The notes below the pieces were generated by a model. The model searched no databases, was not told the DNA's origin, and saw only the letters and a program-made list of their open reading frames with translations. DNA of 64,000 nucleotides from an uncultured Lachnospiraceae bacterium (GTDB lineage Bacteria; Bacillota; Clostridia; Lachnospirales; Lachnospiraceae): contig CANQSB010000001.1 of NCBI GenBank assembly GCA_947626435.1, positions 62,001 through 126,000 on the forward strand, given 5' to 3'. The translations under genes were made by a program, and so were the position numbers. Shown piece by piece: positions 1 to 64,000 of this stretch. The number at the start of each line of letters is the position of its first letter. Positions within the stretch are counted from its first letter, which is position 1.

Positions 1-429
1 CATGTGCTCATTTTCCGCAGGACAGTCGCACACAAGCCTGAAAACAGCCTTTTTCCCCTCCGACTTGTACTCCTCTATATGGTTTTCCGCGTAAAGCTTT
101 TCAAATGTATACCCGCCCTTCTGCGGTTCGATATCACGCCAATAAGCGTCTATGTACACCAGCGTGTTGCCGCCTACAGCCGTACGGCTTTCAGCGCCCG
201 GCGCATAGCCGATAAGGGGATTATAGAGTATCTCCATGTCATTTGCGTCCGAGTATTCCCCGATAGTTTTTATCGAATAATCCTCCAAAACACCGTTCAG
301 CTTTAAGCCCTGCAACGCGCTCTTCTCCCCCATGGACAAAGAATATTTAGTCTTGAAAAGCATACCGCAGGACATAAGCGCAAACGCCGCGATTGCAACG
401 CATAAAACCACATCAAGGCATTTATCCAT
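1..429 (-). CDS. DUF4832/TIM-barrel glycosidase-like protein, N-terminal part (runs off the window)
   Basis: Reverse-strand translation is open from ATG at 429 to base 1: MDKCLDVVLCVAIAAFALMSCGMLFKTKYSL...NPLIGYAPGAESRTAVGGNTLVYIDAYWRDIEPQKGGYTFEKLYAENHIEEYKSEGKKAVFRLVCDCPAEN. Signal/TM segment followed by a 'NP..G..P....W..iEP..G.Y.F' start typical of DUF4832/DUF4874-like barrels. Overlaps the DUF4956 stop by 8 nt. Confidence 0.6.
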   Translation of the reverse strand, partial: MDKCLDVVLCVAIAAFALMSCGMLFKTKYSLSMGEKSALQGLKLNGVLEDYSIKTIGEYSDANDMEILYNPLIGYAPGAESRTAVGGNTLVYIDAYWRDIEPQKGGYTFEKLYAENHIEEYKSEGKKAVFRLVCDCPAENEHM

Positions 430-1114
430 GGTACTCACCGTTATACTTTACAAAGCTTACCTGCGTCACGCCCATAACGCGCTCCACGCGCTCTACAAAG
501 CTAAGCTGCGCCTCCCTGCAGGTAACCTCGACCGTAAGCTCGTAGGTGCCGTTTCTGTACAGCTTCGATTTGACGGTGTGCTTCATGCTGTTAAATTCCC
601 TCATTATATTATCGCTCACGTTCTCGTCGCCCTCATAGCGCACCATCAAAATATAGGCGCTTGCCACAGCCTTTTTGCCAAAGGTCAGCGAGATAAAAAT
701 ATACATCACCAAAAATCCTATGCCGACAAGCACGTACATGTTTGCCCCGACTGTTATTCCCGACGTGATTGCCCAGAACATATACAGCAAGTCAAGCGGC
801 TCCTTTATCGCCGTCCTGTAACGCACGATGGAAAGCGCGCCCACCATACCGAGCGATATTACTATGTTGGTCGAAATCGCAAGCGTAACCATACAGGTGA
901 GTATCGTCATGCCGACAAGCGTAAGCCCGTACGTCCTGCTGTAGATGACGCCGTTGTAATACTTGCGGTATATCCTGAAAATCAGATAGCCGATAAGCAC
1001 CGCCACAGACATATTTAAAATTATTGTGATAAATGTGCCGAAATTAATCGCACTGCTGAAATTGTCCGCCTCCAGCACCGACTTTTTAATCATATCCTGA
1101 ACACTCATTTTCAT
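422..1114 (-). CDS. DUF4956 domain-containing membrane protein
   Basis: N-terminal TM helices, then 'LSIVRYRTAIKEPLDLLYMFWAITSGI...', the DUF4956 signature. Confidence 0.85.
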   Translation of the reverse strand: MKMSVQDMIKKSVLEADNFSSAINFGTFITIILNMSVAVLIGYLIFRIYRKYYNGVIYSRTYGLTLVGMTILTCMVTLAISTNIVISLGMVGALSIVRYRTAIKEPLDLLYMFWAITSGITVGANMYVLVGIGFLVMYIFISLTFGKKAVASAYILMVRYEGDENVSDNIMREFNSMKHTVKSKLYRNGTYELTVEVTCREAQLSFVERVERVMGVTQVSFVKYNGEYHG

Positions 1115-1186
1115 ACCTCATTTCCGCGCCGCCTTTCGCGTAAGCCTTATACGGCGCATATTAACCTATAATCTTTCCCCGCCGCC

Positions 1187-1906
1187 TTACAGCAGAAGCC
1201 CGTTGCGCCTTATGATGCTGTCGCAGCACATTACGTATTTTGACGCCGCCACATACACCGCCTCCTGCGTCGTGAGCACGTCGCTTATAAACTCAGGCAG
1301 AAGCGCCGTATATTTCACCTCAAGAATAAGCTCGTCAGGGTTCATCACGTCAAAGTAGGGCAGGCTTTCGTCAAACAGACTGCCGGTAAGCGCCGACTCG
1401 CGTATATTGCTGTCAAACGTAATGCGCACAGTCCCCAAGTCATACACAAACGGAATACGCTCATAATCCACAATCACCCGGGGTCTCAATTCATTTACCA
1501 TGCACTGATAATAAAAAGTCCTGCACACGTCCTCTTCCCTGTCCATAAGGAAATCATAATCGCCCGCAATTATTTTTTCCGTCTCGTCACGCGTGAGCGG
1601 CGCGCCCTCCTTAAAAATATAATTTCCCTGCTTATTTTTGCACTCCAAGCTGATTTTTTTATCGCTGTAATTATAAAGGCGTATCCTGTATTTTTTGCGC
1701 TCCGCCGTACCCATGAGCTTTTCCTCATAGGCTGAGTTTATCCTGTCGTCAAAATACAGGCTCCTAATCGTATAAATGCCGTTTTTAACATGTGAGTCCT
1801 TTTCAAGGAAGCACCCCAGCTTTGCCGCTATTATCTCCTGCTGGCTGCTTGTGATGAGATATTTAAGCTCGTGGCGGAAAGTATAGCCTTTATTATCACT
1901 CAACAT
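1187..1906 (-). CDS. VTC domain (polyphosphate polymerase-like) protein
   Basis: 'FRHELKYLI...IRSLYFDD...KYRIRLYN...LECKNK...VDYERIPFVY...LEVKY' pattern of bacterial VTC/TTM-fold polyphosphate polymerases. Confidence 0.85.
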   Translation of the reverse strand: MLSDNKGYTFRHELKYLITSSQQEIIAAKLGCFLEKDSHVKNGIYTIRSLYFDDRINSAYEEKLMGTAERKKYRIRLYNYSDKKISLECKNKQGNYIFKEGAPLTRDETEKIIAGDYDFLMDREEDVCRTFYYQCMVNELRPRVIVDYERIPFVYDLGTVRITFDSNIRESALTGSLFDESLPYFDVMNPDELILEVKYTALLPEFISDVLTTQEAVYVAASKYVMCCDSIIRRNGLLL

Positions 1907-3770
1907 ATATGTCCTCCGCTATAGCGCCGTCGATAAGGATATAGAAGCACTTCGTACCATATATCTTGCCGTTATCGCTCATATACGAGTCAAACGCATA
2001 CGAACTGTTGCCTTCACCATCTACCGCCTTTACGCGTACGAAATACTGTCCTGACGGCAGTTCCTCCGTTACCATGGTCTCGGGGAGAAAAAGCCCATCC
2101 TTACGGTAAATCGGATTCTCAAACGAATAGTCGTCCGCCAGCTCCACAGTATACGACACGTCATCATTCTGAAAATCATACGCTACGTCCCAGCTTATCT
2201 GCAAGCCTTCTGCCGTAAGCTCAGGCGCGCCGATGAAAAACGGCTGCGGATTTTGAAGCGTCTGCAGGTACTTTTGATAATTGCCCTCTATCTCGCCCGC
2301 GATTGACGACTTGACAAGCTCCCTGTCCTCAAAGCTAAGGCGCATATAGTATACGTCCGGCACTCTCTGCAGATACGGCATCAGCGCCGAATCATAGCTC
2401 TCTATCAGGGCATTTATTTTTTCAGGGGTCATAATCGCTTTAAACTCTTTGATTTTGTCGTCAAGCTTTTGACGGTATTCGTCCGATTTCAATACCCGCC
2501 TGAAAAGCACGTTGCCCCAGTAATTGCTTATGCCGGATTCCCACTCCAGACCGTCGTGCCAGTCCAGTATCTGCCTTTCGGTGTCCATAAAGGACGCGTC
2601 ATTGTCCCATGAGATAAAATACCATTTGTCCACATTAAGCGGGCTGTATAAAAAGCAGTTTCTCGACTGAGTGTCCTTATTGCCTACCAATATATGAAAA
2701 GCAAGCCACGAAAACACGTTTTCCTCGTCAAACCATTTGGCAAAGGTCTGCTCTATCGGTATGGTGTCATCATTTAATTCGTCAAGCATGCGTATAAGCT
2801 TCGTGTGGTCGTCACTGCCCTTGACCTCCATATAGCTTTCAAAGGCTTCCAAGTCATAGTCAGGGCTTGACGCGGGCACTATCACGTCCTCATAGCGGTA
2901 AAACTCAAAGAAATTAATCTTGTATAGCTGACCGTTGTTATCCAAGCCATGATTTCTAAGATACTTCTTGTTTATCTGCTCCACCTGCGTGTATATGCCG
3001 TAATCCTGATACTCGCCACTGCCTCCTACAGTATTGTCTTTCACATAGAGGTGTACGAACTGCGTGCGGGCGCTCATCATTCCTGAGAGCTCCTCCATCA
3101 AGTCATAGCAGAGCTTATTTCTGAAACGCAGTCCCTCTGATACGTGCTTATTCAGGTTGATTACCGTCTGGTCTTTATAACTGCCTTTTCCGTCCTTAAT
3201 CTTAATCCTGTAATTTTTCTGCGCGTTTCTCGTAGAGGTCTGACCCCTTATCGTCACAGTGACGTTCGGCGTAAAATCATCATAGCCAAAATCGCCTATG
3301 ACGGGTCCATTTTCATTCCCTACCTTCAATATACCCTCAACCTTGTACCGCTCAATGCCAAGCTCGTCATAATAATACGCGGAATTTTGGTTTATCTCCG
3401 TCCATGTATGGTTCGTGTTGTCAGACGCGTTGCCTGTCTGTACGGTGAGGTACATCGTCGCCACCTTGCTGTCGTCGTCAAGCTCATACAGCGATTTATT
3501 GTCATGTATCGGCGCATTGCCGCTCTGCTCGTAATTTCCGCTCTCATTTATGTATCCCTCTGCCGTCTGCCCGCTCTCGCCCGTTTCCTGCTCCGTCGCC
3601 TGCCCGTCCGTATTTTCGTTCATCGTCTCCGTCGCGCCGCCTTGATTCTTCGCCCAAGGTGAATCCTCTGACACAGCGCAGCCACAGACCGCAAACGCCG
3701 CCGCAAGCATGAGCGCAAGGCACGCTGCCCTGTTTTTACTGTGCCTTTTTAAGACGTTCTTCCCTCTCAC
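1896..3770 (-). CDS. CotH kinase family lipoprotein with C-terminal Fn3-like region
   Basis: GTG start with AGGAGAGG upstream; lipobox-like 'AFAVCGC'; CotH motifs 'RGQTSTRNAQKNYRIK', 'LVGNKDTQSRNCFLY', 'WDNDASF'. Confidence 0.85.
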   Translation of the reverse strand: MRGKNVLKRHSKNRAACLALMLAAAFAVCGCAVSEDSPWAKNQGGATETMNENTDGQATEQETGESGQTAEGYINESGNYEQSGNAPIHDNKSLYELDDDSKVATMYLTVQTGNASDNTNHTWTEINQNSAYYYDELGIERYKVEGILKVGNENGPVIGDFGYDDFTPNVTVTIRGQTSTRNAQKNYRIKIKDGKGSYKDQTVINLNKHVSEGLRFRNKLCYDLMEELSGMMSARTQFVHLYVKDNTVGGSGEYQDYGIYTQVEQINKKYLRNHGLDNNGQLYKINFFEFYRYEDVIVPASSPDYDLEAFESYMEVKGSDDHTKLIRMLDELNDDTIPIEQTFAKWFDEENVFSWLAFHILVGNKDTQSRNCFLYSPLNVDKWYFISWDNDASFMDTERQILDWHDGLEWESGISNYWGNVLFRRVLKSDEYRQKLDDKIKEFKAIMTPEKINALIESYDSALMPYLQRVPDVYYMRLSFEDRELVKSSIAGEIEGNYQKYLQTLQNPQPFFIGAPELTAEGLQISWDVAYDFQNDDVSYTVELADDYSFENPIYRKDGLFLPETMVTEELPSGQYFVRVKAVDGEGNSSYAFDSYMSDNGKIYGTKCFYILIDGAIAEDIYVE

Positions 3771-5214
3771 GATACCTCTCCTCCAATTTTTCGCTCAATC
3801 GAGTCATAACACCTGTTATCTCCACATTGGTAAAGGGCTGGCAGCTTATTACGTGGTAGCTGAGCTTTCTCGTAAAAAGCGTAACCCTGGTCAGCGATAT
3901 CCCTGTAAAGACAATGCCCGCCACCAAAAAGCCAAAGCCGTAAAACCTCGTATCCATATGCATAGTGATTATCGTCCCTATGACGCTGCACGCGGCATAT
4001 ATCGCCGTATCGACAAGCGCGCCCGCATTGTCCGCAAAGTAAAGCGACATAAGCATTACGCAGTTGCCCGCCGAGTAAAACGCGTAGCCTACGCACAATA
4101 CCCTGTAAATGCCAAGCATCTCCTCCGTAAAACCAAGCGGCAGCCTCGGTATCAGCAGCGTACCGAGCACTATGAATATAACGCTTGCAAAAAACTGCTT
4201 GGCAAACGTATATCCCAGCTCGCGGTTGAGCGTGGAGATAAGCTCCTTCTCCGCATTCTGTATATCAATCAGCGTGCCGCCCTTGTTGTACAGCCCGTAA
4301 TATATCCTGTACTTAGGATAAAACTTGACCTCCACAGAAGTAACAAAATTTATCGTGGTTATCAGTATCGACAAAAACGCCATGAGCGCCGACACGTCAT
4401 ATATCGGCGCGCCGTAAAACAGTCCCTTGACCTGCACTCCCGCGGGACTTGCCCACATCAACACCAGATGGGAGAAAAGCCCTATGCCTATAAATGTGCC
4501 CACCCCGACAAGCTGCGGGTATTTGTCAAACCATTTCAAAAAATCAAACGAGCCCGAATCACATTCGGGGAAATACTCTATCAGAAGCTTATAATACCAC
4601 ACGAGCATTATGCCATAGCCTATGATTACCGATATCAAAAGTGACAAAATCGCCTCCCTGTGGAATACCCTCACAAGAAGCCACCCTACCAGCAGCGCGC
4701 CGCATATCGCCGCCGCAAACGCAAGCATTATGCCGCGGTAATCCTTAACCGCCGTAAGGTAATTTATCTGCGTCCAGACTACGATAAGCTCCATATAAAA
4801 TATGAGGCAGCAGAGCTGATACGCGATGTCCACTCCCGAAAAATGCAGAAAAACGGCATACAGAAATCCGCCGCCCGTAAGCATTATGGCGATACTGCCG
4901 TAAAATGACGGCATTACCTTGCCCTCATCACCGACGAAGAGCACATCAGCCACATAGCGCGTCGTCACCATTGACAGAATGTTCGTCGTCATAAGGGACG
5001 CGAGCAGCGTATACGTTATCATGCAGTTCAAAAGCTCCTGGTTGTCATGCGCCATGCCGCTGGACATCGCTATCAGCTTGACTCCTGCCAAAAGCGCCAT
5101 GCCAAGCAGCATAGGACCCGTACAGATAATCCCTGAATAGCCGTATGCGCGTATCAATGCAAACAAGCCTTTCTTTGCAAAAAGCTTTTTTAGCTCAAAA
5201 CCTATTCCTGCCAT
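3736..5214 (-). CDS. pelG: Pel exopolysaccharide exporter PelG
   Basis: 492 aa multi-TM protein; N-terminus 'MAGIGFELKKLFAKKGLFALIRAYGYSGIICTGPMLLG' characteristic of PelG. Confidence 0.92.
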   Translation of the reverse strand: MAGIGFELKKLFAKKGLFALIRAYGYSGIICTGPMLLGMALLAGVKLIAMSSGMAHDNQELLNCMITYTLLASLMTTNILSMVTTRYVADVLFVGDEGKVMPSFYGSIAIMLTGGGFLYAVFLHFSGVDIAYQLCCLIFYMELIVVWTQINYLTAVKDYRGIMLAFAAAICGALLVGWLLVRVFHREAILSLLISVIIGYGIMLVWYYKLLIEYFPECDSGSFDFLKWFDKYPQLVGVGTFIGIGLFSHLVLMWASPAGVQVKGLFYGAPIYDVSALMAFLSILITTINFVTSVEVKFYPKYRIYYGLYNKGGTLIDIQNAEKELISTLNRELGYTFAKQFFASVIFIVLGTLLIPRLPLGFTEEMLGIYRVLCVGYAFYSAGNCVMLMSLYFADNAGALVDTAIYAACSVIGTIITMHMDTRFYGFGFLVAGIVFTGISLTRVTLFTRKLSYHVISCQPFTNVEITGVMTRLSEKLEERYREREERLKKAQ

Positions 5215-6631
5215 GACCGCGCACCTCCTTGTAAAGCTCCTTGTACTGATTCATGCTAATTTCCTGAGTGTAATAATTTTCCACCCGCTGCTGCCCTATC
5301 CTGCCCATGCGCTCACGCAGCGCGTCATCCTCACACATTCGCTCAAGCGCGTTTGCAAGCTCGTCACGCCCCATAGGCGTCACTATGAAGCCCGCCTGTC
5401 CAAGCTCGTCGTCGCCTCTGCCATAGATAAGCTCGCGACAGCACCCTACGTCCGTCACTACCGCAGGACGCGCCGCCGCAAACGATTCAAGCACCGACAA
5501 CGGCTGCGCCTCCGATATGCTCGTCAATATGGTAAAGTCAAATTTTTCAAGATACTCTACGACATTCACCGAACCGGTAAAAATAATGTCCTTTACGTCA
5601 AGCATTTCAATAAGACGCACACATTCGTCCTTGTACTCCTCATCGTCCGTATCGCCGAGAATGAACAGGCGCACCTTCTTCTTTGAATTTTTGAGCCTGA
5701 AGCGCGTCTTTAGCTCCGCAAAGGCGTAAATCATGGTCTTTACGTCCTTTATCTTGGCTATTCGCACTACTGCCCCTATGCTTATCCAGCCGTCGTCCGC
5801 TTTTGGCGGCACAGCCTTAAAGCGGTCATACGCCACGCCGTTTGCTATCACCCTAAGCTTTTCATGCTTACAGCCAAGCTCGCCCTGCATCCTGCTCGCC
5901 CCATAATAAAGGCTCGTCACCCTGTCGGCGTGCTCATAGGCGCAGCTCGAAAAGTTATAAAACAACTGTATCCATTGGTTTCTGAAGTTTGGCAGCACCC
6001 ACCTCGCACGAATCAGCTCCTCCTCACGCTCGCGCGTGTAAATGCCATGCTCCGTAAGTATGTAAGGCTTGCTGTATTTCCACTTGCCGAGGCTCCCAAG
6101 TATGCCGCTGTAGCCCGTCGCGGTCGCGTGATAGATATCAGCCTTGGGCACCTCGCCCGTCATGATGTAAAGCTCGGGCAGTATCATTGAGCGCACAGTA
6201 TGAAAATAATCGGCAAACGGTATATACGGGCACTTTTCAAGGCATACCCGCTGCACTATCTTTAGGAACTGCTCGCTTGTAAGCACCGAAACGGGATTTA
6301 GCTGCCTTTCCTGAAAAAGCTCAAAAACCAAATCCCAATCGGTTGACTCGCCCGCTATCAGAGTGTAGATTGCGTGTACTTCATATTCGTTGAGCTTTAT
6401 CCTGCCGCCCGAGGGCACAAGACGCAGCGCGTCGTCAAGAAATATCTGGTATACGTCCGTCACGTTTTTGGGAAGCTCGTATTTAAAAACATCCCTGTCC
6501 TTGCTGTGTGCGCCTATGCACCAAAGCACAAATTCATATTCGGGCATCGCCTGTATATAATTGTGCATCCATGAGGAAACGCCGCCTCGCACAAAGGGAT
6601 AGCTGCCCTCCAAAATCATACAGATTTTCAC
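5195..6631 (-). CDS. pelF: Pel glycosyltransferase PelF (GT4)
   Basis: 'MKICMILEGSYPFVRGGVSSWMHNYIQAMPEYEFVLW' N-terminus and 'SISEAQPLSVLESFAAARPAVVTDVGCCRELIYG' GT4 signature. Confidence 0.93.
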   Translation of the reverse strand: MKICMILEGSYPFVRGGVSSWMHNYIQAMPEYEFVLWCIGAHSKDRDVFKYELPKNVTDVYQIFLDDALRLVPSGGRIKLNEYEVHAIYTLIAGESTDWDLVFELFQERQLNPVSVLTSEQFLKIVQRVCLEKCPYIPFADYFHTVRSMILPELYIMTGEVPKADIYHATATGYSGILGSLGKWKYSKPYILTEHGIYTREREEELIRARWVLPNFRNQWIQLFYNFSSCAYEHADRVTSLYYGASRMQGELGCKHEKLRVIANGVAYDRFKAVPPKADDGWISIGAVVRIAKIKDVKTMIYAFAELKTRFRLKNSKKKVRLFILGDTDDEEYKDECVRLIEMLDVKDIIFTGSVNVVEYLEKFDFTILTSISEAQPLSVLESFAAARPAVVTDVGCCRELIYGRGDDELGQAGFIVTPMGRDELANALERMCEDDALRERMGRIGQQRVENYYTQEISMNQYKELYKEVRGHGRNRF

Positions 6632-6644
6632 TTTTTAACCATCC

Positions 6645-8486
6645 TTATCTGACAGAAATTTCCACATGACTGTCATATGCGGTAAGCAGATACAAATCAC
6701 CCGTTATATGCTCATAGTCCGCGCCTTCTATCTCGTCAATATCGCCGTTGTTTACGCGCATCATAAATGACGCCCTGCCGTTGAAGCCGCCTATGTCAAA
6801 CGCCAGCCCCATCAGCCTTTTTTGCCGCTCCATCGTGATAAGCGAATAGGTTTCCACCGCGTCCGCCATGCCGCTGCCCGTCACATTCTCAATATTCGGC
6901 GCGCTTTCATATATATATGAAAGATAATTCTCCAGATTCTGACTCATCACATGCCACCCAAGCGCCGCGCCCCTGTCCTCGTCAAGCGCATCGTCAGGGT
7001 GTATGAAATGCGACTGAACATAGTGGAAGTTCAGCTCCGAAAACGCTATCAGGTAGGTATACTCATCCATAATCGCTCCGGACGTGATTCGCGGCGTTTC
7101 TATTATGCCATCGTCCGCTATGCCGAATTCCTGCTCATACACGCAGTCGCCCGGCAGATATGTAGACGCTATAGCCCTAAGCTCCGGCAGCGCCGAAACC
7201 AGCAAATCGCGTCCCTCCTTTGAAAGGATGTTTGACGGCGGCACATACACGCGAAATTCACACCCCTCAAACAGCTCTGACGAAAAGCTCTTCAGCTCGT
7301 CAATCGCCGCCTTCATCTCGTCAGGGGACTTCCATAGCTTATAGCTGTCATATAGTCCCTTATAGTCAAAATTCTCAAGGCACAGCGGCATATGATTATA
7401 TCCATGGAAGCCAAGCTCCCCGCCGTTATTCAAAAGCATATTGCCAAAAAACCTGAACCGCTCGACCGATTCCGTCCGCGGAAACGGCGCCTCAACGATA
7501 TCTGAATAGTCCTCTATTATAAGCCCCGTATGTATTATGCCGTACTTCTCCTCCCAGTCCAGCATATCCTTCCACCATACATTCGCGTAAAAGTTGCTTA
7601 TATCCATTCCGTATTCTTTTTTTATGTATTCGCCATTGCCTCCCGGCACAGGCGCCGGGAAGTCGTCAAGGTAAAACGCGGACGCGTTAATCACCGGATA
7701 CACGCTCACCCTGTCCATAAGCGTAAACGCCGCCGTCCAGAAGCCGCGCCCCGCCTTGCTGGTAAGCGCCTGATTAATCACTACGAACTTGCCGACACCA
7801 TAGCCATAACCATACTCCCACATAAGCGGCAGACCGCTTTCCGATTCCCTGACATACACTTTGGCGTGTTCGTCAAGCAGAACGCTCAGGCTGAACCAAT
7901 ATTCCTCGTCATATTTGTACTCATGCTTGTCGCCCGCTATCATAAAGTCGTCCTCTACCGTAAAGCCGCTTACCGGGGCATAACCCTCGCCGCCCTCGAT
8001 AATGCCAAGCCTGCTGCGCAGCACTCTAAAGCTTGAGGATATGTCATATGTGACCATATTCATAAGCGCGCCGCCTGACTTTACCCACTCGACAATGTCC
8101 TGTATGGCATCTCCAAACAAATCAAGGTCCGTTATGCACAAGACTATTTTATTGTACTTGGTCAAATCCATCTCGGCCGCGTTGCTGACCTCTACAGTAT
8201 CATAAGCAACCTTCATGCCGTTAAGAATAAGTGACATTTCACCATAAAGCATATCGGAGGTCTCATCGCCGCCGTTCACTATGACCGCGGTATCAGACTT
8301 CGCGCTTACCGCAGCCGTCCGCTCCTGAGAAATACCCGCTGTGTCAGACTTTTTTGCCGAAACGCCCTTGTTCACTATCCCCTGTCTTTCACAATAGAGC
8401 ACCACGCCTATAATAAACAGCGCAACAAGCGGCCAAAGTATCTGAAACTTTTTCTTTAATTCCTTTAAGACAACATCCTTACGCAC
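6645..8486 (-). CDS. pelA: PelA deacetylase-like protein (DUF2194-type)
   Basis: N-terminal TM, then polysaccharide-deacetylase motifs 'ASAFYLDDFPAP' and 'GFHGYNHMPL' (D...HxxxH); located between pelE and pelF. Confidence 0.8.
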   Translation of the reverse strand: MRKDVVLKELKKKFQILWPLVALFIIGVVLYCERQGIVNKGVSAKKSDTAGISQERTAAVSAKSDTAVIVNGGDETSDMLYGEMSLILNGMKVAYDTVEVSNAAEMDLTKYNKIVLCITDLDLFGDAIQDIVEWVKSGGALMNMVTYDISSSFRVLRSRLGIIEGGEGYAPVSGFTVEDDFMIAGDKHEYKYDEEYWFSLSVLLDEHAKVYVRESESGLPLMWEYGYGYGVGKFVVINQALTSKAGRGFWTAAFTLMDRVSVYPVINASAFYLDDFPAPVPGGNGEYIKKEYGMDISNFYANVWWKDMLDWEEKYGIIHTGLIIEDYSDIVEAPFPRTESVERFRFFGNMLLNNGGELGFHGYNHMPLCLENFDYKGLYDSYKLWKSPDEMKAAIDELKSFSSELFEGCEFRVYVPPSNILSKEGRDLLVSALPELRAIASTYLPGDCVYEQEFGIADDGIIETPRITSGAIMDEYTYLIAFSELNFHYVQSHFIHPDDALDEDRGAALGWHVMSQNLENYLSYIYESAPNIENVTGSGMADAVETYSLITMERQKRLMGLAFDIGGFNGRASFMMRVNNGDIDEIEGADYEHITGDLYLLTAYDSHVEISVR

Positions 8487-8502
8487 TCAAACTCCTATCC
8501 GC

Positions 8503-9423
8503 CTAGTCTGCAGGCATACCGCTCCAAAACTCAATCCATTCCCTGCCATTACGGCTAAAATAAATGTCATTTTCATTTATGTAAGAAATCATATTGCGCA
8601 GAGAAGCATAATCGCGTATACTGTCAAAATACTGCCCATACAGCAGCAGCACCCTCTCATCGCCGCGGTATTCCTCCGCCGCTTTCTGCAGATGCATGTA
8701 CGCCTTGTCGTTGTCGCCCAACTGCATGTAATTCCTGATACATATGAACACGAGCCTGCCCATGCTCTCACCGCTCTGCTCATATTCCTCGCAGAGCGAA
8801 GCCAGACGCTGACGGTATTCATTCTCTATGGCGCCGCTCACAAGCCCTGATTCGATAAAGCGGTTTAAATATTCTATGTATTCCTTCAACAGGTTTTTAT
8901 CCGCTTCCTCACCGTTTTCTTTTTCTTCATTGCGCCGCTTTTCATAGTCCTGCAGATTGGTCTCATAGTCCGTAAGTATCTCCATCATCATGGTCGTGGC
9001 GTAATGCGTTACTTCCGTATCGCTGCTGTTTCGCGCTTTCTGTAGTATGTCTATATGTTCGTCAGGCGACCCATGAAGTATGTTCATCATGAGCGAATGT
9101 CTGGTCTTGGAGTCATTTACGGTGAGCGCCTCCTCAAGTGGCACAACTTCCATATCGGCGTTGTCGTCAACCTCTATCCTCTTGTAGTGCCCCGTTATGA
9201 CATTGAAATCCTCAAGCCCAATCTCGCGCCTTTTGGCTTTCTTTTTTACAGCCATGCGGTATCTCAAGGCAAAGGCAAGCGCTCCAAAAAGCGGCACCGC
9301 AATCACGATGGGCATAAGGTTTTCAAGGGTCAGACTGTCCTCTCGGCGCTTGGCGAGCCATGCCAGTACGCAGATTATAGCGTGTATTATGATTAAGATT
9401 ACTAATATAAAAAATGTAAGCAT
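8503..9423 (-). CDS. pelE: PelE-like protein (two TM helices plus TPR-like repeats)
   Basis: N-terminal hydrophobic pair followed by helical repeats; position pelD-pelE-pelA-pelF-pelG. Confidence 0.75.
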   Translation of the reverse strand: MLTFFILVILIIIHAIICVLAWLAKRREDSLTLENLMPIVIAVPLFGALAFALRYRMAVKKKAKRREIGLEDFNVITGHYKRIEVDDNADMEVVPLEEALTVNDSKTRHSLMMNILHGSPDEHIDILQKARNSSDTEVTHYATTMMMEILTDYETNLQDYEKRRNEEKENGEEADKNLLKEYIEYLNRFIESGLVSGAIENEYRQRLASLCEEYEQSGESMGRLVFICIRNYMQLGDNDKAYMHLQKAAEEYRGDERVLLLYGQYFDSIRDYASLRNMISYINENDIYFSRNGREWIEFWSGMPAD

Positions 9424-9443
9424 ATTTTACCGCGATTCTTTTC

Positions 9444-11561
9444 CTAAATATTATTTACTACCTGTATCTTTACGCCTCCAATTTCAAAGCGCCGGTTTAT
9501 TATATCCATGCTGTCCATATTCGCCTGCGTCATAAGCACATAAACCTTGCCGTCCGACCCTATACCCATGATGTCGTTTTTGCGCGTGATGCCGATAAGT
9601 CTCCTGCTCATTGCGGCATAGTCCCTGTCGCCCGTATCGACCCTCAGCAGGATATAGCTTGCCTGATTGTTGTCGCTAAGCTGCTTGTAGGATTCGACCT
9701 CCTTGGCAAAGAAGCTGTACTTCATAAGCTTTGTATTTTCCAGCATAACCTCCCGCTCCGACATCTCCTGATAATCCGCCGCGCGTATAAGCGTGTCCGA
9801 AATAAGCCCTGATATAATATTGAAACGGTTCATGTATTCCATGCTCATCTGGTCATATCGCGCCTGCTGTATGACAATAATACCTAAAAGTCTGTCGCTC
9901 CTGTATATGCCGGCCGCATAGTCAGGCTGCCCCGCAAGCATTTCACGATTCACCCATGTCTCACCCGCCTCAAGCGCCCTCCTGCAGTCAGGTATATCGC
10001 TGAGCCGCAATGATTTGGTAAGCGAATTGGCAAGCTTTCGCGAGCACGCGTTCAGGCGCGCGAACTGCCCGCCGTCAAGGGAATAAATAGCCACGCTCTG
10101 GGTTTCCAGCATATCCTCGAGAACCACTATCGCGTGATAAAAAATCTCGCTCGGACGCATGGAATTAAGCTGCTTTGTGGCGGCATAAATGCGTCCAAAG
10201 CTGTTTTTGTAGTTTACTATCTGGTTGCTGAAGCTTTCCTTGTTTTCAAGCGTCTTGGTGTACAGCTCGTTTAAGTAGCCGTATTTGTCTTCTATAATTT
10301 TCTGACTTTTCTGCAGGCTTTTCAGCTCATCCGTATATTTATCCTTGGTATAGCCGGCTATCGCGCCCGTAAGCACATAAGTGGCGAACGGCAGCCAGTT
10401 TATAATGTTGTAAAATTGTATCTGCCAGCTTGATCCTGCACTCAGGCTGATAAAATACATGACGCACGCCGCTATCGACGCCGCTATACCGTAGCGCAGC
10501 CCGTACATCGTACCCGCTATCACCACAAAAAACAGTCGAAAATCCGCAAAATCAACAAGCTCCATGCCCCTTGTCGCATGCGTAAGCACCTCGCAAAGCA
10601 AAAACAGTATAAATATCTCCGAAATGTCGACTATTTTTTCCTTTAGCTTGGCAAACTCACCCGAAGCAAGCTTTTCCCTGAGTGAAAGCTCTTTAGATTT
10701 TTCAAGCTCGCAGTACGCGCTGTACCAGCTTCCCACAATGTCATCTATACTCTCCTGTGGAAACCAGCCGTATCGCTTGCGTATGTATCTGCGCTTTTCC
10801 TCAGCCTCCGCGTCACTGTCCCCGTCAAAGCATATCGTACCATATTGCGCGTTTATGTCGTATTCCTTTATCCCTGCCGAACGCTCCACGATATAGAGCC
10901 AATCCCTCATAGTCATGTCATTGCCGCCGCCAAGCGCGCACTCTATATAACCGCTCTCATCTTCGTCCATTGCCGCGCGGATAAACCATGCCAAATCGCT
11001 TACAAAAAGAAAATCAACTATGCTGTCTCCGCTGAGCCGGGTCTTAAACTGCTTTTTCTGCTTAAGCTCCTCATATATCGATAAAAGCTCCGCCGGACAT
11101 TCCTTGTCTGACACAAGATAAGGCACCGACACCTTCAGCACGCTGCCGCCGTTTTCGCAAAACTGCCTGCAAAGCTCATTTCCCGCCCTTTCCACTATGT
11201 CATACATATCTATCCAGTGTACAGCCGCGCTCCTCTGCGGCTGCACATAAATCAGCTTTGTCCTTCTTTTCCTGCCGCACATTTCAAAAATCCTGTCAAG
11301 ATACTTGATTTCATCATATGCCTTGCCGCCCAGACCCCAGGACATAAATATTATGTAGTCAAACTCAAAGGTCATAAACATTTTGTCAAATTCAGTCTGA
11401 TTAATTTCGTAATCATAAATCGAAGCTTTTTTGACGGATAACCTTTCAACATCGCTTCCGCACACAACCGTCTTGACGCGCTCCACAAGCACCTCTAAAA
11501 AGTCATTCCCAATGTACTTAATATTACCCAATACAAGAGCTTCCAAATTTATTTTCCTCAC
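9444..11561 (-). CDS. pelD: PelD-like c-di-GMP receptor with N-terminal SDR/epimerase-like domain
   Basis: N-terminal Rossmann/epimerase-like region, about 4 TM helices, GAF-like region, C-terminal degenerate GGDEF with RKND-IMGIG-SDGKV (RxxD retained). Confidence 0.85.
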   Translation of the reverse strand: MRKINLEALVLGNIKYIGNDFLEVLVERVKTVVCGSDVERLSVKKASIYDYEINQTEFDKMFMTFEFDYIIFMSWGLGGKAYDEIKYLDRIFEMCGRKRRTKLIYVQPQRSAAVHWIDMYDIVERAGNELCRQFCENGGSVLKVSVPYLVSDKECPAELLSIYEELKQKKQFKTRLSGDSIVDFLFVSDLAWFIRAAMDEDESGYIECALGGGNDMTMRDWLYIVERSAGIKEYDINAQYGTICFDGDSDAEAEEKRRYIRKRYGWFPQESIDDIVGSWYSAYCELEKSKELSLREKLASGEFAKLKEKIVDISEIFILFLLCEVLTHATRGMELVDFADFRLFFVVIAGTMYGLRYGIAASIAACVMYFISLSAGSSWQIQFYNIINWLPFATYVLTGAIAGYTKDKYTDELKSLQKSQKIIEDKYGYLNELYTKTLENKESFSNQIVNYKNSFGRIYAATKQLNSMRPSEIFYHAIVVLEDMLETQSVAIYSLDGGQFARLNACSRKLANSLTKSLRLSDIPDCRRALEAGETWVNREMLAGQPDYAAGIYRSDRLLGIIVIQQARYDQMSMEYMNRFNIISGLISDTLIRAADYQEMSEREVMLENTKLMKYSFFAKEVESYKQLSDNNQASYILLRVDTGDRDYAAMSRRLIGITRKNDIMGIGSDGKVYVLMTQANMDSMDIINRRFEIGGVKIQVVNNI

Positions 11562-11609
11562 TTTTTTTTAATGGTTTATTGATAGTAAATTTATATATAT
11601 TTAATATTT

Positions 11610-11615
11610 ATTATA
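11610..11615 (-). promoter_or_regulatory. Candidate -10 element for the pel operon
   Basis: TATAAT (minus strand) in the 150-nt AT-rich leader upstream of pelD; no convincing -35 seen. Confidence 0.35.
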
Positions 11616-11711
11616 CATTGTTTTGTGTTAATATTCTAGCGGATTCGGCACATTTCATTTTTTCTGTATAATGTGCATATATTTATATTTGCTTTTTCAG
11701 AAATTGTATAC

Positions 11712-11740
11712 AAAAATCGCCGCAAAATACGGCGATTTTT
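11712..11740 (-). terminator. Rho-independent terminator of trpS
   Basis: Perfect 11-bp stem AAAAATCGCCG/CGGCGATTTTT just downstream of the trpS stop with a U tract. Confidence 0.85.
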
Positions 11741-11749
11741 ATATAAGGT

Positions 11750-12844
11750 CTATTTTAAATATCTCTCGCTCTGGGCTTTTATAAGCTCCTTATCGTCAAA
11801 ATAATCTATCTTCATGGCGTGCTTTACCTCTGATAAAGTCTGTGCCGCCGCTTCTCTTGCCGTATCAGAGCCTTTCTTTAGTATATTGTAAATTTCAGGA
11901 ATATCCTTTGCAAACTCCTGCCGCCTGTTTCTGATTGGCTCGAGCTCCTCCTGAAGCACGTTATTCAAAAACTTCTTTACCTTGACATCGCCAAGACCGC
12001 CCCTTATATAGTGGGCTTTCAGTTCATCCAGGTTTGCGTAATCAGGCAGATAACGCTCAAAATGCTCATCTCTTGCAAAGGCGTCAAGGTATGTAAACAC
12101 CGTATTGCCCTCAATGTGCCCCGGGTCGCTCACCTGCAAATGCAGCGGGTCCGTATACATACTCATTACCTTAGCCTTGACCTCATCAGCAGTATCGGCT
12201 AAGTATATGCAGTTGCCAAGCGATTTGCTCATCTTTGCCTTGCCATCAGTGCCGGGCAGACGCTTGCACGCCTCCGCCTCCGGTATAAGCGCCTGTGGGT
12301 CTACAAGCACAGGGGTTTCAGGCGCGTATATTGAATTGAACTTATGGACTATCTCCTTTGTCTGTTCTATCATGGGAAGCTGGTCCTCGCCTACAGGTAC
12401 GGTAGTCGCCTTGCAGAAGGTTATATCCGCCGCCTGGCTTATTGGATATGTGAAAAATCCCACCGGTATGCTCGCCTCGAAATTCCTAAGCTGTATCTCG
12501 TTTTTCACCGTCGGATTGCGCTGCAGGCGCGATACCGTCACCAAATCCATATAGTAAAAGGTCAGCTCGCACAGCTCGGAAATCTGCGACTGTATGAATA
12601 AAGTCGACTTAGCGGGGTCAAGACCGCACGCGAGGTAATCAAGCGCCACTTCTATTACATTTTGGCGCACCTTTTCAGGATTGTCTATGTTGTCAGTGAG
12701 CGCCTGCGCGTCAGCTATCATTATATAGATCTTGTCATACTCGCCTGAATTTTGTAGCTCCACTCTGCGTCTGAGCGACCCCACATAATGACCTATATGA
12801 AGCCGTCCCGTAGGTCTGTCGCCTGTTAGTATTATTTTGCTCAT
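11750..12844 (-). CDS. trpS: Tryptophanyl-tRNA synthetase
   Basis: '[15 protein letters not shown]' HIGH motif, '[10 protein letters not shown]' KMSKS motif. Confidence 0.95.
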
Positions 12845-12925
12845 CTTCTATATCTCCTTCAAATCTTCTTTATCATTTTTGCGTCCGTATCTCAACGTCG
12901 GCATTTCAATGTACCTGAAAAAGCG

Positions 12926-15900
12926 TTAAAATTCATTAGTGTTTTTCTCCGCTTCATCCAAAGTCTTATAGCCGTAAAAATGTATGGTATTTTCCATTAT
13001 TTCCTGTGCTACGTTTTTGCCTGCATGGGCGTGCGATACTATATAGCGCCCATACATGTCAAGCATTTTGTCCGAATACGTGCCAAGCTCGCCTCTCAAA
13101 TAAGTCTCATAAGATGTATCATACGGCAGGTCGTCCCTTGTGTGGATAATCCTCGCATTTCCCGCAAGCCTTGGATAGCGCTTGGCAAAATCCTCCATAT
13201 CGCGCACCTGAAGCCTTACGATATTCTCTATGATGTTTTTCTTTTCTTCGGAAAGCGGCGGGAGAAAATCCGCAAAACGCGCATACTCCAATGGCGCCGT
13301 TGATTCCATCATACGGGCATATTTCTCCTCTATCATGTTTCTGCCATTTGCATAGTTTGTCTTAAATTCATACAAATACTGCAAAAGCATGTCTTCGCTC
13401 CAAGTCATGTATTGGCTCATGCGCATCACCTTGAAAGTCGGCCAGTTGTTTTGACAGCTTGCCCTGCCGCCTTCGTTCTGCACCTTGTCAAACGCCTCAA
13501 ACTCCGCCTTAGCTATCGAGAGCGAAAGCGCCGACACCACAGGCGTTTCAGCCATTACCGTCGTCAGCAGCGCATCACTTTTGGCTGTAAGCTCCGCCGT
13601 ATTCGCGTCGAGATATACATTGCTTTTACCTACAATATTCAGCCTTTCAAGCTCATTGGCAAATATTACGGCGAGCGCCTCCACTGTGACGGCAAGCTCC
13701 TGCTCGTCCTTTGACGCCACTGACAGCAGACTCATTTTTTCCAATAAGCTTGTGACGTCAAATTTGCTGCCGTCAAAGCTTTCGACGCACATCTTGGGAT
13801 TGTCAGGCAGTCCCTTAAACAGCCATTTGTCATGCGGCGAGTATTTCCTATTCAGCAGATAGGCAAGCTTCATGGCATACCTCATGCACTCCGCCTTTGC
13901 CAGTTCAGCCGATACAAGCTGCCCGCGCCGCTGCATCCTCGGTAAGTTGTACTGCCCGCTCTGTGAAAACATGGCACACGCCTGTGCGATTTTCCTGTAC
14001 CATACAGGCTTGGGATAGTATTTCAGCAGGCGTTTTCTATATTCCGTAAATATTCCCTCGTCATCTCTGAAGACTTCGCCGTTCACCGCGGCGGCAAGCG
14101 CGTAATCATGTATGGCAAGCCAGCATTTAATTGTGCTCAGGTTTTCTTTATTTCCATTTTGTTCAAGCGTGTCAAACAGGTCATAGCCTAATATATTTTT
14201 ATAAAAGTCTTCTATAGCCATAACTCCCGCGCGGTCCCTGCCATGAAAGGTTTCATTGCGCGTATATCCCATATATGTTGTCGGCAGCTCGTCATACGCC
14301 CGCTGGAGCTGTGCGCCTATGCGCTCATAGTTTTCCCTTGTAAGCCACATGACAAAACGCGGTCCGAAATCGTGGTCGGCTGACTGTCTGTCATCGAAGC
14401 CGAAACAGTCTGAACCCTTGCCTACAAGACCTACTGCTATTTTTTTCTCATATTCGGGGAATTTTTCGGCTATCATAGGTTTGCCGTATTCCTCATAGTA
14501 TCTGCGGCACAGTTCAAGCCCTGTGATCGGTGGCGTTAAATCCTCATAGGCAGCTATTGGGACAGGCTCCGCTGAGGACTCCTGCTGAGGTAGCTCTGTA
14601 GCTACTGGCTCTTGCTGGGACTGCGGTTCTGTAGCTGATTGCTCTTGCTCCGTCTGTGATTCCTCAACTGATTGCTCTTGAAGCGTTTCTTCCTGCAAAG
14701 TCGGTGCCTCTGTCGTATTTCTCTCCTCATTTAAAGGCTGGTCTTCTGATATGTCCTTTTCCTCCTGTGGCGTTTCGTGCTCTGCCGGAACTGCCTCAGC
14801 CTGCGATGGCTCTAGCTCTTCAAAATCTGCTTCAGCCTGCGATGGCTCTTGCTCTTTCAAATCTGCCTCACTTTGCTCCGGCTCATGCTCTGCCGGATCT
14901 GCCACAACCTGCACAGGCTCATGCTCCGCCGGGTCTGCCACAACCTGCTCCGGCTCATGCTCCGCTGGAATTGCTTCAGTCTGCTCCGGCTCGCACTCTG
15001 TCAAATCCGCCTCAACTTGCTCCGGCTCGCGCTCTGCCGAATCTGCCGCTTCCTGCATAGGCTCGCACTCTGCCGGAATTGCCTCATTCTGTGCAGTCTT
15101 ATATTCTGCCAAATCCGCCTCAACATGCACAGGCTGCTCTGCCGATGCTTCTTCCGGTTGATTTTCTTCAGAAGCCTTTTCCTGCGGGGGCTGCTCCGTC
15201 TCAAGCTTTGCCCTGATTATCGCTATGTTTTCACTAAGCCGCTTGTACTGTATGTTATTAGTCCCAAGGTACTTTGCCACGCAGTCCCTGCTCTTTTCCA
15301 TTACGTCACATGCCGCCTTATAATTTTTATCCATGTAATACAGGCTGCCCAGAGCGGAGAGCGCGGCGCTGTAATGGGCATCGTCCACACCTATCTCCTC
15401 GAAAATTCTGATTGCCTCCTCGGCACGTGCCTTTGCCTCATCGTCCTCACCGAGTTCTATGCAGGTATTAGCGAGATTGGCATGCGTGACGGCTATTTCA
15501 AACTGCGCGTCCTTTTTCTTTATAACTATATCAAGCGCTTTTTCAAGGTACTCTTTTGCCGATTTAAAATCGGACATTTCCTGATACAGGAGGCTTATGT
15601 TATTATATAGCCCCGCGTAGTACATATTATCAGGCTCAAGCAAAGAATCATATATCGGCAGAACTCTGTTATAATATCCAAGCGAATCCTGCAGAAGCCC
15701 TGCCGCTCTATGAGCGTTGGCTATGTTTAAAAGTGTGGTCGCATATGGCAGCGTTCCCTGTAAGTTCATCTTATCCGCAAGCTCTATCGCCTTATAACAG
15801 TTTGATACCGCTTTGTCGTATTCGCCCGTCTCTCGAAAAAAGCCTATCGCTTCATTATAAAGCATGAGCAGCGCCTCGTTATCCGGCTCCGCCTCGGCAA

Positions 15901-15997
15901 GCGCGATATGCTCTTCCAAAAAGGCGCTTATCTGACCTGCCTTTCCCTTATCGTCAAAGAGCGCGTCAAGCTCGCCCATTACCTGGTTTATATCCAT
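12926..15997 (-). CDS. TPR repeat plus DUF4037-like nucleotidyltransferase-type protein with Glu/Pro-rich repeat linker
   Basis: N-terminal TPRs; C-terminal 'VGLVGKGSDCFGFDDRQSADHDFGPRFVMWL...GAQLQRAYDELP' typical of DUF4037. Start moved to MDINQ, preceded by GGGGGAA. Confidence 0.8.
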   Translation of the reverse strand: MDINQVMGELDALFDDKGKAGQISAFLEEHIALAEAEPDNEALLMLYNEAIGFFRETGEYDKAVSNCYKAIELADKMNLQGTLPYATTLLNIANAHRAAGLLQDSLGYYNRVLPIYDSLLEPDNMYYAGLYNNISLLYQEMSDFKSAKEYLEKALDIVIKKKDAQFEIAVTHANLANTCIELGEDDEAKARAEEAIRIFEEIGVDDAHYSAALSALGSLYYMDKNYKAACDVMEKSRDCVAKYLGTNNIQYKRLSENIAIIRAKLETEQPPQEKASEENQPEEASAEQPVHVEADLAEYKTAQNEAIPAECEPMQEAADSAEREPEQVEADLTECEPEQTEAIPAEHEPEQVVADPAEHEPVQVVADPAEHEPEQSEADLKEQEPSQAEADFEELEPSQAEAVPAEHETPQEEKDISEDQPLNEERNTTEAPTLQEETLQEQSVEESQTEQEQSATEPQSQQEPVATELPQQESSAEPVPIAAYEDLTPPITGLELCRRYYEEYGKPMIAEKFPEYEKKIAVGLVGKGSDCFGFDDRQSADHDFGPRFVMWLTRENYERIGAQLQRAYDELPTTYMGYTRNETFHGRDRAGVMAIEDFYKNILGYDLFDTLEQNGNKENLSTIKCWLAIHDYALAAAVNGEVFRDDEGIFTEYRKRLLKYYPKPVWYRKIAQACAMFSQSGQYNLPRMQRRGQLVSAELAKAECMRYAMKLAYLLNRKYSPHDKWLFKGLPDNPKMCVESFDGSKFDVTSLLEKMSLLSVASKDEQELAVTVEALAVIFANELERLNIVGKSNVYLDANTAELTAKSDALLTTVMAETPVVSALSLSIAKAEFEAFDKVQNEGGRASCQNNWPTFKVMRMSQYMTWSEDMLLQYLYEFKTNYANGRNMIEEKYARMMESTAPLEYARFADFLPPLSEEKKNIIENIVRLQVRDMEDFAKRYPRLAGNARIIHTRDDLPYDTSYETYLRGELGTYSDKMLDMYGRYIVSHAHAGKNVAQEIMENTIHFYGYKTLDEAEKNTNEF
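14747..15106 (-). repeat. Ten imperfect tandem 36-bp (12 aa) coding repeats, consensus EHEPEQxEADPA
   Basis: Units read EYKTAQNEAIPA/ECEPMQEAADSA/EREPEQVEADLT/ECEPEQTEAIPA/EHEPEQVVADPA/EHEPVQVVADPA/EHEPEQSEADLK/EQEPSQAEADFE/ELEPSQAEAVPA/EHETPQEEKDIS. Confidence 0.9.
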
Positions 15998-16140
15998 TGA
16001 AGTTCCCCCCATTCAATAACAAAACCATTTTTCAAAAACCTAAGTATTTAACTAAAATATAGTATACGTGAAATTACAGGAATTTACAATCAAACTTTTA
16101 AACTTTTTAAATGCATTTGCCATACAACACACATCGGGTG

Positions 16141-16923
16141 CTAAACGTGAAATTCTGTCATATTTGGTCTAAAACGCAGGGGGAGAAGACTCTGCTGCAG
16201 GCTCAGGTTTTTTCTTTCTTCTATGGCTATACTGCTGCAAAAGCGCTTGAAAAGCTCCTGATATTCTTTTTCCGTATCAGAATAATTAATGCTGTTTTCA
16301 TCAAAATTCATGCCTTGTGCCAGATACCATGCCTTAAAGCTGGGGTGCAGACCAAAAGTCTGTGCTGCCTCGTCATAAATGACAAAATTGTTGGCGGGGA
16401 GACGGTCTGCAAAGTGATACATGACAAAAGGCAGTACATGGTGTTTAGCGCTGATTTTGGCGTACAGTATGCCGTTGTCAAGCTCGGAAAAGCGTGTAAA
16501 CTCTATGAAATGATTAGCTTCATTTCCCGCCGCCCTATAGCATTTGAAAGCGCTTTGGACATAGCTGTCATAAAGTCTGTCCAGTACATTGGCATCATGC
16601 TCTTTAAGTCCGAGCACTACTGTATGGTAGACGGCATCGGCTTTCTCCTCAAAGGTTGCCGAAGCCGCCAGGCAAAGATTATGGTATGTCGTCTCTCCCA
16701 GGCTTTTTTTCAGAGTGCGCGATACCTTTGCGGCTTTTTCGGGACTTGTTTCTATATTTATATAATCTGTAAAAAGCCTTTGCGCAGACGGCTCCTTTAC
16801 TGCAAGATGTATCAAATCATGGCTTTCTACCGCGTTGTCCTTTTTAAACCGATATGCCTCATATATTCCCGTAAATACGCCATCCAAGCTATCTTCGCAT
16901 ATTAATACTGTCTCGTTTGCCAT
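16141..16923 (-). CDS. TIGR03915/DUF4130-type putative DNA metabolism protein
   Basis: 'MANETVLICEDSLDGVFTGIYEAYRF...' plus adjacency to the radical-SAM partner. Confidence 0.8.
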   Translation of the reverse strand: MANETVLICEDSLDGVFTGIYEAYRFKKDNAVESHDLIHLAVKEPSAQRLFTDYINIETSPEKAAKVSRTLKKSLGETTYHNLCLAASATFEEKADAVYHTVVLGLKEHDANVLDRLYDSYVQSAFKCYRAAGNEANHFIEFTRFSELDNGILYAKISAKHHVLPFVMYHFADRLPANNFVIYDEAAQTFGLHPSFKAWYLAQGMNFDENSINYSDTEKEYQELFKRFCSSIAIEERKNLSLQQSLLPLRFRPNMTEFHV

Positions 16924-16961
16924 AACAGCTTTTTCCTTTCAAAGACTTATTTTATAACCCT

Positions 16962-18287
16962 TTACAATTGCCCGACACAGTCAAACAGCGAGAGCTGCTT
17001 ATATGTTATGCCGTCTTTGTCAAACGGCAGCTTTTCCTGCGCTGACAGAAGATTTCTGGTGATATAGTCCTCATCCAGCTTTGTGTTGTACATCATCCTG
17101 CCGCCACAGGTTATGAAATAAAGCGCCCGTTTCAGCACTACTCCCATTTTTTTGAGGTCATCAAAACAGAGCACGCCGCTTCTCCTTGCCTTGCATATCC
17201 TCTGCGCGCTTTTTACGCCCACACCGGGCACGCGAAGCAGCATTGAGTAATCCGCCTTGTTTATCTCTACGGGAAACTGCTCCAGATGGCGAAGCGCCCA
17301 GTCGCATTTGGGGTCCAGCAATATATTGAAATTGGGTCTTTTTTCACTTAAAAGCTCATCCACTCTAAATCGATAAAAACGAAGCAGCCAGTCCGCCTGA
17401 TACAGCCTGTGCTCCCGAAGAAGCGGCGAAGCCGTCTGCGGCGCGGGAAGCTCCTTGTCCTCATTTATGCCAACATACGCAGAATAAAATACTCTTTTCA
17501 GTCCGAATTTGTCATACAACCCCTCTGCCACCGACATTATCTGATAGTCGCTCTCAGGGGTGGCTCCTATTATCATCTGGGTAGACTGCCCTGCTGGCAC
17601 AAATGTGGGTGCGTTTTTATAAAGCGCGAGCTCATTTTTGCCTTGCTCAATGCCGTTCTGTATCTGGCGCATCGGCGTGAGGATTGTCTTTCTGTGCTTA
17701 TTTGGCGCCAGACGTTCGAGGCTCTCCGCAGTCGGAAGCTCGAGATTGACGCTCATCCTGTCGGCAAGATATCCCGTCTGCCGTATCAGTGCCGCGTCCG
17801 CGCCAGGTATGCCCTTGACATGGATATATCCCCTGAAACGGTATTCATGCCTGAGCTTGTACAGCGTGACATACAAAAGCTCCATGGTATAGCTTGGGTT
17901 ATTCACTATGCCCGAGCTCAAAAAGAGTCCTTCTATATAATTACGCTTATAAAAATTGATGGTGAGCTCGCAGATCTCATCGGGCGTGAACGTGGCGCGC
18001 TCTATGTCGTTGCTCCTGCGGTTGGCACAATATTTGCAGTCATAGACACATTCATTTGACATAAGTATCTTTAGCAACGATATACATCTGCCGTCCGACG
18101 AGAAGCTATGGCATATGCCCGCCGCCTTGCAATTGCCCATGTCCCTGCCGTTGCCGGCGCGCTCCACGCCCGAGCTGGTGCAGGCGACATCATATTTTGC
18201 CGCATCAGTCAGTATTGAGAGCTTTTCCATTATGCTTTTTCTTTGCGGATTATAAAGTTCAACCGAGGTACTTTCTAAAAGCTGCAT
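16962..18287 (-). CDS. TIGR03916-like putative DNA modification/repair radical SAM protein
   Basis: Radical SAM CxxxCxxC ('NECVYDCKYCANRRSND'); C-terminal helix-hairpin-helix-like 'LLRVPGVGVKSAQRICKAR'. Confidence 0.88.
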   Translation of the reverse strand: MQLLESTSVELYNPQRKSIMEKLSILTDAAKYDVACTSSGVERAGNGRDMGNCKAAGICHSFSSDGRCISLLKILMSNECVYDCKYCANRRSNDIERATFTPDEICELTINFYKRNYIEGLFLSSGIVNNPSYTMELLYVTLYKLRHEYRFRGYIHVKGIPGADAALIRQTGYLADRMSVNLELPTAESLERLAPNKHRKTILTPMRQIQNGIEQGKNELALYKNAPTFVPAGQSTQMIIGATPESDYQIMSVAEGLYDKFGLKRVFYSAYVGINEDKELPAPQTASPLLREHRLYQADWLLRFYRFRVDELLSEKRPNFNILLDPKCDWALRHLEQFPVEINKADYSMLLRVPGVGVKSAQRICKARRSGVLCFDDLKKMGVVLKRALYFITCGGRMMYNTKLDEDYITRNLLSAQEKLPFDKDGITYKQLSLFDCVGQL

Positions 18288-18427
18288 AGTGTCACTTGCC
18301 TTTCATATACACACAATAGGCATTTGCGAAATCCTACTCTACAACATAGAATTTAGGTAATGCGACTTTTGTATATTTTGACTAAATTCGGAGACTTAGG
18401 AAACATTCTGCAATCACCCGATATGTG

Positions 18428-18441
18428 CAAACACTCGTTTG
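18428..18441 (-). promoter_or_regulatory. Second LexA/DinR-like palindrome
   Basis: CAAACGAGTGTTTG on the minus strand, 12/14 fit to CGAACRNRYGTTYC; lies near the predicted transcription start. Confidence 0.4.
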
Positions 18442-18448
18442 CTTTTAT

Positions 18449-18477
18449 ATGTTATCACACATATGTTCGCATTGCAA
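18449..18477 (-). promoter_or_regulatory. Predicted sigma-A promoter of the radical SAM/DUF4130 operon
   Basis: Minus strand TTGCAA (18472-18477), 17-nt spacer, TAACAT (18449-18454). Confidence 0.5.
18456..18469 (-). promoter_or_regulatory. LexA/DinR-like box (spacer position)
   Basis: CGAACATATGTGTG on the minus strand; 12/14 positions fit the B. subtilis DinR consensus CGAACRNRYGTTYC. Confidence 0.5.
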
Positions 18478-18546
18478 GTATTTTTTATAATTTCCTTTAA
18501 CAGTGGACACCCTGCCAACCATTTTGTGAATTAACTACACACAAAA

Positions 18547-18584
18547 TAAGGACGCAAGCCATATATAGCTGATTTACGTCCTTA
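18547..18584 (-). terminator. Putative terminator downstream of the PAS-GGDEF-EAL gene
   Basis: TAAGGACG...CGTCCTTA inverted repeat with partly self-complementary interior followed by a TTATTTTG tract on the minus strand. Confidence 0.5.
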
Positions 18585-18667
18585 CTTCTAATCATTCTTT
18601 AATTTTCAATGCCTGTCAGTTTTACCCCCTACGCCTGTAACAGCGCCTTTAAATAATACACCGTAAA

Positions 18668-20308
18668 CTATTTCACCTCAAGCAGCTTCTCAAATTCACT
18701 CCTGCACACCGGTCTTGAATAGTGATAGCCCTGCAGCAGCGTAGCCCGCATATCGCCTACAATCTCCGCCACCTTGCCGTCCTCCACTCCCTCTATGATG
18801 GATTTGTAGCCAAGACGCCTGCACATTTCAAGAAGACTGTCCACAATCACATAGTCAATCTCATGCCCCGGCTGGGCAAGCTCCCGGATGAAAGAATGCT
18901 CTACCTTGATATAATCCACAGGCAGCCATTTCAACATTTCCATAGAGGCGTAAGCCGTCCCAAAATCATCGAGCGCCATCTTAAAACCGTAATTACGCAG
19001 CCTGCTGAACGTTGCCGCAAGCTCTTTCGGATTTTCTACCTGACAACTCTCCGTAAGCTCTATAATGATATTCCCCGGATTTACCCCATATTTTTCCGCG
19101 CCGGCAATCACCCTGTCGGCAAACACGCCATCCGTCATCTGCTGATAAGACACGTTAAAGCTTACCTGCAGCTCGCCATATGTATCGCGCCATGCCACCT
19201 GCTGCCTGATAGCCTCCTCCATTACCCAAAAGCCTACCTCGCGTATGCCGCCGTACTCCTCCAAAACCTTGACAAACTCCATAGGGTATGAGTCCTTTAT
19301 CCGCTCGCCTTTCCACCGCAGAAGACATTCGCAGCCTGCGACCGCACCCGTATCAGGATTAACGAACGGCTGGAAATACAGTTCAAAGCCTTCAAAGCCG
19401 TTCTTGATGCTGTGCTTTAAATCCGCACGCAGCACAAGCCCCCTCTCATGCTTTTTGGCAATTTCATCCGAAAAGAATACCATTTCACCGCGCAGCCTGC
19501 TCTTGGCATATTCAAGTGAATGTTCAAGCTTGCTGATAAGCGTTTCCCTGTCTGACGCGTCTTTCGGGAAAAATACGCCGCCCGCCGATATGGAAATTTC
19601 CGCCTTGCGCCCGTCCGCGAGCATCATAACGCTCGTCTCCTGACTCAGCTCCTTATAGTATTCCTCCGCTTCCCGCATATCCGCGCCGGCGGCAAACACG
19701 AGAAATTCATCCCCGTTAAACCGAAGCGCTTTCCAGCCTGATTTTGCCAGACCGCTCAACCTGCCCGCAAATTTAACCAGAATCTCATCGCCCGCATTAT
19801 ACCCATAATTGCTTATAATCTTCCTAAATCCGTCCAAGCCGATAAGCAGCGCTATCCCCGATTGGGAATCAAAATCAAAGCAGCGCAGCTCCTGCACTGT
19901 CATAAGCCCTGTCAGCGAATCGTACTTGCTCTGCCCGTCTATCCTTGTCATCAGCCCCGCGAAAATGATAGGCGTGCCCTCCGCGTCGCGGATTACGCTG
20001 CCCTTACACTCCACCCAGACATACCCGCCCGATGCATTCCGCGCCCTGTATTGGCAGTCGTGGTATTTCTTCTTTCCTGAAAAAACGCTGGTAATGTCAT
20101 CAGTGTAAGTTGCCAGGTCATCAGGGTGTACATGCTTCGCCCACTGATTCGCCGCATCTTTTATATACTCGCTGTCCAGCCCGAAATACTCTACGGCAGC
20201 CTTTGACCAGCGTGAAACGTCCGTCTTCATGTCGCACACGTAGATATAAACATTATCCGATGCCGATGCAAACGCTTCAAACAGCTCGTTATTAAAAACA
20301 TCACTCAT
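18668..20308 (-). CDS. PAS-GGDEF-EAL c-di-GMP turnover protein
   Basis: PAS ('VDPDDL'-like MTRID linker), degenerate-leaning 'RFNGDEFLVF', EAL-domain residues 'ECLLRW', 'FNVSYQQM', 'ELTES', 'ALDDFGTAYAS', 'DYIKVE', 'EGVED', 'QGYHYSRP'. Start moved to MSDVFNNE with GGAGATAG upstream. Confidence 0.88.
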   Translation of the reverse strand: MSDVFNNELFEAFASASDNVYIYVCDMKTDVSRWSKAAVEYFGLDSEYIKDAANQWAKHVHPDDLATYTDDITSVFSGKKKYHDCQYRARNASGGYVWVECKGSVIRDAEGTPIIFAGLMTRIDGQSKYDSLTGLMTVQELRCFDFDSQSGIALLIGLDGFRKIISNYGYNAGDEILVKFAGRLSGLAKSGWKALRFNGDEFLVFAAGADMREAEEYYKELSQETSVMMLADGRKAEISISAGGVFFPKDASDRETLISKLEHSLEYAKSRLRGEMVFFSDEIAKKHERGLVLRADLKHSIKNGFEGFELYFQPFVNPDTGAVAGCECLLRWKGERIKDSYPMEFVKVLEEYGGIREVGFWVMEEAIRQQVAWRDTYGELQVSFNVSYQQMTDGVFADRVIAGAEKYGVNPGNIIIELTESCQVENPKELAATFSRLRNYGFKMALDDFGTAYASMEMLKWLPVDYIKVEHSFIRELAQPGHEIDYVIVDSLLEMCRRLGYKSIIEGVEDGKVAEIVGDMRATLLQGYHYSRPVCRSEFEKLLEVK

Positions 20309-20353
20309 AACTATCTCCATTCTGCCGCCAAACAGTTGGCGGCACAAATATAT

Positions 20354-22126
20354 CTACAACCTCACAACCCTGTTTTTGCCTGCCGCTTTCGCCATATAGA
20401 GCGCCTTATCCACGCGACTGTACAGCATATCGGCGTTCTCGTCTCCCGCCTGCGTGACTCCGATGCTCACCGTCTGGCAGGGCGCCGTCTCATATGATAC
20501 CGCCGCAAACGCCAGGCGTATTTTCTCCGCCAGTGCTTCCGCCTCATCCAAATCGCTGTCCGCCAACAGCACCATAAACTCCTCACCGCCCCAACGCCCA
20601 AGTGAGCACGAATCCACATCAGCCGTCGTATCCCTGAGCACGTCCGCCAAAGCCTGAATCACGTGGTCGCCTTCCTTATGCCCATATATGTCGTTTACCT
20701 TTTTGAAATTGTCAATATCCAACATAATCAGCGACATATGACCGCGGATTTCAAAATTCCTGTATCTGTCAAGCGTACTGTGGATTTTTCTCTCTATCTC
20801 CGCGCGGTTATTAAGCCTTGTCAGACCGTCAGTGACAGAGCTCATGGCAAGCTTCTTGTTCATCTCCTCCAAATCAGCCGTAGAAGCCTCGATAAACGAA
20901 ACAAAGCGCCTTATAATAGGTATTCTCTCTCTTTCACTATTTTCAAGCTGTTCCTGTGCAATGTTTACCCTTTTCCCTGAAGCCGGCTCATCTCCCTCGC
21001 GCATGGCGACTATTACAAGCGTCACGTTAAAATTGAGCATGTCGCCGTTTATTCGCACAAACTCGCCATGGGTATAAAAACCCGCAGTAGGCGCGACTTT
21101 GTTAAAAATGACAGTCTCGTCGCTTATATTTTCGTCGCCCCAGAACGCCCTTCTTGCAGCGCACGAAAACGTCTGTATAACCTCCGGCATGAAATCCGCT
21201 ATCCGCTGCCCGTCTTCCCTGATACTCGCAAGGATTGTCTCGGGGTCGCCGTATGCGAGCCTGACGTTCGTTCCCTCCTGCATGTCAGACGACATCACAA
21301 GCGAGCCGTCCTCGTTTGCCGCAAGCGGACATCTCAGGATGTCTATGCCGTCATGCTCCACAAAAAGCGGAAACTCAAGCGTATTGGAGAAAAATTTTTC
21401 ATTCCTGTTGATATTTAAAAATCTGCGGTATATGTCAAGGGCAGGTTTGCCGTCAAGCTCATAAAGTATCTCTCTGTCAGCCTTCGTGACCTTGAATTTT
21501 CTTTTCAGGGGCTTCCAGCCGGAGATAAACGTACTGTATGTATGAAAATCTTCACCGCCAAGCAGAAGAAATACGATGCCATGACCCAAAATTTCGTTGC
21601 CCTTTGAAAATACGAACGCCGTCTCATCATCCATGTCGGGATTGAACGCCCCGCCCCCGAATACCTGTATATCCTCGCGCAGACCGCTCATCTTATTGCA
21701 AAATTCCATCATGGACATATCCATAATAGTGGCATGCATCTCCACAGCATTGACCCATGGATTTTCCTCACAGCATTTTTTAAGTTCAGCCACATCATGC
21801 GCCACGTCATCCTCTAAAAACGGAAATTGCAGGATTTTCGCCTTCGTCGTCTCACATTCAAAGACTGTACAGAGCAGTATGATACGCGTATTCGTCAATG
21901 CGCCGTCTGTGATGTTGGCGTTGGTCGTGCAGCCAAGATACAGCGCGTCCGGCATCTCGTGGTCAAGAAATTCGCATATGTGCCTGATATGCTCCCTTTC
22001 CATATCGTCTGAATATATCCGAAATACAGTGGTGTAACCCGCATGCGTCTCCTTCCACTGCCTGATTTCCGCCAAATTTTCAAGAAGTCCGTCATCGTCC
22101 CTATACAATATCTTAAATTGTTTCAT
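20354..22126 (-). CDS. FIST-domain diguanylate cyclase (FIST_N/FIST_C plus GGDEF)
   Basis: FIST-type 'DALYLGCTTNANITDGALTNTRIILL' and 'GHGIVFLLLGGEDFHTYSTFISGWKPLKRKFKVTK'; 'LGRWGGEEFMVLLADSD'. Start moved to MKQFKILY. Confidence 0.85.
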   Translation of the reverse strand: MKQFKILYRDDDGLLENLAEIRQWKETHAGYTTVFRIYSDDMEREHIRHICEFLDHEMPDALYLGCTTNANITDGALTNTRIILLCTVFECETTKAKILQFPFLEDDVAHDVAELKKCCEENPWVNAVEMHATIMDMSMMEFCNKMSGLREDIQVFGGGAFNPDMDDETAFVFSKGNEILGHGIVFLLLGGEDFHTYSTFISGWKPLKRKFKVTKADREILYELDGKPALDIYRRFLNINRNEKFFSNTLEFPLFVEHDGIDILRCPLAANEDGSLVMSSDMQEGTNVRLAYGDPETILASIREDGQRIADFMPEVIQTFSCAARRAFWGDENISDETVIFNKVAPTAGFYTHGEFVRINGDMLNFNVTLVIVAMREGDEPASGKRVNIAQEQLENSERERIPIIRRFVSFIEASTADLEEMNKKLAMSSVTDGLTRLNNRAEIERKIHSTLDRYRNFEIRGHMSLIMLDIDNFKKVNDIYGHKEGDHVIQALADVLRDTTADVDSCSLGRWGGEEFMVLLADSDLDEAEALAEKIRLAFAAVSYETAPCQTVSIGVTQAGDENADMLYSRVDKALYMAKAAGKNRVVRL

Positions 22127-22301
22127 TTTATGCACATCTCCTTCTGCCGTTATCGCCATATAAAATATAAATTGTGAAGCCTTATCCGAGAACCACACTG
22201 CGTATCTAGTCACGTTTTTGTGTATTTTGACTAAATCCAGGCAATCTAAAAGCCCTTTTACTATTGAATAATTATAGCACAGTCATTCGCAGATGTACAC
22301 A

Positions 22302-22340
22302 CAAAAAAATAGGCACACCATAAAAATCTATGATGTGCCT
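22302..22340 (-). terminator. Rho-independent terminator of the XRE gene
   Basis: 12-bp stem AGGCACATCATA/TATGGTGTGCCT followed by ATTTTTTTG on the minus strand, directly after the stop codon. Confidence 0.85.
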
Positions 22341-22778
22341 TTACAAATCCATTTCCCTAAGCACGTTCAAGAGCTTATCGCCATAATCCGTCTGCTCCTC
22401 AACCGTAAGATACTTGCTGCTCTTCTTCCTTGAAAAATAGTTGACAAGACGTATAAGTATGCGCAGCTTATCGTATTCCTCACTGTTCAACAGCGTCTCC
22501 CATATGCCCTCGATACCTTCCTGCTCACCAAACAGCACGTAATCCGCTGATGCTTGCAGCTCCTTTTCAAGCTTGCGCAAGCCGTCAATCGAAATCTGAT
22601 TTTCTGCGCTCTCTATCTTCTTGTATGCCGACAATGAAATTTCAAGCAGCTCTGCCATTTTTTCCTGCGTCAGGCCAGCTTTTAGGCGTATCTCACGAAT
22701 TCGCCCAGCAGTCTCAGCGCGCTCGGATGTCATTCCTTTCCTCGCTACTCTCGACACATTCGCACCCCCATTACACAC
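22341..22778 (-). CDS. XRE-family helix-turn-helix regulator
   Basis: 'GRIREIRLKAGLTQEKMAELLEISLSAYKKIESAENQISIDGLRKLEKEL' HTH; true start may be 22736. Confidence 0.85.
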   Translation of the reverse strand: MCNGGANVSRVARKGMTSERAETAGRIREIRLKAGLTQEKMAELLEISLSAYKKIESAENQISIDGLRKLEKELQASADYVLFGEQEGIEGIWETLLNSEEYDKLRILIRLVNYFSRKKSSKYLTVEEQTDYGDKLLNVLREMDL

Positions 22779-22801
22779 ATAATCTAAACAACTTAGATTA
22801 T
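22779..22801. promoter_or_regulatory. Palindromic operator candidate upstream of the XRE gene
   Basis: ATAATCTAA-ACAAC-TTAGATTAT, perfect 9-bp arms. Confidence 0.55.
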
Positions 22802-22921
22802 TCTATACAGATTTCCGCAAATTATCCAGTTACTTGCGATACTCTATATGGGTATTACAAATGTATCTCCGCGCAGAATGTGCCCAAAAATCGACAGTTT
22901 AGTGACACTTTTCGACGCTAA

Positions 22922-25015
22922 TTATTTTTTTCGCAGTTCAAGGTAACGCTCATAGTATTCGGGCTTCCTTTCCTTTATGCGCGTTTCCAACCTCTTTCTG
23001 TAGCGCTCCAAAAGCTCCAGCGCTTCGGGGCTCAGGCTTTTTGCTTTTTCTTCAAGTATTCCGCGGCGCTGTTCGAGGCGCCTTTCTATTTCGTCTATAT
23101 CAAGGCTTCCCTGTTTTTCAAGCTCTGAAAAATAAAGCTCCATCTGGCTCAAAAGCGCGTCCTCGTCAATCAGGCTGACATGCCCCCATGCGGACGTTCG
23201 CTCCGCTTTTTCAATATTTTCAAGGCTGTAGTCGCCTGAGCTCAGCAGCTTTTGCGCCACCTCCTTTGCAAGCTCCTCAAGTTTTTCAGCCGTACCTTCG
23301 CCGTATGCCCACTCAAACTCCGCGATACGGGCAACCTCCTCGTCCACCTCGCCAGGCAAATCGCCCTCAAGCGGATACGGGCTTGGCACGCCTGCCGCCT
23401 GCAGCGCCGCTTGGATGGTCCTGCGCACAGAGCCTTCCTCGATAAGCGCACCCGCGCCATATGCGCGAAGCTGGTCGTTTACAGTATCGGCGTGCTCTGT
23501 CATGTAGAAATATATGTTTCTCGCGTTCAGATTGCGTTTAAGAACCACAAGACGCTCTGCCGCCGTAATGTCTATGCTTCCGATGCCCCGCGCGTCGACA
23601 ATCACCTGCCGCGTGCCGTCATCTACGGCATTTTCTATATCCTCCTGAAATGCCCCTACATTGGCGAAAAAAAGATTGCCGCTAAATCTGTAGATGACTG
23701 TATTTCTTATGGGACGGGCATTGGGATTGCGGCTTAAGTTGTGAAAGCCCTCATGCCCCTGTATTACTCCAAGAAAAGCTTTTGACGGCACTACCGCCCG
23801 GACAATCACAGCAATAAACGACAGCACTATTCCGATGATGACTCCGTATATCGTGCCGAACACCAGCACTCCCGCAAAGGTCGCTACAAATATGCCAAAC
23901 TCCTGCTTGTCAGACTTCCATGCCTTTTTGGCAATGCCAAACTCCACTATGCCCATAAGCGCCGTAATGACAATTCCCGTAAGCACAGGCACAGGCAGGT
24001 AGCCAAGCAGCTGTGTCCCAAACAACAGCACAAAAACCATGGTTATCCCCGCCGTCACAGACATAAGCTGCGACTTACAGCCATATTGGTCAGCAATGCC
24101 GCTGCGCGAAACACTGCCGTTAAGCGGACAGCACCCTACGAGCGCCCCCGCCAAATTGCCTGCCGCGTATGCGAGCACCTCGCGGTTGTTGTCAACCTTG
24201 TAATTGTACTTTAACGCGTAGTTGTTTGTCGCAAGCAGAGTCTGCGCCATTATCACAAGGGAAATCGTAATCGCCAGTATGATAATCTCCTCCGCGTTTT
24301 GGAAAAACATCTGAAAGTATTCTGATATCTCAAAGCGCTCTATGCCAAGCTCTACCTTGGGCAAGAGCCTGACGCCGTATCTGTCTATATGGAAAAAGGC
24401 AGTGAGCGCCGCGCCTACTGCCATCATGACTACGGACATCGGAAATTTGGGCGCAATTTTTCTGAAAACCCGCAAAATTACAATCGTGCCTATGCCGAGT
24501 GCGGCGGACAGCAGATTAAATGACGGAAGCTCGCCCCATATGTGATACAGAAGCACAAATATTTCTCCTGTACCCGCGTTTCCGCCAAAAAGCTTAGGTA
24601 CCTGCATCAGGATAATGGTACAGCCGATGCCCGAAATAAAACCGCCCATCACTGATTTTGATATGTAGTTTACGAGCCGCCCCGCCTTTATCATAAAAAA
24701 TATGAAAAGACACGCTGCTGTAGTCAGTGTGATAACCGGTACGAGTATCGAAGCCTCACGCGTGTACGGCGCTACGCCCATGCCCAGAAGCGCTCCGCCT
24801 ACCAATGCCGCGGGCGTGGCGTCAACTCCGAAAACAAACTGCGGCGATGATGTAAAAAGCGCATAGACAAGTATAGGCAGCACAGAGCCGTAAAGCCCAT
24901 AGACAGGCGCGAGCCCCGCCACCTGCGCGTAGCCCATTGAGATAGGAATGGACACGAGTGCGACTACTATTCCTGATATGATGTCTTTTTTGATGTGTTC
25001 TTTTTTATATTTCAT
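22922..25015 (-). CDS. SulP family anion transporter with STAS domain
   Basis: 'KKDIISGIVVALVSIPISMGYAQVAGLAPVYGLYGSVLP' and STAS 'VIVDARGIGSIDITAAERL'; start moved to MKYKKEH. Confidence 0.92.
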   Translation of the reverse strand: MKYKKEHIKKDIISGIVVALVSIPISMGYAQVAGLAPVYGLYGSVLPILVYALFTSSPQFVFGVDATPAALVGGALLGMGVAPYTREASILVPVITLTTAACLFIFFMIKAGRLVNYISKSVMGGFISGIGCTIILMQVPKLFGGNAGTGEIFVLLYHIWGELPSFNLLSAALGIGTIVILRVFRKIAPKFPMSVVMMAVGAALTAFFHIDRYGVRLLPKVELGIERFEISEYFQMFFQNAEEIIILAITISLVIMAQTLLATNNYALKYNYKVDNNREVLAYAAGNLAGALVGCCPLNGSVSRSGIADQYGCKSQLMSVTAGITMVFVLLFGTQLLGYLPVPVLTGIVITALMGIVEFGIAKKAWKSDKQEFGIFVATFAGVLVFGTIYGVIIGIVLSFIAVIVRAVVPSKAFLGVIQGHEGFHNLSRNPNARPIRNTVIYRFSGNLFFANVGAFQEDIENAVDDGTRQVIVDARGIGSIDITAAERLVVLKRNLNARNIYFYMTEHADTVNDQLRAYGAGALIEEGSVRRTIQAALQAAGVPSPYPLEGDLPGEVDEEVARIAEFEWAYGEGTAEKLEELAKEVAQKLLSSGDYSLENIEKAERTSAWGHVSLIDEDALLSQMELYFSELEKQGSLDIDEIERRLEQRRGILEEKAKSLSPEALELLERYRKRLETRIKERKPEYYERYLELRKK

Positions 25016-25113
25016 TAGCTCTCCTGCTTTATTAATTACCATCAGGCATTGTAAAGCCTTATTCAATAACCTTCCTCTTTCACCTGCATTATGTTAATCG
25101 CTGAAACACTCGC

Positions 25114-25515
25114 TTATTCTGCCCAATTCTCAATTTTCAGCCCTGCCACTCGCTCAAATTCTCTCACATTATTTGTCACAAGCGTATATCCTTTCGACAT
25201 CGCATGACCTGCAATCAGCATATCCATTGTCCCGATTGGCGTTCCTTGTTTTTGTAGATAAGCGCATATATTTCCATACTCTCTCGCTGCAACTTCATCA
25301 AACGGCAGTATATTAAGAATTGTAAGGAATTTAGAAAGAGCGGCTCTGCTTTTTTCAGTATAATTGCTTTTGGCGGCGCCATGCTCCAATTCGGCAAGTG
25401 TAATTGCTGAGATGCAAAGACCTTTATGCAGATTTTCCTTTATGCGCGAAAAAACTTGCTCCGGCTTATTTTTTATGGCATAAATGCAGATATTTGTATC
25501 CAACATGTACATCAT
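25114..25515 (-). CDS. vapC: PIN-domain toxin, VapC family
   Basis: 'MYMLDTNICIYAIKNKP', 'ELEHGA', 'DMLIAGHAMSKGYTLVTNNVREFERV' PIN residues intact. Confidence 0.9.
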   Translation of the reverse strand: MMYMLDTNICIYAIKNKPEQVFSRIKENLHKGLCISAITLAELEHGAAKSNYTEKSRAALSKFLTILNILPFDEVAAREYGNICAYLQKQGTPIGTMDMLIAGHAMSKGYTLVTNNVREFERVAGLKIENWAE

Positions 25516-25784
25516 AATGTCTCTCTCTCTGAGGGGATTTCGTCAGCCCTGCCGTCAGCCATAAAATCATCCGGGAAGCCGTTTACTCCGTCCATAAACA
25601 TTTGAAATGCCGTTTCCTCCGGCAGTTCTCCTACGATTTCAAATGGAATACGCCTTTCGCGCTTCAATGCCTTGGCATATAATGTAAATGCTGTTGTCAG
25701 CGAAAGTCCCATATCTGCGCAAATCTTCTCTACATCTTTTTTCAAATCCGTATCCATGCGGATGTTTACCATGCTCTGTGACAT
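25512..25784 (-). CDS. RelB/DinJ-family antitoxin
   Basis: 'MVNIRMDTDLKKDVEKICADMGLSLTTAFTLYAKALKRERRIPFEI' ribbon-helix-helix of RelB/DinJ type; 4-nt overlap with vapC. Confidence 0.88.
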   Translation of the reverse strand: MSQSMVNIRMDTDLKKDVEKICADMGLSLTTAFTLYAKALKRERRIPFEIVGELPEETAFQMFMDGVNGFPDDFMADGRADEIPSERETL

Positions 25785-25807
25785 AAAAATCCCTCTCTTT
25801 CCACTTT

Positions 25808-25836
25808 AGGATACTATAGTGTAAAGCGTGTGTCAA
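25808..25836 (-). promoter_or_regulatory. Promoter of the toxin-antitoxin operon
   Basis: Minus strand TTGACA-17 nt-TATCCT upstream of the antitoxin. Confidence 0.65.
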
Positions 25837-25863
25837 GCGCTTTGATTTACATTGGTGGCACAT

Positions 25864-26541
25864 TTAATCCTCTATCAGCCTTAATCCTGCGGTATCGGTT
25901 ACCGGGAGTGAAAATACTATCGCTTGGGCTTTGCTTTCTGTGCCGACGCGCTCCATGACGGCTTTCATTATGCTGTTTTTCTGCTCTGTCCTTGTCACTA
26001 TGAATATCATTTCTTTTTCGGCGGCGAGTGATACACCGAGGAACTTTTCGGCGTGTTCCATGCCTGTGCCTTTTGCCTGCAGCACTGTGCCGCCGTATGC
26101 GCCTGCTTCTCTTGCGGCGTCCATGACTAGTTCGATGTAGCCTCGGTTTGCGATGATTATTATTAAATCGTGTGTGGTGTCTTTCAAGAATGATTCCTCC
26201 TCTTTTTGATATTCGTCTTTGGCTAGCAGAAACTGCAGGGTTTTTTTGCCGCCGATGCTGCTTAGCGGTATGATGAAGGCGATGCCGCCTCCTGGGGCGT
26301 CTATTTTCATTTTTTTGCGGAGTTCTTTTTTTAGCGATTGCCAGTCTTCTTCTTCCTGTATGGAGAATATTACGGTTTTTTCGGTGGCTTCAAGTCCTAG
26401 GTAGTCTAGCATGTCGCCGCGTGCTGTGCCTGCGCCTAGGGTTGTAAAGGTTACGGAAAGGCCGTTTTCTTTGTAGAGTTTTTCGTATTTGGAGCCGTTT
26501 TTTCTGTCTACTATGGTGGTGGTGAGGTATAGTTTTCCCAT
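25864..26541 (-). CDS. PII-like (GlnB-related) regulatory protein, two tandem PII-like halves
   Basis: 'KLYLTTTIVDRKNGSKYEKLYKENGLSVTFTTLGAGTARGDMLDYLGLE' and 'DLIIIIANRGYIELVMDAAREAGAYGGTVLQAKGTG'. Start moved to MGKLYLTT. Confidence 0.75.
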   Translation of the reverse strand: MGKLYLTTTIVDRKNGSKYEKLYKENGLSVTFTTLGAGTARGDMLDYLGLEATEKTVIFSIQEEEDWQSLKKELRKKMKIDAPGGGIAFIIPLSSIGGKKTLQFLLAKDEYQKEEESFLKDTTHDLIIIIANRGYIELVMDAAREAGAYGGTVLQAKGTGMEHAEKFLGVSLAAEKEMIFIVTRTEQKNSIMKAVMERVGTESKAQAIVFSLPVTDTAGLRLIED

Positions 26542-26603
26542 GTGATGGTGTGTTCCTTTCAATGATAATGCGTAAATGGTGACTTGTGGTGTCCTGTCGG
26601 TCC

Positions 26604-26769
26604 GCCCGAGCGTGGAAATATATCCCATTCAGACCCGCTTGCGCTTAGTGGAAAGCGTAGCGGTACTAAGCTCAACGGCGCTGTAAAAGGAGCTGCGCTT
26701 TTACAGCTTGTTTCGCTAAGTACCGACGCTTCCCAATGGTCTTCATGGGATATATTTCCACGCTCGGGC
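26604..26769. repeat. 166-bp palindromic intergenic element
   Basis: Perfect 25-bp terminal inverted repeat GCCCGAGCGTGGAAATATATCCCAT/ATGGGATATATTTCCACGCTCGGGC (26604-26628, 26745-26769) with internal hairpins GCTTAGT/ACTAAGC and GCTGTAAAAG/CTTTTACAGC. Confidence 0.9.
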
Positions 26770-26814
26770 TATGTTTTCGCTGCAGTCAGTTTAAAGATGA
26801 ATCTCCCGAACAGT

Positions 26815-26916
26815 TATAGTAAACGACATAAATTTTTTCATTCTGCCTGTTTACAATTCTATATGGTTAAATCGGCAAATTCAAATAAAAAGAAAATTTT
26901 AATGTCGTTTACTATA
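26815..26916. mobile_element. 102-bp MITE-like element (Tc1/mariner or IS630 style ends)
   Basis: Perfect 15-bp inverted repeats TATAGTAAACGACAT (26815-26829) and ATGTCGTTTACTATA (26902-26916) around an AT-rich core; TA at each outer end. Confidence 0.55.
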
Positions 26917-27101
26917 GTTTATATACTCCTTTTTGCAAAAGTGTGTTTATATGAATATCACCTTTAAATCTTCGCTAAATTACACAAAAACTATCCTTTT
27001 TGGAACTGTATATACAATTTTTACAAAGCAATTTTTGTGCGAAGTGGCAACTCACTATATAGGGATACACAAATGTACAAAAGGACTTTATATATTACGG
27101 A

Positions 27102-28637
27102 CTACAATTCAATAATCTCCATATCGCCAAACGCTTCCAATGCGGTTCGTTGGTTTTCGAGTATGCCTTTGTGGAGTCTGGTTTCTTTTAGTCTGAATAC
27201 CAGTCCCATGATTTGGATTGTGATGAGAGGGGTCATTGCTACCATGGCTACTACGCCGAAGGCGTCGGTGATGATGTTTCCTCCCATTACTTCGCAGGCG
27301 CCCATAGCAAAGGGGAGGAGGAAGGTTGCGGTCATGGGGCCTGAGGCTACGCCGCCTGAGTCGAATGCTATGGCGGTAAATATTTTGGGGACGAAAAAGC
27401 TTAGTATGATTGCGGCGGCATAGCCGGGGAGTATGAACCACATTATGGATATGCCTGTGACTACCCTGAGCATTGCTATTCCCACTGAAAACGCAACGCC
27501 GATTGAGAGGCTGAGGCCCATGGACTTGGCGGAGATTGCGCCTGATGTCATTTCCTCTACCTGGCGCGTGAGTACGAATACGGCGGGCTCGGCGAGGACT
27601 ATGAAGTAGCCTATGATCATTCCGATGGGTATGATTATCCAGTAATACGGAAGTCCCGCTATTGTCTGTCCCAGATAATTTCCTGCGGGCATAAAGCCTA
27701 CGTTTACTCCTGTTAGAAACAGCACCAGCCCTACATATGTGTAGCCTAGTCCTATTGCTATCTTTATCAGCGCTTTTTTATTTATGTCTCTGGAAACAAG
27801 CTGGAATATTCCGAAAAACAGCACGATTGGCAGCAGCGAAACCGCCATTTCTTTCATATATGTAGGAAAGCCTGACGAGAAAAGCCGCCATAGCTCCACT
27901 GTATTGTCGATAACGGGAATTGCTTCGGACACGCTCTGCGTCTGGCTTGGGTGGTAAATCATTCCGAGGAGCAGCACCGCTATAATCGGCCCTACCGAGC
28001 AAAGAGACACCAGACCGAAGCTGTCGTCTGCGGCGTGCTTATCGCTTCGTATTGAAGAAATGCCGACGCCGAGCGCCATGATAAATGGCACTGTCATAGG
28101 TCCTGTCGTGACGCCGCCTGAGTCGAATGCCACGGCGAGGAAATCAGCGGGGACAAACAGTGTCATGATAAATACTATGGCGTAAAAGACAATGAGCATA
28201 TTCGGCAGCGATACTGCAAAGAGCATGCGCAGCAAAGCAAACACGAGGAATACGCCGACGCCTGACGCTACGGCAAGTATTATTATAATATTCGGTATTG
28301 ACGGCACTTGCTGTGCCAAAACCTGCAGGTCGGGCTCTGATATGGTGATTATCATGCCCATGGAAAAGCTGATGAATGCCATTAGCGGCACGTTTTTTGT
28401 CTTTGTCATGGTCGTGCCTACGCGCTCGCCCATCTGCGTCATGGACAGCTCCACGCCGAATGAAAAAAGGAGCATTCCGATTATGAGCAGCACTGCGCCT
28501 ATTAAGAAGGTCATCAGTATGCTTGGCGAAATGGGGGCTATAGTAAAGCACAAAAGCAGCACTATCGCCAGAATCGGGAATACTGCCTTTAGGGTTTCAT
28601 TAAATTTTTCCTTTAGTTTATTTCCGCTGACATGCAC
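27102..28637 (-). CDS. DUF1538 membrane transport-like protein (internal duplication)
   Basis: Repeated signatures 'VAFDSGGVTTGPMTVPF' and 'IAFDSGGVASGPMTATF'; 'SEPDLQVLAQQV' and 'AEPAVFVLTRQV'. Confidence 0.88.
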   Translation of the reverse strand: MHVSGNKLKEKFNETLKAVFPILAIVLLLCFTIAPISPSILMTFLIGAVLLIIGMLLFSFGVELSMTQMGERVGTTMTKTKNVPLMAFISFSMGMIITISEPDLQVLAQQVPSIPNIIIILAVASGVGVFLVFALLRMLFAVSLPNMLIVFYAIVFIMTLFVPADFLAVAFDSGGVTTGPMTVPFIMALGVGISSIRSDKHAADDSFGLVSLCSVGPIIAVLLLGMIYHPSQTQSVSEAIPVIDNTVELWRLFSSGFPTYMKEMAVSLLPIVLFFGIFQLVSRDINKKALIKIAIGLGYTYVGLVLFLTGVNVGFMPAGNYLGQTIAGLPYYWIIIPIGMIIGYFIVLAEPAVFVLTRQVEEMTSGAISAKSMGLSLSIGVAFSVGIAMLRVVTGISIMWFILPGYAAAIILSFFVPKIFTAIAFDSGGVASGPMTATFLLPFAMGACEVMGGNIITDAFGVVAMVAMTPLITIQIMGLVFRLKETRLHKGILENQRTALEAFGDMEIIEL

Positions 28638-28768
28638 AATATCAAACGCCCTTCCTTATTAAATCCATATTATTATTTTATCTGGTCTTTTATGCCATTT
28701 CCAGCAAATGCCTACAGAACAGTTTGCAGAACCTGTAGCTGTCAAATTCCAGTCCGAAACATGCAATA

Positions 28769-29239
28769 CTATTCCTTTGCAGAAAGATACTCATCTAATA
28801 CGCTTTTTCCAAAACTGTCCTGCGGCACTATTCCCAATGTTTTATAAGCCCAATATATGCCTCTCTCATAGCTTCCCGTTTTCATATCTATATCGTATGA
28901 AAATTCTGTCTTAAACTTAAAACTGCAATCCAGCCAAAATGTCATTGTTTTCCATTCTGGCAGCCCCTGCCGCAAAAACTCCTGCTTTAATTCCTTAATC
29001 TGTAAATATAATTCTGACATCAAGCCTAAATATATATTTTGAGCAACGCCATACAGATCGGGAATTTTCCCTCCACGGATATACTCACCGTTTTCTTCTG
29101 TCCTAAAGTAAAACTGCGCTGTCCGATTATCTCCCAGTTCCTCTCCATATAACACCAAATCATACCACTCCACTGGTATTATACTGTTTAACTGATTGGC
29201 TATTTTCAAATAATACGGAGCAAGCATATCTTCTTTCAT
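28769..29239 (-). CDS. YezG-like (DUF600) immunity protein
   Basis: 'YYLKIANQLNSIIPVEWYDLVLYGEELGDNRTAQFYFRTEENGEY...' resembles the YezG/DUF600 family. Confidence 0.6.
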   Translation of the reverse strand: MKEDMLAPYYLKIANQLNSIIPVEWYDLVLYGEELGDNRTAQFYFRTEENGEYIRGGKIPDLYGVAQNIYLGLMSELYLQIKELKQEFLRQGLPEWKTMTFWLDCSFKFKTEFSYDIDMKTGSYERGIYWAYKTLGIVPQDSFGKSVLDEYLSAKE

Positions 29240-29300
29240 ATTAATCCTCCATTTTTGATGTACAGTATGAAAAAATTTTTTTACATTATTTTATAATACA

Positions 29301-30128
29301 TTAATTGGTTCTGCCACACCGCAGAATATCAACCGTATGCGCGCCTGCACCAATCAGGTCGCGGCGCTCGCAGACTGAAAGCTGGTATTGTATGAAAAGC
29401 TCAAATTCCTCGTCTGAAAGCCGGTTTAAAAACGGCCTGATATAATTTGCCGCTCCGTCGGGCGAAATTATCTTTATCCGCTCTAAGCCTGCCGCCGCAT
29501 TGAGCGCGTCTATGTCCTCTATGCGCACATAGTCGTAGAGCTCTTTAGGCTCTGATACTGTATGAAAATCAGGTGTCAGGCGGTTTTGGGACATACATTC
29601 AAGTATATGCCTTTCCTTAAACGCATATGTTATCACACTGTATTCGTTCATACAATACGCGACAAGGATTACGCCGCCCGGCTTTGTGACGCGCTTTGCC
29701 TCGTTTATGGCGCAAAGCTTATCCTCGGTGGAAAAAAGATGGTACATAGGACCGAAAAGGAGCGTGATGTCAAAACAGCCGCTTTCAAGCCTTTTAAGCC
29801 TGAGGGCGTTGCCCTGAAACGCCTTTACCTTGTCTGATTTTTGCTTTAGTATGCCGAGATTGTATTTCACAAGCTCTACGGCTGTCACGTCATAGCCTTC
29901 CTCCGCAAGCGCTATGCTGTAGCGGCCTGTGCCTGCGCCTATGTCCAGCACCTTGATTTCAGATTTTTCGCGTTTTACGCTTTGCCCCGCGCTGTCATCT
30001 GCGGCTTCACATTCGGCAAGATATTTATGGATATATTCCATTGAGACGCGGTATTCCACCTGTCCATGGCGCGAACCGAGGCGTTTCTCCTCGCTGAATT
30101 TGTTGTAGTATTCCTCGAGCTCTGTCAT
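29301..30128 (-). CDS. Class I SAM-dependent methyltransferase
   Basis: 'VLDIGAGTGRYSIALAEEGYDVTAVELVKYNL' and 'GCFDITLLFGPMYHL'. Confidence 0.9.
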   Translation of the reverse strand: MTELEEYYNKFSEEKRLGSRHGQVEYRVSMEYIHKYLAECEAADDSAGQSVKREKSEIKVLDIGAGTGRYSIALAEEGYDVTAVELVKYNLGILKQKSDKVKAFQGNALRLKRLESGCFDITLLFGPMYHLFSTEDKLCAINEAKRVTKPGGVILVAYCMNEYSVITYAFKERHILECMSQNRLTPDFHTVSEPKELYDYVRIEDIDALNAAAGLERIKIISPDGAANYIRPFLNRLSDEEFELFIQYQLSVCERRDLIGAGAHTVDILRCGRTN

Positions 30129-30779
30129 TTACGAGATAAGCACCTCCATCTTTTTCTGCACCCATGTGATGATAGGACCTAGGAAAAAGGCTACCGCGAT
30201 TGTGACTATGCCGACATCGCCGCCAAGTACCAGACCGCCTGCCATAAACGCCACATCCCACAACACGCGCAGCGTCTTAAAAGAAAAGCGCTTCACTCTG
30301 CTCGATATTATAAATGGCAGCGCATCGTAGGGCGAGGAGCCTAATCCCGCGCACATATACGCGGCGGCGCCCAGCAAAAATACGGCAAGCGATGGTATCA
30401 GAAGCGCATATCTTGCCACAGTACCGTCAAAGAAGCCCGCGGGCAGGATAAGCGCCCACAGCCACTTAAAGAAATCCGATATATATCCTAAAAAGAACAT
30501 GTTTCCGATAGTGCCGAAGCCGATTTTGCTAATATCGTACCTTATGACGAACATAAATGTCACGAGATGGCATAAAAGCTGGCATGTGCCAAAGCTGAAC
30601 GGCAAATAGTTGTTCACTCCCTGCGTAAGGCATGAACAGGGGTCTGTGCCGAGATTAATCGCCCGCAAAAGCGACAGTCCCAAGCCCTGCGATACCACGC
30701 CGCACAGCATCATTATCATTCTCTTTTTAAATTTGGGCGGACGCTCAAAGCATCTGAGCCTCTTTGGGTTAAAACTCAT
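30129..30779 (-). CDS. YczE/YitT-type integral membrane protein
   Basis: 'GLGLSLLRAINLGTDPCSCLTQGVN' and 'GLGSSPYDALPFIISSR' pattern. Confidence 0.75.
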   Translation of the reverse strand: MSFNPKRLRCFERPPKFKKRMIMMLCGVVSQGLGLSLLRAINLGTDPCSCLTQGVNNYLPFSFGTCQLLCHLVTFMFVIRYDISKIGFGTIGNMFFLGYISDFFKWLWALILPAGFFDGTVARYALLIPSLAVFLLGAAAYMCAGLGSSPYDALPFIISSRVKRFSFKTLRVLWDVAFMAGGLVLGGDVGIVTIAVAFFLGPIITWVQKKMEVLIS

Positions 30780-32376
30780 AGAAATTGTACTCCTTGGGTT
30801 TTGATGGTTCCGGCTGCGGTGGCTCCGGCTTTGATTCCGGCTTTTTTATCTCCTCTGCCACCTGTTCATTTTTGTGCGGCTTTTCGCTCCTTATCTCAAT
30901 AACGGGACCGCCTGTGCCGTTTATGTAGTCGCCCGTTATCGTCACCTCGCCTATATTTTCATCCTTTGGAATCTCATACATTATGTCAAGCATAAATTCC
31001 TCGATAATGGCACGCAGCGCACGCGCTCCAGTGTCACGCTCCATAGCCTTGTCCGCTATCGCAGACAACGCGCTGTCATCAAACACGAGCTTTACCTCGT
31101 CAAGCTCCAAAAGCTTCTGGTACTGCTTCAAAATAGCGTTCTTCGGCTCTTTCAGAATCTTTATATAGCTTTCCTTGGTAAGACTGTCCATAGGGCATAT
31201 AATCGGAAGACGACCTATAAACTCAGGTATCATGCCAAATTTCCTGATGTCGTCCACCGTCACCTTTTTAAGGATATTCTTCTCTTTGTCAAAAGCGTCC
31301 TTTAGTTCAGCGTTGAAGCCGATTGAGGACTGCTTCGTGAGGCGCTGCTTGATTATTTCTTCAAGGTCAGGAAAGGCTCCACCACATATAAAAAGTATGT
31401 TTCTGGTGTTTATCGTGGTGAGGGGCACCATGGCGTTTTTGCTGTTCGCGCCTACCGGCACTTCCACATCCGCGCCCTCAAGGAGCTTCAGCATCCCCTG
31501 CTGCACTGATTCGCCGCTTACGTCGCGCGAGGTCGTGTTTTTCTTTTTGGCAATCTTGTCTATCTCGTCAATAAACACTATGCCCTGCTCCGCCCTCTCC
31601 ACGTCATTGTCCGCAGCGGTGAGCAGCTTGGAAATTACCGATTCTATATCGTCGCCTATGTAACCCGCCTCTGTGAGCGACGTCGCGTCCGCTATCGCAA
31701 GAGGCACGTCGAGGAGCTTTGCGAGCGTCTTTACCATATACGTCTTGCCGCAACCCGTAGGGCCAAGCAGCAGTATGTTTGACTTCTCTATCTCTATATC
31801 GTCCATAGTGCCTGTGGCAACGCGCTTGTAGTGGTTGTAAACCGCGACTGATATCACCTTTTTGGCGTAGTCTTGTCCTACCACATAATCATCAAGCTGC
31901 GCCTTTATCTTGTGCGGCGCGGGCAGGTTGTTTATGTTAAATACCGCCTCGTCATTCTTTTCCTTCGGCTTTTTCTTTTTGAGCTTCTGGCGGTTGGGTA
32001 TGCCGCCGTCGCCCTGCAAATCGGCTATATTCACAAAGCTTATATTGGGAAAGCGCCTCTTGGGATTTTTCTCCTTGTCAAAAAAGTCCGAAGTATTGTT
32101 CAACATTCCCTGATAATCAAACTGGCTCACAGTGTCCATTGTCTTGTGCATGCAGTCAGAACATATGGAAATATGATTCGGAAGCTTAAACATCTTACCT
32201 GTCCTGCTCTCGGGACGCCTGCATATGAAGCACACATCCTCATATTCACTTTCCTTATCCGAACCATAATCTCCACCGTCCGCCTTTCCCGACGTTTTTT
32301 CTCCGCTTTCCTTATCCGTAGTTTCACTTTCGTCCATATCCATAATTTCTAAATCATCAATTCTGTTTTCCGCCAT
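30769..32376 (-). CDS. clpX: ClpX-like AAA+ unfoldase subunit
   Basis: Zinc-binding 'CFICRRP...CSDCM', Walker A 'GPTGCGKT', Walker B 'IVFIDEIDKIA', pore loop 'GYIG', IGF loop 'SSIGFNAE'. Start moved to MAENRIDD. Confidence 0.88.
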   Translation of the reverse strand: MAENRIDDLEIMDMDESETTDKESGEKTSGKADGGDYGSDKESEYEDVCFICRRPESRTGKMFKLPNHISICSDCMHKTMDTVSQFDYQGMLNNTSDFFDKEKNPKRRFPNISFVNIADLQGDGGIPNRQKLKKKKPKEKNDEAVFNINNLPAPHKIKAQLDDYVVGQDYAKKVISVAVYNHYKRVATGTMDDIEIEKSNILLLGPTGCGKTYMVKTLAKLLDVPLAIADATSLTEAGYIGDDIESVISKLLTAADNDVERAEQGIVFIDEIDKIAKKKNTTSRDVSGESVQQGMLKLLEGADVEVPVGANSKNAMVPLTTINTRNILFICGGAFPDLEEIIKQRLTKQSSIGFNAELKDAFDKEKNILKKVTVDDIRKFGMIPEFIGRLPIICPMDSLTKESYIKILKEPKNAILKQYQKLLELDEVKLVFDDSALSAIADKAMERDTGARALRAIIEEFMLDIMYEIPKDENIGEVTITGDYINGTGGPVIEIRSEKPHKNEQVAEEIKKPESKPEPPQPEPSKPKEYNFYEF

Positions 32377-32377
32377 A

Positions 32378-33934
32378 TTAATCCTCCATATCGACTTTTG
32401 AGCCAAGCGTGACGTCAAGATGTTTTTCATCGTATTCTCCATTCGCAAAGCGTTCTATAGTCACTTCCATATTCTCGCCCGCGGCATAGTATTCCAGAAG
32501 ATTTTGAAGCAGCTGCATTTTTCCTACGGGCTCTCCGTTCAGTTCCGTAATGATATCGCCTTTGGTAATGCCTGCCTTATCCGCCGCTGAATTATCCACT
32601 ATACTTTTGACAAACACGCCCTCTGGCATATCGTAAGTGCCCATTGCGTCCTCCGTCACGTCAACGCCTGATATGCCAAGAAAACCTCGCTGCGATTCTT
32701 CGACCTTTTTGCGCGTTTCAAGCTTTACAAGCTCGTCTATTACAGGCTTGGCACTTGATATGGGGATTGCGTACCCCATGCCCTCTATCACGTAATCGGC
32801 TATCTTGCTTGAATTGATGCCTATTACCTCGCCTCTGGAATTTAACAGCGCGCCGCCTGAGCTGCCCGGATTTATAGCGGCGTCCGTCTGTATAAGGCGC
32901 CCCTGTCCGTATTCGTCGTTCTCATCATATATTTCCCTGTCGAGCGCGCTTATTATGCCGGTAGTGACTGACTGCCCGTAGCCCAGCGAATTGCCTATCG
33001 CTATGGCAGGCTCGCCTACCTCAAGCTTGTCAGAGTCGCCGAGCACAGCTATGGCAATCGAATCAAGTGTATCGTCGGCTATATCGTCGAGAAACACACT
33101 TACCACAGCCAAATCGTCTTCCGGCGACGTGCCCTTTATGTATGCCGTTGCTTCACTGGAGTCAGCAAACTGCACATAAAGCCCGAGACTGTTTTCCACC
33201 ACATGATAATTCGTCGCTATGAGAAGCTCTTCGTCATTCTGTCCTATTATAATGCCTGACGCGTTTGTCTCGCCCTCTACCATCTCGTCATACCAGTAGT
33301 CGTATTCCAGAGCTTCGTTCGTAATAGACACTACGCAAGGCATAGCCGCCTTAACTACCGCAGTCACGTCGGAAACCACAGTCGACGCGGCTGCTGCGCC
33401 GGCAACTGTTCCCGCATTGTCCGTTGACCTTCTCTCGACAGCGGACGGCTTTACTACGCCGCTTTGCTCATCCATATCTGACGCCTGTGTTTCGTCGGTC
33501 TGTGATTCCTTTTCATCTTTTATTTCTTCCGATTCGGTTTCTTTTGATTTTGTTTCTTCGGATTCCGTCTCCTTTGATTCACCTGCCGTAGTCTTATCTG
33601 CAGAAGCTGTATCTGACCCGCTTGCGTCTTCCTTGTCCTTAAAGCGTTGCTTTTGCTCTATGCTATGTTCTGTCGCTTCCTCCGCCTCTTTTACTTCTTC
33701 TTCCGCTTCGCTGCGAGCCATTTCCTGTCCGTCCTGCATGGAAGCCGTTTCCTTGGCTTCATCGGATTTGCCGCTTGTCTTAAAGCCTACTATATTACCG
33801 TTTTCATCAAAGTCAACATACCTAAGCGCAACGGCAGCACCGCCTATTGAATATGTAACCATCAGCGCCGCGCCGCCGACCGCCGCAACGGCTGTGACAA
33901 AGCCTGACGGCTTTTTCTTTTTTTTATTGCCCAT
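32378..33934 (-). CDS. HtrA/DegP-type membrane serine protease with PDZ
   Basis: N-terminal TM, Lys/Glu/Ser-rich linker, 'ATNYHVV', 'DLAVV', 'INPGSSGGALLNSRGEVIGIN', C-terminal PDZ. Confidence 0.93.
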   Translation of the reverse strand: MGNKKKKKPSGFVTAVAAVGGAALMVTYSIGGAAVALRYVDFDENGNIVGFKTSGKSDEAKETASMQDGQEMARSEAEEEVKEAEEATEHSIEQKQRFKDKEDASGSDTASADKTTAGESKETESEETKSKETESEEIKDEKESQTDETQASDMDEQSGVVKPSAVERRSTDNAGTVAGAAAASTVVSDVTAVVKAAMPCVVSITNEALEYDYWYDEMVEGETNASGIIIGQNDEELLIATNYHVVENSLGLYVQFADSSEATAYIKGTSPEDDLAVVSVFLDDIADDTLDSIAIAVLGDSDKLEVGEPAIAIGNSLGYGQSVTTGIISALDREIYDENDEYGQGRLIQTDAAINPGSSGGALLNSRGEVIGINSSKIADYVIEGMGYAIPISSAKPVIDELVKLETRKKVEESQRGFLGISGVDVTEDAMGTYDMPEGVFVKSIVDNSAADKAGITKGDIITELNGEPVGKMQLLQNLLEYYAAGENMEVTIERFANGEYDEKHLDVTLGSKVDMED

Positions 33935-34010
33935 ACCAATACCTCCATCACTGTCAAAAGTGTTCCGACTATCTTAAAACAGTATATCATAAATCCATAT
34001 AATTTCAAAC

Positions 34011-34086
34011 ATTTTGCGTTACCTAATTTTGTAACCTGATTTTGTAACTTATTTTGCTGCTGATTTTGAAAATTATTTTGTAAAAA
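34011..34086. repeat. Six ATTTTG repeats, mostly 12-bp periodic, in the htrA/GGDEF divergent intergenic region
   Basis: ATTTTG begins at 34011, 34026, 34039, 34051, 34063 and 34075. Confidence 0.75.
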
Positions 34087-34164
34087 ACAGTGACGCATAT
34101 GCGCAAATGTGATAAAATGGCATTGATAAGACACTAATGTTTCAACCGCGGTGAGGTACGCATA

Positions 34165-35757
34165 ATGTTTAAATCCTTTAAGCTTAAACGCAATTATTTT
34201 ATTTTATTGGTACTTGCAGTATTCCTGTTTTTTCAAGGCATTCTCCTAAGCAACCTAAGCTCGGACATGATACAGCTTGACAAGCCCGTAAGCTTTAATT
34301 CCGGCTGGAGCTTAAAGATGGACCCTGCTGCGGATACCGTCACGATGAGCCGCGCTGTTACCGATGAAATGCTTGGAAACGTAATATGCTTCTTTACATA
34401 CGATGCCTTTGTGGACGCGTTTGTTGACGGCGAATCTATATATCACTTTGGCGAATCGCACAGCTACCTCAAAAGCCCCGGTTCATTGCGGCATATGATA
34501 GACATTCCCGAAAACAGCCTCGGCAAAACGCTTACCGTCAGGGTACAATACGCCTATAGCGGCAAATATACGACTGATATCGACATAATCCTTGGCGGCT
34601 CAGGCGGCATCATTCTGACTCTTTTAAGGCGCGAGGCGATTGATTTGTCCGTCAACCTGCTTATGCTTGTGCTCGGCATTATACTTTGCGTCATATTCGT
34701 ACTGCAGCTAAAAAACAACATTCACAGCGAAAACTGCCTGTATCTCGGGCTTTTGAGCCTGTGCTTTGTTTTTTGGACTAACAATAATCTGTTTTTCACC
34801 CAGCTTATCTTCCCCTACAGCACCGCGCAATATTTTTGCTACTACTTCTTTTTGTCCATGCTGCCGTTGCTGCTGATGTGCTATCTGGAAACTATAACGG
34901 ACGGGCTCCGTTTCAACAGGCTTTTTTGGATACATCTGGCTCTTTGCGCGGCTATCACGTTTCTGCAGCTATCGGGTATCTCGGAATTTACGGAGTCGCT
35001 GCCTGTATTTCTGATATATTCAAGCGTTGAAATGGTTATCGTCATATTGAAGCTCGTCAAAAACAGAAAAAGCCACAGAAACGCTCTGCTTGTCGGCGCT
35101 TTTATAGTTATGGTCGTGTGCATTCTCCTAAATGCCGTCCTTTATCTGTTTAACCAGACAAACGGCGTAAGCACTACCATGGCAAAGCTCGGCATAAGCA
35201 TTTATCTGATTGTCTCGATTTATGTGAGCATCAACGGCGTCGTCACGAATCTAGCAAAGGTCCAGCAGTCGGAGCTTCTGCACAAAATCGCGTTTACGGA
35301 CAGTCTTACGCAGGTCGGAAACAGGTACGCGTTTAATTACAACATAAACGAGGTGGATTTGCGCGACCTTTCGCTGTTTTCCCTCGATATAAACAATCTC
35401 AAATACTACAACGATACCTTTGGACATGCGTGTGGCGACACGCTTATCTGCGAGGCTACACAAATGCTTAACGAGGTGTTTTCAAAGCTGTACCGAACCG
35501 GCGGAGACGAGTTCATTGCGGTGGAGATAAAGAGCTCGGCAGAGCATTTGCAGTATTTGAAAAATGAACTCAGCGAGAAGATGAATGAATATAACGGCGG
35601 CGAGGGTCATGACGTCGTGGTGGAAATTGCCTGCGGATATTCCACATATAATGAGGGGGATGTCTTTTATGAGGATATCCTAAAGCGGGCGGATGCACAA
35701 ATGTACTACGATAAAGGACGAATTAAGATGGCCTCCAAGATAAAATCGGTGAGGTAG
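34165..35757 (+). CDS. Membrane diguanylate cyclase (extracellular sensor, ~7 TM, GGDEF)
   Basis: N-terminal TM, extracytoplasmic region, ~7 TM helices, 'FTDSLTQVGNRYAF...LDINNLKYYNDTFGHACGD...LYRTGGDEFIAVE'. Confidence 0.9.
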   Translation: MFKSFKLKRNYFILLVLAVFLFFQGILLSNLSSDMIQLDKPVSFNSGWSLKMDPAADTVTMSRAVTDEMLGNVICFFTYDAFVDAFVDGESIYHFGESHSYLKSPGSLRHMIDIPENSLGKTLTVRVQYAYSGKYTTDIDIILGGSGGIILTLLRREAIDLSVNLLMLVLGIILCVIFVLQLKNNIHSENCLYLGLLSLCFVFWTNNNLFFTQLIFPYSTAQYFCYYFFLSMLPLLLMCYLETITDGLRFNRLFWIHLALCAAITFLQLSGISEFTESLPVFLIYSSVEMVIVILKLVKNRKSHRNALLVGAFIVMVVCILLNAVLYLFNQTNGVSTTMAKLGISIYLIVSIYVSINGVVTNLAKVQQSELLHKIAFTDSLTQVGNRYAFNYNINEVDLRDLSLFSLDINNLKYYNDTFGHACGDTLICEATQMLNEVFSKLYRTGGDEFIAVEIKSSAEHLQYLKNELSEKMNEYNGGEGHDVVVEIACGYSTYNEGDVFYEDILKRADAQMYYDKGRIKMASKIKSVR

Positions 35758-35871
35758 CATAAAGTATAAGCGCACGCAAAAGTACAGCGAACTATGAAAA
35801 AAGCTGTGTTTTTTATGTGCGCTTTACATTTTATAAGCTCAACTTAATCAGTGGTGCTTTTCAAGAGCCTG

Positions 35872-35904
35872 AGCAGGGAGCATGATGCGTCCCTGCTTGT
35901 TTTT
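35872..35904 (+). terminator. Rho-independent terminator of the GGDEF gene
   Basis: AGCAGGGA-GCATGATGCG-TCCCTGCT followed by TGTTTTT. Confidence 0.8.
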
Positions 35905-35932
35905 AACTGTCTTAATATTTCCGTATTATCTA

Positions 35933-37759
35933 CTACTCTACCGTCACAGATTTTGCAAGGTTTCTAGGTTTATCCACGTCACAGCCCTTGCCTACCGCTA
36001 CATAGTAGCCAAACAGCTGCAGCGGGATTATCGCAAGCGAGTTGGTGAAGTAAGGATTGGTGCGCGGAATGTAGATAACATAGTCCGCCGCCTTTTCAAT
36101 GTCTGTGTTGCCCGCGTTCGTCACCGCAAGGACGAAAGCACCCCTTGCTTTCACTTCTACCATGTTGCTGAGCGTTTTCTGGAAAAGGTTATCCTGTGTG
36201 GCAACTGCGGCTACCAAGGTGTCCTTTTCGATTAACGATATTGTGCCATGCTTTAACTCGCCTGCGGCGTATGCCTCGGAATGGATGTATGATATCTCCT
36301 TAAGCTTCAGCGAACCTTCCATTGATATGGCGTAGTCAATGCCGCGTCCTATAAAGAATACGTCCTTTGCGCCTATATATCTGTTGGCGAAACGCTGTAT
36401 CTTTTCCTTATTTGAGAGGAGCATTTCTATCTGGTCGGGCAGGCGCCTCAAATCCTTGAGCATGGATGTAAAGTCGGAATCGCTGATTGTGCCTTTTACT
36501 TTTGCGAATTTCATGGCAAGCAGATAGAGCGCAATCAGTTGTGCGCTGTATGCCTTTGTGGTGGCTACCGCTATTTCCGGACCCGCCCATGTGTACATTA
36601 CGTTGTCCGCTTCCCTTGCTATCGAGCTGCCCACTACGTTTACAATGCCCAGCACTTTATAGCCGAGCTGCTGTGATTCCCTGAGCGCCGCAAGCGTATC
36701 CGCCGTTTCTCCCGACTGGCTGATGACGATTACCATTGCGCCTTCCTCAAGTATGGGATTCCTGTATCTAAATTCGCTTGCCACGTCGACCTCGACCGGT
36801 ATGCGCGCTATGCCTTCTATGACGTATTTCGCCGTCACGCCCGTATGGTACGCGGAACCACAGGCTACGATGTGGATTTTCCTTATCGCCCTTATCTCAT
36901 CGTCATTCATGCCGAGCTCTTCTATTACTATATCGCCGTCCTTTAATCTGGGCATGAGCGTGTCTGTCACAGTCTTTGGCTGCTCATACATCTCCTTCAG
37001 CATGAAATGCTCATACCCGCCTTTTTCGGCGGCATCTGCATCCCACTCAATGTTGACGGGTTCTTTCGTGATTTCCTCCTCGTCAACCGTATAAAAATGC
37101 ATATGGTCGGCACGAAGCCTTACTACCTCCTGATTTTGGATGAAATATACCTTTCTTGTATGTTTAAGTATGGCGGGCACGTCTGACGCGATAAAGCAGC
37201 CGTCCTCATTCTGTCCTACGATAAGAGGACTGTCCTTGCGAACCGCAAATATCTGGTCGGGATGCTCGGCAAACATTATCCCCAACGCATACGAGCCTTG
37301 GACGCGGTGCATTACCTTGGTAATCGCTTCGAGCGGATTGCCCTTGTAATAATAATCAATCAGGTGGGCAAGCACCTCCGTATCCGTATCTGAAGTAAAT
37401 TTGTAGCCTTTGGAAATCATTTTCTCCCTTAACTGAAGGTAATTCTCTATAATGCCATTGTGGACTACGGCAATCGTCTCGCTTTCATTGTAATGGGGAT
37501 GAGCGTTTACATCACTCGGCGCACCATGGGTAGCCCATCTGGTATGGCCTATGCCTACCACGCCCGGCATCGTCGCCCCGTCATGTGTAAGCTCCTCCAA
37601 CACCTTTAAGCGTCCTACCGATTTTTTAATCTGTATCTTCTCGCCGTCAAAAACCGCCATTCCCGCGGAGTCATAACCCCTGTATTCAAGCCTTGCAAGC
37701 CCATCCAAAATAATGGGAGCCGCGGGCTTCTTTCCTATATAACCAACTATTCCACACAT
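35933..37759 (-). CDS. glmS: Glutamine-fructose-6-phosphate aminotransferase (isomerizing)
   Basis: 'MCGIVGYIGKKPAAPIILDGLARLEYRGYDSAGMAV', C-terminal 'AKSVTVE'. Confidence 0.98.
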   Translation of the reverse strand: MCGIVGYIGKKPAAPIILDGLARLEYRGYDSAGMAVFDGEKIQIKKSVGRLKVLEELTHDGATMPGVVGIGHTRWATHGAPSDVNAHPHYNESETIAVVHNGIIENYLQLREKMISKGYKFTSDTDTEVLAHLIDYYYKGNPLEAITKVMHRVQGSYALGIMFAEHPDQIFAVRKDSPLIVGQNEDGCFIASDVPAILKHTRKVYFIQNQEVVRLRADHMHFYTVDEEEITKEPVNIEWDADAAEKGGYEHFMLKEMYEQPKTVTDTLMPRLKDGDIVIEELGMNDDEIRAIRKIHIVACGSAYHTGVTAKYVIEGIARIPVEVDVASEFRYRNPILEEGAMVIVISQSGETADTLAALRESQQLGYKVLGIVNVVGSSIAREADNVMYTWAGPEIAVATTKAYSAQLIALYLLAMKFAKVKGTISDSDFTSMLKDLRRLPDQIEMLLSNKEKIQRFANRYIGAKDVFFIGRGIDYAISMEGSLKLKEISYIHSEAYAAGELKHGTISLIEKDTLVAAVATQDNLFQKTLSNMVEVKARGAFVLAVTNAGNTDIEKAADYVIYIPRTNPYFTNSLAIIPLQLFGYYVAVGKGCDVDKPRNLAKSVTVE

Positions 37760-37845
37760 ATGCTTTCCTCCATTCCTTATTCGCTTTCCATGCTTTCAGC
37801 TATGCTGAAAATGTCTGCCCCTGTGTTTTCGACACGAAACGTTTT

Positions 37846-38790
37846 TCATGTTTTCCAATAGCTGCCGCTTGCGCTGCACTTTTCTATTATGCCGTAGGGC
37901 AGGCTTTTGTAGTGAACACCAAGCTTATATCCTAAATATTTATATGCACTTGACACAAAAAGGTACGGAATATGCCGTATATTTTTTGTATCCGCCAGGT
38001 GCCTTACCGTCTGGCGTATGAGCTTAATCCCCTCGTTTTCGGATGAAATGCCTTCAAAAATTTCAGGGTGCTGCGCCTGCGACACGCCTAGGTCAAAATT
38101 GCGCTTAAACTGCTGCCTGCAGGTATAATTGTGCGAATGGTATACCTGCGCCTGCGACGCGTATGCTATCTTGTAGCCACTTTTTATCGCTCCTCCCGCA
38201 TATATCATATCCTCGTTAAAAATCGCCCTTTTCACAAAGCCTCCGAGCTCATCATATATGTCCCGCCTGTACGCCGCGCAGACGTTTGAACAGAAAAAGG
38301 TCTTTATGCCAAGCTCCGGGATATCTTCCGCAGATTTGACGACCGACTGCTCCGGGTAATTGAAGCCCCTCGTATAGCGCTCAATCTCCCGACAGTCTTT
38401 GCGCGGAAGCTGCCTTGCATATGCTGCGGCTATTTTGTCGTCCTTGCCAAGACTGTTTAAAAGCTCCTCTATCAGGCTCTCGTCCGCAGGCAGTGCGTCC
38501 TGCGTCATACACACAAAAATATCCGCTTTGGAATAGCCCACCGCCTTTCTCCTCGTCTTGCCATGATCAAACTCAAGCGCTGAAATATGGTGTATTTCAA
38601 TATTTTTGTATCTTTCCAAAAATCCCGTACCGTAAAACAGCTTATAAAAATATTTCTCCTCTGTGTTCATGATGATGAGCTTACGTATCGGAACAGTCTG
38701 CTTTTCCAGCAATTCTATTATTTTTACAAGCTCATCGTCCGGCTTATATGTCGGTATTATTACGTCTACTGTCTGCCGTATGCTACTCAT
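37846..38790 (-). CDS. Glycosyltransferase family 2 (rhamnosyltransferase-like)
   Basis: 'VDVIIPTYKPDDELVKIIELLEKQTVPIRKLIIMNT...FVCMTQDALPAD...FNEDMIYAGGA'. Confidence 0.88.
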   Translation of the reverse strand: MSSIRQTVDVIIPTYKPDDELVKIIELLEKQTVPIRKLIIMNTEEKYFYKLFYGTGFLERYKNIEIHHISALEFDHGKTRRKAVGYSKADIFVCMTQDALPADESLIEELLNSLGKDDKIAAAYARQLPRKDCREIERYTRGFNYPEQSVVKSAEDIPELGIKTFFCSNVCAAYRRDIYDELGGFVKRAIFNEDMIYAGGAIKSGYKIAYASQAQVYHSHNYTCRQQFKRNFDLGVSQAQHPEIFEGISSENEGIKLIRQTVRHLADTKNIRHIPYLFVSSAYKYLGYKLGVHYKSLPYGIIEKCSASGSYWKT

Positions 38791-38854
38791 ATTTTTGCGT
38801 ACCCTAGCACGCCCGCCTCCTCTTTTTCCTCAAATATATATCTGTAAACAAGGC

Positions 38855-38879
38855 AAAAAGGGACTGATTTACAGTCCCT
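38855..38879 (-). terminator. Rho-independent terminator of the LCP gene
   Basis: AGGGACTG-TAAAT-CAGTCCCT-TTTT on the minus strand. Confidence 0.85.
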
Positions 38880-38890
38880 CCATTGGTCCT

Positions 38891-40534
38891 TTATTGACTG
38901 GGCTGCGATGCGCCCACTCCCGTATCCGCTTCGATTTTTTGGCTGCACTTCTTTACCGTATCAGACGGCGTGTACTCTTCTGTATCGCCAAACAAAAATT
39001 TATGCAGCAGCACCACATTCTGCTCCAAATTTGCCGGCGCAATGATGCTTGCCTTGCCGACGCGTCCTCCCTGATAATAACCGTCAAACGGAAATCCTTC
39101 CGTCTCTCCTATCTCATAGCTCGCTATACCCGGAAGCAATTCCAAAATCTCCGACAGCTCAAGCGAAGTGGCAATCTTTGGAAATATCGCCTCGGCTAAG
39201 GAATTAAGCGTATTCGGATTGAGCGTCATCGCCTTCTTTGTTATCTGCTTTATAACATTGCGCTGCCGCTGTGTACGTTCAAAATCATTGCCGACATAAC
39301 GTATACGGCAGTATGCCGTCGCCTGAAGACCATTTAACGTCTGAAGTCCCGAATGTTCCACCGGCTTGTAATATTTATAGAGCGGGTTCTGAGGATCCGG
39401 AACATAGTTTGGCTCTCCTGCCGCATTTAATGTGCCGTCCTCCTTACCGCAGAGACTTATCTGATAGCTGTTGAGATGGACTACCTCAGCCTCCTTAACG
39501 TCTATCTCCACTCCTCCTACCGCTTCAATCACGTCCACCAGACCGTTAAAGCCCACTGTGACAAAGTCCGTAATGTTCATGTCCAAGTTCATATTCAGCA
39601 TTGCTATCGCCTGTTTGGGACCGCCCTTTGAGTATGCGGAATTCGCTTTGCTGTAGCTGTCTGTGCTTAGATTGAGCCATGTATCACGATAAACGGATAC
39701 CATCTTCACCTCTTTTGTATCAAGGTTTATCGAAGCTATTATCATAGTATCCGAAAGGGTGCCCTTGTCAAGCCGTCCTTCGCGTGAATCCACACCAAAC
39801 AACGCAATATTCCTGTAACCCTTCATAACTCCGGTCTCTGTGGATTCCTGCACCTGCTTGTCTATCTTTATCTCGTCTTCAGGGATTTCGACATATTTTA
39901 TCTTGCTTACCTGCCTGCTGCCCCAGTACACTCCCGCGGCTACCACAAGCAAAATCAGCAGCAGAAATATCTCGCCGACAAACATAATTATCTTTTTTCT
40001 CTTTTTGCGCGCCTGCTGCTGCGGATTAAGCTCGACCTGCTGCTTTCTGTTTTTGCCTTTTTTATTGTTTTTACCGGAAGCTTTTTTCTTACCCTTTGAC
40101 GAATTATTTATATCTCTGCTCGCTATTGCCGCGCTCTTCGCAGAAGCCCGTCGCGCCTCTGTCGCATAATACGTGTCGTCAGGGCGAGGCTGCCCTTGTC
40201 CCTGCCTCGGACGTGGCTGTCCCTGCCCTTGCGGTGGTCTCTGCTGTACTCTCTGACCCTGCATTTGCGTTGGTCTCTGCTGCCCGCTTTGACCCTGCAT
40301 CTGACGTGGGCGCGCTTCCTGGCCCTGCATTTGACGAGGCGGCACTCCCTGACCCTGCACCTGCGGCGGTCTCTGCTGCCCCTGCCGCTGCATTGGGCGA
40401 GGCTGTCCCTGAGCTGCCGCGCGTCTTTGCGGCTGTCCTGCCTGCGGGTTTGGATTCTTGCGCTGGGCGGGACGTTGCTGCGAGTTTGTGCTTCTCCTTG
40501 TATTCGGATTATCCTGATAATTGTTATCCTGCAT
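38891..40534 (-). CDS. LytR-CpsA-Psr (LCP) family glycopolymer transferase
   Basis: 'NIALFGVDSREGRLDKGTLSDTMIIASINLDTKEVKMVSVYRDTWL...YCRIRYVGNDFERTQRQRNVIKQI'; N-terminal Q/R/P/G-rich tail. Confidence 0.92.
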   Translation of the reverse strand: MQDNNYQDNPNTRRSTNSQQRPAQRKNPNPQAGQPQRRAAAQGQPRPMQRQGQQRPPQVQGQGVPPRQMQGQEARPRQMQGQSGQQRPTQMQGQRVQQRPPQGQGQPRPRQGQGQPRPDDTYYATEARRASAKSAAIASRDINNSSKGKKKASGKNNKKGKNRKQQVELNPQQQARKKRKKIIMFVGEIFLLLILLVVAAGVYWGSRQVSKIKYVEIPEDEIKIDKQVQESTETGVMKGYRNIALFGVDSREGRLDKGTLSDTMIIASINLDTKEVKMVSVYRDTWLNLSTDSYSKANSAYSKGGPKQAIAMLNMNLDMNITDFVTVGFNGLVDVIEAVGGVEIDVKEAEVVHLNSYQISLCGKEDGTLNAAGEPNYVPDPQNPLYKYYKPVEHSGLQTLNGLQATAYCRIRYVGNDFERTQRQRNVIKQITKKAMTLNPNTLNSLAEAIFPKIATSLELSEILELLPGIASYEIGETEGFPFDGYYQGGRVGKASIIAPANLEQNVVLLHKFLFGDTEEYTPSDTVKKCSQKIEADTGVGASQPSQ

Positions 40535-40546
40535 TTGTTATTCTCC

Positions 40547-41965
40547 TTAATAGGCATTTTTGTTGACAAAGCCTTTAAAAAAGGTCAAGAACAAAATCTT
40601 CATGTCAAATGCCATAGACCAGTTTTCAATATAATACAGGTCATATTCTATTCGTTTTCTGATTGATGTATCTCCACGATAGCCGTTTACCTGTGCCCAC
40701 CCCGTAATTCCTGGGCGAACCTGGTGCTTTATCATGTACCTTGGTATTTCCTCTTTGAACTTTTCGACAAAAAGCGGTCTCTCCGGACGGGGACCCACAA
40801 GGCTCATATCGCCTTTCAACACATTAAAGAGCTGCGGCAGTTCGTCTATGCTCGTCTTTCGCATTATCCTGCCCACCTTAGTCACCCTCGGGTCATTTTT
40901 CCTTGTCCAGCCCTTTTTCTCGTCCTCGTCGCGCTGTACCTCCATGCTGCGGAATTTGTACATTTTAAACGGCTTGTTGTGGATGCCTACTCTCTCCTGC
41001 TTGAATATAAGAGGTCCCCTGCTCGTAGTCTTTACGCCAACCGCCGCTATAAGCATAACCGGCGAAAACAGCACGATGGCAAAAAGCGCCCCCACAATGT
41101 CAACCAGTCTTTTCATCAGCCTGTTTGCCGTATTTGTAAGCGGCACATGCCTTATATTTACTACCGCAAGCCCTCCCAAATCCTCAAGATAAGGGCGGCT
41201 CGGTATGACGCTGTTGTAATCGGGAATGAATTTGGTATGCACTCCCGACTTTTCACATATATTGACTATCGCTTCAAGGCGGTCATAGTCCTCCAGCGCA
41301 AGCGTAATGGCTATTTCGTCAAGCTTGTTCTCGGGAAGGATTATCTCAAGGTTTTCAATATCGCCGATAACCTTGACCCCTTTGTATACCGCGCCTCTTG
41401 GCACCTTGTTGTCAAGTATGCCGCACACGACGTAGCCCCATTCAGGATTTGCCTTGATTTTGTTGATATATTCCTCCGCCGCACGCGAATATCCTACAAG
41501 CAAAATATGCTTAATATTATAGCCTTTTTTTCTGAAATAGCGAAGTGTCACCCTCACAGACTTGCGCATTGCGGAGCTTAAGAAAATATTTATGCCGTAA
41601 AATGCGCCTACCATGCCTCGTGAAAAATCAGGTATGTTTATCGCGTAAAGCACTACCATTATCGCGAGAAGCCCTACCGTATTCGCCTTGATTATATTTA
41701 AAACCTCGTATGTCGTCCTCGAAGTGCGCTTGGACGTATACATGTCAAAAACATTGTATAAAATCAGATAGCATGGGATAATGGCGATAAGCGCCGTAAA
41801 ATAGGTTTGCGTCGGCAAAACGCCAGTGCCCTTCTCTATCTCCTTAACAAGACCGCTCAGCCACAAAAACCAAGCAAGGCTGTATGACGCCGCTATAACA
41901 AGCGCATCAAGCAGGACTAGCAGCCTGTTAAAATACTTCTGGTTATCTCTTATCAATCGCCCCAC
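40547..41965 (-). CDS. Undecaprenyl-phosphate sugar phosphotransferase (WcaJ/PssY-like)
   Basis: '[21 protein letters not shown]...[22 protein letters not shown]...[27 protein letters not shown]'. Confidence 0.93.
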
Positions 41966-42154
41966 CCTGTTTCAGTGCTTCGTCTATAAACCAAGCTCTT
42001 ACCATTCTACAATATTTGAGCAAAAAGTACAACTTATTTTTTTAAATCGACCTCATTCTTCAAAAAATCTTAACTATTCAAACCGTTTTTATTAGCGTAA
42101 ATCCACACAGAAATCCCTATGGAAATTTTCATGAAAATCCCCATAAATTCTGCC

Positions 42155-43144
42155 CTAGCGCAAAAGCAGAAGCATATTTTTCCATAGCATGAGCTGGATT
42201 TTTATATACTGCGGAAATCTTTTTATTTCAAAGCGCTGCTTGTATCTTCTGCCGTTCTCACTCGCGCAGAGCCTTACCCCCTCCGCAAGCCCTCCGACAT
42301 ATTCCTTTCCCATGCCCTTCTTTATAAAAAATGCCGTCTTTACCAAAAAGCCCGCCAGCAAAAAAGGAGAATTAAGCAAAAGCTGGAAAAGCGGCATATT
42401 TTTGTATGCAAGGTAGACGCTGTTTCTTGAGGCGAGCTTCGTCTTAAAGGCGTTGTAGCGCGAACCGCTTGTGGCGCTGCCCGCATGGTAGACTACCGCA
42501 TCCGCGGCATATCGGTTTTCAAAGCCGCACAGCCTTGCGCGATAGCCTATGTCGATATCCTCAAAATAGGCAAAATGGTTTTCGTCAAAAAGACCGACCT
42601 TATCATCCTCAAAAAGCTCGCGCCGATAAATCGCCGCTCCCGCGCATGAAGCGAAAATATTACAGTCGTTATTATAGCTGCCGCCGTTTTTGCTTAGACT
42701 TCTGCCTTTGCCGCGCGCAAACGCCCAACCGAGCGCACAATAAAAGTCGCCCGCATCGTCAATCATATCCTTATCATACAGCGACATCATCCTCGCGGAT
42801 GCCGAAAATAAACGGGTATCGCCGTCCATAACCTTCTCAAGCTCGTGCACAAAGGAAAGCTCCACCCTCGTATCGTTGTTTAATAAAATAACATATGGTG
42901 TCTTACTTGCCCTTATACCTTGGTTGACCGCCTTGCAAAACCCCGTATTCTCGCTGTTTTCTATCAAGCACACCTGGGGAAATTTTTCCTTTATGAGCTC
43001 TAAGCTGCCGTCTTTGGAAGCATTGTCCACAACTACTATTTCTATATCCTTTACTGTGCCTGAATATATGCTTTCAAGACAAGCTTCTATATATTTTATT
43101 CCATTATAGTTTGGTATGACTATTGTGGATTTGCAAATCGCCAT
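42155..43144 (-). CDS. Glycosyltransferase family 2
   Basis: 'STIVIPNYNGIKYIEACLESIYSGTVKDIEIVVVDNASKDGSLELI...FAYFEDIDIGYRARLCGFE'; start may instead be 43195. Confidence 0.9.
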   Translation of the reverse strand: MAICKSTIVIPNYNGIKYIEACLESIYSGTVKDIEIVVVDNASKDGSLELIKEKFPQVCLIENSENTGFCKAVNQGIRASKTPYVILLNNDTRVELSFVHELEKVMDGDTRLFSASARMMSLYDKDMIDDAGDFYCALGWAFARGKGRSLSKNGGSYNNDCNIFASCAGAAIYRRELFEDDKVGLFDENHFAYFEDIDIGYRARLCGFENRYAADAVVYHAGSATSGSRYNAFKTKLASRNSVYLAYKNMPLFQLLLNSPFLLAGFLVKTAFFIKKGMGKEYVGGLAEGVRLCASENGRRYKQRFEIKRFPQYIKIQLMLWKNMLLLLR

Positions 43145-43176
43145 TGTGCTTTTAGTCCCTTCGGATACATTTTGAG

Positions 43177-44559
43177 CTATATTTTGCGGATACATTCGGG
43201 GTCAAGCAGAAGACGCCCATGCGCGATAAGTCTGCTGCTGAGCTCTCTGTTCAACTGTTCTATTTTTTTTCTGCCGTCCGCTGTGCGTTCAAGCTCCCTT
43301 ATCCATTGCGGCAGCTCCCGCGCTGTGTTGTGGCTTTCCGCTCCTGCCTCTGTCAGGGTGTCTTCATACTTATGACCTGTGACGCTCTCGTATATATCGT
43401 AAAGGTTTTTATTTACCGCAAGGTTCCTGATATCAAGTGTTATTATATCCTGATACAAATCCATTCTGTTCATATATCCCGCGTAAAACAGCGGCTGCCC
43501 CTTATAGATACCACTTGTTATTTTGCCGTACCGCACCACATATCCGCCTACCGCCGCCAAGTCCGGTCTGTGGGTCAGTATATCATTTCTGTACACTATG
43601 CGGTAAAAGCCTAAATGCTTGTTGTGGCGTACCTCGGCTTTCCAACCCATGCGGCTCGCGAAATCAATAATCGCTTTCTTGCCCGCCTCGTACGCGTACA
43701 TCTTGCTTTGAGGGTTGTCCGCCGTCGAATTTTGGTGGCAGCGCCAGTGGTAAAGCACCTTGGGTACATGGACTATGAGCTCCTCCATTGGCTTTTCACC
43801 GCCAAGCTGTCCTTCCCTCTCCCGCAGCATCAGGGTGCTGACTATACGCAGTATCAGGTCAAAGTCCTGCGAGCCGTCATATTCCCTGCGGATTTGAAGC
43901 TTCCTTAGAGTGGGCGTGTCCACTACCAGAAAATGGCATATATAATTATTGGTAAGGAGCAGGTCCAAATTAAAGTCAAGCTTAAAATGCGGGTCATAAA
44001 AGCTTCTGCCCGCCGAATCACATTTGTCCTCATCTGAATACGCCAAAATTGGCAAATTATTTTTTTCTATAGCGCGCGCCATCTCATAGAGCGCGTCAGG
44101 CGTGAGCATGTCATCATGGTCGAGAAGTCCGCAGTAGTCGCCTGTAGCGTGCTCTATCGCCTTGTTTGTATTATCTGCAATGCCGCCGTTGTTATCCAAG
44201 TGAATATATTTTATGCGGCTGTCATTATATTCCGCGACCGTACCTGAAACTATGTCGGACGCGCTGCCATCGGCTATTATGAGCTCCCACTTTTCATAGG
44301 ACTGGGCAAGACAGCACTCAATAAGCGCTCTCATGTATTCCCTCTGCGTCTCATATGCGGGCACCAATATCGAAAATTTTATCTTTGAAAGCTTTTTGTC
44401 CTCCCTCTGTGCCAGAAGCATTTCGTCCGCGGGCGGCACATACGAATAATCGGCATGATATTTTTGCGTCACTCTCTCAAACGCCGCAAAGGCTGCCTCT
44501 CTGCAGCCATTTTTCTTACTGTAATTTATGGTTTTTTTTACATTTTGTACTATTGACAT
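43177..44559 (-). CDS. Glycosyltransferase family 2
   Basis: 'FSILVPAYETQREYMRALIECCLAQSYEKWELIIADGSASD...YCGLLDHDDMLTPDALYEMA'. Confidence 0.9.
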   Translation of the reverse strand: MSIVQNVKKTINYSKKNGCREAAFAAFERVTQKYHADYSYVPPADEMLLAQREDKKLSKIKFSILVPAYETQREYMRALIECCLAQSYEKWELIIADGSASDIVSGTVAEYNDSRIKYIHLDNNGGIADNTNKAIEHATGDYCGLLDHDDMLTPDALYEMARAIEKNNLPILAYSDEDKCDSAGRSFYDPHFKLDFNLDLLLTNNYICHFLVVDTPTLRKLQIRREYDGSQDFDLILRIVSTLMLREREGQLGGEKPMEELIVHVPKVLYHWRCHQNSTADNPQSKMYAYEAGKKAIIDFASRMGWKAEVRHNKHLGFYRIVYRNDILTHRPDLAAVGGYVVRYGKITSGIYKGQPLFYAGYMNRMDLYQDIITLDIRNLAVNKNLYDIYESVTGHKYEDTLTEAGAESHNTARELPQWIRELERTADGRKKIEQLNRELSSRLIAHGRLLLDPECIRKI

Positions 44560-44619
44560 ATTGAACCTCTATATGCTGTCTCAAAACGGCTTAAAATAAT
44601 CACCAATAAAAACGCGTTT

Positions 44620-45117
44620 TCATTTTTCATGCTTTTCCAGAAATATCTTTCTGCTTATAAAATTATATACCATGACTATCGCGGTCGCAACAATTTTAGA
44701 TGCCGCAAACCAAACCACAAAATCTATTATATCGGCAAGACCCGCATTTGCATTGTAAATTCTCGTGCAAATCCAGATTATCAGCTCGTTGATTCCAAGT
44801 CCGATTAAACTAAGTATTATAAAAACAACAAATTCCTTTTTCCTGCCAAGCTCCTCGTTGCGGATGAACACATATCTCATGCTTAAAATATAATTGACGA
44901 TAACGGAAACCGTAAATCCCATAAAAGCGCCTACCAGCGCCGCGAAATCTTTTGTGGTAACGCCGTTTAAGATGGCGACAAGTCCTGTTGATATCACAAA
45001 ATCTACCAAAAAACTAATTACTCCGACAAAGCCGAATTTAATTATCTGCGCAAACAGCTTATTCAAAATGTAATCCTCCAGATTTTTCCCTATTATAATG
45101 TCCGGCAGCCACAGCAT
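44620..45117 (-). CDS. GtrA family membrane protein
   Basis: Four TM helices, 'QIIKFGFVGVISFLVDFVISTGLVAIL'; start moved to MLWLPD because the upstream ORF extension overlaps a terminator. Confidence 0.85.
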   Translation of the reverse strand: MLWLPDIIIGKNLEDYILNKLFAQIIKFGFVGVISFLVDFVISTGLVAILNGVTTKDFAALVGAFMGFTVSVIVNYILSMRYVFIRNEELGRKKEFVVFIILSLIGLGINELIIWICTRIYNANAGLADIIDFVVWFAASKIVATAIVMVYNFISRKIFLEKHEK

Positions 45118-45137
45118 AAGGCTTGCCCCGATTATAC

Positions 45138-45161
45138 AAAAAGTGCCGCTGGGAAGCGGCA
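45138..45161 (-). terminator. Rho-independent terminator of the phosphohexomutase gene
   Basis: TGCCGCT-TCCC-AGCGGCA-CTTTTT on the minus strand. Confidence 0.75.
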
Positions 45162-45203
45162 GCTTATGCCGCCGTCCCAGCCTGCACATTTTTTAAGCAA
45201 ATA

Positions 45204-46934
45204 TTAATTTTCTCCAAGGACTGCCTTAACCTCGTTTGTCAAGGCTTCCACTTTATTCTGCGCGTCTTCAAGGCTTGTGCCTTTTACGCCCATGTAGAAC
45301 TTAATCTTGGGCTCTGTGCCTGACGGTCTTGCGCAGCACCAAGAGTCGTTTGTAAGGTCAAAGTAAAGCACATTTGACTTCGGCAAACCTGTAGGATATT
45401 CCTTGCCTGTGTCAAGCTCTACTATCTTATCATTGTCATAATCCCTGAATCTTACTACATCAAGTTCGCCAAATTTTTTAGGCGGATTTTTTCTAAGCTT
45501 ATCCATAATAGCGGCTATCTGCTTAGAACCGTCTATACCCTTTAATGTGATAGAATACTGTGTTTCTTTGTAATATCCATATTTTTCATAAATTTCAATC
45601 ATCATGTCGTAGAGCGTCTTGCCATGCTTCTTGCACCATGCCGCAACCTCGCACAGGCACATAACCGCAACTACAGCGTCCTTGTCGCGCGCGTGCGTGC
45701 CCGCAAGACAGCCGTAGCTCTCCTCTAAGCCGAATACATAGTTGTTTGAGCCTGTCTGCTCGAAAAGCTTGATCTGCTCGCCGATGAACTTGAAGCCTGT
45801 GAGCACCTCGATAAGCTTTACGCCGTACTCTCTCGTGATGGGCGCCGTCATGTTCGTGGTAACGATCGTGGTGACAAGCGCGGGATTGGGAGGCATCGTG
45901 CCTGTCGCCTTTCTCTCTCTTAATATGTATTCAGCAATGAGCATGCCTGACATATTTCCCGTAAAGGACTTGTACTCGCCGCTCTTTGTGTCAAGCGCAT
46001 AGATGCCGAGCCTGTCTGCGTCGGGGTCTGTGGCAAGCACGATATCCGCGTTCTTTTCCTTTGCAAGCTTGAGTGCGTATGTAAACGCCTTTGGATCCTC
46101 GGGGTTAGGATAGTCAAGAGTGGTGAATTTAGGATCGGGATTTTCCTGCTCGGGAACTACATAAACATTCTTGAATCCAAGCTCTGACAAAATTCTTCTG
46201 ACGGGCTTGTTGCCTGTGCCGCACAGCGGTGTGTACACAATCTTGATGTCGTCTGCGACTTCCTTGATAACATCAGGGTGTATAATCTGCTTTTTGAGCT
46301 CTATCATGTATTTGTCATCAATTTCCTTGCCGATAACCTCATATAAGCCTGCGTTTATCGCCTCCTGCTTATCCATTGTCTTTACGGTATGGTAATCGGT
46401 CACTGCCTTGACTTCGTTTATAACCTCTTTATCCTTGGGCGCGGTAATCTGCGCGCCGTCCTCCCAGTATACCTTGTAGCCGTTGTATTCGGGGGGATTG
46501 TGGCTTGCTGTGATGACGATGCCCGAAATGCAGCCTAATGTCCTGAGCGCGAATGAAAGCTCGGGAGTGGGGCGCAGAGATTCAAACACATACGCCTTGA
46601 TGCCGTTTGCTGCCATGCACAGCGCCGCCTCGTCAGCAAACTCGGGCGACATGAAGCGCGAGTCGTATGCTATCGCTATGCCCTTCTTCTGTCCGCCTGC
46701 CTTGATTATGTAGTTCGCAAGACCCTGAGAGGTCTTTCTTACAGTATAAATGTTCATGCGGTTCGTGCCTGCGCCGATAACGCCCCTAAGTCCGCCCGTG
46801 CCGAACTCAAGCTCTTTGTAAAAGCGGTCTTCTATCTCGCTTTCGTTGTCCTTGATTTTAAGAAGCTCGTCCTTTGTCGCCTGGTCGAAATAATCATCAT
46901 TCAGCCAGAAATTAAATTCGTCCATGTAACTCAT
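45204..46934 (-). CDS. Phosphoglucomutase/phosphomannomutase
   Basis: 'GIVITASHNPPEYNGYKVYWEDGAQI', 'LATDPDADRLGIY', 'RPSGTEPKIKFYMGV'; start moved to MSYMDEFN. Confidence 0.95.
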   Translation of the reverse strand: MSYMDEFNFWLNDDYFDQATKDELLKIKDNESEIEDRFYKELEFGTGGLRGVIGAGTNRMNIYTVRKTSQGLANYIIKAGGQKKGIAIAYDSRFMSPEFADEAALCMAANGIKAYVFESLRPTPELSFALRTLGCISGIVITASHNPPEYNGYKVYWEDGAQITAPKDKEVINEVKAVTDYHTVKTMDKQEAINAGLYEVIGKEIDDKYMIELKKQIIHPDVIKEVADDIKIVYTPLCGTGNKPVRRILSELGFKNVYVVPEQENPDPKFTTLDYPNPEDPKAFTYALKLAKEKNADIVLATDPDADRLGIYALDTKSGEYKSFTGNMSGMLIAEYILRERKATGTMPPNPALVTTIVTTNMTAPITREYGVKLIEVLTGFKFIGEQIKLFEQTGSNNYVFGLEESYGCLAGTHARDKDAVVAVMCLCEVAAWCKKHGKTLYDMMIEIYEKYGYYKETQYSITLKGIDGSKQIAAIMDKLRKNPPKKFGELDVVRFRDYDNDKIVELDTGKEYPTGLPKSNVLYFDLTNDSWCCARPSGTEPKIKFYMGVKGTSLEDAQNKVEALTNEVKAVLGEN

Positions 46935-47064
46935 TGCTGTACCTCCACAATATATTTTGGGGTAATGCCCCCTAATATTTATTAAACCAAAAATGTGGGA
47001 ATTTTGCAAGGTTATGTGGGAATTTATGTGAAATAAAGTTTGCCTCGGTCAATAAAGCAGCCGT

Positions 47065-48615
47065 TTAATCCAATACTGCCACCGCGCATGCCTCAAATTC
47101 TTTTATTGCGTACCCCTTTTCCTTAAAGGTATCAATCTCATCTCTGCATATAATGTATATGTCATCGGTATATTCTTCTATATTCCAGAGGAAACAGCCA
47201 AAGCTTTCAGCATTCATACATTTGTCTGTATAATTCTTCCACTTAACCTCACTTATAAAATCGTCTGTGGGATATTTCGTATAAAACAAAACCTGTGGAT
47301 GCCTTAATCTGTTGGTTATTCGAATCAACGCCCCATCCTTTTGTTCCCGCTGCTCCATCGCATACTCAATGGCATTGTCAGCGCCCGCAAGCTGAATATC
47401 TATTATGTCTTTCTGATATGGTCCAAAATAATATACTTCAAACGCCAAAAAGCTTATCACATATGCTGCCAAAATACCTTTATGAATCCATTTCTTTTTT
47501 AACTTGCGGCAAACAATACCAATTCCCTCAACGAGATATATCAGCACACACAAATTCATAGCGTTAAGCCTATATATGCTCATAGACCTAAGTACTGCTA
47601 CCGCTAAGCAAATCACACTCCAGCATACTATGATAATTTCATAGCCGAATTTTTTATTTTTTATGTTCTCTATCGTGCGCTTAATATACCCACATACACC
47701 TATTGCTATGAACGGAGCCGAGAATAAATAATACAATCCAAAACCTGGAATTGCGTTCATCAAATTATAATCATATTGTTTAATATAGATTCTCAAAACA
47801 TCTTTAATATTTGAAAATATACTTGACAGAGAAAACTCATCTGCCCTAAAGGTTGGCATTTTAGGAATTGAAAAATATGGAGTAACTATCTCACCACAAA
47901 GTCCCTTATTCACTGCCACAAACAATACAAGGGGAAGCGCTATAATTCCCAACAAAACAACAGAAAATACCGTAACTGCATTTATTCTTATTTTTTTGTA
48001 CCTATAACAATAGCAAAATAAAAATATAAGAAAAAATGGCACAAAAATCCAATATAATGCATAGCAGTACAACGAAAGCCCCCAGAAAACCGCGGAAATA
48101 ACAAAGAAACCTTCTTTTTCAGTTCCCCTTATCCAAAAATAAACTCCCAGTAGAACAAACGCAGGCATTAAATTGGACTCAAGTCCCCAACGGCTCAGCA
48201 TAATATGCCACGGACAAACTGCCATTATAAAACTCCCTAATAAAGCCATATTTTCGTTTGATAGCCTTCTTAACAGTAAATAAAATATAACTACAGATAT
48301 AATTCCAAGCAAAAACTGTGGTATTCGTATTGTAATTTTACTTAACCCACCTATGGCAATGAATGGTATCATTAAATATGACTCCATTGCATTCATACCA
48401 CTACCCCATGCGGTTAAATAAACAGGATTTTTATATCCCCATGAATCATACCCATATTCTAACAATGAAAACGCTTCATATCCTGCATAGGCTTCATCAG
48501 CATGTAAGCCAACCGGATACACCCCCAAAAGTGCAGACCGACTGATGACTGCAATCATAAAAATAATACCAAGTATTAATTTCTTTCTGTTAATGGCAAT
48601 CCATTCCTTTATCAT
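47065..48615 (-). CDS. GT39/ArnT-like membrane glycosyltransferase
   Basis: Multi-TM, 'GVYPVGLHADEAYAGYEAFSLLEYG...'. Confidence 0.78.
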   Translation of the reverse strand: MIKEWIAINRKKLILGIIFMIAVISRSALLGVYPVGLHADEAYAGYEAFSLLEYGYDSWGYKNPVYLTAWGSGMNAMESYLMIPFIAIGGLSKITIRIPQFLLGIISVVIFYLLLRRLSNENMALLGSFIMAVCPWHIMLSRWGLESNLMPAFVLLGVYFWIRGTEKEGFFVISAVFWGLSLYCYALYWIFVPFFLIFLFCYCYRYKKIRINAVTVFSVVLLGIIALPLVLFVAVNKGLCGEIVTPYFSIPKMPTFRADEFSLSSIFSNIKDVLRIYIKQYDYNLMNAIPGFGLYYLFSAPFIAIGVCGYIKRTIENIKNKKFGYEIIIVCWSVICLAVAVLRSMSIYRLNAMNLCVLIYLVEGIGIVCRKLKKKWIHKGILAAYVISFLAFEVYYFGPYQKDIIDIQLAGADNAIEYAMEQREQKDGALIRITNRLRHPQVLFYTKYPTDDFISEVKWKNYTDKCMNAESFGCFLWNIEEYTDDIYIICRDEIDTFKEKGYAIKEFEACAVAVLD

Positions 48616-48690
48616 AAAATCTTCCTTTCATCTTTCAAGCGAAAACTTTTGTAAAATCCTATCTTATACCTAAAAAGTGACTAATTGTCA

Positions 48691-49698
48691 TTATTTCCAA
48701 TAACAACTGTTTTCTACCGCACTTGAATTTTTTGGTCTTTCGCTCTCATCAGGATATACCCATGCATCATTAAATAATGTCGCTATTTTTGTGTGATAAT
48801 TTTTCTCCCACCTGCGTCCTTTTATGCCGAATAACAGTTGAGTAGCGCCGCCAAGGTGGATTGCTTGTTTTCCCGCTTTTTTCAGCTTGGCTGCAAGGGG
48901 CATTCCATATGCTCCACAGCCAATAATCGCTATGTCAAAATCTATTTTCATTGCTTCGTCATACATATAATCAAGGGCATCAAACCAAGTATTAAAGCGC
49001 TCATCCCTTTCACCGCACAGCGTCTGTACGGCTTTCAAGGTTTTTAGTTCAAATTCCGGCAATATATCTGTGTTTGGGAATATTTTTTCCCTTTTACTGT
49101 ACTGAGAAATAATTGTGTTTTCAAACGGGTGAATAATAAGCACTTTTTTTCCTTTAAGCGCGGCAGACCATGGACGGCTATCCGCAAGCCATGGCTCCAG
49201 TCTGAAAAGATGCGTCAAAACCACGTCAGGATTGTATTCGCTTATGACAAAATCTTCCATATACAAATGCCACATTGCAAGGACATCCGTCATGCTAAAC
49301 GCCTCCAACATGCACTCTGCAAACGGCTTCAGATATTTATAATCCATCGGAAAAAATCCCGAATCCCTGCCAAGCCTTGCAAACCATTCTTTTATCTGGG
49401 CATCCGTTTCATTGGAGCTTCCTATGATTTCAGCCTTTAAATATCCCGCTATCGTGCGCAGCTCCGTGTATCCAAAGCGGCTTACCATAAACGGCTTGTC
49501 TGATTTTATCAGAGCATATATATAATCATTTGTTTTCTTTTTAGACATTACCCATCTATTCGCATAATACAGCATTACCGGTTCTCTGTTAAAGCACCTG
49601 ACAGTTATATGTTTTTTTAATGCCTTATGGAAATAGATGTCGCGTATTTTCCATCTTATCTCATAAAACTGCCATTTCTTCGCCAAATCATTCTGCAT
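48691..49698 (-). CDS. GT-D fold (DUF1792-like) glycosyltransferase
   Basis: 'MVSRFGYTELRTIAGYL', 'KVLIIHPFENTIISQYSKREKIF', 'DIAIIGCGAYGMPLAAKLKKAGKQAIHLGGATQLLFGIKGRRW'. Confidence 0.7.
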   Translation of the reverse strand: MQNDLAKKWQFYEIRWKIRDIYFHKALKKHITVRCFNREPVMLYYANRWVMSKKKTNDYIYALIKSDKPFMVSRFGYTELRTIAGYLKAEIIGSSNETDAQIKEWFARLGRDSGFFPMDYKYLKPFAECMLEAFSMTDVLAMWHLYMEDFVISEYNPDVVLTHLFRLEPWLADSRPWSAALKGKKVLIIHPFENTIISQYSKREKIFPNTDILPEFELKTLKAVQTLCGERDERFNTWFDALDYMYDEAMKIDFDIAIIGCGAYGMPLAAKLKKAGKQAIHLGGATQLLFGIKGRRWEKNYHTKIATLFNDAWVYPDESERPKNSSAVENSCYWK

Positions 49699-49803
49699 TG
49701 CCTAACCACCCCGCATACTTATTCACTCTGTTTAGGTAATTGTGAACCTCCCTCAAGTAACGCATAGTCAAACACCCTTTCGCAATCACGCAATCATACA
49801 TAG

Positions 49804-50616
49804 TCATTTATGAAGCAGCTTATTATTAACCCTTTCAATCGTCCTTCCGGCACGGCTTCTTCGCCATTTTAGCTCTCTTATAGAACCCACATTCATTCTA
49901 TGCGAGTCGATTATCTGTGGAAATGTACTTCTTTTTTCGACTTCTGCCTCATAACGGTTTATCATTCCAAACTGCGACGGATCCCGAAAACGCTTAAGTC
50001 CATATTTTTTCGTCATAAGCGACCAGACCGACTGGTCATGCCTGTGCGCTATAAACTCGGGATAATTGGGTAATCCCTGCGTATTGTCCTGCTCCGTTAT
50101 TATCCTTTTGTCCTGCGCGTATTCCAAATCCTCGGCAATAAAGCTTTCCGCAAAATCTGACTTCCTTATCACTACATAGCCGCCGATAGACTGCGGCGTA
50201 TCCGTAAATTTCGGAGTGTCGCAATCCATTAATATAAAGGCATCCCGCTTGGTGTATTTGCGTTCAAGCATTTCATTTTGCAGCGAAAAAACCATTATGT
50301 CAGTATTTTCTTTATCCATACATTCTATTAAATATTGAATTTTGTCAACATACACCGACCCCGCGTCCGTATATATAAGGTAATCCCCATCTTCCAAAAG
50401 CTTATATGCTTTATTTAAAAAATAAGGCTTCCATAAATATAAACCATTTCCCTTTTTTATGCTGAGTATGTCCTTATTTTTTTCATAGAACCCACGGTCT
50501 ATGTCGTCAGGAGTATATGCTATCAGCCTGTCTGCCCCATACTGCTTTGCCGTCTTTAAATTTAACTGCTGCGCCTTGGCAAAGCCTTTGTCTGCGTAAT
50601 TTATTGCAATAATCAT
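49804..50616 (-). CDS. Putative glycosyltransferase of the surface glycan cluster
   Basis: 'YLWKPYFLNKAYKLLEDGDYLIYTDAGSVYV' sugar-nucleotide-transferase-like DxD context ('YTDAG'). Confidence 0.5.
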   Translation of the reverse strand: MIIAINYADKGFAKAQQLNLKTAKQYGADRLIAYTPDDIDRGFYEKNKDILSIKKGNGLYLWKPYFLNKAYKLLEDGDYLIYTDAGSVYVDKIQYLIECMDKENTDIMVFSLQNEMLERKYTKRDAFILMDCDTPKFTDTPQSIGGYVVIRKSDFAESFIAEDLEYAQDKRIITEQDNTQGLPNYPEFIAHRHDQSVWSLMTKKYGLKRFRDPSQFGMINRYEAEVEKRSTFPQIIDSHRMNVGSIRELKWRRSRAGRTIERVNNKLLHK

Positions 50617-50841
50617 ACGAATATTCCCCTATATTTTCTATATTAATGCCTCCATGTCGTTTCATCGACTCAAGCAGATATGAAACCAATGCTTTTGCGT
50701 TCTTCGGGGCGAAGCTTAATACCTCATAAGCAGTGTCCCTTGATGCCCTAGAAATATTTTTCACACTAATCCCCATTCTTGATGCACCTGCGAATTTGTG
50801 CCCTAAGCACAAATTTGCGTGTGAAAAATTTATTTTTCACA

Positions 50842-52821
50842 TTACACCCGCAAAGAATAATCACTATAATCCAACGAAAAATTAGGATTATAATACGGAT
50901 CGCCTTTCTCCAGAAATGCTTTCCATTTCTCGCGGAAATGCTGCGACTCCTCCTCATAGCGCTTCGCCTTTGCTTCGTCCGCGACATCAATTCCTCTCGA
51001 AGCCGACTCAAAGTGATAAAGCTCCGCAAACGGCGTAAATACGTTCAGATATCCTTTCTCCAAGAGCCTCAAACAGAAATCCACATCATTGAGCGCCACC
51101 TTGAACTCCTCATCAAGCCCGCCAAGCTTATCATAGAGCGATTTTTTCACCATAAGACATGCGCCCGTGACTGCGGACACGTTCTGCGCGTAGCAGAGCT
51201 TTCCCATATAGCCGAGATTGTCATAATTAATCTTGTAATGCGTGTGTCCCGCCGTCCTGTGGGCTCCAAGACCTACCACGACGCCTGCGTGCTGGATAGT
51301 CCTGTCGCCATAGTAAAGCTTTGCGCCTACCGCGCCCACATCATCACGCTGCGCGTACATCAGCATATTTTCAAGCCAGTTCATAGTGATAACCTGCGTG
51401 TCATTATTAAGCAGCAGCAGATATTTTCCTGTGGCATAGCCCGCGCCAAAATTGTTGATTTTGGAGTAATTAAACTCGCCTTTATAAGTGACGACTGTTA
51501 TTTTTTCCTGCCCCTCAAGCGTTTTATAATAGTCAAAGGTCGCCTTCTCCTCGCTGTTATTCTCTATAATGATAATCTCATAATTATCATAGGTAGACCG
51601 CGCCTTTATCGACTCAACGCACCTGCGCAGATCATCAACATGGTCTTTATTGGGAATAAGTATCGATATCTTGTCCTCGCTCAAAATCTCATATTTAATC
51701 TCAAAAATCGTATCAAAAGCCCGCGTGCTCCTAATCTCAAAATTCTTAAATCCGCTCTTTTCAAGGTGATCCGCAACCGCCCCTTTGGCTGCCGCTATCG
51801 CATAAGGCTTTGCACTTATGTCACTTGCCGTACTGTTTTTGTGCGAACGCCAGTAATACATAAGCTTCGGCACATGGACAACCTTTTTGGCGTTTGACGT
51901 GAGCCTGAGTATCATATCATGATCCTGACTGCCGTCAAAGCCGCTCCTGAAAAGCTGCGTTCCTTCAAGGAGCTTGCGTGAAAATACGCTGAAATGGCAG
52001 ATATAATTGTTTGCTCTCAGATTGTCAATCGCAAAATCAGGCTTGAAATGAAGCGTAATCATATTGTCAATGCTGTCGCCCTTGAAGGTCGTTTCATCGC
52101 AGTATATATAATCTGCGTCCTGCTCGTTGATAACCTTTGCATACTCGTAAAGTACGGACGGATGAAGAACGTCGTCATGATCGAAAAGCCCTATATATTC
52201 ACCTGTCGCCAGCTTCAGGCACTCGTTTGTGTTTCCCGCGATGCCCTCGTTCTTTTCAAGCTTTTTATACACTATGCGCTTATCAGCCGCCGCATACTCA
52301 AGGCACCTTTTACCAACCTCGCCATGCTCATTGTCCGAGCCGTCCGCAAGGCAGAGCTCCCAATTCTCGTATGTCTGCGCCATAACAGACTTAATCATCT
52401 CGTCAAGGAAATTAAGAGGCGTATTCCAAAGCGGCACCAGTATGCTGAATTTCACCATGCGCTCAAATCTTTCCTCACACTGACGCGCAGCCTCCTCCGC
52501 ATTTGGGAAACTCGCCGTGCCGTGAAGCTTCTTTGCCTGAGCCTCTATCTTCTTTTGACGCAGTTTTCTTACTATTCCGCGCGGACCGCCGAGATTCCTA
52601 AGTCGCCTGTAATTTCTGATGCCCCAGTGCATAACCATTCTGAGTGGCTTGCTTGCCCTCCATGCAGGATTGCTCTTTATGCGGTCAAGCTGGAACTGCA
52701 GATTGTCCGCCTCATTTTTGGCATCGGCAAGACGCCCGGCAAGCGATGCCGAACGCGCTTTTTCCTGCTCGTAGGCGTTTTTATAAAATTCTAAATCATA
52801 TACTTGTTCATCACCACTCAT
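50842..52821 (-). CDS. Large glycosyltransferase with two GT2 domains and N-terminal coiled coil
   Basis: Two GT2 blocks: 'FSILVPLWNTPLNFLDEMIKSVMAQTYENWELCLADGS' and 'ISILIPNKDHVDDLRRCVESIKARSTYDNYEIIIIENNS'. Confidence 0.93.
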   Translation of the reverse strand: MSGDEQVYDLEFYKNAYEQEKARSASLAGRLADAKNEADNLQFQLDRIKSNPAWRASKPLRMVMHWGIRNYRRLRNLGGPRGIVRKLRQKKIEAQAKKLHGTASFPNAEEAARQCEERFERMVKFSILVPLWNTPLNFLDEMIKSVMAQTYENWELCLADGSDNEHGEVGKRCLEYAAADKRIVYKKLEKNEGIAGNTNECLKLATGEYIGLFDHDDVLHPSVLYEYAKVINEQDADYIYCDETTFKGDSIDNMITLHFKPDFAIDNLRANNYICHFSVFSRKLLEGTQLFRSGFDGSQDHDMILRLTSNAKKVVHVPKLMYYWRSHKNSTASDISAKPYAIAAAKGAVADHLEKSGFKNFEIRSTRAFDTIFEIKYEILSEDKISILIPNKDHVDDLRRCVESIKARSTYDNYEIIIIENNSEEKATFDYYKTLEGQEKITVVTYKGEFNYSKINNFGAGYATGKYLLLLNNDTQVITMNWLENMLMYAQRDDVGAVGAKLYYGDRTIQHAGVVVGLGAHRTAGHTHYKINYDNLGYMGKLCYAQNVSAVTGACLMVKKSLYDKLGGLDEEFKVALNDVDFCLRLLEKGYLNVFTPFAELYHFESASRGIDVADEAKAKRYEEESQHFREKWKAFLEKGDPYYNPNFSLDYSDYSLRV

Positions 52822-52978
52822 TTTATTATTACCTCAGTACATTATATATAACACGCGTTTTTATTACATTATAAAATTCCCATAAAATTTCAAAATCTTT
52901 CCCATAACATTTATCAGTATCCGCTATCTGGTGAATTGCCTTTGCAAATGTCAAAACAATTTTGAATAACTTGCGATA

Positions 52979-54967
52979 TTAAATATCTATCATGCATCCG
53001 CTCCACTTGATATACCCGCGGCGTTCATTGCCGACAGTAGCGACTACGCCTATCTCATAGCTTCCCTCAACAATAGCCATGCAATTAAATATCACCCGTA
53101 TTCCGCATAAGCTCGTGTTCATTGTCCTGACTGAAGCTTCCCCACTTTCAATCATTTCAGCCACATCTTCTCTGAGCTGCGGATAAATCGGTAGAATATA
53201 TATATGACCGCAATTGTCCGTCTTCCTGAGCAGCAGCGCCTTTTCGGCACATGCGTTATCTTTGCCCAATATCAAATGCCAACCTGCTATGCACGCAAGG
53301 CGTTCCATGCAGCAGTGCGGTGTTTCAATATCATCCGTTTTTATTTCATCTATTGTAAGCATTATGCGATTTTCACCTGTCATGTGCCTGATCAATTTGT
53401 TTTTATGCGCTTTAGGCAGCGTCCTTAATATGTCATCAGCAAGCCTTACCGGCAGCATTTCATTATCGTACAGATATAAATAACTTGTGTTATATTCTAC
53501 ATCTTTCCTCCACTGAACAAGATTAGGGCTATAAAACGGGTCTTCCCCCTCCAAATCAGGATGTTTATTATATAACAACTGCTTTTCTTTTGACAGACGC
53601 TCCCGCTCCTTCTCTCCGGCATCACTTCCCCTGCTCAGCGATTCGTGATGTATAAGCCTTGCGTCATTCCTTACCATATTATAATATCCTGCCTTGTAAA
53701 GCCTGAAACACAGCTCCACATCATTATACGCGACGGAAAGCTCCTCGTCAAATCCCCCAACGCTGTCAAATTTTGCTTTTTCGACCAGCATACAAGCCCC
53801 TGTGACGGCAAGCATGTCGTAGGTGACAAGATTATGTCCATGATAAAGGCAGCCGCCGTCTTCCAAACCACTGAGCTTATGCGCGGGACCTATACCCATA
53901 TTTGTGATTCCGACATGTTGGATTAAATAACTATCGCTTTTTTCCTTCTTTGGGTAATACAGCTTTGCCCCCACGGCACCCGCATGAGGCAGCGCTGCGG
54001 AAGATAGCATATTTTCAAGCCATCCCGCTTCTATGATTTCCGTATCGTCATTTAAAAACAGCAGATATTCTCCGTTTGCCATTCTCGCGCCGATATTACA
54101 CATAACCGAGAAATTAAACGCCATTTCTTTCCAGATGTACTCGATATTAAGCCCGTTATTTTTTTGCCTGAGCTCGCCTGCCAGAGCGTATACGGCCGCT
54201 TTCTCGTCACTCCTGCTGCCATTATCCACAATAATAATCTCATAATTCCTGTACGCCGTAAGCCTCGTGAGCGTATTGAGGCACCTTCCAAGAACCTTGC
54301 TGTTGTCGCGGCTCGGTATGATAATAGACACAAGCGCATCCGGCACAGGCACGCTATTTTCCATCAAACCGCAGCCTTCAAGCTCTCTCAGACCTGACAG
54401 GCTGTTGTTCGTATAAAGCACCTTTGGTATATGCACGACCTTTTCCCTGTCCATATCAGCCGCACGGCACACGAGCCCATAGAGGTTAAGCCCCTTTTCC
54501 ACCGCTTCTCTAAGCACAGCCCCGCGCACAGCAAAAACACTGCCTATATAAAAAAACGCGTTTAGCGTATCGGGCGAATAATCAGGCTTAAACCATGGCT
54601 CCCCGCGGTACAGCGCACCATCATCCTCCAATCCGTAAAGTTCATCAAGACTGCCAAGATAATCCTCGTCCGCATATACAAGCTGCGCCTTTTTATTTTG
54701 ACTAAACGCCTCCCTTACCTCATACTCCGCGTTTTCCGACAGCTTTCCGCCCTTGCGCGCAAAGAGATATACCGCCTTGTCCTCAATCCCGCCTATGCCT
54801 CTATGTATTGACGCCTCCGCAATATCTCTCACGCTGTCTTCACACGACCGGAAAGGAAGCCTGCACAGAGGTTTCCCCGTATGCTTTTCGCTATATTTTT
54901 CCTGCTCCTTAAGCCATTGGAGATACGGCGTTTTTTGAGCAAACAATTCCTCCTCGTAATACCCCAT
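52979..54967 (-). CDS. Glycosyltransferase family 2 (large)
   Basis: 'VSIIIPSRDNSKVLGRCLNTLTRLTAYRNYEIIIVDNGS...LFLNDDTEIIEAGWLENML'. Confidence 0.9.
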   Translation of the reverse strand: MGYYEEELFAQKTPYLQWLKEQEKYSEKHTGKPLCRLPFRSCEDSVRDIAEASIHRGIGGIEDKAVYLFARKGGKLSENAEYEVREAFSQNKKAQLVYADEDYLGSLDELYGLEDDGALYRGEPWFKPDYSPDTLNAFFYIGSVFAVRGAVLREAVEKGLNLYGLVCRAADMDREKVVHIPKVLYTNNSLSGLRELEGCGLMENSVPVPDALVSIIIPSRDNSKVLGRCLNTLTRLTAYRNYEIIIVDNGSRSDEKAAVYALAGELRQKNNGLNIEYIWKEMAFNFSVMCNIGARMANGEYLLFLNDDTEIIEAGWLENMLSSAALPHAGAVGAKLYYPKKEKSDSYLIQHVGITNMGIGPAHKLSGLEDGGCLYHGHNLVTYDMLAVTGACMLVEKAKFDSVGGFDEELSVAYNDVELCFRLYKAGYYNMVRNDARLIHHESLSRGSDAGEKERERLSKEKQLLYNKHPDLEGEDPFYSPNLVQWRKDVEYNTSYLYLYDNEMLPVRLADDILRTLPKAHKNKLIRHMTGENRIMLTIDEIKTDDIETPHCCMERLACIAGWHLILGKDNACAEKALLLRKTDNCGHIYILPIYPQLREDVAEMIESGEASVRTMNTSLCGIRVIFNCMAIVEGSYEIGVVATVGNERRGYIKWSGCMIDI

Positions 54968-54977
54968 CTGACGTCCC

Positions 54978-57041
54978 CTATCTTATTATTAGCTGCCTTT
55001 CCATGTTTCTGTAAAGGCGCTGACGTGAACAGCCGTCCTTTGCCGTAATCCACAAATCGTATGTGTCGTTAGGCAAGGCTCCCTCGTATAGCCAACAGCA
55101 AAAGCCCGTCAGCTCGACATTCGTCTGATTTTCCAATATCGCCGCCACATCCTTACGGTAACGCTTCTGCACTGGCAGCTCCCACACCTGCCCGCTACCG
55201 TTTACGAAAAGCAGCTTAAAGCTGTAGCGCGCATTATCCATGTCAGGCACATACGCCCAGCCCTTTATGAGATAATATGGTCTTTTGGCATACCGCTCCT
55301 TTTTGCAATCCTCAGTAACCACCATAATCGCGTTGTTCATCCTGTGCTCGTTTGGCAGACGCTTTCCCTGGCTTAGCTGCTCCACATAGTCGGTCGTGTC
55401 AACAAGCTCATACGACTCCAGCCAGCGGCATTTGTACTCAGGATCACCATCATTCATAAGCGTGCCTATAAACGGGTCTCTGTGATAAAACTGCCTGTGC
55501 CTGCCGTAAAGAAGCTCCTGCTCCTTAATCAGGCGCTTCAGCTTCTCCTCATCCTGCATATCGTCTCCGCGACTCAGCGATTCATGGTGATAGAGCACCG
55601 CGTCATTTCGCTGCACATTGTACAGCCCTTTTGTGCAGAGCCTAAAACACAAATCCACATCATTATATGCTACCGCAAGCCCCTCGTAAAGTCCGCCGAT
55701 TGCCTTTAGATAGTTCTTTCGGATAAGCAGGCATGCCGCCGTCACGCCTATCATATCGTACACGAAGCGGTTTCTTCCATAATAATACGAAACGCTGTCG
55801 TCCATTTTTTTCAGCTTATGCCCCGGTCCATAGATTGTATTGCTTATGCCTGCGTGCTGTATGAGCGTGGAATTGGGATACAGAAGCTTTGCGCCCACCG
55901 CGCCCACATGCTTTAGCGATGCCTGCCCTACCATTCTGTCAAGCCATAAGTCTTCCACCGCTTCCATATCGTCATTCAAAAGCAGTATATAGCTGCCCTT
56001 TGCCGCCTTCACGCCGATATTGCACATCTGTGAAAAGTTGAACTCCATAGGCTGGTAAATATACGAAAATTCGCATTCGTTCTTAAACGAATCAAGCACA
56101 ATGCGGTTATTTGCCGAGCTGCCGTTGTCCACCACGATAATCTCAAAATTTTTGTACGCCGTATGGCTGTAAATAGAGCGTATACACTGCTTCAGCACCT
56201 TCGGATTGTCCTTTGACGGTATTACTATGCTGACAAGCGGATTATCCTTTACCTCGTATATCGGATAGGTTATCCCCGTCGCGGCATCAGGCTCCATCCT
56301 GCCCTTAATCCCCCTGCGCTCCATCGCCGCCATGCGTATGTCGTCATACTTTGCGCCGACTCCGACAAAGTCTGTGTCGTGCATAAGCTTTTCCTCTATT
56401 TCGGCTATGTTTTTCCCCCTTTTGTACGCATGGAAAAGCACCTTTTCGATATGCCCCGCGCGTTTGCCGCTTTCAGTGGCTTTCAGCGCAAAATCATATA
56501 TATTTTTTCTGTAATCGTCATCCCCGAGCCATTCTATGCCCAAAAACGCGCTCTTTCTTATCGCGAAAATATTTCCAAAATAGAAAAACGAAAACAGCGT
56601 ATCGGGTGACCACATAGGCTTTGTCCATGGAAATATGCGGTGGCAGAGTTCATCGTCCCCGTCACTGCCGCGCCAATCGCCTTCCTCCGCACATATCGCC
56701 CATGTGTCCTCATCAGGATATACGATATTTGTATCCTTATGCGTATCAAAGTAACGCATAATCTCACCAAATGCTCTCACAGAAATTCTGCCGTTTTTTG
56801 ACGCGAATATTATATACTCATTCTTTACATCGTCAAGAGTAAATTCACTTGTGCACTGCTCCATATAGACTACGCCAAGCGACGGGTATTCCTCCTCGTC
56901 AGCGCGGTTTTCCCCGTAAAGCTCCGTCTGCTTTATCCAGAGCAGATACGGATCCGTCTGACAGCACAGCTCCTTTCGGTATTCGTCTATGCAGTTTTCA
57001 TACAGCTTGTCCTGAATCGCCTTTTTTATCTTACCTATCAT
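54978..57041 (-). CDS. Glycosyltransferase family 2 (large)
   Basis: 'VSIVIPSKDNPKVLKQCIRSIYSHTAYKNFEIIVVDNGS...LLLNDDMEAVEDLWLDRMV'. Confidence 0.9.
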   Translation of the reverse strand: MIGKIKKAIQDKLYENCIDEYRKELCCQTDPYLLWIKQTELYGENRADEEEYPSLGVVYMEQCTSEFTLDDVKNEYIIFASKNGRISVRAFGEIMRYFDTHKDTNIVYPDEDTWAICAEEGDWRGSDGDDELCHRIFPWTKPMWSPDTLFSFFYFGNIFAIRKSAFLGIEWLGDDDYRKNIYDFALKATESGKRAGHIEKVLFHAYKRGKNIAEIEEKLMHDTDFVGVGAKYDDIRMAAMERRGIKGRMEPDAATGITYPIYEVKDNPLVSIVIPSKDNPKVLKQCIRSIYSHTAYKNFEIIVVDNGSSANNRIVLDSFKNECEFSYIYQPMEFNFSQMCNIGVKAAKGSYILLLNDDMEAVEDLWLDRMVGQASLKHVGAVGAKLLYPNSTLIQHAGISNTIYGPGHKLKKMDDSVSYYYGRNRFVYDMIGVTAACLLIRKNYLKAIGGLYEGLAVAYNDVDLCFRLCTKGLYNVQRNDAVLYHHESLSRGDDMQDEEKLKRLIKEQELLYGRHRQFYHRDPFIGTLMNDGDPEYKCRWLESYELVDTTDYVEQLSQGKRLPNEHRMNNAIMVVTEDCKKERYAKRPYYLIKGWAYVPDMDNARYSFKLLFVNGSGQVWELPVQKRYRKDVAAILENQTNVELTGFCCWLYEGALPNDTYDLWITAKDGCSRQRLYRNMERQLIIR

Positions 57042-57106
57042 TATAAATTATTTCACTCTTTCAAACCGCTGGCGCAGTGTTTATAGGCTTCTTTATTAAG
57101 ACTTCT

Positions 57107-59230
57107 TTATTTTAAAAGCTTCTTTTTAATGCGCTTCTTAACACCGGCTAAAAAACCCCTTTTATGCCCATCTGCGTCCTGCCTTGTAAACGCCCCTGCT
57201 ATTTCATCAGGAATTTCCATTACCGTTATATCCGCCTCAAGCCGTCCGCCGCCATTTACATTGACCGTCATATTCGGGTCATTTCCCTCAAATACGATAT
57301 AGCCGCTCTCATGGCGCACACCGCTTACCTCGACGCTATCAGCGGGATAAATCTTACCGTCAATCCTTATCTCATTTATCTTCGCCGCGCAGGAGTTTTC
57401 GCATGGGTCAATCCGCAGCCTTACCGCGCTTCCGGGTATGTCAAGCTTCAGGCGCAGATATTTCTCCTCTATATAACAGTCATTGACCTTAAACGAATTT
57501 TCCTCGCTGAAGCCTTCACCGTAATCAACATATATCCTAATCGCGTATCTTCTATCAGCATATTTGCAATATTCCAACATCCCCGAAAGCTCGTACGCCC
57601 TGTTGCCGATAAGCTCGCGCATTTCATTGACGGACGCGCGGCTGCCGTTTATATAGGTTTGAAGCTCATTCTCCTTTTTTGCCGCCTCAGCTATCTCGTC
57701 CTGAGAAAGACCAAGCGTGTCATTCATCAAAAACTCCCGGCACGCTTTTCGCGTTTCTCCTCCCAGCATATAATTATAAAACGCGCGAAACGCTATGCTT
57801 TTTGCCGGAATCCTCTGCTCAAATGTCCACTCATAATCAATTATGTGCCACTTATCCCCGTCCACAAGTATGTTCGGGAAAATAAAGTCAATATTGCTCA
57901 CGCCCGCGCCGTCCTCATTATAGCCAAGCCACTCCATATACTCGCCAATAAGCCGCTTGAAGCCCTCTGTGTCTGCCCTTGAAAGGCACTCGTCAAGCAT
58001 CGCCTCCAGCGTCACGCCGCCACAAAATTCAAATTTAAGCCCGTTTTTTATGTCGCCGCCAATCGGTTCGCACTTGTTGATGTCAATCTTAGTCCCCTCA
58101 TACCGCTTTGACAGCAGCTCATACGCGCGCCGCATATCCGCGATATGACCGTATGCCGCAGAAGTATCGGGGAGCTTTTCCACATGCAGCTTTTGTACGG
58201 TATCCTTCACCATCAGCGTGCGCACAGCCCATCTGCCGTCCCTGTCATTTGAAAACTTCGCATACAGCGCATCTGGCTCCCTGCCTGCCACGACAAGATA
58301 TGAATTGGAAAAAAGCGGAAATTCCTTCTCGTCAATAATCTGATCAAACACCTGCGTCTCGTCAAAAAGCAATACCCTGTCCCTGTCAAAATTGCGCAGG
58401 TTGTTTGACAGCTCGCCTTTCCCCGGCAGATATTTATCCGAATATATTGTCGTCGCAAATTTGTAGTCGGGGTAAGGATAATAAAAGAAATACTCTCGTA
58501 TGCCCGCGCGCTCCATGATACTTTCAAGCCCGCGCCGAGTAAAAGTCCTTGCAGAGCCCCCATCGTGATAGCCCTCAAGCCCCGAAAAATGAGTGCCCAA
58601 GTGGTCCTCCCTGCACCCCGCCCAGTATTTGAGCCCGAACTTATTTTCAATGGCGATGATAAGCCGTCCATCCAACTTCCTATGGCGATTGCAGATGCGC
58701 ATAAAATCCTCATACGGCGTCTGACCGCCGATATACGCCTGCCCATACTCAAACACGCCAATCAAAAGCACATAATCAAAGTCCTCTGCAAGCTGCGGCT
58801 CTATGTCCTTGAAATTGCCGACTTTAATGGTTACATTGTCATATTCCCGATTCCTATAAGCGTTTATCAGGCTGCGTTTTTTCGACAGCTCCACGCAGGT
58901 GACGCTTTCCGCGCGTCTTGCAAGCGCTCCTGTGACAGCGCCGCACCCTGACCCGATTTCAAGTATTTTATCCGTCTTTTTAAACGGAAGCCAGTCGATG
59001 ATATTCGAGCGAAACGGTGAAAAGTGGTAAAAAACCGGCCAGCTCTTTTTCTGCTTTATGATATCGGGAAATTCCTCCGCCGAATGGTTCATCGCAATGT
59101 CAAGCATTTCGTCCTCGATATCGCCGTCCGTATATAAATCTTCATTTGAATAAAGGCTTAAATCCAAAACCACATTCCCTATCTTTTCAAACCTTTCAGG
59201 TCGTTCAAACTGTCCAATCCGTTCAGCCAT
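57107..59230 (-). CDS. Class I SAM methyltransferase with C-terminal kinase-like and additional region
   Basis: 'ILEIGSGCGAVTGALARRAESVTCVELSKKRSLINAYRN'; later 'ISNIDFIFPNILVDGDKWHIIDYEWTF' (APH-like). Start moved to MAERIGQF. Confidence 0.82.
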   Translation of the reverse strand: MAERIGQFERPERFEKIGNVVLDLSLYSNEDLYTDGDIEDEMLDIAMNHSAEEFPDIIKQKKSWPVFYHFSPFRSNIIDWLPFKKTDKILEIGSGCGAVTGALARRAESVTCVELSKKRSLINAYRNREYDNVTIKVGNFKDIEPQLAEDFDYVLLIGVFEYGQAYIGGQTPYEDFMRICNRHRKLDGRLIIAIENKFGLKYWAGCREDHLGTHFSGLEGYHDGGSARTFTRRGLESIMERAGIREYFFYYPYPDYKFATTIYSDKYLPGKGELSNNLRNFDRDRVLLFDETQVFDQIIDEKEFPLFSNSYLVVAGREPDALYAKFSNDRDGRWAVRTLMVKDTVQKLHVEKLPDTSAAYGHIADMRRAYELLSKRYEGTKIDINKCEPIGGDIKNGLKFEFCGGVTLEAMLDECLSRADTEGFKRLIGEYMEWLGYNEDGAGVSNIDFIFPNILVDGDKWHIIDYEWTFEQRIPAKSIAFRAFYNYMLGGETRKACREFLMNDTLGLSQDEIAEAAKKENELQTYINGSRASVNEMRELIGNRAYELSGMLEYCKYADRRYAIRIYVDYGEGFSEENSFKVNDCYIEEKYLRLKLDIPGSAVRLRIDPCENSCAAKINEIRIDGKIYPADSVEVSGVRHESGYIVFEGNDPNMTVNVNGGGRLEADITVMEIPDEIAGAFTRQDADGHKRGFLAGVKKRIKKKLLK

Positions 59231-59348
59231 TATGCCGTTCCTCCAAATAATCCGTCCGCCGCAGCCGCCTGACGCGCCAAAGCAGCAACATCCGACTGCT
59301 AATCTGCCCGTCTGCCAAAGCCTATCTGTCAAAGTCCCAAACATTATA

Positions 59349-60656
59349 TCAGACGGCGTCTCTCACGCTGACCTTTGAATCCATATCATAATACCCCACT
59401 GTATTTTTATCCGATATCACAGTCACGTCAAACGCATCATACATTCTATGGTATACCTTGAAATCATTGCCCTCATAGCCTGTGACGCCAAACGAGATAA
59501 GGTACTCTCCGCCTTGCAGCGACATCTTTTGCGTAAAGGTCACTTCCTTCACAGTCCCCGCGCTCACAGCTTCAAGAAACGCCTTCTCAAACATCGTATT
59601 CGTGCCCGTAATCTCCGTTCCTTTCGCTGTCTTAAAAGAAAATGCAAATATCGGCGCCGGCAGGTCGCTTTCAAAACGAACTTTCATATATATGGTAAAC
59701 TCATTTCCTTTTATAATCGCATTCGTGCGCCTGCCCTTATCATCAACGACATAAAACTCTTCAATAACTGCCTGCTTAGTGCCATACTCAAGCAGCTTTG
59801 ACGCATTTTCGCCCTTCTCGCGCGCTTTTTTCTGCTCTGCCGCCTTTGCCTCGACAGCTTCCCTCACCTCAGCGTCATTTATTAGGCTCTGCTCCGACTT
59901 GCTCTCGGGCGCCTCGTACTGCCCCACAAGCACGCGCTTAAAATCATCTATCATTTCCTTTGGCGAACCCTCGCCAAGCTTCACTCCTTGATTTAACAGA
60001 ATGACCCTGTCGCAGTATTTCGCAATGCTGCTCAAATCGTGGCTTACTATAATGATAGTCTTGCCCATCTGCTTAAATTCTTCAAACTTGTGATAGCACT
60101 TTGCCTGAAAAAAGACGTCGCCCACAGAAAGCGCCTCGTCCACTATAAGTATCTCAGGCTCAATATTTATCGCCACCGAAAACGCAAGGCGCACAAACAT
60201 ACCACTCGAATATGTTTTCACAGGCTGGTAAACATAATCGCCGATATCCGCAAAATCAAGGATATCCGCCATACGCGCGTCTATCTCCGCCTTTGAAAAG
60301 CCGTTCATCGTGCCATTGAGGTAAATATTCTCCATTCCCGAATATTCCTGATTAAAGCCTGCTCCGAGCTCCAACAGCGCCGATATCCTGCCGTCCACCT
60401 CCACGCTCCCGCTGGTCGGATTAAGAACGCCTGTTATTATTTTGAGTATAGTCGACTTGCCTGAACCGTTCGTGCCTATGATGCCCACGCACTCCCCCTG
60501 CTTCACGTCAAAGCTAACATTGTCAAGCGCGCGGTGCTCCTTGTACTTTTTCGTCCTCGTAAGCCCCAGAGCCTCTTTCATGCGGTCTATCGGCTTATCG
60601 TAGAGCTTATATATTTTGCATACGTTTTTTACCGCAATCGCGGTTTCATTACTCAT
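59349..60656 (-). CDS. wzt: Polysaccharide ABC transporter ATP-binding protein (Wzt) with C-terminal substrate-binding domain
   Basis: Walker A 'GTNGSGKST', signature 'YSSGMFVRLAF', 'ILIVDEALSVGD'; C-terminal beta-rich Wzt domain. Confidence 0.93.
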   Translation of the reverse strand: MSNETAIAVKNVCKIYKLYDKPIDRMKEALGLTRTKKYKEHRALDNVSFDVKQGECVGIIGTNGSGKSTILKIITGVLNPTSGSVEVDGRISALLELGAGFNQEYSGMENIYLNGTMNGFSKAEIDARMADILDFADIGDYVYQPVKTYSSGMFVRLAFSVAINIEPEILIVDEALSVGDVFFQAKCYHKFEEFKQMGKTIIIVSHDLSSIAKYCDRVILLNQGVKLGEGSPKEMIDDFKRVLVGQYEAPESKSEQSLINDAEVREAVEAKAAEQKKAREKGENASKLLEYGTKQAVIEEFYVVDDKGRRTNAIIKGNEFTIYMKVRFESDLPAPIFAFSFKTAKGTEITGTNTMFEKAFLEAVSAGTVKEVTFTQKMSLQGGEYLISFGVTGYEGNDFKVYHRMYDAFDVTVISDKNTVGYYDMDSKVSVRDAV

Positions 60657-60810
60657 ATTTTATTTATACCTCTTATCCGTTTCAGCAAACGCATCAGACA
60701 ACGCCAAAACGCCTGCTTTCAAGCTATTTCCGCTCACAGCTTCTCCAATGAGCGCCGCCGTCTTTATCTTCGGCAGGCTCCAATCCACATAAGCCGCTTT
60801 GCGGGCAGAT

Positions 60811-61830
60811 TTAAAGCACATCCGCAAAATGCACTTTCAGCCTTCGGAAGATAAGCGCCCCTATCCCGAAAAGCACCACCGTCACAATCCAGAAGTAGGA
60901 CGTCGAATAAAAATCCTGCCAGAACCATGTCTTTGTAAACATAGCGTCCCTGTAACCGTTCACGATGTAAAAAACCGGATTGATTTTAAGTATTTTCTGC
61001 AAAACAGGATTATCGTCAAGCCGCGTGATGTTCCACAAAATCGGCGTCGCCCACATTCCCACCTGAAGTATTATATTTATAATCTGTGTCAAATCCCTGA
61101 AAAATATAACTATCGCACAGGTCGAATAGCTGATGGCAAGCACAAAGACAAACATACAGAGGCTGTAGTAGATAAGCTGCAGCAGATAAATGTCAGGCTT
61201 GTAGCCGTAAATAAAATACACCGCCAGCATAAAGCACACAAAAAATATATGCGTAAACGATGCCGCTATAAGCTTTACTATCGGGATAATGCTTATTTTA
61301 AACACTACCTTTTTTACAAGGTAATTGTACTCAAGCAAAGAAGTAGTGCCGTTGTTTATCGCCTCATTGAAATAAAACCATGGCACAAGTCCCGCCGTAA
61401 GCCACAGCACATACGGCGCCTCGACGCCCACAGTAAGCACTTCAAGCTTGTCCCGCGCCATCACATGCCCGAACACGAACCAATACAAAAGCACAGTCAC
61501 GACAGGCTGCGTAAACGCCCATACACGCCCCATATATGAACCCGCGTACCGATTCTTGAAGTCATTTTTTGCAAGCTTCCAGATAAGCTCGCGCGACTGC
61601 CAAAGCTCCACAGGAAGCGACATAAGCCTGTCATAAAAGCGGTAAAAAACAAGCATAGCGCCGACTATCATAAGACACGCTATCAGCTTTTTGACATTTT
61701 CCTCATGCTGGTCCGCCAACGGATTGTGGTGTATTATAATCACTGCCGCCAAAACTACAGCCACAAGCGTTGCAAGTAATTTTACCGTCCGTTTAGATAT
61801 GCCGTTCTTCATTGTCAATTCACCTATCAC
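60811..61830 (-). CDS. wzm: Polysaccharide ABC transporter permease (Wzm)
   Basis: 'LAKNDFKNRYAGSYMGRVWAFTQPVVTVLLYWFVFGHVM...LWLTAGLVPWFYFNEAI'; about 80 aa N-terminal extension with extra hydrophobic segments. Confidence 0.92.
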   Translation of the reverse strand: MIGELTMKNGISKRTVKLLATLVAVVLAAVIIIHHNPLADQHEENVKKLIACLMIVGAMLVFYRFYDRLMSLPVELWQSRELIWKLAKNDFKNRYAGSYMGRVWAFTQPVVTVLLYWFVFGHVMARDKLEVLTVGVEAPYVLWLTAGLVPWFYFNEAINNGTTSLLEYNYLVKKVVFKISIIPIVKLIAASFTHIFFVCFMLAVYFIYGYKPDIYLLQLIYYSLCMFVFVLAISYSTCAIVIFFRDLTQIINIILQVGMWATPILWNITRLDDNPVLQKILKINPVFYIVNGYRDAMFTKTWFWQDFYSTSYFWIVTVVLFGIGALIFRRLKVHFADVL

Positions 61831-62402
61831 TTTAGTGATTCAAAAAATTCTTTTATGCCGCCCCACTTCTTATCTTTATCGGACATTATAAGCTCCATTC
61901 CCTCGGGAATGTTCCACTCCACGCCTATATCGGGGTCGCTCCAAAGCAGCCCGCCCTCATCATCAGGATGATAAAAATCAGTGCACTTATAACAAAACTC
62001 GGCATACTCGGAAAGCACAAGAAAACCATGCGCGAAATTCTTCGGCACAAAAAACTGCTTTTTGTTTTCCTCTGAAAGATGCACGCCATACCACTTTCCA
62101 AGGGTCTTTGAGCCCTTGCGCAAATCAACTACTACGTCATACACCTCGCCCTTTATGACGCGCACAAGCTTGTCCTGCGGATAATGCTTCTGAAAATGCA
62201 GACCGCGCAGCACGCCCCTCTTTGACGCTGACTGATTATCCTGCACAAAAACCTGGTCAATGCCCGTCGCCTTAAAATCATTGTAATTATAGGTTTCCAT
62301 GAAATAGCCCCTATTATCCCCAAACACCTGCGGAGTTATAACTTTCAAGCCTTCTATCACAAGCCCGTCCGCAACACATTCCTCTACCGTAATTTTTCCC
62401 AT
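61827..62402 (-). CDS. rfbC: dTDP-4-dehydrorhamnose 3,5-epimerase
   Basis: 'VFGDNRGYFMETYN', 'VQDNQSASKRGVLRGLHFQ', 'FAHGFLVLSEYAEFCYKCTD'. Confidence 0.95.
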   Translation of the reverse strand: MGKITVEECVADGLVIEGLKVITPQVFGDNRGYFMETYNYNDFKATGIDQVFVQDNQSASKRGVLRGLHFQKHYPQDKLVRVIKGEVYDVVVDLRKGSKTLGKWYGVHLSEENKKQFFVPKNFAHGFLVLSEYAEFCYKCTDFYHPDDEGGLLWSDPDIGVEWNIPEGMELIMSDKDKKWGGIKEFFESLK

Positions 62403-62442
62403 CTTAATCCTCCTATACCGCTTCAACGCCTCCGCGTTTTTC

Positions 62443-63753
62443 CTAAATATTCAGATAGCTCACATTCAGGTCAACCCTGCCCTCAATGCCGCCCACCGCG
62501 CCGCTTGACGTGTACTGCCACATATCATATCTTCCCTCGTAGAGCGGCGTCTGCCTGTACTCTGCAAGCCATATTTTTATATCATAAAATTCGTCCGTAT
62601 TCAAATTATTGTAATACCAGTTGCGGCTTGAATATACGCCCGCTTCCATCTGCGAATTCTGTATCGTCTGGCAGAAAGCGTTCACTATTGCCGTACGCAT
62701 ATCCGCGTCAAGACCGTCCGCCCTGCCGTTGCCGCCCATGCCCTCAATGTCTATAAATATCGGGAAGTCAAGCTCAGTGCCATTTAGCAGCGCGATAACC
62801 ATGCTCGCCTCCTCGACCGCCTCCACCAAGTCAACCGCCTGTGAGAAAAAGTACACGCCTACCTTTATGCCCGCCTTTTTTGCGCCCTCTATATTTTTGT
62901 AAAAGTACGGGTCTTCGACGAGAAGTCCTGACGAAGAACCACGGTAGCCGCAGCGTATTATCGCAAAGTCCACGCCCTCAGCCTTTACTACCTCCCAGTC
63001 TATCTCCTTATTCCACTTGGAAACGTCTATGCCCAATGATACGGCATTGTCATGTTCATCCTTGTCAAGCAGTGCGGTATACTGTGTATCGTCCTCATCA
63101 TCCTCGTCTACGGCCTCATTCTTGTATTCCAAATCATCATTTAAGACATCTATCTCATCCTCTGAATGGACAAAAAAGCTTATATCGTCAATCGGCGTAT
63201 ACGACACAATTGACTTCACGCGCACATTGGCAGGGTCACTCGGCACCTCGAAGCCCTCGACGCTGCCAAGCGAAACCTTGTAATCACCGGGCTTTACATT
63301 CATTATATGGACAACGCCGTCCCTATCCTCATCAAAATATGTGCCCTCGCCCTCGACTTCAACCATAAAATCATGTCCCGGCACCACATCGCCCTTATCG
63401 TCAACTATCTTTACCCTGATATCGCGCTGCACAGAGCTTGCAAGCAGCGTAAGCGATGCCGTTTCTTCATTTGACGCATGGCTTAAATTAGAACCGTTAG
63501 ACACTTCTTTATCAAAAAAATCCTCATCATATAAAAACGCCGACAAGTCCGCGCCCTTTACGCGCCCATCCTCCGCTATGCCGCCGCCGTCATCAACAGC
63601 AGCCTGTTCTTTGTCGTCTTTTGACGGGGACGAGGCGCCATGAACAAACCGCCTGTAATTTATAAACGCAACTGCCGCCATTACCGCAAGCGCCACACAC
63701 AGCGCAAGCAGTATGCCGACCCTTTTTGCCTTAGAGTCCATTCGCAACCTCAA
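62443..63753 (-). CDS. Membrane-anchored GH25 lysozyme-like protein with a Cna-B/prealbumin-like domain
   Basis: TM anchor; 'SLGIDVSKWNKEIDWEVVKAEGVDFAIIRCGYRG...GVYFFSQAVDLVEAVEEA...LWQYTSSG'. Confidence 0.92.
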   Translation of the reverse strand: MRLRMDSKAKRVGILLALCVALAVMAAVAFINYRRFVHGASSPSKDDKEQAAVDDGGGIAEDGRVKGADLSAFLYDEDFFDKEVSNGSNLSHASNEETASLTLLASSVQRDIRVKIVDDKGDVVPGHDFMVEVEGEGTYFDEDRDGVVHIMNVKPGDYKVSLGSVEGFEVPSDPANVRVKSIVSYTPIDDISFFVHSEDEIDVLNDDLEYKNEAVDEDDEDDTQYTALLDKDEHDNAVSLGIDVSKWNKEIDWEVVKAEGVDFAIIRCGYRGSSSGLLVEDPYFYKNIEGAKKAGIKVGVYFFSQAVDLVEAVEEASMVIALLNGTELDFPIFIDIEGMGGNGRADGLDADMRTAIVNAFCQTIQNSQMEAGVYSSRNWYYNNLNTDEFYDIKIWLAEYRQTPLYEGRYDMWQYTSSGAVGGIEGRVDLNVSYLNI

Positions 63754-64000
63754 CCAAATACTTTCCGTAATCCGTCTTCATAAGCGGCTCCGCAAGCTTC
63801 AAAAGCTGCTCCCTGGTGATAAAGCCTCTCTTGTACGCAATCTCCTCTATGCACGAGATATACAGACCCTGCCTTTTCTGGAAAGCGCACACAAAGTCCG
63901 CCGCGTCAAGCAGCGAGTCATGATTGCCCGTATCAAGCCACGCAAAACCGCGCCCCATTGTCTCTACCGTAAGCGTGCCACGCCGCAGATATTCATTGTT
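63731..64000 (-). CDS. rfbA: Glucose-1-phosphate thymidylyltransferase, C-terminal part (runs off the window)
   Basis: Frame is open to base 64000: NNEYLRRGTLTVETMGRGFAWLDTGNHDSLLDAADFVCAFQKRQGLYISCIEEIAYKRGFI. Confidence 0.92.
   Translation of the reverse strand, partial: NNEYLRRGTLTVETMGRGFAWLDTGNHDSLLDAADFVCAFQKRQGLYISCIEEIAYKRGFITREQLLKLAEPLMKTDYGKYLVEVANGL

Follow-up and report, generated by a model that had tools for sequence, protein, structure and literature searches.

A Gram-positive Pel operon extended with CotH, VTC, DUF4956 and DUF4832 genes in an uncultured Lachnospiraceae bacterium, and the occurrence of its VTC-DUF4956 pair beyond Pel

Gram-positive operons for the biofilm polysaccharide Pel that carry additional genes have been on record since 2020, when an accessory block of cotH, PPP, DUF4956 and DUF4832 was described in streptococci and clostridia (PMC7112168, S4 Fig). 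In 2025, each of these four genes was deleted in Streptococcus intermedius (PMC12345266). All four were dispensable for Pel and only two modulated aggregation; deletion of DUF4956 and of CotH altered both Pel amount and aggregation, with the CotH deletion lowering both, and the DUF4832 counterpart was a Pel-cleaving glycoside hydrolase (PMC12345266). No effect on aggregation or Pel was reported for the VTC deletion, which indicates that Pel does not depend on polyphosphate in the conditions used there. The same study interprets the extra genes as phosphate metabolism, and the phosphate source of CotH kinases has been called an open question (PMC7821199). A preliminary description of the locus considered here had presented it as a candidate for an under-described system; this label finds no support, since PMC7112168 already shows the block in a figure and PMC12345266 reports a knockout of every one of its genes. 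What is added here is the near-obligate pairing of VTC with DUF4956 within the phylum Bacillota, usually far from Pel.

Organization of the Pel locus

The window analyzed is a stretch of 64,000 nucleotides from the genome of an uncultured Lachnospiraceae bacterium. On its minus strand, the open reading frames run unbroken from pelD, pelE, pelA, pelF and pelG into cotH, VTC, DUF4956 and a DUF4832 gene (Table 1). Spacings of 20, 16, and 13 nt separate pelD/E, E/A, and A/F, followed by overlaps of 20 nt at pelF/pelG, 35 nt at pelG/cotH (GTG start) and 11 nt at cotH/VTC. VTC and DUF4956 are separated by a 72-nt gap without overlap, and DUF4956 and the DUF4832 gene overlap by 8 nt if the ATG at 429 is taken as the start codon and by 17 nt if the GTG at 438 is. 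The gene order and overlap lengths given in the preliminary description agree with these open reading frames and with the Pfam matches. Contiguous with pelG are cotH, VTC (PPP), DUF4956 and the last gene, which in its complete 487-aa form matches DUF4832; a convergent gene follows, so that the block ends at the DUF4832 gene. Scans for internal terminators and promoters in the block, including pelG-cotH, remain at shuffle level and yield no conspicuous candidate, and a search for riboswitches (e.g., of the c-di-GMP class) at the locus gave zero Rfam matches at the gathering score. The gene overlaps suggest one transcript. Of the earlier proposal of a single translationally coupled operon, the single gene block stands; the coupling is not proven by overlaps. 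A PelG-CotH fusion is seen in one relative (L058), in one MAG only, and was not used as proof of coupling.

Table 1. Positions of the locus features in the window
Feature	Position	Strand	Basis
DUF4832-like gene, 5' part	1..438	-	Cut by window; complete copy of 487 aa at L004:6476-7939
DUF4956, four-TM MgtC-like membrane protein with C-terminal ACT-like domain	422..1114	-	Pfam 37 bits, above cut-off
VTC, soluble triphosphate-tunnel enzyme, 239 aa	1187..1906	-	Pfam VTC 125 bits, above cut-off; complete set of Vtc4 catalytic residues
cotH, CotH-kinase-like, probable lipoprotein signal (FAVCGC)	1896..3770	-	Pfam CotH 224 bits, above cut-off
pelG exporter	3736..5214	-	Pfam PelG, 437 bits, above cut-off
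pelF glycosyltransferase	5195..6631	-	Pfam DUF3492 + GT1, above cut-off
pelA, deacetylase-type	6645..8486	-	Pfam DUF2194, 540 bits, above cut-off
pelE, TPR-like	8503..9423	-	Weak TPR_14 match; position and family clustering
pelD	9444..11561	-	Degenerate N-terminal SDR/epimerase domain, TM region, C-terminal domain with c-di-GMP trio R660, D663, R691
Terminator-like inverted repeat, trpS/pelD intergenic	11712..11740 (11740-11712)	.	AAAAATCGCCG...CGGCGATTTTT, spotted by eye
PAS-GGDEF-EAL gene, upstream of pel block	18668..20347	-	Domain matches; adjoins second GGDEF gene
GGDEF protein with intact GGEEF motif, upstream of pel block	20354..22213	-	Domain matches

Homologues of PelF, PelG and the PelA deacetylase share a single block with PelD and PelE, as in Gram-positive Pel operons, and the predicted product is Pel, a partly deacetylated GalNAc polymer. 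Two observations make control by c-di-GMP, as had been proposed, plausible: the trio in PelD lines up with R363, D366, and R395, the c-di-GMP residues of the B. cereus protein, with RxxD and the distal Arg present, and the genome holds 18 GGDEF genes above cut-off. The proximity of the c-di-GMP gene pair at 18668..22213 points to a possible functional tie with pel. A single-sequence PDB search with PelD gave zero matches; a profile was required, and the best 60 of its 126 matches were all to the N-terminal epimerase part.

The VTC-DUF4956 pair and its partners

The VTC protein combines a tunnel fold with the catalytic residues of the yeast polymerase Vtc4. K15, R74, R76, K90, and K99 align with Vtc4 K200, R264, R266, K281, and K294, and R150, R161, E196, K198, and S222 with R361, R373, E426, K428, and S457; all ten are invariant in alignments of 42 and of 58 sequences, and R264A/R266A/E426N is the inactivated Vtc4 mutant. 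The AF2 model (pLDDT 92.5) has Vtc4 as its top PDB match (E 2e-14) with tripolyphosphatases behind. A single-sequence PDB search with VTC gave zero matches, and there too a profile was required. The residue at K198 is Lys in Vtc4 and Glu in plant tripolyphosphatase. Along the exit path, R11 and K198 are basic like Vtc4 and E13 is acidic, so that R11-x-E13-x-K15 keeps one tripolyphosphatase-typical residue and a hydrolase retains some plausibility. An SPX domain was absent from the 239-aa protein by Pfam search, and an N-terminal hydrophobic helix was found in 0 of 125 VTC proteins. From these residues we infer that VTC polymerizes phosphate from ATP into polyphosphate. It would not be the sole polyphosphate route in this genome, since PPK1 and Ppx are also present. 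PPK1 was not found in 23 of 35 VTC-bearing genomes, in which VTC may therefore be the chief polyphosphate maker.

VTC and DUF4956 are practically inseparable in this phylum. Among 250 genomes, both families occur in the same 35 genomes with 44 genes each; 43 of the 44 pairs lie no more than 3 kb apart, and the 44th is split by contig ends. Linkage was also seen in 79/80 named relatives, scanned with the three VTC paralogues as query because the 42-sequence alignment was too diverse (the exception being a 2.9-kb contig), in Nonomuraea and on two plasmids, and the control genomes had both families in the same 3 of 14. Pairwise distances correlate at 0.93 between VTC and DUF4956 and at 0.67 between VTC and PelG. 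All 126 DUF4956 proteins have an N-terminal hydrophobic helix. The DUF4956 model, of modest confidence in its membrane part, resembles MgtC/ACT and not the Vtc1 channel; its C-terminal domain matches 2lqj (E 8e-4), and Pfam MgtC appears below cut-off in a paralogue. It is probable that DUF4956 binds VTC.

The third partner varies, being either a CotH kinase or a carbohydrate-binding lipoprotein of family Cthe_2159, both secreted. An N-terminal hydrophobic helix was present in 79/93 CotH proteins, by a crude test with a background of 180/412, and a signal or anchor in 11/13 Cthe_2159 proteins. In CotH, N364, D366, W388, and D389 are each conserved in at least 95% of 91 relatives, and the catalytic Asp, D366 (96%), aligns within the 5jd9 kinase core.

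The linkage of Pel with the distal module, proposed for this locus, does recur in close relatives: of the 80 VTC loci closest to this one, 46 have PelG. The relatives L059 and L061 are S. anginosus and S. intermedius. The order PelG-CotH-VTC-DUF4956 is conserved in Lachnospiraceae, Oscillospiraceae, Streptococcus, Abiotrophia, and Collinsella, and a second, separate Pel linkage occurs in another genome (G140). A role of the distal module in modifying or anchoring Pel, as had been suggested, is too narrow a reading because the module mostly occurs without Pel. The same genome has two more VTC-DUF4956-CotH triads away from Pel, and in the phylum sample PelG lies near 2/44 pairs, corresponding to 2/8 PelG genes. 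A cluster behind VTC-DUF4956 in L067, L072, and L103, taken from gene size for a pilus operon, was rejected, as its genes are housekeeping (IreB, RuvX, RNase J, U32 peptidase).

Possible roles of the module

The preferred reading, with a probability of about 0.55, is that a c-di-GMP-controlled Pel operon captured a general VTC, DUF4956 and CotH module that tunes rather than makes Pel. The operon would have taken in these three genes together with DUF4832, a putative Pel-cleaving hydrolase. A cytosolic soluble VTC would polymerize phosphate from ATP, DUF4956 would be the membrane partner that docks and gates it via the ACT-like regulatory domain, and CotH would be an anchored kinase-like enzyme acting outside the membrane, the module adjusting the amount or cohesive behavior of Pel without making it. 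Speculatively, the polyphosphate chain could cross the membrane and then bridge cationic Pel or feed CotH. A bolder version appears improbable. In it, VTC and DUF4956 would together form a polyphosphate polymerase-translocase common among bacteria, the exchangeable secreted partner, whether CotH or Cthe_2159, would use or bind the phosphate polymer once it is outside the cell, and Pel and GT2-type surface-polymer loci would have recruited the unit to cross-link their exported polysaccharide, either through anionic polyphosphate or through phosphorylation that draws on it.

The MgtC/ACT folds matched by DUF4956, the assignment to phosphate metabolism in PMC12345266 and the response regulator/histidine kinase pair adjoining 20 of 44 VTC-DUF4956 loci are also consistent with phosphate/Mg sensing and buffering, in which the pair would set cytosolic phosphate and ATP, and hence UDP-sugars and c-di-GMP signaling, with no export. 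This is somewhat unlikely, as the usually signal- or anchor-bearing third gene argues for action outside the cell. It is doubtful that CotH is the main actor, an extracytoplasmic kinase on Pel, PelA or a surface protein, with the part of VTC and DUF4956 limited to providing its donor. The loss of Pel and aggregation upon CotH deletion in S. intermedius, the four conserved residues within the kinase core and the open phosphate source would fit such a role, but 16/44 pairs have no CotH nearby and Cthe_2159 sometimes stands in its place. The rarity of Pel linkage in the phylum sample could mean that the block travels with Pel by chance, as a passenger with no common function; this was already weakened and is very improbable given the gene order kept across five taxa, the separate linkage in G140 and the Pel phenotypes of the S. 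intermedius deletions.

Under the preferred reading, the Pel accessory genes represent a single instance of a unit that is general in bacteria and has two core genes nearly inseparable in the phylum, bacterial VTC proteins gain an obvious partner in DUF4956 and a direct test, and the arrangement makes the phosphate-source question of CotH kinases testable.

Comparison with known systems

The closest loci are the pelDEA(DA)FG loci of PMC7112168, which have identical genes and order and share the degenerate epimerase at the N-terminus of PelD. The host lineage is new (uncultured rabbit-gut Lachnospiraceae relatives), and PelD retains its c-di-GMP residues here, unlike in streptococci. The four extra genes are orthologous to S. 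intermedius SIR_1591-1594; PMC12345266 did not find the three-gene synteny outside Pel, a statement corrected by the two non-Pel triads in this one genome and many elsewhere. The yeast VTC complex (Vtc4/Vtc3/Vtc1; PMC9911596) has in common the tunnel-domain fold, the catalytic residues and the pairing of enzyme and membrane subunit. The present system is not a VTC complex of the eukaryotic type, as its VTC is a separate soluble protein without SPX and its membrane partner is MgtC/ACT-like rather than a Vtc1-type three-helix channel. In Clostridium perfringens NELoc-2 (PMC2879425), VTC stands in a row with a 222-226-aa membrane protein, CotH, a ~685-aa protein, a HEAT protein and a GT2 'chitin synthase'; the 222-226-aa protein, annotated 'tubulin/FtsZ', is probably DUF4956 from its size and place. 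This layout is shared with a Planococcus plasmid and with locus L011 of genome G164, and differs from the present one in that it is not Pel but another glycosyltransferase-based surface-polymer locus.

The pel block and its published counterparts

The first 11.6 kb of the window carry, on the minus strand, pelD, pelE, pelA, pelF, pelG, cotH, the gene for the polyphosphate-polymerase-like enzyme (VTC), the DUF4956 gene and the 5' part of the DUF4832 gene. Every named family was matched over the Pfam cut-off, the exceptions being PelE (weak TPR) and PelD (weak DUF4118). The overlaps listed in the preliminary description agree with the gene coordinates, that of DUF4956/DUF4832 measuring 8 nt or 17 nt according to which start codon is used; 72 nt lie between VTC and DUF4956. 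In the 3.7-Mb draft source genome, where the window is G000:C1:62001-126000, the DUF4832 gene is whole (487 aa), with a convergent TetR-like gene next to it downstream; the trpS/pelD intergenic region holds a terminator-like hairpin. The closest named relatives by VTC are rabbit-gut Lachnospiraceae MAGs (91–93% VTC identity).

Adjacency of cotH, a polyphosphate-polymerase-like gene, DUF4956 and DUF4832 to pelDEA(DA)FG has been reported in clostridia and streptococci (PMC7112168). In S. intermedius, each of the four counterpart genes has been deleted and all mutants still produced Pel; deletion of the DUF4956 gene raised Pel and lowered aggregation, deletion of cotH lowered both, no effect was reported for the VTC gene, and the DUF4832 protein was an active hydrolase degrading Pel (PMC12345266). 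The block had been put forward as a candidate for an under-described system; because it is already described in these two papers, the window holds a further example and no new system.

VTC and DUF4956 within and outside Pel loci

The distal block is a module of general occurrence. Across a fixed set of 250 genomes from one phylum, VTC was found in 35 genomes and DUF4956 in the identical 35, with 44 genes of each. The two lie at most 3 kb apart in 43 of 44 pairs, and in the remaining pair both genes are at contig ends (hypergeometric P = 1.5e-43 for co-occurrence, a rough guide only as relatedness is ignored). CotH occurs within 6 kb of 28/44 pairs and a response regulator/kinase pair beside 20/44 loci; neighbour maps show the orders VTC-DUF4956-CotH and VTC-DUF4956-Cthe_2159. 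The host genome has three VTC genes, each with DUF4956 and a CotH gene (see table), and the triad is also present on a Pseudobutyrivibrio plasmid and a Nonomuraea replicon. For other phyla, the analysis covered single cases plus 14 control genomes, three of which have both families somewhere in the genome. The three-gene synteny was reportedly not seen outside Pel (PMC12345266); the triads described here disagree with this. In the open-licence literature three papers name DUF4956, and in the text consulted no description of the VTC-DUF4956 pairing outside Pel was found. In three further VTC loci (L067, L072, L103) the pair occurs without CotH; genes for IreB, RuvX and RNase J follow it directly, and an opposite-strand frame of 356–387 aa lies upstream of it.

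Pel linkage of the block is old but local. The proposed linkage of the Pel and distal modules stood among the 80 nearest relatives of the window VTC, 46 of which have PelG and 79 DUF4956, but not phylum-wide, where PelG lies within 12 kb of 2/44 pairs and only 2/8 PelG genes are linked to the block. These 80 span Lachnospiraceae, Oscillospiraceae, Streptococcus, Abiotrophia and Collinsella. In a rapidly built VTC tree the copies linked to Pel mostly cluster, with non-Pel copies among them and one genome (G140) apart; the label changes six times, an upper-end count since some "non-Pel" loci are short contigs. Sequence-distance correlations of VTC with DUF4956 (0.93), CotH (0.83) and PelG (0.67, 37 Pel loci), to all of which shared phylogeny contributes, fit a unit more coherent internally than with Pel. 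The PelG-CotH frame of one relative (L058) contains the CotH lipoprotein signal and reflects either a fusion that exists in nature or an error of assembly.

Coordinates of features in the window, the host genome and related loci
Feature	Coordinates	Source	Setting
Triad 1 (VTC, DUF4956, CotH)		window	Pel copy, with pel block
Triad 2	L005:6381-9739	host genome	inside glycosyltransferase-rich glycan gene cluster
Triad 3	L006:9070-12485	host genome	adjoins two-component system
PPK1 and Ppx/GppA matches	G000:C77:1350-3902	host genome	one contig, about 1 kb apart
1028-aa protein	12926-16012	window	
Long Glu/Ala/Pro-rich repeat stretch	about 14650-15200	window	in 1028-aa protein; long opposite-strand frames also stay open
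Two c-di-GMP genes	18668-22213	window	upstream of pel block
PelG and CotH in one 1065-aa open frame	L058:4207-7404	rectal-MAG Lachnospiraceae relative	
Second VTC-DUF4956 pair	L087:15616-16663	Streptococcus henryi	other strand, about 7 kb beyond pel block

Protein features and putative function

By sequence, VTC is a tunnel enzyme with the equipment of a polyphosphate polymerase. Its profile matches Vtc4 (E 1e-17), the residues that align with the catalytic residues of Vtc4 (K15, R74, R76, K90, K99, R150, R161, E196, K198 and S222 of the window VTC) are invariant in the alignments, and the best solved-structure match of its AF2 model (pLDDT 92.5) is Vtc4 with a bound nucleotide analogue. The DUF4956 model (pLDDT 75) has helices at 25-52, 60-80, 84-96, 106-123 and 127-145 followed by a beta-alpha-beta domain with matches to ACT domains and to the C-terminal domain of MgtC. 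Two arginines where the short third helix ends, R98 and R100, are invariant. CotH matches a solved CotH kinase (E 6e-8), with N364, D366, W388 and D389 conserved. Hydropathy places VTC in the cytosol, whereas DUF4956 is assigned to the membrane and a signal or anchor is usual for the third partner. The tunnel enzyme is thereby genetically locked to a protein of the membrane, and the third partner is mostly extracytoplasmic.

VTC and DUF4956 may form a complex at the inner membrane face, and the chain made by VTC might, speculatively, be handed outward through the membrane. As Pel is cationic once deacetylated, exported polyphosphate could conceivably bridge it, or could perhaps be used by CotH where little ATP is available. 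The S. intermedius VTC deletion without phenotype argues against bridging under the conditions tried, and a purely intracellular role of VTC and DUF4956 in phosphate buffering is a fair rival to export.

Comparison with known systems

Three loci (L011, L034, L045) combine the triad with a GT2 synthase-like gene, a second recurring surface-polymer layout; two of them also give HEAT or weak bactofilin matches and one gives MBOAT/DHHW. Similar layouts are found in C. perfringens NELoc-2, whose "tubulin/FtsZ" proteins are probably DUF4956 (table in PMC2879425), and on a Planococcus plasmid.

B. cereus PelD binds c-di-GMP through R363, D366 and R395. The window PelD has R660, D663 and R691 at the same spacing, kept in 7/7 aligned PelD proteins, and its N-terminal part gave epimerase matches in the profile search; 18 GGDEF matches exceed the cut-off in the host genome. 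Streptococcal PelD has no c-di-GMP domain, whereas the window PelD has the residues, so that c-di-GMP probably controls Pel in this host in the classical manner.
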